A stretch of 42,164 nucleotides of DNA. Source: a virus. Where the stretch lies: IMG/VR virus record IMGVR_UViG_3300021373_003334, positions 1-42,164 of that record; one strand, 5' to 3'. How positions within the stretch are numbered: position 1 is the stretch's first letter; each line of letters starts with the position of its first letter. Positions 1 through 42,164 of the stretch are shown here, piece by piece. Made by a program: the position numbers and the translations under genes. The notes beneath the pieces were generated by a model, which was not told the DNA's origin, ran no database searches, and saw only the letters and a program-made list of their open reading frames with translations.

Positions 1-49
1 ATGGCTTTTCGTAGCCCTCAGTCCAGTAGTCTTTCATAGTAGTGTTCAT
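1..49 (-). CDS. partial leftward ORF, N-terminal 16 codons only
   Basis: On the minus strand an ATG at 49-47 opens a frame that stays open to the left edge and reads MNTTMKDYWTEGYEKP. It starts 17 bases after the stop of the next leftward gene, so it would be the second gene of a leftward operon. No strong Shine-Dalgarno sequence is visible. The fragment is too short to assign a function, and only position and an open frame support it. Confidence 0.4.
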   Translation of the reverse strand, partial: MNTTMKDYWTEGYEKP

Positions 50-66
50 GGCTGTATTTTAGTGTA

Positions 67-267
67 TTAGTGAGAGTTTTGCAAGATGTTTTTTGCTTTT
101 TCTTTGATTTCTTTATGCCAGCGGATAGCGTCCTCTTTTGCTTGTTGCTCACGCTCAAGCTTGAATCGTTCGTTCTGATCCTTCTCCCATTGGTCAACCC
201 TTTCGCACATGGCTTCGAGGATTGCTTTAACTTCGGGATTGATTAGGCATTCGGTTTCGTTTGTCAT
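67..267 (-). CDS. small hydrophilic protein of unknown function
   Basis: This 66-residue, highly charged protein is rich in Glu, Lys and Gln and is probably one long helix or coiled coil from about residue 12 to 62. There is no signal peptide, membrane segment or known motif. The ATG is preceded by an AAGGAA Shine-Dalgarno at good spacing, which is unusual for this window. A sigma-70-like promoter lies about 25 bases further upstream (293-321). It is transcribed away from the structural genes, a common arrangement for small early phage genes, but an early role is inference from orientation. I do not recognise the family. Confidence 0.7.
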   Translation of the reverse strand: MTNETECLINPEVKAILEAMCERVDQWEKDQNERFKLEREQQAKEDAIRWHKEIKEKAKNILQNSH

Positions 268-292
268 AGTGTTTCCTTATCTTGTTGAATGT

Positions 293-321
293 ATTCTAGC
301 ATAGTCGGGGCGAAAAGTGAA
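293..321 (-). promoter_or_regulatory. sigma-70-type promoter for the leftward gene
   Basis: On the minus strand TTCACT (316-321) is followed by a 17-base spacer and TAGAAT (293-298), with a TG one base before the -10 (extended -10). It sits just upstream of the AAGGAA ribosome site and ATG at 267, so it most likely drives 67-267 from host polymerase. Confidence 0.6.
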
Positions 322-366
322 GCATTATTTTAATCTTTTTTCTCGTTCAGTATCAACGAGTTACGA

Positions 367-390
367 TGTTCCACAGAGAATGTTCCACAG
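367..390 (+). repeat. direct repeat TGTTCCACAG, two copies 14 bases apart
   Basis: TGTTCCACAG occurs at 367-376 and again at 381-390. It loosely resembles a DnaA box (TTWTNCACA) but does not match it. The second copy runs directly into the G-rich motif at 390-420. Confidence 0.6.
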
Positions 391-420
391 GGGAGGGGTG
401 ATTTTGCGAGGGGGTGGGGG
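390..420 (+). other. putative G-quadruplex motif
   Basis: Four G-runs lie close together on the plus strand: GGGG (390-393), GGGG (395-398), GGGGG (410-414) and GGGGG (416-420), with loops of 1, 11 and 1 bases. This satisfies the usual four-tract quadruplex pattern and stands out in an AT-rich genome. Confidence 0.55.
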
Positions 421-496
421 TGGTCGCCAGCGCGATGGCACGAGCAACTTTTTTAGATAATTAAGGCAAAACGAGGACATGATTCACGAGATGATC

Positions 497-614
497 TGTT
501 AGATGAAAATTGTTAGGGTCAAAAGTTAGAGTATTAGAATCGCATAATAGCTGTTAGAAAATGATGCCCCGTATGCCCCCTATTAAGTGAAAAAAAGGTG
601 TTGGTAATTGTTAG
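497..614 (+). repeat. iterated TGTTAG motif
   Basis: TGTTAG occurs at 497-502, 511-516, 552-557 and 609-614, with near copies AGTTAG at 524-529 and TATTAG at 532-537. The first three are spaced 14 and 13 bases. The pattern resembles iterons or operator half-sites, but the copies are short and the region is AT-rich, so chance is possible. Confidence 0.4.
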
Positions 615-668
615 ATTTCGCAGGGGGGACTACTTCTTCAATATATCAACGACCATTTCATATAAGTT

Positions 669-692
669 ATGGGGGCTGCGCCCCTCCCCCAT
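669..692. other. GC-rich hairpin with alternative pairings
   Basis: GGGGC (672-676) pairs with GCCCC (680-684) around a 3-base loop. Alternatively ATGGGGG (669-675) pairs with CCCCCAT (686-692) around a 10-base loop. No T-run follows, so it is not a classical terminator on the plus strand. Confidence 0.55.
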
Positions 693-776
693 TAAAGCAG
701 AGCAATATAAAAAAAAGGGGAAAACAGAATCGTTAAGTGAAAAAAATCGGCGGTGCATTTTTAAAAAAAGAAAGAC

Positions 777-860
777 ATAATAATTCATACGCCCCGATTA
801 CTTTTGTTCTTGACCATAATAGAAAGTAAAGTATAATAATTCCAATACCCCGATTACTTT
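777..860 (+). repeat. duplicated leader block, 56-base period
   Basis: An imperfect direct repeat of about 28 bases occurs at 777-804 and 833-860. Both copies begin ATAATAATTC and end CCCCGATTACTTT, differing by small changes in between. The second copy begins inside the -10 element of the promoter at 810-837. A third CCCCGATTA lies at 2796-2804, upstream of the zinc-ribbon gene, so this may be a phage-specific control element. Confidence 0.6.
810..837 (+). promoter_or_regulatory. sigma-70-type promoter for the rightward genes
   Basis: TTGACC (810-815) and a perfect TATAAT (832-837) are separated by 16 bases. The predicted transcript would start near 844, about 23 bases before the ATG at 867. 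It probably drives the zinc-finger/T5orf172 gene and perhaps the following tube-like gene. Confidence 0.65.
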
Positions 861-866
861 AAGATT

Positions 867-1628
867 ATGTGTGACCAGATAAAAAAAATATGTTCTTCCT
901 GTGAAGAGTTTAAGATTCTTGATGATTTTCACAAAGGAGACGCTTCGCATGGCAGGAGTTCTTGGTGCAAAGATTGCATGAGCGTTCACAATAAAAAGAA
1001 AAGAGAAGAAGATAAGGAGAAAAATAAGGCTGTTTATGATTCTTACGATCAATTTAAAGATACCAAAGTGTGTCTCAGATGTCATCAAGAACTTTTGGTT
1101 AGTTCTTTTACCAAGAATTTGTACAAAAAGGATGCCTTAGCTAGTTACTGTAAGGGGTGTGTGGTTATAATGAAAAAACACAGAGAAGCAGGGACCTGTT
1201 GGAGAATTCCTGAACCAGCAGATCCAGAGGTGAGATCTCCAGCTAAAATGAGTGCTAGAGTTATAGGTGGGGAAAAAGAGGAGCAAAAGAATAAGCAAAA
1301 GGAACGGATGGGAAAAATACAACAAGAAAAAATAAAATATAAAGGTAATGTTTATTTAATGATTAATAACTTAAATGGACGAGTAAAGATAGGCATAACA
1401 AAAAACAAGCCTAAATATAGAGAGAGAGCATTACAAAGTCAAGAACCAGATATAAAACTTCTTTTTCATAAAAATGTTTTATTCATGAGGGAAACCGAAA
1501 GATATCTGCACAAACTTTTTGATTCTAGGCGTTTTAGAGGTGAGTGGTTTGATTTGTCAAAAGAAGAAATCGAGGAGGCTAAATCTATAATAGAACGAGC
1601 TTCCAATGTATCAATATATAAAAAATAG
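867..1628 (+). CDS. double zinc-finger protein with T5orf172/MUG113 (GIY-YIG-like) domain
   Basis: This 253-residue protein has three parts. Two treble-clef-like zinc sites come first, each CxxC, then an aromatic segment, then CxxC: C9/C12 with C34/C37, and C69/C72 with C95/C98. A charged linker follows (about 105-157). The C-terminal domain (about 158-245) contains the features of the T5orf172/MUG113 family of the GIY-YIG superfamily: a first strand with VYLM, then VKIGIT, a conserved Arg (RERALQ), ETE..LH, and GEWFDLS. Such proteins are known from phages and are thought to be nucleases or DNA-binding factors. The zinc sites resemble those that accompany phage HNH and homing endonucleases. 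It stands alone behind its own promoter, which fits a mobile or host-directed nuclease. Cleavage activity is inferred. Confidence 0.75.
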   Translation: MCDQIKKICSSCEEFKILDDFHKGDASHGRSSWCKDCMSVHNKKKREEDKEKNKAVYDSYDQFKDTKVCLRCHQELLVSSFTKNLYKKDALASYCKGCVVIMKKHREAGTCWRIPEPADPEVRSPAKMSARVIGGEKEEQKNKQKERMGKIQQEKIKYKGNVYLMINNLNGRVKIGITKNKPKYRERALQSQEPDIKLLFHKNVLFMRETERYLHKLFDSRRFRGEWFDLSKEEIEEAKSIIERASNVSIYKK

Positions 1629-1641
1629 TGTATAAACAATT

Positions 1642-2562
1642 ATGACATACAAGAATTTTCCTGTATATATTGGCTACGGAAATAGAACATTTTCTTCTAA
1701 TTACGGATTTTATAGAAATTTTATGATTTTCGCAAATAGCGTTAATGTTTCTTATAGTTCTGCTTCAGCGCCAAATAGGAGAATTGGTTCTGATATCGAT
1801 AGAGGTAATCAATACTATTATACTAATAATCTTACTTGTAGGATTAGTTTAGACTTTACTATTTATTCTAAAATTAGTCAAACTAATACGCCAGATAGCG
1901 TTTATGGATTTTTGGTTGACAAGGGTACATACGAAAATAATATTGTTGGGAATAATACTGGTAAAAATTATTTTCCAATTAGAATTGGTTCTAATCTCTA
2001 CAATAAGTCTTATTTAGACGAATATAGTGTAAATGTCTCGGCGTTTTCTCCTATTAGAATTACCGCTGGATTTACCTGTTATGATCCTCCTGAAAATGAA
2101 GCGTTATCATCAGAGCAAAACACATCTTTTCAAGATTACAGTGATTTGATGAATGGTATGCAGATTGTTACTGCTGATACTTGTGAGTTAAGTGGTTTTT
2201 ACGATCAAGTTGTATCAGCTAGTATAGTCCCAACTATGACTTTTGCTAAAAGGTATTCTAGAACCCCTGTTTATACTTTAGGAAGCTCTAAGCCTTCTAG
2301 TTTTCTGCTTGATGCTGTAGAATCTAATATGGTTTTGAATTCTACTGGCCTGAATAATTTTAGCGATTATAAAGGTATTAAACTTCAAAATAATATTGGC
2401 TTAACCATCAAAGATATCAATGGTGAGTTTATATTGCCTAGTTATGATGGGGGTTTTAATTTTGGTTGTCATAGTGGGGCTAAAGTCAACAATTATTCTT
2501 ACAGTATTGCGGGTGGAGATGTTGTTAATTCTACAGCTACGATTCAAGAGGTTTTAATATGA
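1642..2562 (+). CDS. tail-tube-fold paralog (virion tail protein, left-end copy)
   Basis: This 306-residue beta-rich protein is not obvious alone but lines up with the tail-tube proteins at 14143-16490. The segment around residues 124-150 (YLDEYSVNVSAFSPIRITAGF) matches FLTDYTLDMSVGSLPTATISF of the tube. The segment around 188-218 (VSASIVPTMTFAKRYSRTPVY) matches IQSASLSLPLSRTPIERLGSK. The end aligns with the tube's closing strands. I infer a tube-like or distal-tail (Dit-like) structural role. It is oddly placed, far from the tail module and beside regulatory genes. The ATG at 1642 has only a TATAAACA element (1631-1638) ahead of it and no ribosome site. The stop overlaps the next start (ATGA). 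Confidence 0.6.
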   Translation: MTYKNFPVYIGYGNRTFSSNYGFYRNFMIFANSVNVSYSSASAPNRRIGSDIDRGNQYYYTNNLTCRISLDFTIYSKISQTNTPDSVYGFLVDKGTYENNIVGNNTGKNYFPIRIGSNLYNKSYLDEYSVNVSAFSPIRITAGFTCYDPPENEALSSEQNTSFQDYSDLMNGMQIVTADTCELSGFYDQVVSASIVPTMTFAKRYSRTPVYTLGSSKPSSFLLDAVESNMVLNSTGLNNFSDYKGIKLQNNIGLTIKDINGEFILPSYDGGFNFGCHSGAKVNNYSYSIAGGDVVNSTATIQEVLI

Positions 2563-2693
2563 TTTTTAAGGTTATATTTTGTTTTGTAATTTTTGGAATG
2601 GTTATTTGGACTGTTCTTGCCGCTATTGAAGCGAAGAACACCATCAAACCAAAGCGCCATTTAAAAAAAAGGCGTGATTATTGGTATCATTAG
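2559..2693 (+). CDS. 44-residue single-span membrane protein
   Basis: The ATG at 2559 overlaps the stop of the upstream tube-like gene as ATGA, a strong sign of translational coupling. The peptide begins MIFKVIFCFVIFGMVIWTVL, giving one hydrophobic span at about residues 3-23. A basic, His- and Arg-rich tail follows (KPKRHLKKRRDYWYH), so the C terminus should stay in the cytoplasm. Size and topology would suit a small holin-like or membrane-associated phage protein, but no family is recognisable. It has no partner endolysin in the window. Confidence 0.6.
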   Translation: MIFKVIFCFVIFGMVIWTVLAAIEAKNTIKPKRHLKKRRDYWYH

Positions 2694-2795
2694 TGTAATA
2701 TAAGATATCAGATCTTCTAAGAGCCAACGCTAAAGCTGCGGAAGTCGAAAAAATTATACGGTTTTCAGTAATATCTGATTTTTTTTTAGAAAAAG

Positions 2796-2816
2796 CCCCG
2801 ATTATGTTTATAAATA
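2796..2816 (+). promoter_or_regulatory. CCCCGATTA motif plus T4-late-type TATAAATA element
   Basis: CCCCGATTA (2796-2804) repeats the motif found twice upstream of 867. It is followed at 2809-2816 by TATAAATA, identical to the T4 late-promoter core recognised by the phage sigma factor gp55. The ATG of the zinc-ribbon gene is only 6 bases downstream, so any transcript from it would be nearly leaderless. The preceding stretch (2694-2795) contains no gene that I can support. It includes TCAG/CTGA ahead of a T-run at 2780-2787, too weak a stem to call a terminator. Confidence 0.45.
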
Positions 2817-2822
2817 AAGTAT

Positions 2823-3155
2823 ATGAACCATGTTTTTTGTACAGAGTGCGGAAATAAGATAGAGTATTCTTATTCCAAGCCAAAATTTTGCTCTAGTTGT
2901 GGCAGCAAGTGTGGAAATATATCTGAAAATTCGGAAAGGAAAATAAAACAACCAGAGATTGAAGAATCTTTGGCTGATGATGAGACATCTATTGATGAGA
3001 TTCCTCACATTGAAAGTTTGGCTGTTGAAACGCAATCTTATGGTAATAATGTTTTTTCTTTTGAGTCCTTGATAGGTGAAGAAAACAAATCTCCGAGGGT
3101 CAGAAATAGAGGTTCTAGAACATTAGAAGACTTTATTGATGACAGAAGGGGATAG
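2823..3155 (+). CDS. zinc-ribbon protein, possible partner of the sigma factor
   Basis: This 110-residue protein has an N-terminal zinc ribbon (C6/C9 and C23/C26, with C30 nearby) in a sequence typical of zinc-ribbon modules (FCTECGNKI, FCSSCGSKC). A long acidic, probably disordered segment follows (about 35-95), then a short basic tail. Its 3' end overlaps the start of the sigma-like gene by 17 bases, so the two are probably made together. Zinc ribbon plus acidic tail would suit a small transcription cofactor, but that role is inferred from the neighbour only. Confidence 0.65.
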   Translation: MNHVFCTECGNKIEYSYSKPKFCSSCGSKCGNISENSERKIKQPEIEESLADDETSIDEIPHIESLAVETQSYGNNVFSFESLIGEENKSPRVRNRGSRTLEDFIDDRRG

Positions 3156-3840
3156 CAAAAGATTTGAGGATTATATTGACGTAATAGAGACCGCCATCCG
3201 CAAACAAAGGAGTAGGTGGCGGCTTGATTGCATTACTTGGTTTGATTTTGAGGATGTGGAGCAGGTTATAAAGCTTCATATTTATAAAAAGTGGGACATG
3301 TGGGATCAAGATCGCCCATTAGAGCCGTGGATTAATATAATTGTTACTAATCAGATAAGAAATCTGGTAAGAAATCACTACGGCAATTACATTAAGCCTT
3401 GTGCGACTTGTGAATTTAATTTGGGGGATGATGCTTGTTCATATACTCTTAGCAGAACCCAGGATCGTAGCTGTAAAAAGTTTGCAAACTGGGAAAAAAC
3501 CAAAAAAGCGGCATTTGATTTAAAAATTGCAGTACCATCTGAAAATCACATGTATGAAATGGGCAATGACCCAGATACTAATATGAATTTTGATTCGTGC
3601 ATTGGAAAACTTAATTGCTATATGCGTGAAGAGCTTACAGAAACCCACTATAAAGCTTATTATATGTTGTTTTTTGAAGAAGCCTCCGAAGAAGATGTGG
3701 CTAAGTTTATGGGGTATAAGACAAACGAGAAAAAACGTAAAGCTGGGTATAGACAGGTTAAAAATCTGAAGAAGATGTTTATTGAAAAAGCCACAGAAAT
3801 AATCAAAGAACATGATATAATAATAAACGATGTATTTTAG
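3139..3840 (+). CDS. sigma-70-family transcription factor, probably late-gene sigma
   Basis: I choose the ATG at 3139; a TTG one codon earlier also fits. Residues about 33-81 resemble sigma region 2: an acidic WFDFEDVEQ, an aromatic KKWDMWDQDRPLEPW and the helix INIIVTNQIRNLVRNHYG. Residues about 182-215 form a region-4-like helix-turn-helix (EASEEDVAKFMGY followed by a basic recognition helix). Between them lies a four-cysteine cluster (C88, C91, C100, C112) that could bind metal and is not part of normal sigma factors. Phages such as T4 use a reduced sigma (gp55) to direct host RNA polymerase to TATAAATA late promoters, and one such element lies at 2809-2816. A late-gene role is inferred. 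Confidence 0.65.
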   Translation: MTEGDSKRFEDYIDVIETAIRKQRSRWRLDCITWFDFEDVEQVIKLHIYKKWDMWDQDRPLEPWINIIVTNQIRNLVRNHYGNYIKPCATCEFNLGDDACSYTLSRTQDRSCKKFANWEKTKKAAFDLKIAVPSENHMYEMGNDPDTNMNFDSCIGKLNCYMREELTETHYKAYYMLFFEEASEEDVAKFMGYKTNEKKRKAGYRQVKNLKKMFIEKATEIIKEHDIIINDVF

Positions 3841-3842
3841 TT

Positions 3843-4907
3843 ATGGAGAAAGAAGAATTAAAATTAACAGAAGAACAAGAGACGTTTTTACGCGAAAACA
3901 GTAAAAAGTATCCTGATTTAAATATTTTAACTAAAAAATGCTTTGAGAATGAGGATTTAGATGGTCGTTCTAAGCAAGGGAGGCTTGTAAGAAAGTTTTT
4001 AATAGAAAATGACATAAAATTCAATACCCAATTTAAAGGAAAGCAAGACCCAATCATCTTTTCTAAGGAACAAAGGGAATTTATCATCCAACAGGCGGAG
4101 CAAGGACTATCATCGTTGGAAATTGCTAAATTGTTGTTTCCTGATAAGCGGGTTGGACCACTTAGTTTGGAGCAGAGGGCGGTATTAGAGGTTATAAGGG
4201 AGGTTAATCCAGAAATCATGCCATCTAAAGATGGTGGGGCATTGCATGACTACCTTCCCCCGAAATCATTGAGCCGAATTGTTAAAAAGATTAATGATTC
4301 TTGTGGTTTAAACCTGGATGACAAGAAACTTAACAGGCAATATCAAATTTGCGCCGAAAAACTTGGCATTCATTTATCAAATTCTCGTTTTTTAAAGATA
4401 ATGAACAATTATCTCGATTTAAGTGACAGAGAGTTGTTTGAGCAAGAGTTTGTGCGACTTACTTGGGACAAACCTGACCTGACTGCTGATGAAATTAACC
4501 TTTACCTTAACGTATGTAAGGAAATCATCAATTTGGAGGTTGTAAGTAAGCACCTCAACAAATTAAACGATATGTTTGATGTCGCTGACGATCAAACAGA
4601 GATGTCTGTACGTCTAGCTGAGATCATAAAGGCGAAAAGCTCAGAATACCACCAATGCGAGGGCAGAATCGAAAACCTTACTAAAAAACTACAGGGTGAT
4701 CGATCAGAAAGGATGAAGCAAAAGACAAAAAACAACGCTTCTATTTTATCCATTGTTCAATTATTTCAAGAAAAAGAAGAAAGAGACAATATGGTTAGAA
4801 TCGCAGAAATGCAAAGACAAACCATTAAAAAAGAAGCAGAAAGACTTGAGGGGATGGCTGAATGGAAAGCTAGAATACTAGGGATAAGTCAAGACGATGC
4901 AATTTAA
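3843..4907 (+). CDS. probable terminase small subunit or packaging DNA-binding protein
   Basis: This 354-residue, mostly helical protein starts 3 bases after the sigma gene and overlaps the zinc-finger nuclease gene by 11 bases. Around residues 74-95 it has a helix-turn-helix-like stretch (KEQREFIIQQAEQGLSSLEIAKLLF). The C-terminal third (about 225-350) is charged and predicted coiled coil, which could support oligomerisation. Small terminases bind packaging sites with helix-turn-helix domains and form rings, and they usually sit upstream of the large subunit, here with one gene between. It is longer than typical small terminases (150-200 residues), so it could instead be a different DNA-binding protein. 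Confidence 0.5.
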   Translation: MEKEELKLTEEQETFLRENSKKYPDLNILTKKCFENEDLDGRSKQGRLVRKFLIENDIKFNTQFKGKQDPIIFSKEQREFIIQQAEQGLSSLEIAKLLFPDKRVGPLSLEQRAVLEVIREVNPEIMPSKDGGALHDYLPPKSLSRIVKKINDSCGLNLDDKKLNRQYQICAEKLGIHLSNSRFLKIMNNYLDLSDRELFEQEFVRLTWDKPDLTADEINLYLNVCKEIINLEVVSKHLNKLNDMFDVADDQTEMSVRLAEIIKAKSSEYHQCEGRIENLTKKLQGDRSERMKQKTKNNASILSIVQLFQEKEERDNMVRIAEMQRQTIKKEAERLEGMAEWKARILGISQDDAI

Positions 4908-5817
4908 ATGTAAAGAGTGTGGGCAAGCCTTTGACACACAAAGGAGTTTACACACACATATTAAAAAACATAGTATGTTACTCGGTGACTACTATGTTAA
5001 GCACTATCAGCGCAAAAACAAGCTGACAGGTGAGCTTTTGCCGTTTAAGAACTACAAAGACTACTTCGAGAAAGACTTTTCTCAACCACACCAGTTAATG
5101 GAGTGGGTGAATAAGGCTGACCATGTTGAAACAAAAGATTATATTGTTGAATTACTCCATAAACGCACTATGGATAAAGTCATTGACTATGGTCCAACGG
5201 AGTTGGAGTTAATCAGTGCTGGTTTGCCGTCGATTGACGTTTATAAAAAATATTTTGGCAGCTACACATACGCATGTGAAGAGATTGGTATTAAGCCTTT
5301 ATTGGGGGAGAGATTGCCAAAAGGTTTCTTTGATGATCATTCAAATACTAAAATATTAATTGATACCAGAGAACAACAACCGCTTTCATTTAAAAATTCA
5401 GAACCTTATAAGCTAGATGTTGGAGATTACGGAGCTATTGCATCAGATTATGATTATACGTATGTAGACAGAAAGTCATTTGGTGATTTTTGTGGGACAA
5501 CCACAGTTGGCTATTCTCGATTCTGTAAAGAACTCGATAGGTGTCGATCCTTGGGGGCTTATTTGTTTATTGTTATGGAATTTCCTTTTGAGGAGATAGA
5601 TCATTACAATGCAAAAAGCTATAAAAAATATAAGTTGGATTACGTTCTTCATAACATGCGCGAAATACAAAAACAATACAAGGATTGTTGTCAGTTTGTA
5701 TTCGCTGGTTCTAGGGAGTTAAGTGAAGAGATTATTCCTAAGTTGCTGATACTTGGAAAAAAACTCTGGAATACAGATATACACTATTTTTGGTCTAAAC
5801 ATATAAAGCGGTCATGA
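4897..5817 (+). CDS. C2H2 zinc finger fused to ERCC4 (XPF-like) nuclease
   Basis: The 306-residue protein opens with a classic C2H2 finger (C5, C8, H21, H25 with a 12-residue middle), rare in phages. A linker domain of about 110 residues follows. Residues about 150-260 form an ERCC4 nuclease core. I see DTRE (D156, R158, E159), GD (D177) and a VDRKSFGDF stretch (D191, R192, K193, D197), which is the family's GD...ERK...D signature with Asp in place of the first Glu. XPF-type nucleases cut branched or structured DNA. It is coupled to the large terminase by an ATGA overlap, so it probably acts in packaging, for example resolving branched replicative DNA, as T4 endonuclease VII does with a different fold. 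That role is inferred. Confidence 0.8.
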   Translation: MQFKCKECGQAFDTQRSLHTHIKKHSMLLGDYYVKHYQRKNKLTGELLPFKNYKDYFEKDFSQPHQLMEWVNKADHVETKDYIVELLHKRTMDKVIDYGPTELELISAGLPSIDVYKKYFGSYTYACEEIGIKPLLGERLPKGFFDDHSNTKILIDTREQQPLSFKNSEPYKLDVGDYGAIASDYDYTYVDRKSFGDFCGTTTVGYSRFCKELDRCRSLGAYLFIVMEFPFEEIDHYNAKSYKKYKLDYVLHNMREIQKQYKDCCQFVFAGSRELSEEIIPKLLILGKKLWNTDIHYFWSKHIKRS

Positions 5818-7679
5818 GTTGGGAAGTAGGAAATCAAGACGGGAGAAACAAGTTCCCAAACATAAACAAGGAAATCCTTGAAATAGAGGATGAGTTTCTT
5901 GAGGAAGATGAAGCAAAACTTCTTTTATATAAATTTTTAAGACAAAACCCATCTTTCTGCTCTGAGATGATAACTGGGGTAGAATTGTTTCCTTTCCAGC
6001 ATATGGCTATTAAGGCCATGATGGAGTCTGATTACTTTTTGGGCATATGGTCGCGGGGAATGTCCAAAAGCTTCTCTACGGCGATTTTTGCGCTATTAGA
6101 CGCTATTCTACATCAGGGTGTGCATATCGGAATCATATCCAAGTCATTTCGTCAGTCAAAAATGATATTTTCCAAGATGGAGGATATTGCTAAAAGCCCC
6201 AAAGCCGAATTTCTTTCTCAGGCTATTACAAGAGTGGCTAAAGCCAATGATCAATGGGTAATGGAGATTGGAGAAAGTAAAATTACTGCTTTGCCTTTGG
6301 GTGATGGCGAAAAACTTCGTGGTTTCCGTTTTCAGAGGATGATTATTGATGAGTTGTTGTTGATGCCAGAAAAAATCCTTAATGAGGTTATTCTTCCATT
6401 CCTTGCGGTTATAGAGAACCCAACTGAGCGTCAAAGGATGCATGACGCAGAAACAGATATGATCAAAAAAGGCTTGATGGAAGAAAAAGACCGCCATAAG
6501 TGGCCTAATAACAAAATCATTGGCCTTTCTTCTGCTTCTTATAAATTTGAGCATCTTTATAAGATGTATTGTGATTATGAGAGGTTAATCAACGCAACGG
6601 ACGAAGACGCTGATGGTGCGCATAGGGTTATTATGCATTTTAGTTATGATTGTGCGCCGCCGCAACTATATGACCAAAACCTTATTGATCAAGCTATTGC
6701 CACGATGAGTCAATCTCAGTTTGATCGAGAATTCATGGCTAAATTCACAGATGATAGTTCTGGTTATTTTAAAGTTAGCAAAATGCAAGCTTGCACACTT
6801 GCTGATGGAGAGGGCCAGTGTATTGAGGTTTATGGGGAGCCGTCTGACGAATATATTCTCTGCTTTGACCCTTCTTGGTCTGAAAGTGACGGATCTGACG
6901 ACTTTGCCATGATGCTTATTAAAATAAACAAGGATAGAAAGATTGGGACACTCGTTCATAGCTATGCGTTGTCTGGCTCTAACCTTAAAACACATATTAA
7001 GTACATGGCTTACCTTTTGACGAACTTTAATATTGTAGCTGTGGTGGGTGACTACAATGGAGGAGTGCAATTTCTTAATTCCTGCAATGAAAGCAGTATA
7101 TTTAAAAAACAAAATTTAAAACTGGGTGTTATTGATTCTGATTTGGACGATCATCAAGAATACGAAAAAGGATTACGCAAATTAAAAAGACAATACAATA
7201 AGAGCACAAGAGATTACGTTTTTTTAAGAAAGCCTAGTTCTAAGTGGATTAGATATGCTAATGAATTACTCCAAGCTTCATTTGATCATAAAAGAATGTA
7301 TTTTGCTGGCGCTGCAATGGATGATGATTATCATAAGCAGAGAAAAGCAAGAATACCAATCAAAGATTTGAAATTTGTTAATAATTACAAAGAAACATCC
7401 GAAGCCGCGAAAATGATTGACTTTGTAGAGCATCAAAAAGACATGATGGACTTAACAAAAGTCGAATGTGCAATGATTGAAGTTAATACTTCAGCACAAG
7501 GAACTCAGAGTTTTGATTTGCCCCCAAATTTAAGAAAACAAAAAGGAGCAGACAAGGCGAGAAAAGACTCTTATTCAGCTTTGTTGCTTGGTAATTGGAT
7601 GATGCATATTTATTACGATATGATTGACGACAACATAGACAATCAACAATCCACATTTACACCAATGTTTATTGATTAA
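5814..7679 (+). CDS. terL: terminase large subunit (ATPase-nuclease)
   Basis: The 621-residue protein pumps DNA into the prohead with ATP and cuts the concatemer. The N-terminal ATPase shows a Q-like motif (LFPFQH, about 58-63), a terminase-type Walker A (WSRGMSKSFS, 79-88) and Walker B (MIIDE, 176-180). The C-terminal RNase H-fold nuclease shows acidic residues at D352 (CFDPSW) and D413 (VVGDYNGG), with a later acidic cluster near residue 540 that may supply the third. Length is normal for the family. It starts within the stop of the ERCC4 gene (ATGA). A structured AT-rich gap separates it from the portal. Confidence 0.93.
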   Translation: MSWEVGNQDGRNKFPNINKEILEIEDEFLEEDEAKLLLYKFLRQNPSFCSEMITGVELFPFQHMAIKAMMESDYFLGIWSRGMSKSFSTAIFALLDAILHQGVHIGIISKSFRQSKMIFSKMEDIAKSPKAEFLSQAITRVAKANDQWVMEIGESKITALPLGDGEKLRGFRFQRMIIDELLLMPEKILNEVILPFLAVIENPTERQRMHDAETDMIKKGLMEEKDRHKWPNNKIIGLSSASYKFEHLYKMYCDYERLINATDEDADGAHRVIMHFSYDCAPPQLYDQNLIDQAIATMSQSQFDREFMAKFTDDSSGYFKVSKMQACTLADGEGQCIEVYGEPSDEYILCFDPSWSESDGSDDFAMMLIKINKDRKIGTLVHSYALSGSNLKTHIKYMAYLLTNFNIVAVVGDYNGGVQFLNSCNESSIFKKQNLKLGVIDSDLDDHQEYEKGLRKLKRQYNKSTRDYVFLRKPSSKWIRYANELLQASFDHKRMYFAGAAMDDDYHKQRKARIPIKDLKFVNNYKETSEAAKMIDFVEHQKDMMDLTKVECAMIEVNTSAQGTQSFDLPPNLRKQKGADKARKDSYSALLLGNWMMHIYYDMIDDNIDNQQSTFTPMFID

Positions 7680-7729
7680 CTTTTTAAAGTTAAAAGTTAA
7701 ACTTTTGACTTTTGGGTGTATAATAGGTT
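7676..7729. promoter_or_regulatory. inverted-repeat leader before the portal gene
   Basis: The gap between terminase and portal contains nested AT palindromes: AACTTTTTAAAGTT (7679-7692) and AAAAGT-TAA-ACTTTT (7692-7706). TTGACT (7705-7710) and TATAAT (7719-7724) follow, but only 8 bases apart, so not a normal sigma-70 pair. The TATAAT ends 5 bases before the portal ATG. It could be a phage-sigma promoter or a weak terminator/operator. Confidence 0.4.
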
Positions 7730-9715
7730 ATGGCTAAGAGAAAGTATGTGAAGAAGTCAGATTATTGGAGTAAGTTTGATAAGAAAAGTCAACCAACAAT
7801 TCCAATGTCACAAGAAGAGAATTATGAGCCTGGTTTGATAGGAGATCCTTTTTACGTTTCTTCCGCATCTTACAGCAACACCTCCAGCGCTAGTTATACT
7901 AGAGGTTCAACACCAACAACACCTAAAAGAGCCAATAGGTCTGCGTTTGAGAATACTATTGATAGGTTTTCAAGCATAAGAAGGGGATTGTTGCCTTATA
8001 AGTATTCTTCTGATGGTATTAACGTCAGAGAGGCTATTGAACTTTGTCAAAAAGCCTACGCTAACGTGTCTGTTTTTCGTAATGCGGTTGACATTATGTC
8101 AGAATTTGCTAATACTGAACTTTTTCTTGAAGGAGGCACCAAAAAAAGCAGAAATTTCTTTTATGAGTGGTTTAAGAAAATAAACCTTACCAATCTTAAA
8201 GATCAGTATTTTAGAGAATACTATAGGAGTGGTAATATCTTTCTTTATCGGATTGATGGTAAGTTTCGTGCTGATGATTTTCTTGATTTAATTAATTCCA
8301 TTGCCCCGAAAAACGGTTCAGAAAACAAAGTGCCAATTAGGTATATTTTGATGAACCCTTATGATATTGTAGCCACAAGAGCATCTTCATTTAACGATGG
8401 CGCTTATGAAAAAATACTTTCCGAGTATGAAATGTCAAGACTGCAAAACCCTTCCACTGAAGAAGATAAAGAAATCTTTGATTCTCTTCCAAAAGACGTT
8501 CAGAAAACTATCAAGCAAGGAGGATATAATACAGACGGTCTTAAAATACAGCTAGAACCAGAAAAAGTTTCGCACTCGTTTTATAAAAAGCAAGATTACG
8601 AACCATTTGCTATTCCTTTTGGTTACGCGGTTCTTGAAGACATAAATGCAAAGCTTGAGCTTAAGAAAATGGATCAAGCAATCACAAGGACGGTGGAAAA
8701 CGTTATACTTTTGATAACAATGGGTGCAGAACCCGACAAAGGTGGAATTAGTTCTCATAATATTGGGGCAATGCAAAACTTGTTTAAAAATGAGAGTGTT
8801 GGTCGTGTTCTTGTGTCAGATTATACGACAAAAGCTGATTTTATTATTCCTGACCTAAATAGGGTTTTGGGTTCTGAAAAATATAGAGTTCTTAACGAAG
8901 ACATCAAACAAGGACTTCAAAATGTTGTTGTTGGTGAAGAAAAATACGGAGCAACACAAGTAAAAGCACAAATCTTTATTGATCGTTTGAAGGAGGCTAG
9001 AAATGCGTTTCTTTCAGACTTCTTGCAAAAAGAAATCAAAAGAATCTCTCAAAACCTTGGTTTTAGATCTTATCCAACCGCAGTGTTTAAAGACATAGAC
9101 ATGAGAGATGAAACACAACTTATGCGCGTCGCCACAAGACTTATGGAACTTGGTGTTATTACTCCTCAACAAGGTATGGAAATGTTTGATACTGGTAAGT
9201 TTCCGAAAACAGAGGAAATTGCCCCAGCCCAAAAGAAATTCATCGAAGAAAGGGGAGAGGGCTATTACAATCCTATCGTTGGCGGTGTGCCAATGGTTGA
9301 GGGCGCTGTGCCAACAATTCAGGGACCTAATAAACAAGCTGGTAGACCAGAGGGTACAAGTGGAATACCTCAAGAAAATTCCGAAGGAAATTATTCTCGC
9401 AAAGATATTGAAAAAACAATACACGAACTAGAGACTGTCAGAGCTGCAACAAAAGACTTGATGCGGGACAAATTAAACATAAAAAGATTCACTAAAAAGA
9501 ACGAAAAAATGTTGGATAGTTTGTGTGAGGCAGTTGTTTGTTCTACAAATATTGAAAATTGGACACAAAAGACAGTTTCTTGTGTATCTAACTTAGAGGA
9601 AATACAAAACTTAGACGTTTTGCCTGAAATTTTAGAAATTGCAGCCAAGCATGAGCTTGGTAATTACGAAGCCGCAATTTTATATCACAGTAATGAAGAG
9701 TCCACTGAATCCTAA
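7730..9715 (+). CDS. portal protein
   Basis: The 661-residue protein is expected to form the dodecameric DNA channel at the capsid vertex. The N terminus (1-80) is basic then Ser/Thr-rich and probably disordered. The body from about 90 shows a portal-like pattern: REAIELCQKAYANVSVFRNAVDIMSE as the early helix, repeated YYRSGN...LYRIDG, a long stem-helix segment near 300-350, and a Gln/Asn-rich C-terminal tail. Its place between terminase and protease-scaffold is the standard one. The ATG follows AGGTT and has no strong ribosome site. Motif evidence alone is modest; position makes the call firm. Confidence 0.85.
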   Translation: MAKRKYVKKSDYWSKFDKKSQPTIPMSQEENYEPGLIGDPFYVSSASYSNTSSASYTRGSTPTTPKRANRSAFENTIDRFSSIRRGLLPYKYSSDGINVREAIELCQKAYANVSVFRNAVDIMSEFANTELFLEGGTKKSRNFFYEWFKKINLTNLKDQYFREYYRSGNIFLYRIDGKFRADDFLDLINSIAPKNGSENKVPIRYILMNPYDIVATRASSFNDGAYEKILSEYEMSRLQNPSTEEDKEIFDSLPKDVQKTIKQGGYNTDGLKIQLEPEKVSHSFYKKQDYEPFAIPFGYAVLEDINAKLELKKMDQAITRTVENVILLITMGAEPDKGGISSHNIGAMQNLFKNESVGRVLVSDYTTKADFIIPDLNRVLGSEKYRVLNEDIKQGLQNVVVGEEKYGATQVKAQIFIDRLKEARNAFLSDFLQKEIKRISQNLGFRSYPTAVFKDIDMRDETQLMRVATRLMELGVITPQQGMEMFDTGKFPKTEEIAPAQKKFIEERGEGYYNPIVGGVPMVEGAVPTIQGPNKQAGRPEGTSGIPQENSEGNYSRKDIEKTIHELETVRAATKDLMRDKLNIKRFTKKNEKMLDSLCEAVVCSTNIENWTQKTVSCVSNLEEIQNLDVLPEILEIAAKHELGNYEAAILYHSNEESTES

Positions 9716-11228
9716 AAACAATAAGAAGCCGTATAAGTATACGGCTACTTTTGAGGCAGATATTGTAGCATGTGATATTGGTAATTCTTCGTTTATATCA
9801 AAAGCCTCTCTTGAAAATCTTGAGTCACTAGTACCAAAAGGTATTAATTTCGAAGATAATATTGATTTATTAGGGGTAGCATTTAACGCAGCTGTTGTTA
9901 ACAAGTTTAACAAAAACGGAGACGGAATCGACTCTGAAACAGCGATAGCTTATACAAAAAACTTTTTACATAAACCTACGAACATAGAACACGACAAAGA
10001 CAAGATTGTCGGGCATATTGCAAGTGCTGGTTGGAGTGATTATGGCACCAGTAGCATTTTAAGTGAAGAAGAACTTCGTGGTTATGAAAAACCATTCAAC
10101 ATCGCTCTTGGAGCGGTTGTTTATAAATCTGCAAACTCTTCTTTTGCAGAGCTTTTAGAAAAATCTGTAGACCCACAGAACCCTTACCATCATTCTATAT
10201 CCACAAGCTGGGAGGTAGGATTTTCTGAGTTTTCAATTGCCGTTGGTAGTGATTACTTAGAGGATTCTACAATAATCAGTGAAGGTGAAGAAATGGAAGA
10301 AATGGCTAGATGCCTCAAGGCATACGGCGGAAGTGGCTATACAGATGACGGAAGACCCGTTAACCGACTGATCAAAGGAAAGATTTATCCATTAGGTATT
10401 GGATACACATCTAATCCAGCGGCTGACGTTAAGGGGATATATATGAAAAAAGAAGAGGAAAACCCAATTATCATCAACGATAAAAGAGATAAAAAAATTT
10501 CACAAAGTGAAAAAACTAATGTAAACCTAAAAAAGACTAATTCTATGGAAACTGAAAAAGTTATCAACGAACTGAAGGATCTTCTGAACGAAAAGAAGTT
10601 CTCGCAAGAAGCTGTCGCTTCTATGACCAGCACCTTTGCGGATGCTATCAAAGAAAAAGACGAAGAGTTTCGTGCTGAACTTGTTAAAGCTCAAGAAGAA
10701 AAAGAGGCTGTTGCTGCAGAGCACGAAGAACTTAAAACTTCAGTCGAAGATCTGAAGACCAAGTTTGAAGAAGCCCAAAACAAAATCGCTGAATATGAAG
10801 CCTCAATTAAGGCTGAACAAGCGGTAGCTCGTTTCAACGAGCGTATGGACGTTTTGGATCAAAAATTTGATCTTGAAGACGAAGACAAAGAATTTTTGGC
10901 CAAGGAGCTGAAGTCTATCGACGAAACTGAAGAAGCATTTGCTTCTTTCGAAGATAAGCTTGTTGTTCTTTGGAAGCACAAGAGTAAAGAGGCTAAAGCT
11001 GAATTTGAAAAGCAAGTCGAAGCTCGCATCCAAGAAGAAGTCGAAAAAAGACTTTCTGCGCCAAAAGGGAAAGAAGCCCAAGCAAAAACAGACGAAGAGA
11101 TCCTTGATGATGTCGAGTCTAGCGAAGCTTCAATAGCCAACTCTAACGAGACGGTTTCCCGTGAGGAGCAAACCCTTAAAGATAAGTTCGCTGCAGCTTT
11201 TGATCGCAGTAATATCGAAATTTCATAA
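9693..11228 (+). CDS. prohead protease fused to scaffold
   Basis: I choose the ATG at 9693, giving 511 residues; a longer TTG-started version (9639) also exists. The first ~270 residues look like a prohead serine protease. A conserved His lies in TNIEHDKDKIVGHI (H100), and the Ser candidates S168/S170/S172 lie in HHSISTSWEV, the expected His-Ser arrangement. From about residue 285 to 460 the protein is a Glu/Lys-rich coiled coil typical of scaffolds. An internal in-frame ATG at 10545 could start a separate scaffold, as in lambda C/Nu3. The gene overlaps the portal's 3' end by 23 bases. The acidic tail may bind capsid protein. The protease processes the prohead and the scaffold is removed during maturation. 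Confidence 0.82.
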   Translation: MKSPLNPKNNKKPYKYTATFEADIVACDIGNSSFISKASLENLESLVPKGINFEDNIDLLGVAFNAAVVNKFNKNGDGIDSETAIAYTKNFLHKPTNIEHDKDKIVGHIASAGWSDYGTSSILSEEELRGYEKPFNIALGAVVYKSANSSFAELLEKSVDPQNPYHHSISTSWEVGFSEFSIAVGSDYLEDSTIISEGEEMEEMARCLKAYGGSGYTDDGRPVNRLIKGKIYPLGIGYTSNPAADVKGIYMKKEEENPIIINDKRDKKISQSEKTNVNLKKTNSMETEKVINELKDLLNEKKFSQEAVASMTSTFADAIKEKDEEFRAELVKAQEEKEAVAAEHEELKTSVEDLKTKFEEAQNKIAEYEASIKAEQAVARFNERMDVLDQKFDLEDEDKEFLAKELKSIDETEEAFASFEDKLVVLWKHKSKEAKAEFEKQVEARIQEEVEKRLSAPKGKEAQAKTDEEILDDVESSEASIANSNETVSREEQTLKDKFAAAFDRSNIEIS

Positions 11229-11248
11229 ATTTTTAACAAAATAACATT

Positions 11249-11857
11249 ATGCTTAGAATTCTACCATTCAGACAATATGACGAAAATGATGTAATCAATC
11301 TTTTCGCCCTTGACGGTGCTAGTGCTAATGAGTCCACCACGGATTCAGGTGCTGGTGATGCTGGTGTATTTGTTACGATCTCCGCTGGAGATTTTGACAA
11401 GGACCCAGTTTCTTACTCGGATGACTCTTACCTCGGTAAGACTGATTATCCATTCATCAAAGCTCAATACCCAAAGGTAAACCTTGAGTGTACTCCTGCT
11501 ATTAGCGGAGATTCATGCCTTGGTCTTACTCTTCGTCAAACTGCAAAGACTGACGAAAACGGCGAGAAGCTTCTTTACAACCCAGTAAAAGCAGAAGAAC
11601 TTTTCTGTGTTCTTCCTGGTCAAGCTGTTCCTGTTGCTACTCGCGGAGTATTTACTCTTGCAGCAGAAGGTTACAGTGGTGCTTTGACTGTTGGAGGCGG
11701 TGTACAACTTAGTGACGTTGAGAGCGGTAAGGTTATTGCCTGTGCCTCTTCTTCAGCTGATAAGATTGGTACTGTAATTGGAACAGGTTCCCGTTCAAGC
11801 GGAACTGTTACCGATTCTTGGGAAGGCGACTACGCAGTTATCGCTCTTGGTCTGTAA
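11249..11857 (+). CDS. capsid decoration-type protein
   Basis: The 202-residue protein lies between the protease-scaffold and the major capsid gene, the usual position of decoration or head-stabilising proteins. The C-terminal half (about 120-202) is a Gly/Ser/Val-rich beta domain (GQAVPVATRGVFTLAAEG, then VIALGL at the end) of the kind seen in phage decoration proteins. The N-terminal part has an acidic, Gly/Asp-rich region. Codon use is richer in C-ending codons than the genes around the window, as expected for an abundant virion protein. No family is certain. Confidence 0.6.
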   Translation: MLRILPFRQYDENDVINLFALDGASANESTTDSGAGDAGVFVTISAGDFDKDPVSYSDDSYLGKTDYPFIKAQYPKVNLECTPAISGDSCLGLTLRQTAKTDENGEKLLYNPVKAEELFCVLPGQAVPVATRGVFTLAAEGYSGALTVGGGVQLSDVESGKVIACASSSADKIGTVIGTGSRSSGTVTDSWEGDYAVIALGL

Positions 11858-11888
11858 TATTAACATTTAACTAGAAAATTATACAAAT

Positions 11889-13013
11889 ATGAAAATTTCT
11901 CTTAAAAGAACTCCAGAACAAGTTGAGCTTATTAAAGCTATGGCTTCCAAGAACCGTTCGGTTGCTTACGAAGCTCAGGTTGCACTTGCTGAATTCATCG
12001 GTCCAGTTATCGCTGAAGTAATCAACAACGCGCCAGTACTTAGTAACCTCTTCACTTCACTTCAGTTTAACTCTGAGGACAATCCTTCAATTCCGTTGGA
12101 TCTGTACTACGATGTAACTGACGAAGATTACGTACAGGTTTACAGCAACACAGTTGCTGGTGGTCTTCCACAAAACCAAGTCGTACCAACCGTATCAGAG
12201 CTTAAAATTGCTACTTACAGCCTTGATACCGCAGTTAGCTTTGATCGTCGTTATGCAGCCAAAAGCCGCATGGACGTTGTTAGCAAGACATTCTCTCGCA
12301 TGGCTCAAGAAATCCTTCTTAAGCAAGAGCGTACTTCTGCTAACTTGATTATGGGCGCTGTCGCAGGTGCAAGCACCAATGGCAAGGATCACGTTTTCCG
12401 TGCTGGTGTAGACGGTTCATTCCTTCTTGATGACTTTAATCAGCTCATCACTCGCGCCAAGCGTATCAACACTGCTTGGAACAAAGGTACTCCAGAAGGT
12501 GGTCGTCGTGGCATTACCGACATCATGGTTTCTCCAGAAGCCGTTAAGTCGCTTCGTGAAATGTCTTACAACCCAGTAAACACCAAGGGCGACAATACCG
12601 ACCTTGCTGCTACTGATAGCGTTCGTGAGTCAGTATTTAATGCTGGTGGTGGTCTTCCTGACTTCTACGGTATTTCCATCATGGAGGTAAATGAGCTTGG
12701 CGTTGGACAGAAGTTCAACACAATCTTTGACACCGTTGCTGGAGCTACTACTTACTCTGATGCAGCTGGTGGTAGCACCGCAGCATTTGATGATAGCGCT
12801 GGAGACGAGATCCTAATCGGTCTTGATCGTGGACGCGATTCACTGGTTAAAGCAGTTGCTGTTGACGAGGAAAATGGTTCCGAGTTCAGCCTCATTGCTG
12901 ACGATCAGTATAGCATCCGCCAGAATAAGATTGGCTGGTTCGGTGGTATTGAAGAGGGTCGTATGGTCCTTGACAACCGCGCACTTGCTGGACTTATCTG
13001 CAAGAGCCTGTAA
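11889..13013 (+). CDS. major capsid protein, HK97 fold
   Basis: The 374-residue protein carries an N-terminal helix (about 8-60), then an E-loop-like beta segment, then an A/P-domain pattern. The latter shows a long helix with ILLKQERTSANLIMGAV, GITDIMVSPEAVKSLREM, and a final GWFGGIEEGRMVLDNRALAGL that resembles the C-terminal strands of HK97-fold capsids. Length and position fit. The gene has the most codon-optimised sequence of the window and is followed directly by a strong terminator, both expected for the most abundant virion protein. No ribosome site is evident; the leader is A-rich. I see no sign of a large N-terminal delta domain, consistent with the separate scaffold. Confidence 0.9.
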   Translation: MKISLKRTPEQVELIKAMASKNRSVAYEAQVALAEFIGPVIAEVINNAPVLSNLFTSLQFNSEDNPSIPLDLYYDVTDEDYVQVYSNTVAGGLPQNQVVPTVSELKIATYSLDTAVSFDRRYAAKSRMDVVSKTFSRMAQEILLKQERTSANLIMGAVAGASTNGKDHVFRAGVDGSFLLDDFNQLITRAKRINTAWNKGTPEGGRRGITDIMVSPEAVKSLREMSYNPVNTKGDNTDLAATDSVRESVFNAGGGLPDFYGISIMEVNELGVGQKFNTIFDTVAGATTYSDAAGGSTAAFDDSAGDEILIGLDRGRDSLVKAVAVDEENGSEFSLIADDQYSIRQNKIGWFGGIEEGRMVLDNRALAGLICKSL

Positions 13014-13031
13014 GATAAAAATAAAATTTTT

Positions 13032-13063
13032 AAAGGTCACCCTTAACAGGGTGGCCTTTTTTT
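13032..13063 (+). terminator. rho-independent terminator after the capsid gene
   Basis: A 12-base-pair stem (13032-13043 with 13048-13059, one T-G pair) with a TAAC loop ends in seven Ts (13057-13063). It would end or attenuate the head transcript after the major capsid gene. Confidence 0.9.
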
Positions 13064-13098
13064 GTGTAAATACTAAGTAACAAACCTATTATATTAAT

Positions 13099-13590
13099 AT
13101 GGAAGAAGAAAATTCAAAAAAAATGGACGTTTCTTATGGCGTCGATAAACAAGAAGAGTCTAAAAAGAAGACTTCTAAAAAGAAGACTGTTAAAGCCAAA
13201 GAGACCAAAAAGAAAAAAAGTCTTATTGACGACATTAATGAAATGAAAGCCAGCGGGAAAGTGAATACCCCTGAGTTTAGAGAGAAAATGGCTAAATTAG
13301 AAAACGTTTTAGGTGTTGATCAAATTAACCCATTTGGGACTAATGAGTTAGATATTTTTGAGGATAAATTGAAAGGATGTACTTTTAATGACCTTAGGAA
13401 TTTGGCTCAAAAAGTTGGACTTAACCCGTTCCAATCAGAAGCTCAATTAAAAGGTGTTTTGTTGAGAGAATTCAAATCACAGAATAAAAACAATATGAGG
13501 AATATTATGCCACAATCAAGTAGCGTAATGGAGCTTGATCCAAATAACCCTCAACACAAGAAAACCTTAGATATTCTTGGAGAAATTTAA
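13099..13590 (+). CDS. Lys-rich protein with SAP/HeH-like C-terminal segment
   Basis: The 163-residue protein begins with about 40 residues dominated by Lys, Glu, Ser and Thr, probably disordered. A segment at about 92-128 (CTFNDLRNLAQKVGLN, then QLKGVLLREF) matches the two-helix pattern of SAP or HeH (LEM-like) DNA-binding domains, seen in phage head-completion and termination proteins. It lies just after the capsid terminator and ends against the start of the next gene. It could be a head-tail joining or DNA-end-binding protein; I cannot fix the role. Confidence 0.55.
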   Translation: MEEENSKKMDVSYGVDKQEESKKKTSKKKTVKAKETKKKKSLIDDINEMKASGKVNTPEFREKMAKLENVLGVDQINPFGTNELDIFEDKLKGCTFNDLRNLAQKVGLNPFQSEAQLKGVLLREFKSQNKNNMRNIMPQSSSVMELDPNNPQHKKTLDILGEI

Positions 13591-14043
13591 ATGGCAGCTT
13601 TAGAGGATCTAGCTAAAGAAATAATGGAGTGTGAGTTTGATAATGACTCAGACTTAAATAGCTTGCAGTCAATTGAGTGCTGGCTTGAAGCTAACCTTGG
13701 GATGCTTAACACCCTTATAGATGCAGAATACTGTCTAGAAAGCCAGGAATTGGATTCTGAGGCGTCTGCGATATATAAACAGCTATACCTTCATCAGTAC
13801 TACGTCAAGAAGGCTAGGAACGCAATGAGGGGCATTATAGCGTGTTCTGATACTTCTAGTACTGAGGGTGAAATACTTTCCTTGAGTGACGGAGAAAGTC
13901 GTGTCACTTTCGCAAATAAAAATGAAACCGCAAAAGTGATACGCGGAATGGCCCAAGACGCTAAAATAGCTCTTGACCAACTTGTTAACAAATACAACAT
14001 ATACCAATCAGAACCTAGACAGGTTGGCGGTATAGAAGCTTAA
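13591..14043 (+). CDS. helical head-tail adaptor candidate
   Basis: The 150-residue protein is mostly helical (about 1-90 and 108-135). Its ATG directly abuts the stop of the previous gene, with GGAGAA as ribosome site. Helical proteins of 100-150 residues just after the capsid gene are usually the first connector (adaptor) below the portal, as with HK97 gp6 or SPP1 gp15. That is the basis for the call; there is no decisive motif. It is the last rightward gene before the inverted block and ends before the bidirectional terminator. Confidence 0.45.
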   Translation: MAALEDLAKEIMECEFDNDSDLNSLQSIECWLEANLGMLNTLIDAEYCLESQELDSEASAIYKQLYLHQYYVKKARNAMRGIIACSDTSSTEGEILSLSDGESRVTFANKNETAKVIRGMAQDAKIALDQLVNKYNIYQSEPRQVGGIEA

Positions 14044-14081
14044 ATTTTTTGTTTGTTATTTGGTTTTGTAGACAAGAAAAG

Positions 14082-14108
14082 AAAACCCCGCCGAAAGGCG
14101 GGGTTTTT
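14082..14108. terminator. bidirectional terminator between convergent genes
   Basis: CCCCGCC (14086-14092) pairs with GGCGGGG (14097-14103) around a GAAA tetraloop. AAAA before and TTTTT after act as U-tracts on both strands. It lies between the convergent stops at 14043 and 14143 and would stop transcripts from either side. Confidence 0.93.
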
Positions 14109-14142
14109 ATATGAACAATGTATGTGTTATGTATAAGGAGTA

Positions 14143-15276
14143 TTAAACTCCAAAAACTGGTCTGCTTTGTCCAGATCCAGAACAGATAATACCTCTTGAG
14201 GTGTCATCTATTCCACCAAGCTGAACACCAAAGGTGAGGTCTACAGTCTTGTTTGATCCAATGCTAGATGAGAAGTTTTCGGAATCAAGGGTACATCCCT
14301 TAAGGCTCCATTTAAGAACTTCCTGGCCTTCGCACTGCTTAAGCTTGACAATAATCTCTTTAATTTCGTCAGTTCCGCAACCAGCGATAATTTTAGCAAG
14401 GTTTCCAGCTTCCATTTCGTTAAGAACAGCATTCACTGACATTGTTGCATTCACAGGGAAGTCAACAACACGAGCAAACGGGAACTTGGAACCAACTTTT
14501 TCGATAGCAGTACGAGAAAGAGGTAGTGAAATTGAAGCGCTTTGAACGTGGAATCCTTTTGAACCAGCTAATGATGTGAGTGTTCCAGACTCAGCTTCTC
14601 CGCCGTCGAAAGAAGGAAACTCAAGAATAATGTCTCCTGGTCTAAGTGCTGTTGGGCCGTCTTGACCTGTATTCTCTGGTACTGCCGCTCCCATAATATC
14701 TGGAATAACTTCGCCATCTTCTGGATTTACAGAAGGTAGATTGCCAGTTACAGCATATGGGAATTCGGTACCACTAGTAAAACCGTTGATTGAGTTAATG
14801 TTTGAAGCCTCAAAAGAAACCGTAGCGGTTGGCAAAGCACCAACAGAAAGGTCAACTGTATAATCACTAAGGAAAGCATTTCCGATTCCTATGAGACTGT
14901 AAGGTTCGTTTTGACCCATTGTCGTCGTGTCTGAACCCTCTTCAGAGGTAAGAATGAAGAAGTTTCTTCCACTATTTGTTTCAAGGAATCCGCTAACAAA
15001 TTGAGCGTTTTCTGTAATATCAAATCCTAGAGCTTTTTCATTGAGCCCGTCAGTAAGATAGTAAGAAAAGTCAAAATTGACTGTTGGTGGCTCAAGAACC
15101 AAAGAGTCGATCCTTGCAAGGTTGCCGTATTGGTTAACATCCTGTCTATTAATGGTAAATCCATAGTTTGCACTTTGAACCCTGATAAGTTCATGATGGT
15201 CACCAGTAGTTGTGGAAGTCACATCTTTACTAACGTAAAGAGACTCCGATTGATAAATTACTCTATTTCTTGCCAT
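14143..15276 (-). CDS. tail-tube-type protein, copy 2
   Basis: The 377-residue beta-rich protein is a close paralog of the next upstream gene (15303-16490). The first ~85 residues are nearly identical, starting MARNRVIYQSE and including VQSANYGFTINRQDVNQ. The C-terminal part also matches (FPFARVVDFPVNATMSVNA, then TLDSENFSSSIGSNK). The central region differs most. By position between tail-completion genes and the chaperone/tape measure genes (once the inverted block is flipped), one of the two should be the major tail tube protein. Two copies may give a two-component tube or a tube with decoration. No Shine-Dalgarno is visible and the leader is A-rich. It is the last gene of its operon, 34 bases from the bidirectional terminator. 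Confidence 0.75.
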   Translation of the reverse strand: MARNRVIYQSESLYVSKDVTSTTTGDHHELIRVQSANYGFTINRQDVNQYGNLARIDSLVLEPPTVNFDFSYYLTDGLNEKALGFDITENAQFVSGFLETNSGRNFFILTSEEGSDTTTMGQNEPYSLIGIGNAFLSDYTVDLSVGALPTATVSFEASNINSINGFTSGTEFPYAVTGNLPSVNPEDGEVIPDIMGAAVPENTGQDGPTALRPGDIILEFPSFDGGEAESGTLTSLAGSKGFHVQSASISLPLSRTAIEKVGSKFPFARVVDFPVNATMSVNAVLNEMEAGNLAKIIAGCGTDEIKEIIVKLKQCEGQEVLKWSLKGCTLDSENFSSSIGSNKTVDLTFGVQLGGIDDTSRGIICSGSGQSRPVFGV

Positions 15277-15302
15277 GTCTAATTTTTATTATTTAAATTT
15301 TA

Positions 15303-16490
15303 TTATTCCCAAGGAAGTTTTGTATCGTTACTTCCGCTAACAAAAACACCTTTGTTTGTGTCTTTGGTTCCGCCAATTTGAGTAGAGAACGTAATGTCAA
15401 CACTCTTGTTGGAGCCGATACTTGATGAGAAGTTTTCGGAGTCAATTGTACATCCTTTCATGATTACAGTCATTCCTTCGTTGCCTCCGCACTCTGCCAT
15501 GGATACTGAAACCTCTCTAAGAGTTCCTTCTCCACAACCGCTGATCATTTCAGCAAGGTTTTGAGCTTCCATTGTGTTAACAATAGCATTTACAGTGAGA
15601 GTTGCGTTAACTGGGAAGTCAACAACGCGAGCAAATGGGAATTTGGAACCAAGTCTTTCGATTGGTGTTCTGGATAGGGGTAGTGACAGAGAAGCACTCT
15701 GAATATGAATTCCACCAGCACCAGAAACTTTAGTCAAGATGTTTTTATCAAAGCTGTCAAGATTTAGTGTGAGGTCTCCTGGTCTAAGAGCTGAAAGTTT
15801 ATCTTCATCATCTGCTTGATAGTCTCCAGTATGAGAGTTACCAGTAGCATATGGAAGAGCGATTTCAAGTTGATTACCACCTACGCCAGTTAGAACTTCT
15901 CCGTTTACTGGGTCAACAGCTGGAGTATAGATTCCAGTAAATCCGCTGATAGTGGTGTTTTCCCCAGAAACGGTAACGTCTGAAATGATGTTTGAAGCCT
16001 CAAAAGAAATCGTAGCGGTTGGGAGTGAGCCAACTGACATATCTAGAGTATAATCAGTAAGGAATGCGTTTCCAATTCCGATTACTGCATTTTCCGATGC
16101 ACCGTCAAATCTATTAAGGTTTGCGTCTTTACCTTCTGGTACAGTAAGAATGAAAAGGTTTTGTCCAGAACTTGATGCAAGGTGTCCAGAGGCGAATTGA
16201 CCGCTAACTCCTGGTTTACTGGCATTTTGAACCAAAAAGTTCAAAGCTCTTTCATTATAACCATTAGTTACATAATAACTAAGATCAAAATTGACTGTTG
16301 GTGGTTCCAATATTAGCGAATCAATACGAGCCAGATTACCAAATTGGTTAACATCCTGACGATTGATTGTAAATCCGTAGTTTGCGCTTTGAACACGGTG
16401 AAGTTGTGCGTGATCTGAAACTCCAGTAGAGTTATACTCATTACTGACGTAAAGCGCTTCTGATTGATAAATTACTCTATTTCTTGCCAT
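15303..16490 (-). CDS. tail-tube-type protein, copy 1
   Basis: The 395-residue beta-rich protein is the first of two tandem tube paralogs, separated by 26 bases. Diagnostic segments shared by all five tube-like proteins of this window are FLTDYTLDMSVGSLPTATISF (about 143-163) and IQSASLSLPLSRTPIERLGSK. The C terminus TIDSENFSSSIGSNK is shared only with copy 2. Tube proteins stack as hexamer rings around the tape measure to form the tail. The start regions of the two copies share more than 25 identical bases, pointing to recent duplication or gene conversion. The start codon has no ribosome site, as with the paralog. Confidence 0.75.
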   Translation of the reverse strand: MARNRVIYQSEALYVSNEYNSTGVSDHAQLHRVQSANYGFTINRQDVNQFGNLARIDSLILEPPTVNFDLSYYVTNGYNERALNFLVQNASKPGVSGQFASGHLASSSGQNLFILTVPEGKDANLNRFDGASENAVIGIGNAFLTDYTLDMSVGSLPTATISFEASNIISDVTVSGENTTISGFTGIYTPAVDPVNGEVLTGVGGNQLEIALPYATGNSHTGDYQADDEDKLSALRPGDLTLNLDSFDKNILTKVSGAGGIHIQSASLSLPLSRTPIERLGSKFPFARVVDFPVNATLTVNAIVNTMEAQNLAEMISGCGEGTLREVSVSMAECGGNEGMTVIMKGCTIDSENFSSSIGSNKSVDITFSTQIGGTKDTNKGVFVSGSNDTKLPWE

Positions 16491-16540
16491 AGCTATGATT
16501 ATTTTAAGTGTTTACAGTTGTTTTCTTTGTTTGTGAAAAA

Positions 16541-17413
16541 TTATTGATGTCTAAATCGGTGTTGTTGTATTTCAAAATCAATGAAACCGACAAAGATATC
16601 ATTTGTTAATGATTTTCTTGCTCTATCCGTGAGCTTTGAAGTTGTTACGTTATTTATGAAGAGTTTGTTGGAGCTGGAATGCTTTGCAGAAAGCTCTTTA
16701 TAGTTAAATACACCAGATTTAAGATCATTGAACTCATTATATGGATGATCTGACATTGGTATAACGGGAACGCATTCGTTTTTTGAATCAGCAAATATAG
16801 AAAGAACCCCATCAAGTTGATAAGAATCTTCTGCTAATACTGCTGCAGTCGAAGTTATTGTTGTCTCTTCCATTCCGCCAAAAGCAAAATCTTTGTTTTG
16901 AGCTGTAGATGTATTTATAAAAATTGCTGGTAATACTTGGTCGTAAGGATCAATGAATGATTCATCTGGTCTTGGTAGGCGAGAATTAACTACATATTTT
17001 CTTTCCGCAATTAAATCATCTTCAGTTTCGTTTGTGAAGTAGATGTTGAAGTCCTTTACCGCAAAATTAGAAGTTATATCATAATTGCTGTTTGATCCTT
17101 CAACCAAAACCCTACCATTTTCAAAATCCATAAACATACCGCTTCTGCCAGTAATGCTCTGGTTATATTGACCAGAGGGTGTATTGCCAACAATCACGCC
17201 ATCTGGAATTGTTGCTCCAGCTATAGAAGAATCACAAACCCATTGTTTGTAAGGGCTTCCATATACCTGATAAGAAGAATCAAGCCTGTCGTCATCATAA
17301 TTATAAAAATTAACGCCAGTCATGTTTGTGTAAGCTTGACCCTTCGACAAAAGGTAATGGTCAAACCACAGGATAATTGAATTGGTTACTTTATGATGAT
17401 ATTGTTCTATCAT
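16541..17413 (-). CDS. tail completion/terminator candidate
   Basis: The 290-residue protein lies between the gp10-like gene and the tube genes, where phages normally encode the tail terminator or completion protein. The N terminus starts with a helix (EQYHHKVTNSIILWFDHYLL). The body has beta segments and the stretch YQLDGVLSIFADSKNE, reminiscent of tail-terminator folds. It is longer than typical terminators (120-200 residues). The start overlaps the stop of the upstream gene as ATGA. The function rests mainly on position. Confidence 0.5.
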   Translation of the reverse strand: MIEQYHHKVTNSIILWFDHYLLSKGQAYTNMTGVNFYNYDDDRLDSSYQVYGSPYKQWVCDSSIAGATIPDGVIVGNTPSGQYNQSITGRSGMFMDFENGRVLVEGSNSNYDITSNFAVKDFNIYFTNETEDDLIAERKYVVNSRLPRPDESFIDPYDQVLPAIFINTSTAQNKDFAFGGMEETTITSTAAVLAEDSYQLDGVLSIFADSKNECVPVIPMSDHPYNEFNDLKSGVFNYKELSAKHSSSNKLFINNVTTSKLTDRARKSLTNDIFVGFIDFEIQQHRFRHQ

Positions 17414-17994
17414 GACAGATCTTTAAACTTTTTCTCGTATTTTTTAATCAGGGCGGTAATGTAAGGCATGTTTTTGAATCCACCTCTTCTGACTGGCTTA
17501 CTTGTTTGTATAGCTACACCTGATCTACTAGATGCGGTGGATTTATTTAAAAGATAACCTAGCCCAGAAATCCCTGTTTCTATACCTTTTGCCCAACTTC
17601 TCCCTGTAGCCCAAGGCATTGGAGTAACAGCAAATATCTCGTTTGCGTTAGGTAATGTTACAGAATATTCTTTACCTATTGATCTTTTTGAGTCGCCAAC
17701 TTCTTTGTAGGTGGTTTTTTCTAGTATCTCTAATATTGCCTTAGTGGGATTTTCATTAGCATTAAAACCAATAAAGGAAAAAAGATTAGCTTTGCCACCT
17801 AATGTTCCACTTATGTTTGTGGATTTTGGTCCTGCATTTATTTCCACGGTTACAGGATGAGAAAGAAATTCTTGTATCATTTCTTTCTTAAGTTCATCAA
17901 ACTTTTTTTTGAATTCTTTTTTAAGTCCTGGTTTTAAAATTCTAGGAGCTTGTTTTCTTAGGGCTTGTTGAACATCTAGAGGTAAGTTAGCCAT
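17410..17994 (-). CDS. HK97 gp10-like neck/tail-completion protein
   Basis: The 194-residue protein is basic, with a helical N terminus (about 8-45, many Lys/Glu). A middle region is rich in beta and Gly, and a Ser/Gly/Arg-rich segment near 150-175 is followed by a basic C-terminal helix. Size, charge and place between head-closure and terminator candidates match the HK97 gp10 group, which help to join head and tail. It is coupled on both sides: its ATG overlaps the upstream stop (TAATG) and its TGA overlaps the next ATG. Motif support is weak. Confidence 0.5.
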   Translation of the reverse strand: MANLPLDVQQALRKQAPRILKPGLKKEFKKKFDELKKEMIQEFLSHPVTVEINAGPKSTNISGTLGGKANLFSFIGFNANENPTKAILEILEKTTYKEVGDSKRSIGKEYSVTLPNANEIFAVTPMPWATGRSWAKGIETGISGLGYLLNKSTASSRSGVAIQTSKPVRRGGFKNMPYITALIKKYEKKFKDLS

Positions 17995-18458
17995 TATTCT
18001 GCTGCAGCTTCGTCAAGTGGTGATAAATAAAATGTATAAAAAAGATTTCCTGTTAACCCATATGGACTGCCGTCTGTTTTTATTGTAAACATCCTTCCGT
18101 CGAATTCGACCCTTCTTGATTCTTGTAGATAATCAAAACCCTCTTTTTTAACTATTATCTTTACCGTGCCTTTTGGAAGAATTGTTTTTGTTTGAGTTTT
18201 ATAATTATTTAAAAGTTCTTCTTCTGTTTTAACGTAATATATTCTAGCGTCGAAAGTTTTTGGTACTACTTCGTAAGAAATACTATCGTCTTTTCCTGTT
18301 TGAGTTTTCCCATATATAGCGTTGTATTTAGGGTTGTGGGCTATAAGGGTCCTCGTAGCATCTTTGTAAACTGTAATTGTTTGAGCAAAGGTTTCATGTA
18401 GACGATCATATAATGCGTCTATTTTTGATATTTTTAATAAAGATAAAAAACCTGCCAT
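17994..18458 (-). CDS. head-closure (stopper) candidate
   Basis: I choose the ATG at 18458, giving 154 residues (MAGFLSLLKISKID...). The longer TTG start at 18494 would put the promoter's -10 inside the gene. The C-terminal half is a beta domain with VEFDGRMFTIKTDG and LFYTFYLSPLDE, similar in pattern to stopper proteins that close the portal channel (SPP1 gp16 type). It is the first gene of the leftward operon and its stop overlaps the next ATG as TAATG. Function is inferred from size, fold pattern and order. Confidence 0.5.
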   Translation of the reverse strand: MAGFLSLLKISKIDALYDRLHETFAQTITVYKDATRTLIAHNPKYNAIYGKTQTGKDDSISYEVVPKTFDARIYYVKTEEELLNNYKTQTKTILPKGTVKIIVKKEGFDYLQESRRVEFDGRMFTIKTDGSPYGLTGNLFYTFYLSPLDEAAAE

Positions 18459-18480
18459 ATTGAAAATTACACTTTTTTTT

Positions 18481-18492
18481 GTATTATAATAC
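18481..18492. promoter_or_regulatory. palindromic divergent promoter element
   Basis: GTATTATAATAC is a perfect 12-base palindrome. It contains TATAAT on the plus strand (18485-18490) and on the minus strand (18483-18488). It lies between the divergent starts at 18458 (minus) and 18505 (plus), with short leaders both ways. No good -35 is seen, so a phage sigma factor or activator may be needed. Confidence 0.6.
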
Positions 18493-18504
18493 AAGGCAAA
18501 GGGT

Positions 18505-18792
18505 ATGAATGCTAAAAAAATTCTAAATAATCAGTCTCACAGGGAGATTTCTGGTCTTTTTAAGATAATGTTGATGTTAATTGAGGACATGAAAAAAGAT
18601 CATGATTTTCATTATCAGAAACTTTACGATGAGATTCCAGAGAAATATCATTCTCTTTTGAGGGCTGCAGATCACTTTACCCCAGACAAATTATCATGGA
18701 TTAGAAAAAGAATTTTAGATTATGGTAATGAATCGATAAGAAACATGGAAAAAGAAATTGAAAATTACCAGGTTTCATTTAAATTTAATTAA
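18505..18792 (+). CDS. small protein of unknown function
   Basis: The 95-residue helical protein has no motif I recognise. It starts with AAAGGG just before the ATG, directly after the divergent promoter, and ends 6 bases before the next gene. It contains alternating helices (HREISGLFKIMLMLIEDMKK, then DKLSWIRKRILDYGNE). Being first in the tail-chaperone/tape-measure operon, it probably has a role in tail assembly. Confidence 0.6.
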   Translation: MNAKKILNNQSHREISGLFKIMLMLIEDMKKDHDFHYQKLYDEIPEKYHSLLRAADHFTPDKLSWIRKRILDYGNESIRNMEKEIENYQVSFKFN

Positions 18793-18798
18793 AGGCAT

Positions 18799-19554
18799 AT
18801 GGAAAATAAAATATTATATCAATTCACCTTAGACAAACAGGTGGAAAAAGTTGTTGAATCAGTCAGAAAAGATAAAAAGACTGGCGAAGAAACCATTACT
18901 AAACGTAAGGTCAAAAAGAAGGAGCCTGTAGAGATTCAGGTTAAAAGGCCAAATAGACGCGAACTTGAAGAAGCTGAATTGGAATATTCAGTAGAAATGA
19001 GTAAGTGTATTAAAAGGGGCATTTTGACAAAAGCTATGCTTGGCAAAAAGTATAGTGACACTGGTGGGCTTTTTAGTGAGGAAGATGCTTCCGATTACGC
19101 GAAGCTCTATAAACAAGCTCTTGATTTGCAAAATGAATATATGCGTCTTGATACCGTTAAGAAAAGAACGGAAAAACAAGAGGCTAGGTTTGAAAAAGTA
19201 AAAGAAGAAACCGCCGAAAACAGAACTAAGATTATTGAGTTTGAATCAAACTTCCAATCTTTGTTTGATCATACTGCGGATGTAAAAGCCCAGAATAGGG
19301 TTCTTCTTTGGTATTGCCTTCACCTAACATATATTTACGATGAGGAAAGAGACAAGTTTGTTCAGTATTTTGAGGGTGATGATTTCGAAGAAAAAATCGC
19401 CAACTATTATGAGCTCGAAGAAGCAGAGGATCCGTTTTATGCTGATTTGATTAAAAAAGTTTCTACCACCCTGGCCTTTTGGTTCTTTAATCAAGCCTCT
19501 ACTCAAGAAGAGTTTGAAGAGCTTATTAAAAAAGCTGAAGAAGGTGAAGTGTGA
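18799..19554 (+). CDS. tail assembly chaperone candidate 1
   Basis: The 251-residue protein is helical and acidic, with an N-terminal beta segment (ILYQFTLDKQ). A conserved-looking core near residues 50-80 follows (RPNRRELEEAELEYSVEMSK), then a coiled coil around 105-155. It precedes the tape measure by one gene, the normal place of the tail chaperone pair (lambda G/GT). Here the two products are not joined by a -1 frameshift. The next frame has a TGA at 19545-19547 that blocks the fusion, and the next gene instead starts at an overlapping GTG. An AAAGG ribosome site precedes the ATG. The label is positional. Confidence 0.5.
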   Translation: MENKILYQFTLDKQVEKVVESVRKDKKTGEETITKRKVKKKEPVEIQVKRPNRRELEEAELEYSVEMSKCIKRGILTKAMLGKKYSDTGGLFSEEDASDYAKLYKQALDLQNEYMRLDTVKKRTEKQEARFEKVKEETAENRTKIIEFESNFQSLFDHTADVKAQNRVLLWYCLHLTYIYDEERDKFVQYFEGDDFEEKIANYYELEEAEDPFYADLIKKVSTTLAFWFFNQASTQEEFEELIKKAEEGEV

Positions 19555-20537
19555 AGAATGAAGAGTTCTATATATCTCTAGCGGGAGAAATATTTGATGG
19601 GTATACCGAGTGCGAATTTAATGGGCGCTTGGTATACCTAAAGCATCTTACTATAAAAGATCAAAGATATTTAAGTTTATATTATGATAAATATAAACAA
19701 AGGGCTATAAATAGAGGGGTCAAAACAGAAGAAGAGGTTCTGTTAGATGTTAAAAACGATGGATTGTGGAGCGATGACGATGATGTTAAAATCGAAACTT
19801 TAAGTTCCGAAATAGAAAACCTTAAAAAAACGCAAAGTAAATTGTTTCTTAGGTCTCAACAAGAAGGAATGCAAAAAACCATAGACAAAAAAGAGTCTGA
19901 ACATTTAAATTTACTTTCTACAAGAAAACAGATAATTGGGAAAACAGCAGAAGACTACGCTTCTAATATGTCTGTTGCTGAAATGATAAGGTATTTTGTT
20001 TTTGATTCCCCAAAACTAAAAAAACATGCGTTTTCTAGTGAGGATTTTGATGAAATGAGCGACGATGAAGTTATTCATTTGCGTTTGTTACAAAAAAATG
20101 TAAACAATAGAATGGATGAATTAACAATTCAAGAAACTGTTTTAAGACCATTTTTTGGCATGTATTTATCTTTTTGTGAAAACCCTAGAGATTTTTTTGG
20201 AAAACCAATAGTTGATTTGTCTGTATTCCAAATGAAATTGGTTTTATTTGGTAAGATTTTCCATAGTATTTTTCAATACACAGAAGAAATACCCGATCAT
20301 ATCAAAGAAGACCCAGAAAAACTTCTTGCGTTCTCAGAAGCCAAACAAAACAAAAGTAAAGGTGCTAAGTCGTTTATTAATGATGACGCAGCTGGTTCTA
20401 CTGTATTTGGAGGCACATCAGAAGATATTAAAGATCTGGCTCAGGGTTCAGAAAATACAGTTAGTCTTTCAGAAGAAATAAGGAAAGCTGGAGGAACTCT
20501 AACAATGGAACAAATGATTAAATTAGCTGGTGACTAA
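19551..20537 (+). CDS. tail assembly chaperone candidate 2
   Basis: The 328-residue protein begins at a GTG whose last bases overlap the upstream TGA (GTGA), preceded by AAGGTG. It is the only coupling of this kind in the window. It is helical and charged with a coiled coil near residues 80-125. The segment around 165-215 (IHLRLLQKNVNNRMDEL, then LRPFFGMYLSFCENP) is well ordered. The C terminus is low in order up to an ending helix (MEQMIKLAGD). Its place just upstream of the tape measure supports a chaperone role, with no motif proof. Confidence 0.5.
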   Translation: MKNEEFYISLAGEIFDGYTECEFNGRLVYLKHLTIKDQRYLSLYYDKYKQRAINRGVKTEEEVLLDVKNDGLWSDDDDVKIETLSSEIENLKKTQSKLFLRSQQEGMQKTIDKKESEHLNLLSTRKQIIGKTAEDYASNMSVAEMIRYFVFDSPKLKKHAFSSEDFDEMSDDEVIHLRLLQKNVNNRMDELTIQETVLRPFFGMYLSFCENPRDFFGKPIVDLSVFQMKLVLFGKIFHSIFQYTEEIPDHIKEDPEKLLAFSEAKQNKSKGAKSFINDDAAGSTVFGGTSEDIKDLAQGSENTVSLSEEIRKAGGTLTMEQMIKLAGD

Positions 20538-20576
20538 AGGTAATTTTGGTGTAATACCTGTAAAGGATAAAAGGTT

Positions 20577-23500
20577 ATGCCCATTAGAGTTCCAGTAGAG
20601 CAAACAGGTTTAGAGATAAGCATCCAAAAGGCTGCGCAAAAAGCTGGGCGTAACTTAAAAATAAATCTTGGTACAAGCGCAAAAGACGTTAAGTCTTTAG
20701 AGCAGCCGCTTGGCAGAATTACTGGTCAGGCAGATGAGTTTGGCAAGTCTATGGAAGCTGCTAACGCTCGCGTTTTGGCTTTCGGTGCATCAGTAGGAAT
20801 TATTAATGCTGTTGTACAATCTTTTAAAAATTTAGTATCTACCACGATTGAAGTTGAGGCTAATTTAGCAAAGATAAACTCAATCTTGAAAACCACAACA
20901 TCTGGCTTAAGTGCTCTTAAGGCTGAGATTTTTGAGATAGCAAAAAACACAGAACAAACATTTGATACTGTTGCTAATGCTGCTTTGGAGTTATCTAGAC
21001 AGGGTTTAAGTGCGGAAGAGGTAACAAAGAGACTTAATGATTCTCTTATACTTTCTAGGCTTGCTGGGATAGATGCCGCAGAAGCCGTTGCTGGTTTAAC
21101 AGCAGCAGTTAACAGTTTTTCTAAAGCTGGTTTAACTACAGGAGAGGTTCTTAATAAAATTAGTGCTGCGGCTAACTCTTTCGCTGTATCTGAGAGGGAT
21201 CTTATTGAAGGTTTTAAGCGTTCGGCATCTGTCGCTGAACAAGCTGGAGTTAGTATTGATGAGCTTGGCGGTATTATAACCGCAGTTCAACAAAGAACAG
21301 CGCGTGGTGGTGCTGTTATTGGAAACTCGTTTAAAACGATCTTTACTCGTATCGGAAGATCTGAAAACTTAGAGTTATTAAATAGCCTTGGTGTTCAAAT
21401 TACAGATGTTGAAGGTAAAATTTTACCAGCTACTAAACTTATAGAAAACCTAGCCAAACAATTAGAAAAACTAGATGATATTCAAGTTCGAGCTGTTTCT
21501 GAAAAAATTGGTGGTGGTTTCCAGATCGCTCCTTTGCTTGCCGCTTTAGCGGATTATAGTAGTGAGACTTCTGTTGCTTTAGCTGCTACTCAAAAATTTC
21601 AAAACGCAACTACAGAAGCTTACGATAAAAATATTGTTCTAAATCAAACTTTAGCGGCAGCTATCAACACAACAGTATTAAGTGTTAAAGAGCTTGCTAA
21701 TACATTAGGCGAACTTGGTGTCACTGATACATTTAAAACGGTTCTTAATTTCTTTAATAATTTTGCCGAAGGTGCTCAAAAGATTTTAGACGGAGAAGGC
21801 ATTGGAGGAACTTTTGCTAGAGGCTTTGTTAAGGGTTTGGGTACTGTTTTAATATCTGGCGGAATTGGCTTGTTTGTTGTTCTTCTGGGTAAACTTAGTT
21901 TTCAGTTAGCTAAATTTGGATTCGATTCTTTAAAAACTTTCTTAAATATTGGTACAGAAACCAAAAAACTCCAATCGACTCAACAGCAAATTGTATCCAC
22001 TCTTTTAACTGACAAGGGAATAAGAGAACAGATATTAAGTATAGAAAACTCAAATCTTAGTGCTGCTGAGAAGAAAAGACAGCAAGCACAATTCTTTACA
22101 AGCGCATTAAAGGAGCAGCTGGCTATAACAAAACAAATAACAGCAATTGGAGCTTCGGTTGCGCCAAATGTTCTTAGGTCAACATCGCAAGCGACACGCA
22201 GAAGTGCTGGAGGTTTCTTGCCAGTAGGTGCTGAACAAAAAGATATTTCGAAAGGTGTTGGTGGCGCTCCAAAAGGAGCGAAGCCAGTTGTTATACCTAA
22301 CTTTTCATTTGGTGGCGGCAAGAAGGGAACTATGGTAGCTAATGATAGTGAATATATTGTTCCAAATTTTGCTGGTGGAGGATCTGCTATATTTAACCAA
22401 GACATGGTTAAGTCAATGGGTCTTCCAAGTGGGGCTAAGAAGATAAATGCGGCTGGGGGATTTATCCCTAACTTTGCAAATGGCAAGGCAGACGCATCAA
22501 AAGCAAGCTCTGTTCTGCCAGGATTAGTAAACTCTAGTCAATCTTATATATTATTAACTGGTGATAATTCGGCCGATGAAAACAAAACACTATACGCTGG
22601 CCCAACAAAAAAAGGAAAAGGCATAACGGCAGCTTATTCGAGTCTCGATGAAGCTAAAACTTATTTAGCAAGCGGACTTATTAGTCGGGTTTCTGTTCCT
22701 AAATATTCCATGCAGACGAGCGAAAGGAAAAAAGGCTCGGGTAAATCCAAATCAGATATAGATTATCTAGAGACTGAGGTTTCAAGATTCTCCTCCAATT
22801 TAGCAAGGAATTATGCTAAAAGTTTAAGCTCAGACGGTCAAATACCGAAAGCAACAAAAGCAAAAATATCTTCATTGTTTAACAAAGGCGCTTTAAGTGG
22901 ATTTGCTGGCACTATTTTCGAAACTGGTTTATCTGCTGTTTTAAATGACGATGAGTTTAAAGATTACAGTTCTAGAACAGATACTTCAAGAATAGACTTG
23001 CCGAGCTCACCTAGGCTTTTCGAAAAGTTTGGAGTAACAAACGCCTCTATTGGTTCCGCTGGAGCGGAAGTTAAAAATAGAGCTGGCTCAGACCAACTAA
23101 AGTCTACGGCTAAAAAGTTTTATGATATATTGGTTGGCCGTCAAAACGCTTTTGCGTATAAAAAAGACAGTCCTCTTTCTAGTCAATTTATAGACCAAAA
23201 ATCAGCTTTAGCTAAATACGATATCTCTAAAGAACAATACAAAAAAATAGAGGCGGATTACGGGACACCTTCAGGTTCTAAAAGGCCTTTACCTGCAAGT
23301 TTATTTTCGAAGTATAAGTTGAAAGATTCAGCTGCATCTGGTTACATACCTAACTTTGCTGGAGGAGGAGCTTTAGAGGAAGCAATCCAGCGCGAAAAAG
23401 AAGCTGGTGTTCCTGTAAATCAAATCAGAATAAACCAAGACGGAAAACTCCGCAACAGCCAAAACCCGCAAGGCATTGCTGTGACTAATACTAGAGATGA

Positions 23501-26500
23501 GCCTACTGGAAGGATACCAAATTTTAGTAATCTTACTGGGGGGGCTACTAGAGAACAACTTTATCCTAACTCGCAAGGCTCAGGCTCCAGTGGTAATAGC
23601 AATGTCGGAGAAGCTGCACAAGATTCGACTGGCAGGTTGATCGCTCTATCTACTGCTGCGTTTGCTTTGCAAAGCATATTCTCTGGAGTGGGCGATGAAG
23701 CAGAAGGTCTTGGTGCTAATTTTGCTCGCGCTACATCTGATATAGCGGGTTTAATAACAACACTAACAGCTTTTCAGGCTTTAGGGCTTGATAGAGCCAG
23801 CCAAGCAAGAAAAGAAGAAGCTGGTGGCGGTTTAGCTAGTATTGGTGGAAAATTAGAAGGAAATATAACTGGTTTTGGAGATAAGCTTACAAAAAGAGGA
23901 GAACGACTAGCAAGCAAAAACCAAGTTGCTGCGCCTTTAGGACGTAGAACTCTTAGAGATATTGGAAATATAGATGTTGGTAAGCTTGGAGGTCGTGGTT
24001 TAGGTGGAGCTACGAAATTTTTAGGTATCATTGGCAAAGCTGGTCCTATTGTCGGAAAGGTTGTAGGGGGTTTTGCTAAATTTATACCTCTTGTTGGGCC
24101 ATTGATCGCTGGCTTTCAGGGAATTAGCGCTGTTCTTAAAATATTCGGTGTTGACTTGGGAGGGATTGTAGGTAAAAGTTTTGATAAGTTAAAACAAGCC
24201 GTAGGCTTGGCGGATACTCCAATGCAAGTTTTTGCAAAAAGAGTAGAGGAAGCTAATAAAAATTTAGCCGAAGGAGTTTTAGGGGGAAAAACTGGTCAGT
24301 CTGTTTTTAATAATGTCGCTTCAGAGCAGAGAAGGCTTTTCCAAGCTAGATCTGCTGGTAAATCTGGAAAAGATTTAGATGAGGAATTAGCTAAAGCTCC
24401 AGCAGAGATTTTACAAGAAAATATAAAAGATTTTGGTAAATCTAATTTAGGTTTAGGAACTAAACAAGTAAAAGTTCAAATTCCTAATACTGGAGGAGCA
24501 TTCGCTGGAGCAGCTCCAACTTCAGTAAACACAACTAGAAAAACCTTTGATGGGGTTGAAGTTTCTCAAAAGGCCCAAGCAAAAATACAGCAAGCGGCTG
24601 ATTTTTATGGAGAACAGTTTACTCAATTAGTATTGCAAGCTTCCACAAAAGAGCAAAGAGAAGGGGAAGACCTTTCAACGAAAGAAGGATTAAGAAGAGT
24701 ACAGAAAAAAGTTTTAGAAGGTCCTGAAGGCGATAGGTTAAGAGAAATAAGAAATCTTTCCCAACAAGCTGCTGTCGCTAATGCAGAAGGGCAAGAAGCG
24801 CAAGAATACGGATTGCTTCAAGACATATTAAAAATAGAAAAAGAAATCTTTAAGGCTAATCAGGATAAGATTACGGTTAAAAATGTAAATAAAACTCTTG
24901 ATGCTCAGATAGCAAAAATACAAGCCGATTCTTTATTCCAACAAAGTTTAAGTTTATCTAATATAAAATCAGAACTTGAATTTAGATTAGAGTTACAGAA
25001 AACTTTAGTTACTACGTCACAACTTGAAAAAGAAGCTGCTCAAAGAAGGTTGGATTCTATTAGTTTCGAGAAAAAAGAGAGGGCATCTTTAGCTACGATA
25101 GCTAGAGATACATTGAAATCTAATGAGTCAGTTAAAAAAGCGTTTAATGTGGGTGCTGTTGGAGAGATTTCAGAAAAGAGCCTGAAAGCTTATAATAGGT
25201 TGGTTGAAGGTACAGCAGAACAAGTATTAAGAACTGGTAAACTAGACGAGGAATCTTTAAAAGCAAGAATTAAGTTAAATGAAAAAATTCTTGGTGACAA
25301 GGATAAGATATTTAATCTTGTAAAAGAAACTTTAAGCGCCGAACAGTCCAAACTAAACATAGAAAAAGCATCTCTTGATTTAGCTAGAGAAAGAGGCGTG
25401 TTGGCTAATATTGAAGCACAACAAGCAAAAAGAAGAGTTTCTGATTTTGAAGATGCATTAACAGCCCAAAGCCAAATTATAGACTCAGAAAGAGAACTCC
25501 TTACATTAAAAAAAGATAGGGATATAGAGGAAATAAAAAGAAGAAGGGGAGCAGCGGGAGCGAGTCCAGAAGGAAAAGTATCTATAGATAAACAAATCTC
25601 TGATAGAGAATTACAATTTCAGAAAGATGTTAGAGATCAAAATGTAGTAAAAGCTGTTGAATCTTTAGAGAAGAGCTTATTCCAGGAGTTTAAAGGTTTA
25701 GGCTTAAGTCTAAGTCAGATACAACTTGCTGGAGTAGGTAAAAATTTGATTGGGCAACAAGGAACTAATGCCGATAGGGAACGTGCTGCAAAAGCTTTGC
25801 AATTAAATTTAGAAACAATATTCAAACAGCAGGAAAAACAAAGAATAGATAAATCTGCAGATGAGGCGGTAAAGGCTCAAGAGCTTTTAGCAAAAGAATC
25901 TATTAGTGTATTAAAATTCCAGTCTGCAAATATAACATTTGAGGGTACTGTTTCTAAGTTTGGGAGAATAGTATCTGCATTTGGCAAGGTTGGTAAATTT
26001 TTTGGTTTTGGTGATGAGATAGAAAAGGAGACAAAAGGCGACAAAGAGAGAAAAGCTGCTCAAGATAGAATAAACACTGAGATCGAAGAAATAAGCGGAG
26101 CTAGAGATGAAGAGATAAAATCAATAAGGGACAAAGCGGTAGAACTTAAAAAAGAAGTAGAAAACTTTAAATCTGGCATAAAATTATTTAAATTCGGTAA
26201 TCAATTAAAAGTTATATCAGAAACCTTTGAATTAGCTTCTGATAGGGCTAGGAATGCTTTGCTTGAGGCTGGCGCAAGTCTTACTACTTTTGCTAATCTT
26301 GTCCGCGATGAGTTTAACAAAATAGCGACCACAAAAGCTCAGAACGCATTCACATTAGCCACATCCGCAGATCCAAGCGCAATACAAGGCTCTTTATCAA
26401 GTCAAGGAAGAATAGCCGAACTGGAATCTGGTGTTCGTGATGGACTAACTGGAGTTGAGGCAATTAGACAAGCAAATGAAATAACAGCCCTAAGACAAAA

Positions 26501-29012
26501 AGAACTCGACATAGTTTCAGCTAAAACAGGCGCACAAAAAATAGCCGCTCAATTCGAAAAAGAAAAGCTTATAGAAATCCTTGGTTTGAGGCAGCAGATT
26601 GCAGCTATAGATCCAAATGATCCAGAAAAGGCCCAGAAGATTTTTGAAATAGAAAAGAAAATAGCAGAACTAAAAACCAAGAGTCAAAGTTTAGCTCAAA
26701 AATTCCAATCTGAATTTTACGAAACAGAACAACAGAGAATTGAGAAGCTCCAAGATGCTTTGGTTTCTGGAGCCAAAGAATTTAGCAGGAGTTTATCTGA
26801 AGGTATTACCGATGCTTTGCTTAAGGGTGAGGATTTGCGTGAAACTTTAAGTGGCGCAGTAAATAATTTCTTGAGAAAACTTTCTGTGACCAATTTAGAT
26901 AATATCTTTAATAAAATATTTAGCAAAATTGGAGATGTCTTTGGCTTGCCAGTTCCAGACCTTTCTAAGAGAGATGGATCTAGTCAAAAAAGCGCTTTGT
27001 TCGTCCAAATGGTGACAGACGAAAAACAAAAAGATTTAACTCAAGAAGAAGAGTTCCTCGATAAACTTTTAGGAAAAGATAAGCAATCTGCACAGCGTGG
27101 TTATGGTAAAAATAGTCCTTTATTTGTTGAGGTTGTTAATCAAGCTAGTACTGAAATCAATAAAAAATTTATAGAGCAATTAAAAGAACAAATTGAGCCA
27201 GAGAGTAAGGAAACTCCAAAAATAGAAAAAAAGCAGGAAGATGTAGTATTAGGTGAGGAAAAAAGTCAGAACATGTTTGAAAAATACTTCTCTAATATAT
27301 TTAAATCATTTGGCGATGTATTTTCTAAGTTTGTTTCTAGCTTGAAAAACTTGTTCTCTGGTTTTGGAGGAGGATCTTCAGCAGGAGGAGACAGTCCTAA
27401 GTGGGGCTCTACTATTGGTTCCGCATTAGGTTCTTTATTAGGACCTCTTGGGAGTTCGATAGGTGGACAATTAGGACAACTTCTTCCGTTCGCAACTGGA
27501 GGACCAGTTAGAGGTGGTTCTGGAAGCAAAGATGATGTTCCAGCGCTGCTTATGGGTGGCGAATATGTCATGAGAAAAGATTCCGTGAAAAAATACGGAA
27601 AAGGCTTCATGGATAAAGTTAACGAAGGTAGAATGAGCAAATTCGCAGAAGGCGGAGTTGTTGACAATCAATATATGTATACTTCTGGGGCGAGTAAGAT
27701 AATTGAATCCAGTGGTGATGGTGGGAATTTTATGAAAACCTTCTCAAGCAGTGATAGCGTATTGAAGTTTGCTGATGGCGGCATGGTTGGTAATATATTT
27801 GGTGTTCGTGACGATGAGTTTAAAGAGGGGGATCAAACTGGAAAATTTGGATTTTTTGCACCAGGGAGTTATGGAGGAACAATAAGAGGGAAGGAAAATT
27901 TAGGATCTTTTGCGACCCAAGCATTTACTTCGGGAACACAAGATGTTATTTCTAATAGAAGCGATCAATTTGGAGGGGCTTCATTTATCGGCCTTGAGCC
28001 AGAGAGTGTTAGATTAACTAATTTTGGAAGGAATCAAGGAAGCCCTTTACAAAGAGCTACACAAGACGCTAAATTGCAAGCCTTTGATCTTAGACTTGCT
28101 CAAATAAATCAAGAAAAGCAGTACGAAGAAATGGTCAAACAAAGAAAGAAGCAAATCCGAAATATGTGGATTAATGCTGCTATTCAAATTGTTGGGGCTG
28201 GTATCAACAAACTTGGCGGTGCTGCTCAAGCTGGAGGTTCTGCTGCTGGTGAAGCTGCTGGGGCTGCTGGTGGAGCTGCTGGGGCTGCTGGTGACGCTGC
28301 TGGTACAGCGGGTGGAGGGTTTGTGTCTAGTATTACATCAGGTTTTAAAAAAGTTGGCACTTGGTTAAAGGGAGCTTGGTCTGGATCTAAATTACCTACG
28401 GGTCTTTTTGACGATAACAAACAACCTCTGTTTACCGCTGAAACTTATGGGGGTATAGGAAATGTTGGAACTGGAAGAGAGAATATAGGTAGCTTTAATC
28501 AATTAAACAGCACTTTGATGAACGATCCTGGAGGAAGCTTGGCTCAATCTTTGGGATACACCAGAGAAAGGGCGGCTCAAGGGTATAATTACAATATACC
28601 AAAGAATTTGCGGGACATAACAGCTCGGCCTCCTGGATACGCTACAGGGGGAATGGTTGAAGAGAAGGTTGGTGCTGAAGTAGATGGAATTCCAGCAATG
28701 CTTTCTGGTGGAGAGTTTATAATGAACAATGCCGCCGTTAATAGGATAGGAAAGTCTAATCTAGAAAAAATGAATTCTGGATTGGAGGGTAAGGATTCTG
28801 AAGGTGGCGAATCAAATCAGAGATTGGTTTCTAAATTAGATGAGTTGATAAATGCAACTAAAGAATCAACTGGGGATGTTACTATAAATGTTAATTCAGG
28901 TGGATCTTCATCTGGTGGTGGGGACTCTAGTGGAAAATGGGTTCTGCGGAACAAGCGGAAGAAGGCGGTAGTACTGACGAAACAAATACCAGACGTTTCG
29001 CTAACAGACTGA
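20577..29012 (+). CDS. tail tape measure protein with embedded nuclease-like domain
   Basis: At 2811 residues it sets tail length and is thought to be ejected with the DNA. Residues ~40-380 form the tape-measure core, with repeated Ala-rich helices (AALELSRQGLSAEEVTKRLN, AGLTAAVNSFSKAGLTTGEV). A membrane-like segment lies near 420-445. Residues ~573-985 carry five (I/V)PNF motifs with a PD-(D/E)XK-like segment between them. A second hydrophobic stretch lies near 1145-1190. About 1200-2150 is long helix/coiled coil. The C-terminal part has Gly-rich motifs typical of tape measures, such as FATGGPVRGG...VPALLMGGEYVM and GIPAMLSGGEFIMNN, and an Ala/Gly tract near 2546-2582. If ~0.15 nm per residue applied throughout, the tail would approach 0.4 micrometres, but the inserted domains make that an upper bound. 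The expected C-terminal signature is in another frame (28937-29077). Confidence 0.92.
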   Translation: MPIRVPVEQTGLEISIQKAAQKAGRNLKINLGTSAKDVKSLEQPLGRITGQADEFGKSMEAANARVLAFGASVGIINAVVQSFKNLVSTTIEVEANLAKINSILKTTTSGLSALKAEIFEIAKNTEQTFDTVANAALELSRQGLSAEEVTKRLNDSLILSRLAGIDAAEAVAGLTAAVNSFSKAGLTTGEVLNKISAAANSFAVSERDLIEGFKRSASVAEQAGVSIDELGGIITAVQQRTARGGAVIGNSFKTIFTRIGRSENLELLNSLGVQITDVEGKILPATKLIENLAKQLEKLDDIQVRAVSEKIGGGFQIAPLLAALADYSSETSVALAATQKFQNATTEAYDKNIVLNQTLAAAINTTVLSVKELANTLGELGVTDTFKTVLNFFNNFAEGAQKILDGEGIGGTFARGFVKGLGTVLISGGIGLFVVLLGKLSFQLAKFGFDSLKTFLNIGTETKKLQSTQQQIVSTLLTDKGIREQILSIENSNLSAAEKKRQQAQFFTSALKEQLAITKQITAIGASVAPNVLRSTSQATRRSAGGFLPVGAEQKDISKGVGGAPKGAKPVVIPNFSFGGGKKGTMVANDSEYIVPNFAGGGSAIFNQDMVKSMGLPSGAKKINAAGGFIPNFANGKADASKASSVLPGLVNSSQSYILLTGDNSADENKTLYAGPTKKGKGITAAYSSLDEAKTYLASGLISRVSVPKYSMQTSERKKGSGKSKSDIDYLETEVSRFSSNLARNYAKSLSSDGQIPKATKAKISSLFNKGALSGFAGTIFETGLSAVLNDDEFKDYSSRTDTSRIDLPSSPRLFEKFGVTNASIGSAGAEVKNRAGSDQLKSTAKKFYDILVGRQNAFAYKKDSPLSSQFIDQKSALAKYDISKEQYKKIEADYGTPSGSKRPLPASLFSKYKLKDSAASGYIPNFAGGGALEEAIQREKEAGVPVNQIRINQDGKLRNSQNPQGIAVTNTRDEPTGRIPNFSNLTGGATREQLYPNSQGSGSSGNSNVGEAAQDSTGRLIALSTAAFALQSIFSGVGDEAEGLGANFARATSDIAGLITTLTAFQALGLDRASQARKEEAGGGLASIGGKLEGNITGFGDKLTKRGERLASKNQVAAPLGRRTLRDIGNIDVGKLGGRGLGGATKFLGIIGKAGPIVGKVVGGFAKFIPLVGPLIAGFQGISAVLKIFGVDLGGIVGKSFDKLKQAVGLADTPMQVFAKRVEEANKNLAEGVLGGKTGQSVFNNVASEQRRLFQARSAGKSGKDLDEELAKAPAEILQENIKDFGKSNLGLGTKQVKVQIPNTGGAFAGAAPTSVNTTRKTFDGVEVSQKAQAKIQQAADFYGEQFTQLVLQASTKEQREGEDLSTKEGLRRVQKKVLEGPEGDRLREIRNLSQQAAVANAEGQEAQEYGLLQDILKIEKEIFKANQDKITVKNVNKTLDAQIAKIQADSLFQQSLSLSNIKSELEFRLELQKTLVTTSQLEKEAAQRRLDSISFEKKERASLATIARDTLKSNESVKKAFNVGAVGEISEKSLKAYNRLVEGTAEQVLRTGKLDEESLKARIKLNEKILGDKDKIFNLVKETLSAEQSKLNIEKASLDLARERGVLANIEAQQAKRRVSDFEDALTAQSQIIDSERELLTLKKDRDIEEIKRRRGAAGASPEGKVSIDKQISDRELQFQKDVRDQNVVKAVESLEKSLFQEFKGLGLSLSQIQLAGVGKNLIGQQGTNADRERAAKALQLNLETIFKQQEKQRIDKSADEAVKAQELLAKESISVLKFQSANITFEGTVSKFGRIVSAFGKVGKFFGFGDEIEKETKGDKERKAAQDRINTEIEEISGARDEEIKSIRDKAVELKKEVENFKSGIKLFKFGNQLKVISETFELASDRARNALLEAGASLTTFANLVRDEFNKIATTKAQNAFTLATSADPSAIQGSLSSQGRIAELESGVRDGLTGVEAIRQANEITALRQKELDIVSAKTGAQKIAAQFEKEKLIEILGLRQQIAAIDPNDPEKAQKIFEIEKKIAELKTKSQSLAQKFQSEFYETEQQRIEKLQDALVSGAKEFSRSLSEGITDALLKGEDLRETLSGAVNNFLRKLSVTNLDNIFNKIFSKIGDVFGLPVPDLSKRDGSSQKSALFVQMVTDEKQKDLTQEEEFLDKLLGKDKQSAQRGYGKNSPLFVEVVNQASTEINKKFIEQLKEQIEPESKETPKIEKKQEDVVLGEEKSQNMFEKYFSNIFKSFGDVFSKFVSSLKNLFSGFGGGSSAGGDSPKWGSTIGSALGSLLGPLGSSIGGQLGQLLPFATGGPVRGGSGSKDDVPALLMGGEYVMRKDSVKKYGKGFMDKVNEGRMSKFAEGGVVDNQYMYTSGASKIIESSGDGGNFMKTFSSSDSVLKFADGGMVGNIFGVRDDEFKEGDQTGKFGFFAPGSYGGTIRGKENLGSFATQAFTSGTQDVISNRSDQFGGASFIGLEPESVRLTNFGRNQGSPLQRATQDAKLQAFDLRLAQINQEKQYEEMVKQRKKQIRNMWINAAIQIVGAGINKLGGAAQAGGSAAGEAAGAAGGAAGAAGDAAGTAGGGFVSSITSGFKKVGTWLKGAWSGSKLPTGLFDDNKQPLFTAETYGGIGNVGTGRENIGSFNQLNSTLMNDPGGSLAQSLGYTRERAAQGYNYNIPKNLRDITARPPGYATGGMVEEKVGAEVDGIPAMLSGGEFIMNNAAVNRIGKSNLEKMNSGLEGKDSEGGESNQRLVSKLDELINATKESTGDVTINVNSGGSSSGGGDSSGKWVLRNKRKKAVVLTKQIPDVSLTD
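22293..23525 (+). repeat. five (I/V)PNF linker motifs inside the tape measure
   Basis: The encoded motif x-(I/V)PNF-(A/S)-x-G occurs at residues 573, 595, 630, 924 and 980 (VIPNFSFGGG, IVPNFAGGG, FIPNFANG, YIPNFAGGG, RIPNFSN). They are spread over about 410 residues, each near a domain boundary. They bracket the nuclease-like segment and look like linker or processing sites. Confidence 0.65.
22500..23340 (+). other. PD-(D/E)XK-like domain within the tape measure
   Basis: Between the third and fourth IPNF motifs the sequence changes character from helical ruler to a mixed domain. It shows GTIFE (E782), RID (D807), then AEVK (E831, K833), followed by a helix (SDQLKSTAKKFYDIL). The E...D...ExK order and spacing of about 25 and 24 residues match the catalytic pattern of restriction-endonuclease-fold nucleases. 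The family is not named by any longer motif, so this is a fold-level inference. Confidence 0.5.
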
Positions 29013-29077
29013 AGGAAGAAGTCCTTAAAATAATAAAAGAAGAAAAAAGATTAGGGGGTTCACTTAGAGGTATATAA
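28937..29077 (+). CDS. tape measure C-terminal signature in shifted frame
   Basis: An ATG at 28937, one base before a TGG codon of the tape measure frame, opens a 46-codon frame that overlaps the annotated end by 76 bases. It reads on to KEEVLKIIKEEKRLGGSLRG. The ending helix followed by EEKRxGG is the usual closing signature of tape measure proteins. Its TAA overlaps the next gene's ATG as TAATG, as for truly adjacent genes here. So the real tape measure probably continues into this frame by a sequencing error or programmed shift at the AAAA run (28934-28937), or this is a separate small gene. The in-frame TAG just upstream (28929-28931) limits where the shift can occur. Confidence 0.55.
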   Translation: MGSAEQAEEGGSTDETNTRRFANRLKEEVLKIIKEEKRLGGSLRGI

Positions 29078-32000
29078 TGAGTGCTATATTAAATTCGGAT
29101 GTTAGATTTTTTACAGATGGTTATGAACTATCTGGCATTCAATCTGTTAATTTTAATTATAGGGGTGCAGAAGCTAAATTAAAACCCTTGGGAACAAAAG
29201 AGGGATTAACAACACATAGTGGTCCAGTACAGCAATCAGTTTCTTTATCAAGAGTATTGGTTTATGATGATCCTATTTTTAGCTATACAGGAGATGCTTC
29301 TATTTCTGGTAGTATTTACTACGGTGATGCTTTTTATGCTTTTGATAGTGGTTACTTGTCAGATTATTCTGTAAATTGTGCAGTAGGGGCTGTGCCAGTA
29401 GTTAATACTAATTTTCAAATAGTTTCGGAAATGTCCGAAGGAGATCCTTATGATACAGATCTAGAACAAATTATTTATCCAACTCCTAAAAATCATCCGC
29501 CACTAGATGTTCCTACCCAAGGCTCTATAACCGTAAGTTGTGATGGATCTTCTTCAAATAGGGTTATAGGTTTTAGCTATTCAATAAAGTGTCCGCGAAA
29601 AACATATCTTACTATAGGAGACAAAGAGATTCAAAAGGTTGAACTTTTGCCACCTCTTGAATATACAGCTTCTGTTCAACTTGAGGTCACAGATGCTTTT
29701 TTGCAAGATGCATATAAATTTTTAGAGGTAAAACAAGACAAGGATGTTTCTATAGCTATTAGTGGAAGGTCTAACGAGTATTATGGTTCTTTCCATTATT
29801 TAAAAATTCCAAATGCTAGTTTGGTAAGTGAAAGCCTTGATATTTCTGCCGACGGAGTTGGTAAGCTAACACTTAATTACGTTGGTCATTCTTCAGAATA
29901 CGAGGAAGACCCATTGCAAACAGATACCACTTATGTTTTTGGTGAAGGCGGTTCTATTATTGATAGCACCGAGGAGAACATTATAGATTATCGATGGAAA
30001 AAAGATGATTTAGATGTTTATGGATTACAATTAGGCAGCAATCTTTTAAAAGTTGACGGAGAGTCATTCATGAACGCTTCTAACCTTCGTGGGGATTTGT
30101 ATATTAATATGGATTATGGTACCCCAGAACAAGATTCAGTTATTGCATGGAACGCTTTTGATAATTGCTCTGGTTTTGATGGTGAGTTGATAGTTGAAGA
30201 AGGCTTGCAAGGAATAGAATATCGAGCTTTTAGAAATTGTAATTTTAATGGTAATCTTCTTTTACCAGAAAGTGTTAATTTTATAGGTCAGCAAGCTTTT
30301 CAGGGTTGTTCTAATTTTGATGGATTTTTAAGACTGCCAGATAATGAAGAGTTGGCCATAGGTGCGCAAGCTTTTAGAAATTGTAGCGGTTTAATCGGTG
30401 ATTTATATATACCAGATTCTATTTCAGAGATTAAAGATAATACTTTTTACGAATGCAAAAAATTAAATGGTACTCTTTATTTGGGAACTGGTATAAAAAA
30501 TATACGAAAAAGCGCTTTTCAGCGTTGCTCTAGTCTCGTAGGTGATTTGACAATGCCAGAATATCTAACTGGGATAGAAGATTCTGCTTTTTTTGATTGT
30601 TATTCGTTTGATGGAAACTTAAGTTTAAATGATTCTTTGGAACGAATAGGTGAATATGCTTTTGCTAGTTGTAGTCAAATTAAAGGAAATTTAATACTGC
30701 CAGATTCACTTCTTTCAATTGGAGCGTATGCTTTTAAAGATTGCTCAAAATTATCCACAATTACTGTGGGGGAGGGTTTGGATTACATAAATGAAGGGGC
30801 TTTTGTTAGGGCTAATCTTGAAGGCGATGTTGATTTTAAAAATGTAGAAGGAATAGATTATAGAGCATTTTATCAAAACAATATTGGTCAATTAGACTTT
30901 AGTAGAAATAAAATTCAACAAATAGGAATCGAAGCCTTCCGTTTTTGCAAGGAAATAAACGGAGATTTAATTTTGCCAGATTCTTTAACTTATTTAGGAG
31001 ACAGAGCTTTTGATAACTGTCGTGGGCTTGATGGGGATTTGGTTATTGGTGATGGATTAACTGAAATACGAAGTTATACTTTCTCTGAGACTTATATTGA
31101 TGGGGGGCTTACTTTAGGCCAAAACATAGAAACAATCGAACAAGAGGCATTTAGAAATGCTGGTTTTACAAATCAACTTGTTTTACCCGACAGCCTTAAA
31201 AATATTGAATATAGGGTATTTTATGGATGTGGTTTTACTGGAGATTTGGTTTTACATAGTGGAATAAAAAAAATACAAGGAAGAGCTTTTATAGAAAACA
31301 GAAGCATTAAAAGAGTTTTTGTAGATTTTCCGAGGACTCGTTTCATCAACTTTAATCAGTTTAAAAATGTTGGTAAAGCAGTGGGTGGTGCAGCTTTGTA
31401 TGCAAATCAGAGAGATTATTATGATTATTTAGAGGACCCTTCTGATGAAACTCAACTTTATAAATCTTTTAGGGGTTTGCCAATAAGAAGGGGGGCTTTA
31501 GAAAGTAGGGTTTACAGAGCTAGTAATGATGAAATTCTTCAGTCATTAAATTCTGATATACCCTCTGCCTGGTATGATATAAATGATAGTAACTCTAATG
31601 GCAATCCAACTGTTTATCTTGATATAGGATATAATACAACCGAAGTAAATGGAAAAGCCTTTAGGGGTAATGTAGATATATCGGGAGATCTTTTTTTCCC
31701 TCCTAGTATTAAAAGGATACATGAGCAGTCTTTTTCGGGGTGTAAAGGTTTAAAAAAGAAACTTATATTTAGTGAAGGTATAGAAAAAATAGACGAATAT
31801 GCGTTTATAGATTGCGATGGTTTTACTGGTGATTTAATTTTACCAGATTCTCTTACAGGGATAGATAGACAAATCTTTAGAAACTGCAGTGGTTTTAATG
31901 GTAAATTTAAATTAGGGACTGGAACTGCAAACTTAGGAAATCAAATATTCAGAGGTTGCAAAAATTTAACTGGGGAGCTTTATATTCCAGGAACCTGTGA

Positions 32001-35000
32001 TACTGTTAATTATTATGCTTTTGGAAATTGTACGGGTTTTAGTTCTTTGGTTATGGAAGAAGGCGTTAACATTTTGGGTGATAGCGCTTTCCGTGGATGT
32101 TATAATATATCAAACGATGTAGTTATACCAGACTCGATAATAACAATATCCAAAAATGCTTTTAGGAATGATTATAATATGCAATCTATCTCCATAGGAA
32201 ATGGAACTAAGTATATTGGAAATAATGCTTTTGAAAATTGCAGCGGAATACCTTCAATAATATTAAGAAACAATATTACAGGTATCGGGAATGGTTGCTT
32301 TAAAAACTGCTCTAATGTTCAATTTGCTTATATAGATATACCTATAGAGGCTATAGGAAATTACAATAGTTTGAGATTTGTTGATGATGGTAATAATACA
32401 TCAGACAGAATATTATTTGTTTCTGAAAGATATTATAACGATTACTTAACTGCAAGTACAACATCATTATCTGAGCCTAATAGCAGCACTCCAGTTCAAG
32501 GTTATTTTCAAGGAAATCTAATTTCTATATGGCCCGATGATGAGAGGCAAACTGTATATTATGATTCTTCATTTGAGACTTTGGACAGCAGATTGGATAA
32601 TGTGCCCGATTTATGGAAAGAAAACGATACTGATGGAAGTTATTTGTATATAGGAACAAAAACAAAAACAATTGGCGAAAAAGCTTTTCGTAATAGTGTG
32701 GATGGTGTGTCTAATTTGAGTGGAACACTTCTTTTGCCTTTTAGCTTAGATACTATTAAAAGAAGCGCTTTTTCAAGAACAAGATTTTCTAGCGTTGCTT
32801 CTCAAGAGGGCATTAAAAGAATTGAAACTTTTGCTTTTTATGGTAATCAGGAGATGAAGACGCTTACCTTACCTTCGTCTTTAGAATATGTCGGTATACG
32901 CGCTTTTCAATATCTTAATAAAATAAATAAAATTAAAATAGGTACAAATTATCCTAGGGTTAGAAGAACTGTAATTGACGAATACGGTTTTGAAAGGTGT
33001 GGTTTTGATTCCAATAAACAGGGGACACTTGATTTGGGTTATAGCGTAAATAAAGTTTCGAAGTTTGGCTTTACTTCTTACAACCCAACCAATTTTATTA
33101 GCGCAGGAAATTGGATTAAGACGTTAAATTGTAGCGCCAGGTGGATCGATACTCAAGCGTTTTTCCAACAGACAAATTTATCGGAGCTTAATTTAACAGA
33201 GGATACTAAGGTTATAGGAACTCAATGTTTTGAAGGTTGCACTAGTTTAACTGATGTAGTTGTGCCAGAACCATTAACTATTTGGCATTACGTTTTTAAA
33301 GATTGTAATAACATTAATAAAATTGAATTAGGAACACAGGATAATAGCAAATCTAGAAATGGGGAACTCAAAGAGAACTCGATGAGGAAAATTGGTACAG
33401 ACACCACGAATGGGACACTAATAATAAATCGTTCTATAAACAAACTTGGTAAACATGCATTTTATGGCGACGTTGGTTATAAATGGATAGAGAATGCTTA
33501 TTTAAATTGTAGGGAAATTGGTTATCGAACATTTATGAATCAACTTAATTTAAATAAATTAACATTTGGACCTTTGCTTAGAAACTTGGGAGATCCAAAT
33601 AATATAAAAACTGAGCAGTGTTTTTACAATTGTACTGGACTAACTGGAGTTAGAATTCCTGGTTTGCGATATTTGGGCCCTTACTCGTTTCAGCACTGTG
33701 GTAACATCACTGGAATGTATTTAGGCAATGATGATGATCCACCAACTGCTCGAATAGAATATCATGGTGGAACTAATATAGGGGCCACTCAAAAAGCTTT
33801 AGGTGCTAAAGGTCATGTATATATTGGGTCTTCGGTTGACTCTATACATTATTACGCTTTTTACGAAAGTGCTGCGGATTATTCTTGGATTAAAACACTT
33901 GATTTAGGAGCTAGAAATTTAGAAAATGCGAGTAACACTGAACATGGTTGTTTTAGATTTCAATCAGAACTAGAGACTGTTACTTTCCGTGACACCGTTA
34001 AAAGAGTTGGGTCTAGAGCCTTTAATTATTGTTATAGTTTAACTGGGGCTACAATACCAGATCCAGAATATGTTGGTGTGAGTGCTTTTAGATATTGTAA
34101 GAATATGACTGGTGTTTATATAGGGAATATGAATAGTGTTCCTGGAGCATCCGCTGGATTTAATCAAAGAGAGGCCATAGGAACACAATTAGACAATAAA
34201 GCTTGTCAAGTTATGGGTGGAGATAGACTAGGTCAAGGTCATGCTTTTGTTGGTAGTAGCATTGATACTATTGGATCGAGGTGCTTCAATGGTTTTTGGG
34301 GTAGTGATTATTATGGCTATTCTTGGTTAAAAAGTGCTGAAATTCACTCTAGGTGGGTCCGTGATAGAAATTTTCATCATCAAGAACAGATGACTGGTAT
34401 TAAAATCGGGGAAACCGTGAAAATTCTTGAAGATTATTTTTGTTGGAAATGTTATTCTTTATCGGGCACATTAACAGTGCCAGACCCAGAGTGGGTGGGG
34501 CAATGGCAGGTTTATGGTTGTAGTAATCTTACTGGTATTTATGTGGGTAATGACATAAATACTACAAATGGAATTATAGACGGTAACGCTTATAGACGTA
34601 TGGGGCCAGCAAATCCTGCCGTAGGTTTAGGTGAAGTTTATATAGGATCTTCTATTGATTTTGTGAAAGACGCAGCTTTTTCTGCTTATCTTAATGATAG
34701 CAATAGAGGTTATTATAGGTGGATTAAAGATTTAAATTTAAATTGTAGACAAATTGGATATCACGCTTTTTATTATCAGAGCAATATAGAAACAATAAAT
34801 TTTGGAGATAATGTCAGAGAGATAGGCGAAAGCGATTCTCGCGGTAGAAGTTTTATTAATTGTGGATCTAAAATAAAAACTATACGTATAAATAATCCTG
34901 AATATATTTGGACGGAAAGTTTTTATGGCTGTTACGGTATCACTGGAATATATCTTGGTAATGATACAGAAACAACAAATGGGACAATAGGAAACAACGC

Positions 35001-37092
35001 ATTTAGATATATTGGGTCAAGTGCAAATAGTGAAGGTTATTTGTATATTGGGTCTTCTATAAATTATATAGGTACAAACTCTTTTCGGGCTGATAATGCA
35101 AGTAGAAAATGGTTAAGAAAGGCTGATTTGAATTGCAGAGAAATCGGTAAGAGTGCATTTTACGATCAAGATAATTTAACTGAAATTAATTTAGGTCGTA
35201 ATGTTAATGTTATTGGAGATGAGGCTTTTAATAATTGCGATGGTTTGACGGAACTTGTAATTTCAGATCCGCTTTATCTTGGTTCTAGAGCCTTGTTTAA
35301 TGTAAGAAATTTAACTGGATTGCGTATAGGAGGAGAGTTGGGCGTAGACACTGATATAGTGGGAACCATTGGAAGTGAATTTGGAAAACAGTGTGGTCAA
35401 AATGTTAATGGACAGCTAGATGTTTATATAGGGGATTCTATTAATCTCGTAGGCACCAACGCATTTAATGATGAAGGTATTAATTATAATGCTATTCGTA
35501 AGGCAGAGATAAATTCCGCTGTTATTGGAGATAACGCTTTTAAGTATCAACAATTAATGACAGGTTTGAAGCTCGGCCCTAAGGTTAAAACTATAGGGGT
35601 AAGCGCTTTTGCATTTTGCGATGATCTTAAAGAAATTAGGGTGTATGACCCCGAACTTCTTAGTGCAAATTGTTTTGATAATTTAAATTCTGTAACTGGA
35701 GTTTACATAGGAAACAATGTAGAAAATACAAGCGGATTTATAAAAAAATACGCTTTTTGGCATGGCGGTAGAGATGCTGGTGTTGATGGTCATCTTTTTA
35801 TTGGATCTTCAATAGATACAGTCTCAAGCCAAAAACCTTTTTCTGCAAATTACACAAACGGCCGCTGGTTAAAGAGCGTGGATCTTCACTGCAGGGTGTT
35901 AGGGTCTAGTTTAGATACCACGAGTAATTGGACTGACGATTTTGGCACATTTAGAGAACAATCAAATTTAACTACAGCAAGACTTGCGGATACTGTAAAA
36001 TATGTAGGAAAAATGACGTTTAATAGATGTTATACATTAACTGGTTTTAGAGCTCCAGCTCCTAAATATATCGGAAGAGGTGTTTGCCGATTTAATCACG
36101 ATCTTACTGGGGTTTATGTAGGTAACGATTATGAAGAAAATGTATGTGATATTGAGATTGATGCTTTTTATGCTGTGGGTCGTGACAATGCTGGCGTAGA
36201 AGGTATTACAGCAAGTAATCCAGCAAGGGGTCATGTTTATTTAGGTAATAGCGTTAATGTTGTCAAAGAAAGAGCTTTTGTGGGTGGTTATGAAAACGGA
36301 TCTGTTTGGAACTCGTCTCCTTATTATGGCTATGCTTGGATTAAGACCGCAGATATAAGTCCATATCATATTCTTAGTCATGCGTTTCGTTTCCAGACAG
36401 CTATGACTGATTTGAATTTGAGATCTACAAAAATAATAGATAAAAACGCATTTATAAATTGTTACCATATTAAAAACATTGAGCTTACAGGAGATAATTT
36501 TATCATCAAAGAATATGCTTTTAATAATTGTAGAAGAGTGCAAGATTTAAAACTAGGAGCAAGTGATGGTACCAACGGAACGAGTAGAATCGAGAAAAAC
36601 GCTTTTAGAGCTGTTGGTTCAATTACTGATGATGCTGCTCCTTTTGCAAATGTTATTATTGGTAGGAGTGTAAATTATGCGGGTGAATATTCTTTTTATG
36701 GAGACTACAATTGGATTGGCAATGCACTTGTCAATTGTAAGATTGTTGACGCTTACGCTTTCGCAGAACAAAGACAACTGACTAGTCTGCGTTTTGATTG
36801 GGGATGTACTGATATTAGAAACAATGCATTTAAGAATTGTGTAGCTCTAAAAGAAGATGTTATTTTCAAAGGAAAAGAAGTCAAAATTGATAGTAATGCT
36901 TTCTTAGGTTGCCCGATAAGAAACGTAGGCTTGAGAACTAAAACTGAAAATGTAGCGTTGGACGCTTTCCCTAATATGACGGGAGCTTTCTATATACAAA
37001 GTGACTATTTTGATTCTTGGCCTTCGGAATTTAACGGTAGGCCAGTAAAACTTTGGGCTAATTTTTCAGATAGAGTACCAAGTGATGTTTAA
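29077..37092 (+). CDS. giant tail-tip protein: tube-like domain plus BspA-type leucine-rich repeats
   Basis: The 2671-residue protein follows the tape measure, where the distal tail protein is expected. Residues 1-280 match the tube proteins of this phage: YLSDYSVNCAVGAVPVVNTNF (93-113) against FLTDYTLDMSVGSLPTATISF, and VIGFSYSIKCPRKTYLTIGDK against the SASLSLPLSRTPIERLGSK segment. A Dit-like hub role is inferred. From about 315 to 2640 it is almost all BspA/TpLRR repeats of ~23 residues (LxLPDSLxxIGxxAFxxCSxLxG). They form three blocks (about 30019-31494, 31500-32540, 32550-37070), each ending in a DYYDxY...G.P cap. Such repeats bind proteins or surfaces, so a host-adhesion role at the tail tip is likely. 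No signal peptide is present. Low ribosome-site strength, coupled by TAATG. Confidence 0.8.
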   Translation: MSAILNSDVRFFTDGYELSGIQSVNFNYRGAEAKLKPLGTKEGLTTHSGPVQQSVSLSRVLVYDDPIFSYTGDASISGSIYYGDAFYAFDSGYLSDYSVNCAVGAVPVVNTNFQIVSEMSEGDPYDTDLEQIIYPTPKNHPPLDVPTQGSITVSCDGSSSNRVIGFSYSIKCPRKTYLTIGDKEIQKVELLPPLEYTASVQLEVTDAFLQDAYKFLEVKQDKDVSIAISGRSNEYYGSFHYLKIPNASLVSESLDISADGVGKLTLNYVGHSSEYEEDPLQTDTTYVFGEGGSIIDSTEENIIDYRWKKDDLDVYGLQLGSNLLKVDGESFMNASNLRGDLYINMDYGTPEQDSVIAWNAFDNCSGFDGELIVEEGLQGIEYRAFRNCNFNGNLLLPESVNFIGQQAFQGCSNFDGFLRLPDNEELAIGAQAFRNCSGLIGDLYIPDSISEIKDNTFYECKKLNGTLYLGTGIKNIRKSAFQRCSSLVGDLTMPEYLTGIEDSAFFDCYSFDGNLSLNDSLERIGEYAFASCSQIKGNLILPDSLLSIGAYAFKDCSKLSTITVGEGLDYINEGAFVRANLEGDVDFKNVEGIDYRAFYQNNIGQLDFSRNKIQQIGIEAFRFCKEINGDLILPDSLTYLGDRAFDNCRGLDGDLVIGDGLTEIRSYTFSETYIDGGLTLGQNIETIEQEAFRNAGFTNQLVLPDSLKNIEYRVFYGCGFTGDLVLHSGIKKIQGRAFIENRSIKRVFVDFPRTRFINFNQFKNVGKAVGGAALYANQRDYYDYLEDPSDETQLYKSFRGLPIRRGALESRVYRASNDEILQSLNSDIPSAWYDINDSNSNGNPTVYLDIGYNTTEVNGKAFRGNVDISGDLFFPPSIKRIHEQSFSGCKGLKKKLIFSEGIEKIDEYAFIDCDGFTGDLILPDSLTGIDRQIFRNCSGFNGKFKLGTGTANLGNQIFRGCKNLTGELYIPGTCDTVNYYAFGNCTGFSSLVMEEGVNILGDSAFRGCYNISNDVVIPDSIITISKNAFRNDYNMQSISIGNGTKYIGNNAFENCSGIPSIILRNNITGIGNGCFKNCSNVQFAYIDIPIEAIGNYNSLRFVDDGNNTSDRILFVSERYYNDYLTASTTSLSEPNSSTPVQGYFQGNLISIWPDDERQTVYYDSSFETLDSRLDNVPDLWKENDTDGSYLYIGTKTKTIGEKAFRNSVDGVSNLSGTLLLPFSLDTIKRSAFSRTRFSSVASQEGIKRIETFAFYGNQEMKTLTLPSSLEYVGIRAFQYLNKINKIKIGTNYPRVRRTVIDEYGFERCGFDSNKQGTLDLGYSVNKVSKFGFTSYNPTNFISAGNWIKTLNCSARWIDTQAFFQQTNLSELNLTEDTKVIGTQCFEGCTSLTDVVVPEPLTIWHYVFKDCNNINKIELGTQDNSKSRNGELKENSMRKIGTDTTNGTLIINRSINKLGKHAFYGDVGYKWIENAYLNCREIGYRTFMNQLNLNKLTFGPLLRNLGDPNNIKTEQCFYNCTGLTGVRIPGLRYLGPYSFQHCGNITGMYLGNDDDPPTARIEYHGGTNIGATQKALGAKGHVYIGSSVDSIHYYAFYESAADYSWIKTLDLGARNLENASNTEHGCFRFQSELETVTFRDTVKRVGSRAFNYCYSLTGATIPDPEYVGVSAFRYCKNMTGVYIGNMNSVPGASAGFNQREAIGTQLDNKACQVMGGDRLGQGHAFVGSSIDTIGSRCFNGFWGSDYYGYSWLKSAEIHSRWVRDRNFHHQEQMTGIKIGETVKILEDYFCWKCYSLSGTLTVPDPEWVGQWQVYGCSNLTGIYVGNDINTTNGIIDGNAYRRMGPANPAVGLGEVYIGSSIDFVKDAAFSAYLNDSNRGYYRWIKDLNLNCRQIGYHAFYYQSNIETINFGDNVREIGESDSRGRSFINCGSKIKTIRINNPEYIWTESFYGCYGITGIYLGNDTETTNGTIGNNAFRYIGSSANSEGYLYIGSSINYIGTNSFRADNASRKWLRKADLNCREIGKSAFYDQDNLTEINLGRNVNVIGDEAFNNCDGLTELVISDPLYLGSRALFNVRNLTGLRIGGELGVDTDIVGTIGSEFGKQCGQNVNGQLDVYIGDSINLVGTNAFNDEGINYNAIRKAEINSAVIGDNAFKYQQLMTGLKLGPKVKTIGVSAFAFCDDLKEIRVYDPELLSANCFDNLNSVTGVYIGNNVENTSGFIKKYAFWHGGRDAGVDGHLFIGSSIDTVSSQKPFSANYTNGRWLKSVDLHCRVLGSSLDTTSNWTDDFGTFREQSNLTTARLADTVKYVGKMTFNRCYTLTGFRAPAPKYIGRGVCRFNHDLTGVYVGNDYEENVCDIEIDAFYAVGRDNAGVEGITASNPARGHVYLGNSVNVVKERAFVGGYENGSVWNSSPYYGYAWIKTADISPYHILSHAFRFQTAMTDLNLRSTKIIDKNAFINCYHIKNIELTGDNFIIKEYAFNNCRRVQDLKLGASDGTNGTSRIEKNAFRAVGSITDDAAPFANVIIGRSVNYAGEYSFYGDYNWIGNALVNCKIVDAYAFAEQRQLTSLRFDWGCTDIRNNAFKNCVALKEDVIFKGKEVKIDSNAFLGCPIRNVGLRTKTENVALDAFPNMTGAFYIQSDYFDSWPSEFNGRPVKLWANFSDRVPSDV
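33028..36900 (+). repeat. ten higher-order ~130-residue LRR modules
   Basis: Within the third LRR block the repeats are organised in larger units. Each starts with a strand like VYIGSSID, then W(I/L)K...LNCR, IG..AF..Q, a second repeat, PDPEY, and LTGVYIGN(D/N). Start points are about 33028, 33418, 33817, 34243, 34636, 35041, 35422, 35794, 36235 and 36649, so the period is 372-441 bases. The copies are diverged, indicating old duplications. Confidence 0.65.
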
Positions 37093-37097
37093 AAAAA

Positions 37098-39143
37098 ATG
37101 AGCGAAGAACTTTTATACGATAGAACTCAAAACTTCAGCGGGGTATCTTTGATATCAGAGTTTGATTATACGCCGATTTATGGTAGTTCTGTAAATTTTG
37201 AATCATCGAATTCCGTTTTTAATACTAATGATAATTATTTTCAAATGCTACCAAAAGGCATAAATAATCTCAAAGCAAAGTATAATTTAATTTATAAAAC
37301 CGATGAGGATGGAGTTAGAAAATTAGCTAATTATTACGAAAGTTCTCGCGGTGATCGCATGGTTCCAATTATAAGCGACCCTAATATATACAAAATAACT
37401 TCTGGTTATTGTACTGATTATTCTGTCACTTATGTTAATAATCAGAATTATGAATTCAAAGTTTCTTTAGAGGTTGTAGAAGCATCTTCTGTTATTAACT
37501 GGAAAAGTATGGAGTTTTTGTCTTTTGACGCTCCAGAGTGGAAGTGGAATTATTCATATCAAAAAGACGATGTTGTTTTCTTTAAATCTAATGATATGGG
37601 AATAAATAATTTTTTCTACTGTACGAGAGATCATGTGTCTTCAGCTGACAATTCTCCAATATCAGAAAACTCAAATTGGACTCAAGACTTTAAATGGGAG
37701 CCAGATTTAAATTCTTCAATACAAGTTAAGCTAGATGTAGATAAGAACGATAGTTCTACATTAACTACTTTCACTAAAGTAAAAAAGAATACAGCGGTAT
37801 TCCCTATTAATTATAGTTTTTCAAACATATCAACGAAGCAGCTTATAGCGATGCTCCACTTCCTTGAAAATAAGTGCGGCTATAGGAGGTTTGCTCATAA
37901 ACCTCCAAAGGTATTTAATAGGCCTAAAGTTTATATTTGTGAATCTTGGAGTCATAGTTTTGTTTATGATGATTGCCATAATCTTTCTGTTTCTTTCAAA
38001 GAAGATCCTCTGGGTGTAGTTCCAAGAAAATCGACGCTAGATTTAGATGAAACAAAATTGTCAAAAGTTTTGACAACAGCTTATAACTCTAATAATGAAC
38101 CTATTTATATGGGTTTGGAAAAGCCTAATTCAATAGAAGGAGATATTCCACCATCTTATTTTTCTAATTACAGTGATATTTCTAGAGTTGAAATTGGCAA
38201 TTCTGCTTCATATATTCCATACAGAGCTTTTTCTGATTGCCCTAATTTAACTGGAGAATTAACAATACCAAATAACATTAAATATATTTCAGATTGGGCT
38301 TTCGGAGGCCTCATAAGTGAAGAAACAAACCCAAAAATAAAAGGAAGCTTGTATATTCCTGATTCGGTAGAGTGGATTGGTAAATACGCTTTTCTAAAAA
38401 ATGATTTTGGTGGAACTTTAACTTTTGGATCAAACTCTAAATTAGATTTTATTGATGAATCTGCTTTTTATGGCTGTGGATTTACAGGCGTTTTAATAAC
38501 CCCAGACAGCCTTAATTCAATAGGGTCTAATAGTTTTAGGGAAACTAAAATACAATTTCTTGATTTAAATAATGGTTTAGAAAAAATTTGGCCAGCAGCA
38601 TTTAAAGACTGTGTTGATTTAGTTGGAGAATTAATAATACCAGATACTGTTGATTATATGGGTAACCAAGCTTTTATTCGTTGTTCTGGTTTGGAATATA
38701 TAGAGCTTAGTAGTGGTTGTCCAGTAATACCGCAGGGTTGCTTTGAAAAATGTTATAATGTACAAGAAGTTGATATTCCTACAGGGGTTTTAACTTTGGA
38801 TCAAAATTGTTTTGGGAACATGAATAGTGTTTTAGAGTTTATATTACCAGAAGGTCTTGAAGAAATTGGTACATATTCTTTTAATAAATGTAGAGGAATG
38901 ACTGGAATAACTATACCAGAAAGTGTAGTATCAATAGGAAATTCGGGCTTTCTTGATACATCATCTTTAGAGTCGTTTTATATAAATTCCCCATCATCAG
39001 TATTTCAAGGTATAGACGCGTTTCAACGAACTTATACTGGTCTTAAAATATATGTTGGCGCGGATTATTTAAGCAGTTATACTACTAATTGGAGAACAGC
39101 TCAAAAGGTTCCAAACGAAGCTGAAATATTGGAATGGATATAA
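37098..39143 (+). CDS. tail-tip protein: tandem gpM-like domains, CBM5/12-like insert and LRR block
   Basis: This 681-residue protein has two copies of a lambda gpM-like minor-tail fold: about residues 45-130 (INNLKAKYNLIYKTDEDGVRK...) and 205-305 (STKQLIAMLHFLENKCGYRRF, then KVYICESWSHSF). Between them, about 146-195, lies a module with the CBM5/12 sugar-binding pattern (W, YQKDDVVFF, FFYC, P, NW). From 340 to about 640 it has BspA-type repeats, ending in the DYLSSY cap. gpM is a tail-tip protein, and gpM homologues follow the tape measure in siphophages. Likely location is the tail tip, adhesion to the cell surface being inferred. The leader is A-rich with no ribosome site and starts 5 bases after the previous stop. 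Confidence 0.65.
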   Translation: MSEELLYDRTQNFSGVSLISEFDYTPIYGSSVNFESSNSVFNTNDNYFQMLPKGINNLKAKYNLIYKTDEDGVRKLANYYESSRGDRMVPIISDPNIYKITSGYCTDYSVTYVNNQNYEFKVSLEVVEASSVINWKSMEFLSFDAPEWKWNYSYQKDDVVFFKSNDMGINNFFYCTRDHVSSADNSPISENSNWTQDFKWEPDLNSSIQVKLDVDKNDSSTLTTFTKVKKNTAVFPINYSFSNISTKQLIAMLHFLENKCGYRRFAHKPPKVFNRPKVYICESWSHSFVYDDCHNLSVSFKEDPLGVVPRKSTLDLDETKLSKVLTTAYNSNNEPIYMGLEKPNSIEGDIPPSYFSNYSDISRVEIGNSASYIPYRAFSDCPNLTGELTIPNNIKYISDWAFGGLISEETNPKIKGSLYIPDSVEWIGKYAFLKNDFGGTLTFGSNSKLDFIDESAFYGCGFTGVLITPDSLNSIGSNSFRETKIQFLDLNNGLEKIWPAAFKDCVDLVGELIIPDTVDYMGNQAFIRCSGLEYIELSSGCPVIPQGCFEKCYNVQEVDIPTGVLTLDQNCFGNMNSVLEFILPEGLEEIGTYSFNKCRGMTGITIPESVVSIGNSGFLDTSSLESFYINSPSSVFQGIDAFQRTYTGLKIYVGADYLSSYTTNWRTAQKVPNEAEILEWI

Positions 39144-39155
39144 TTTAAAAAAAAC

Positions 39156-42100
39156 ATGTCTAGAATAACTTTAAAAAGCCCTAATAGCGCTGTATTAGCC
39201 CAAGGAAAATTATTAAATTTATCATCTTCTTTTTTAGGTGGAAGAAACTTTTTTTACCAAGCTAATCTTTTAGGGGGTGTAACAAGCGTTTCTTATTCTA
39301 TACCAAAAACAAGACAAACAAAAAGACAGGTAGGCTCTTGTTATTATGCTGCAGATGATTTAATCAGGCATGCAGAGGTGGACTTAACTATAGAATATCT
39401 ATTCTCTCCCAGCATGATAAATGAGAAGCTTTTATACATACATACAAAAGATGTTTTTTTACCTTCTGGATATGAAGGTTGGGAAGGAGGAGATAATTTA
39501 GAATCGTCTTTTTTGCCTTTGGAAAGGGATGCTAGATCAGATATATACATATATAATCATCCAGATGAAGAATCAGATGCTATTCGTTATTTATCTTCTA
39601 GTGAGAAATTAGAACCTAATGGAGGAGAAATATTAAGCTTTTCTGATTGTTTTTTGACAAACTACAGCCTTTCTTTTGAAAACAAATCTTTACCTAGAGT
39701 ATCTGCTAATTTTAAAGGTCAAACACTTAAGGCTGGTAAATACACTGCACCTAATTTTCTTAATGCAAGGTCGGAATATTCTAAAAGCTCAAGGAGAAGA
39801 GAATATTATTGGTCCGTAACAAGTGATTCGACTAATTATGAAAATTTTTATGGGACTGGAGTTCATTTGGATTTAACAGATCCGATTACTCAAAATCCTT
39901 CAGATTTAATTTTAGAACTTGAGAACGTTCAAATTGGGGGCCAAAACATAGATAATGTTAGTCATATTATCAATTCTATGTCTTTTGATATTCCTATCAA
40001 TAGAATATCTTCTTATGGTCTTGGATCGGACAGGTGTTTGGCTAGAGATTTTCAGGTTCCAATTAAAGGGTCTTTAAAATTAAGTTCTCTTGTGGACAAT
40101 TATCAAACTGGCATAATATTAGATCTATTGGAGAATGAGTCTGATTACAACTTTACTATAAAAGGAAAAAGTTGTGAGGAAGATTTAGAATGCGTGTTTA
40201 GGTTTTCAAATGTTAAATTGGAATCTTATTCTTATAGCATGAACGTAAATGAAGATATGGTTTACTCTGCTGAGTTTTCTTATAGTTTAGATGATAAATC
40301 ATACGAGGGTCAATTTTTAGCTGGCATGACAGCGGAGGTTCGTAAAACCGATTTTTCAAAAACATATCTTTTTGACGCTAATGGCGACGTTGATGCTTTT
40401 GATGATTCTTCCGATGGAATTGTAGACAATCTTTTCGGATCAACAAATGGAGCTAATGCAAAAAAAATTCAATTTTCAAAAATTCCTAATTTATCTATTG
40501 GCGATTATGTTCTTTATAGTAATTTAAGCATTGAAGGTGACATAGAAATACCAGATAATGTTACAAGTATAGGAACTTGGTTTTTAAATGGTTGTAGTAA
40601 TGTAAATAATGTTTATTTAAACATACCAGAAAGCTCTGTTGGTGTTAATTCTTTTTTAAATGGACCAACAGGTACTCTTTATATAGGATGTGATTATATA
40701 GATGATTATGGAGAGATTTATAATGGAATGCCTGTGGCTGTTTGGGATAAATATACATGTGATTTAGTCACAGTCCCAGACCCTGTATATACAATTACTC
40801 CAGATAGTGATGAAATTGCAGAGGGATCTAACTTAAGGTTTGCCGTCAATGTGCAAAACTTACCGCAAGGACAAACAATTTATTGGAAGATATCTAATAA
40901 TCAAGCAGATTTTCAAGTTTCACAGGGTGGGCCTATTACTTTAGATGGTAATGGTGATGGCGAGTTTTTTGTTACTCCAGAAGAAGATTTGACTAGCGAA
41001 GGGATTGAATTTTTTAATGCTTCTCTCGTTGCTGACAATGTCGTAAATGGTGAAATTTTAAAAACTTCATCTCCTGTTTCTATTTTAGATACTAGCCTTT
41101 CTCCTCCTGTTTATAATGTTTATGCGAGAAATAATATCAATAATGTAAATGAAGGTGGTATTTTTTGGGTTGATATTATAACACAAAACGTACCAAATGG
41201 AACTTTGCTTTATTGGTCTGTTAGTGAGCCTGGTCAATTTGAAATATTTGAAGGTCAGGTTCCTGTTAATAATCAAAAAGCTAGTTTTTATGTTACCCCA
41301 AAAGAGGATTTAACTGATGAAGGTGATACTTTTTTTAATATTGATATAGTAGATGGTGACAGTAGCCCGATTGGTTCTTTAAATAGTATAAAAATAAACG
41401 ATACAAGTGTAGAGCTTCAAAAGTTTTATTCTATATCTGCACAAAATAATGTTACAAGTGTTGACGAGGGACAATCGTTACAGTTTAATATAACTACAAC
41501 AAATGTAACTGAAGGAACAATATTATATTGGGATGTAACTAATGCTGGTGATATTGATGATCCAAGCAGTGGTCAAGTTGTGGTAGATGAGTTTGGTGAA
41601 ACTCAGTTTTCTGTCATACCAACTCCTGATGCTTTAACAGAAGAGTTACCAGAGTCTTTTATAGCTAGAATATATGAAGATCCTATTCCTGGGCCAGATC
41701 CAGTAGCCTCTTCTTTACAAATAACAATAAATGATACTAGTCAAGGTGTTTCTGAAGATTATTCTATAAGCGTCGGATCTAATCAAGATGAATTGAATTC
41801 TATTAACGCTATCGTAACAACAGCAAATGTTGCTCCTGGTACTTTAGTTAATTGGGAAATAGAAGGAATTGGGGGTTCTCCAACAAACGCTAGCGATTTT
41901 CTTGTATCATCTGGAAGTTTTAATCTCGATTCAGAAAGTCAGTATAATTTAACTATTATACCTGTAGCCGACTCTTCCGTTAACGAGGGTGATGAAACAT
42001 TTGTTATTGTATTAAAAAACACCTTGAATCAAGAGGTCGCTAGAAGTATTTCTATTAATCTTGCGGACACAAGTCAGCAAGAAGCACAAGTATATACAGC

Positions 42101-42164
42101 GACCCCAGGTGCAGATTCTGTTGAAGAAGGTTCTTCTTTAATAATAAATGTAACAACAGAGAAT
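39156..42164 (+). CDS. tail-tip protein, 3' truncated: tube-like domain, short LRR, Calx-beta-like repeats
   Basis: The frame opens at ATG 39156 after an A-rich leader and stays open to the window edge (1003 codons). The N-terminal ~400 residues are a third tube-like fusion: CFLTNYSLSFENKSLPRVSANF matches FLTDYTLDMSVGSLPTATISF, and INSMSFDIPINRISSYGLGSD matches the IQSASLSLPLSRTPIERLGSK segment. A short BspA-type repeat block (about 40480-40752) ends with the DYIDDYG cap. From 40785 come Ig-like repeats of 105-111 residues ending in (I/L)xDTS, resembling Calx-beta domains, five seen so far. Extended arms of this kind act as spacers and adhesins. The full product must be larger. Confidence 0.65.
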   Translation, partial: MSRITLKSPNSAVLAQGKLLNLSSSFLGGRNFFYQANLLGGVTSVSYSIPKTRQTKRQVGSCYYAADDLIRHAEVDLTIEYLFSPSMINEKLLYIHTKDVFLPSGYEGWEGGDNLESSFLPLERDARSDIYIYNHPDEESDAIRYLSSSEKLEPNGGEILSFSDCFLTNYSLSFENKSLPRVSANFKGQTLKAGKYTAPNFLNARSEYSKSSRRREYYWSVTSDSTNYENFYGTGVHLDLTDPITQNPSDLILELENVQIGGQNIDNVSHIINSMSFDIPINRISSYGLGSDRCLARDFQVPIKGSLKLSSLVDNYQTGIILDLLENESDYNFTIKGKSCEEDLECVFRFSNVKLESYSYSMNVNEDMVYSAEFSYSLDDKSYEGQFLAGMTAEVRKTDFSKTYLFDANGDVDAFDDSSDGIVDNLFGSTNGANAKKIQFSKIPNLSIGDYVLYSNLSIEGDIEIPDNVTSIGTWFLNGCSNVNNVYLNIPESSVGVNSFLNGPTGTLYIGCDYIDDYGEIYNGMPVAVWDKYTCDLVTVPDPVYTITPDSDEIAEGSNLRFAVNVQNLPQGQTIYWKISNNQADFQVSQGGPITLDGNGDGEFFVTPEEDLTSEGIEFFNASLVADNVVNGEILKTSSPVSILDTSLSPPVYNVYARNNINNVNEGGIFWVDIITQNVPNGTLLYWSVSEPGQFEIFEGQVPVNNQKASFYVTPKEDLTDEGDTFFNIDIVDGDSSPIGSLNSIKINDTSVELQKFYSISAQNNVTSVDEGQSLQFNITTTNVTEGTILYWDVTNAGDIDDPSSGQVVVDEFGETQFSVIPTPDALTEELPESFIARIYEDPIPGPDPVASSLQITINDTSQGVSEDYSISVGSNQDELNSINAIVTTANVAPGTLVNWEIEGIGGSPTNASDFLVSSGSFNLDSESQYNLTIIPVADSSVNEGDETFVIVLKNTLNQEVARSISINLADTSQQEAQVYTATPGADSVEEGSSLIINVTTEN
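40785..42164 (+). repeat. Calx-beta-like tandem repeats, at least five
   Basis: Repeat starts at 40785, 41109, 41424, 41757 and 42090 give periods of 108, 105, 111 and 111 residues. Each begins with (V/F/D)Y-x2-x and a (V/I)xEG-type turn, continues with a strand ending in YW-(K/S/D)-(I/V) and closes with DTS. The fourth copy has lost the EG turn. The last is cut by the window end. Calcium binding, usual for Calx-beta, is not shown by the sequence here. Confidence 0.6.

Follow-up and report, generated by a model that had tools for sequence, protein, structure and literature searches.

BspA-type leucine-rich repeats as putative swappable adhesion arms on predicted tail-tip rings of an uncultured, probably long-tailed virus

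Phage tail proteins with adhesion domains include evolved Dit proteins and proteins with Ig-like decorations, and the genes of the tail tip usually come after the tape measure gene. The best structural precedents for the locus described here come from phages T5 and lambda. In T5, p140 is a trimer that follows the tube and is itself followed by the distal tail protein, so that it adds an extra ring between the two; it is thought to be a duplicate of the tube protein, and its C-terminus touches the collar by which the side tail fibres are held in place (PMC10038345). In lambda, six copies of gpM form the ring between the tube and the tip hub (PMC10721106). Leucine-rich repeats (LRRs) of the BspA type (PF13306) are carried by the surface proteins BspA, TpLRR and PcpA. 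Gut phages also encode BspA-LRR proteins, among them PHROGs 35892 and 18805, which have no assigned function, and in the phage records examined such proteins carry labels such as hypothetical or unknown function. In the Ruminococcus phage NatCom_23091 (L091:3937-5304), a BspA-LRR gene directly follows that of a minor tail protein; the N-terminal part of its product looks upper-baseplate-like by eye, and no tube or gpM base was recognised in it.

The window analysed here is an entire linear IMG/VR virus record (IMGVR_UViG_3300021373_003334; 42,164 bases), from an uncultured, probably long-tailed virus of bacteria or archaea. It encodes a terminase large subunit, and its portal-like and capsid-protease-like matches are weak. 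A tape measure gene (20577..29012, plus strand; 2811 aa; PF10145, E=1.4e-29, with many PHROG tape-measure matches) would correspond to a tail of ~420 nm, by arithmetic on tape measure length from general values. Three successive genes follow on the same strand, which we call A (29077-37092; 2671 aa), B (37098-39143; 681 aa) and C (39156-42164; 1003 aa, open at the contig end).

A and C share the double tube-domain fold of T5 p140 and of pb6, the T5 tail tube protein, and, like p140, are proposed to form extra rings. Unlike the T5 proteins, they flank a gpM-type gene, and whereas p140 lacks the Ig-like domain that decorates pb6, the proteins of the window append LRR regions of up to ~2,400 residues. 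B holds two domains of the family of lambda gpM (PF05939), but differs from gpM in that the two are fused and separated by an insert, and in that an LRR arm extends its C-terminus in two of the phages identified. The repeats are of the same type as those of BspA, TpLRR and PcpA (PDB matches 4fs7, 4gt6, 4cp6 and 6mlx), but sit on phage tail-type bases rather than on a cell-surface anchor. The principle, an adhesion domain on a conserved tail ring, is that of other decorated tail proteins; however, the window uses LRRs rather than CBM or Ig domains, the additions are far larger, and they are found on three consecutive gene products. A sequence-only reading of this DNA had considered the serial use of such repeats by a phage, as receptor-binding arms on modified tail-tube domains, to be undescribed. 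This was overstated in that LRRs in phage tails have a precedent in the Ruminococcus phage, but fusions of LRRs to tube or gpM rings were not found elsewhere: a structural search of viral models returned no tube-LRR fusion among its best 50 matches, and no description of LRR tail-tip arms was found in the literature covered, which leaves out most subscription journals.

Domain architecture of the three proteins

The domain architecture of A, B and C is well supported. Residues 1-272 of A (29077..29892) form its base. An AlphaFold2 model of residues 1-819 (pLDDT 80) was compared with the PDB by Foldseek, and T5 pb6 (2.2e-8) and p140 (2.4e-8) led the matches (7qg9 chains A and G), followed within the top ten by BspA LRR structures. 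The model aligns with p140 across about the length of p140, which indicates that a single chain holds two tube domains. The rest of A, from about residue 284 onwards, consists of BspA-type LRRs, about 2,390 residues in all (PF13306, also named LRR_5; E=2e-203, 664.7 bits against a curated cut-off of 27.7), arranged as three successive modules, each with an N-cap, repeats and a C-cap. Module 1 (29926..31491; N-cap at residue 284, C-cap at 774) was delimited by the Pfam profile and by a search for units and caps; its predicted solenoid fold is mostly of high confidence and matches 4fs7, 4gt6, PcpA and TpLRR in Foldseek. Module 2 (31507..32535; N-cap at 811, C-cap at 1113) was assigned by the unit and cap search and by comparison between modules. 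Module 3 (32551..37089; N-cap at 1159, C-cap at 2638), assigned by the same search and by repeat-motif sites, is built from super-repeats of ~130 aa, with its motif sites spread over residues 1320-2528 at nine spacings, mostly of 124-142 residues and one about double. The nearest relative, L084, has 3 such sites, as against the nine spacings from residue 1320 in A.

The base of B (37098..38033) was assigned from the PF05939 profile and an alignment of relatives as two gpM-type domains on either side of a conserved insert (about residues 140-205; 37515-37712). The profile matches all 24 members of the B family tested at E<=1, in two stretches in the B protein of the window, whose base scores 57.9 bits against a curated cut-off of 39. 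Lambda gpM was the sole match of this base among PDB profiles, at a weak E=0.14. A Sialidase-like CBM profile, PF22585, matches 6 of the 24 members (best E 3e-4), and, going by the alignment, this match would fall in the insert that separates the gpM halves. The LRR module of B (38085..39140; C-cap at residue 651) is matched by PF13306 at E=6e-73 (243.1 bits, cut-off 27.7), with 4fs7, 4gt6, PcpA and TpLRR as PDB matches.

In C, the base (39156..40301) again appears to be a double tube domain. A model of residues 1-539 reached moderate confidence (pLDDT 62). Its Foldseek matches are T5 tail-tip and tube proteins, best 7qg9_G at 3.6e-11, and at that confidence it aligns with p140 across about its length, with two tube domains per chain. 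Profile comparison with hhalign found the bases of A and C colinear (237 columns, 91%), and it is by profile comparison only that A is joined to the C family; the same comparison found no link between B and either of them. The LRR part of C is small, about 140 residues (40338..40760; C-cap at residue 508). Its PF13306 match (E=1.4e-4, 22.2 bits) lies under the curated cut-off of 27.7, which is exceeded by its freestanding orthologue, a 147-aa gene in L084 (38.0 bits). That gene (99 bits) and a C extension in L087 (92 bits) are the best matches of this mini-module. It is followed by tandem repeats of ~108 aa (40788..42164; starts near residues 545, 653, 758, 869 and ~982) that run off the contig end and give weak Calx-beta/Ig matches. 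An odd similarity of these repeats to the AGS_C sensor domain, found at the C-terminus of CBASS cyclases, was also seen; we did not retain that identity, since an Ig-like fold common to both is the likely source of the similarity.

These assignments agree with much of the sequence-only reading, which had described three consecutive genes after the tape measure with a common design, a virion-fold base joined to BspA LRRs. The open reading frames, the profiles and the A and C models bear this out, including the tube-like base of A and, on a model of moderate confidence, that of C; the gpM-like base of B is likewise upheld as a profile assignment. The outcome that would have counted against that reading, N-terminal regions with neither fold, did not arise. 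The ~2300 residues of repeats that it gave for the first protein compare well with our count, and its span of 29077-40752 holds for the LRR part, although C continues past it with the ~108-aa repeats. Its five caps, placed near 31393, 32407, 36984, 39046 and 40672, all correspond to the C-caps located here (window positions 31396, 32413 and 36988 in A, 39048 in B and 40677 in C).

That reading had also given these ends a common cap with a DYxxxY core. The five caps stand, but a cap specific to this phage does not. PcpA aligns across the cap region of B, the cap-like end of B in the related locus L088 differs in sequence, and the cap pattern matched once in a shuffled version of A, so that a lone cap match carries little weight. 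The alignment with PcpA makes it probable that this cap is one version of a general BspA cap. A repeat-unit profile, which was derived from A and B and whose counts for these two proteins are thus partly circular, found 34 units in A, 8 in B, none in C and none in three shuffles of A.

Predicted place in the tail

Two tube-like proteins are encoded upstream on the minus strand, at 14143..15276 (377 aa), probably the major tail tube protein, and 15303..16490 (395 aa; 60% identical to the first). The C family is homologous to both (blastp E down to 5.5e-30), and for the first of them the homology to the C base is seen in 76 open reading frames of the relatives; the two are called tube proteins from their fold and place, and are likely the main tube proteins. 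Since C is a paralogue of these proteins, A and C are probably extra tip rings, in keeping with the duplication proposed for p140. The order of the three genes also fits a gpM-like ring linking the tail tube to the tip hub.

The tube fold of A and C, and the descent that C shares with the probable tube proteins, could also be taken to mean that one of the two is a component of the main tail shaft, with LRRs decorating the whole tube. We regard this as highly improbable, because two separate tube-like paralogues are present upstream, and A was set aside as the main tail tube protein on that ground. Moreover, A, B and C follow the tape measure gene, the usual place of tip genes, and an appendage of ~260 kDa on each ring of a shaft is implausible. 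A and C are likely to be tip rings.

Distribution of the repeats among relatives

Relatives were collected with the B base as query against viral contigs, which gave 95 relatives, of which 80 were kept; with four further loci, 84 were examined. The A and C bases as single-sequence queries gave no match in viral contigs, where the B base succeeded, and tblastn at the sensitivity used found no relative of the bases in 50,697 phage records. When the collection was scanned later with queries for the clade and for LRRs, one more LRR-bearing phage (L088) and the bare locus L085 came to light; as these scans used few, short patterns, further relatives were probably missed.

The order A-B-C on one strand is constant in 74 of 74 environmental loci with all three genes. 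The sequences themselves show the domain make-up, the gene order and the C-terminal place of the LRRs, and they show the bases bare in some relatives, with LRRs on different members of the set in others, and with another adhesion-type domain on C in a further one. In most relatives the bases are bare (A 260-273 aa, about 265; B about 319; C about 361) and stop at motifs after which, in the window, a linker and the LRRs start. The A base of the window is 38-56% identical to those of relatives, which are bare proteins except in L003. LRRs were found in four phages. The window has them on A, B and C; L084, which forms one contig with L003, has them on A, with the C module as the freestanding gene noted above (L084:17285-17725); L002, one contig with L087, has them on A and C, its A base lying beyond the contig; and L088 has them on B and C.

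These four phages fall on one side of the midpoint-rooted B tree (100/97), where the placement of L088 depends on a long branch. On this rooting, a gain of LRRs in this clade would be a simpler reading than loss elsewhere. Modules at like positions match best: A module 1 of the window pairs with A module 1 of L084 (421 bits), and the C module pairs with the freestanding gene. This pattern suggests that the modules descended in place. In the window and in L088, the B module is nearer to A module 2 than to the B module of the other phage, which hints at copying between genes. The number of repeats in A varies between relatives.

The C proteins are often extended in other ways as well: 14 of 71 complete ones exceed 420 aa. 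Among the extended B and C proteins that lack LRRs, eight were read and six of these scanned against Pfam; the C protein of L017 matched Lectin_C, and no added domain scored above the limit in the other five. In L017 (11011-13077) and L018 (11008-13260), C has a stretch between its tube-like parts that matches Lectin_C (tested in L017) and a long glycine run. The C-terminal domain of C in L026 (1421-3382) and L028 (10956-12917) looks trypsin-like by eye, with a GDSG motif, although L026 has no Pfam match, and an insert in C of L080 (1955-3358) looks cupredoxin-like by eye, again with no Pfam match. B of L031 (4550-6331) is extended at its C-terminus by about 270 aa that are not LRRs and have no Pfam match. 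With lectin, LRR and other extensions on C, extra domains on this protein are, as far as these sequences go, common in the family, and LRRs are one option of several.

Putative role of the repeat arms

We propose that A, B and C form distal tail rings that bear C-terminal BspA-type LRR arms for binding to the host surface, a reading to which we assign a probability of roughly 60%. The tail would be long and probably non-contractile, and the three proteins would build rings at its distal end, A and C as double-tube-domain rings like T5 p140 and pb6, and B as a double-gpM ring in the manner of a distal tail protein. By analogy with T5, where the double tube-domain proteins form trimeric, pseudo-hexameric rings, each might be trimeric, in which case the tip would hold three copies of every LRR extension. 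LRR modules joined to the C-termini in this clade would then protrude as arms from the virion and could bind the host surface, in adhesion or in reversible receptor recognition; A alone would contribute three arms of ~260 kDa each and, by arithmetic from general values, very roughly 50 nm in length. Receptor binding is the most probable, though putative, function of these arms. Because LRRs are found on different bases in close relatives and are absent from most others, the chains look like an interchangeable attachment device, and swappable adhesion arms on tail-tip rings are the best reading of the locus. A fuller version, in which consecutive tip rings (tube, gpM, tube) each bear LRR receptor-binding arms, with interchangeable modules that could be placed on any ring or exist as separate proteins and that replace conventional tail fibres, is more tentative, and we place it somewhat short of even odds.

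Two other roles could be considered for the LRRs. First, the chains could tether the virion to the surrounding matrix, such as mucus, exopolysaccharide or particles, with the receptor-binding protein elsewhere. A lectin domain on a relative of the C base would suit such general sticking to carbohydrate, as would the match of some B relatives to a carbohydrate-binding module, and the contig ends inside C, so that separate fibre genes may lie past it. However, the tip position and the variation among close relatives also fit host recognition, and in L002 nothing recognisable as a fibre gene comes immediately behind C; we consider this role rather unlikely. Second, the LRRs could be non-adhesive, stabilising the tip, serving like the T5 collar to hold side fibres whose genes lie elsewhere, or being cleaved after assembly. 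LRRs are general protein-binding scaffolds, and the C module of L084, as a separate protein, could dock as a connector. Nevertheless, in most relatives the three genes are present and none of them encodes LRRs, and a variable number of repeats would be unusual in a structural connector, which makes this role improbable.

If host-binding arms are indeed what the LRRs provide, phage lineages would have a route for swapping their attachment device by joining an adhesion-type module, already made, to the C-terminal end of a ring protein. As environmental phages include rings of this kind that are bare, that bear a lectin and that bear LRRs, such a change is traceable and can be tested. It would also widen the range in which annotators search, since no BspA-LRR protein in the phage records examined is labelled with a function.

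Two minor observations concern the surrounding genes. Near the start of the window, positions 867-1628 give nuclease matches of the Endonuclease-VII/T5orf172 type. In L084, a homologue of the two tube-like paralogues shares the strand of the C genes and starts just behind them.
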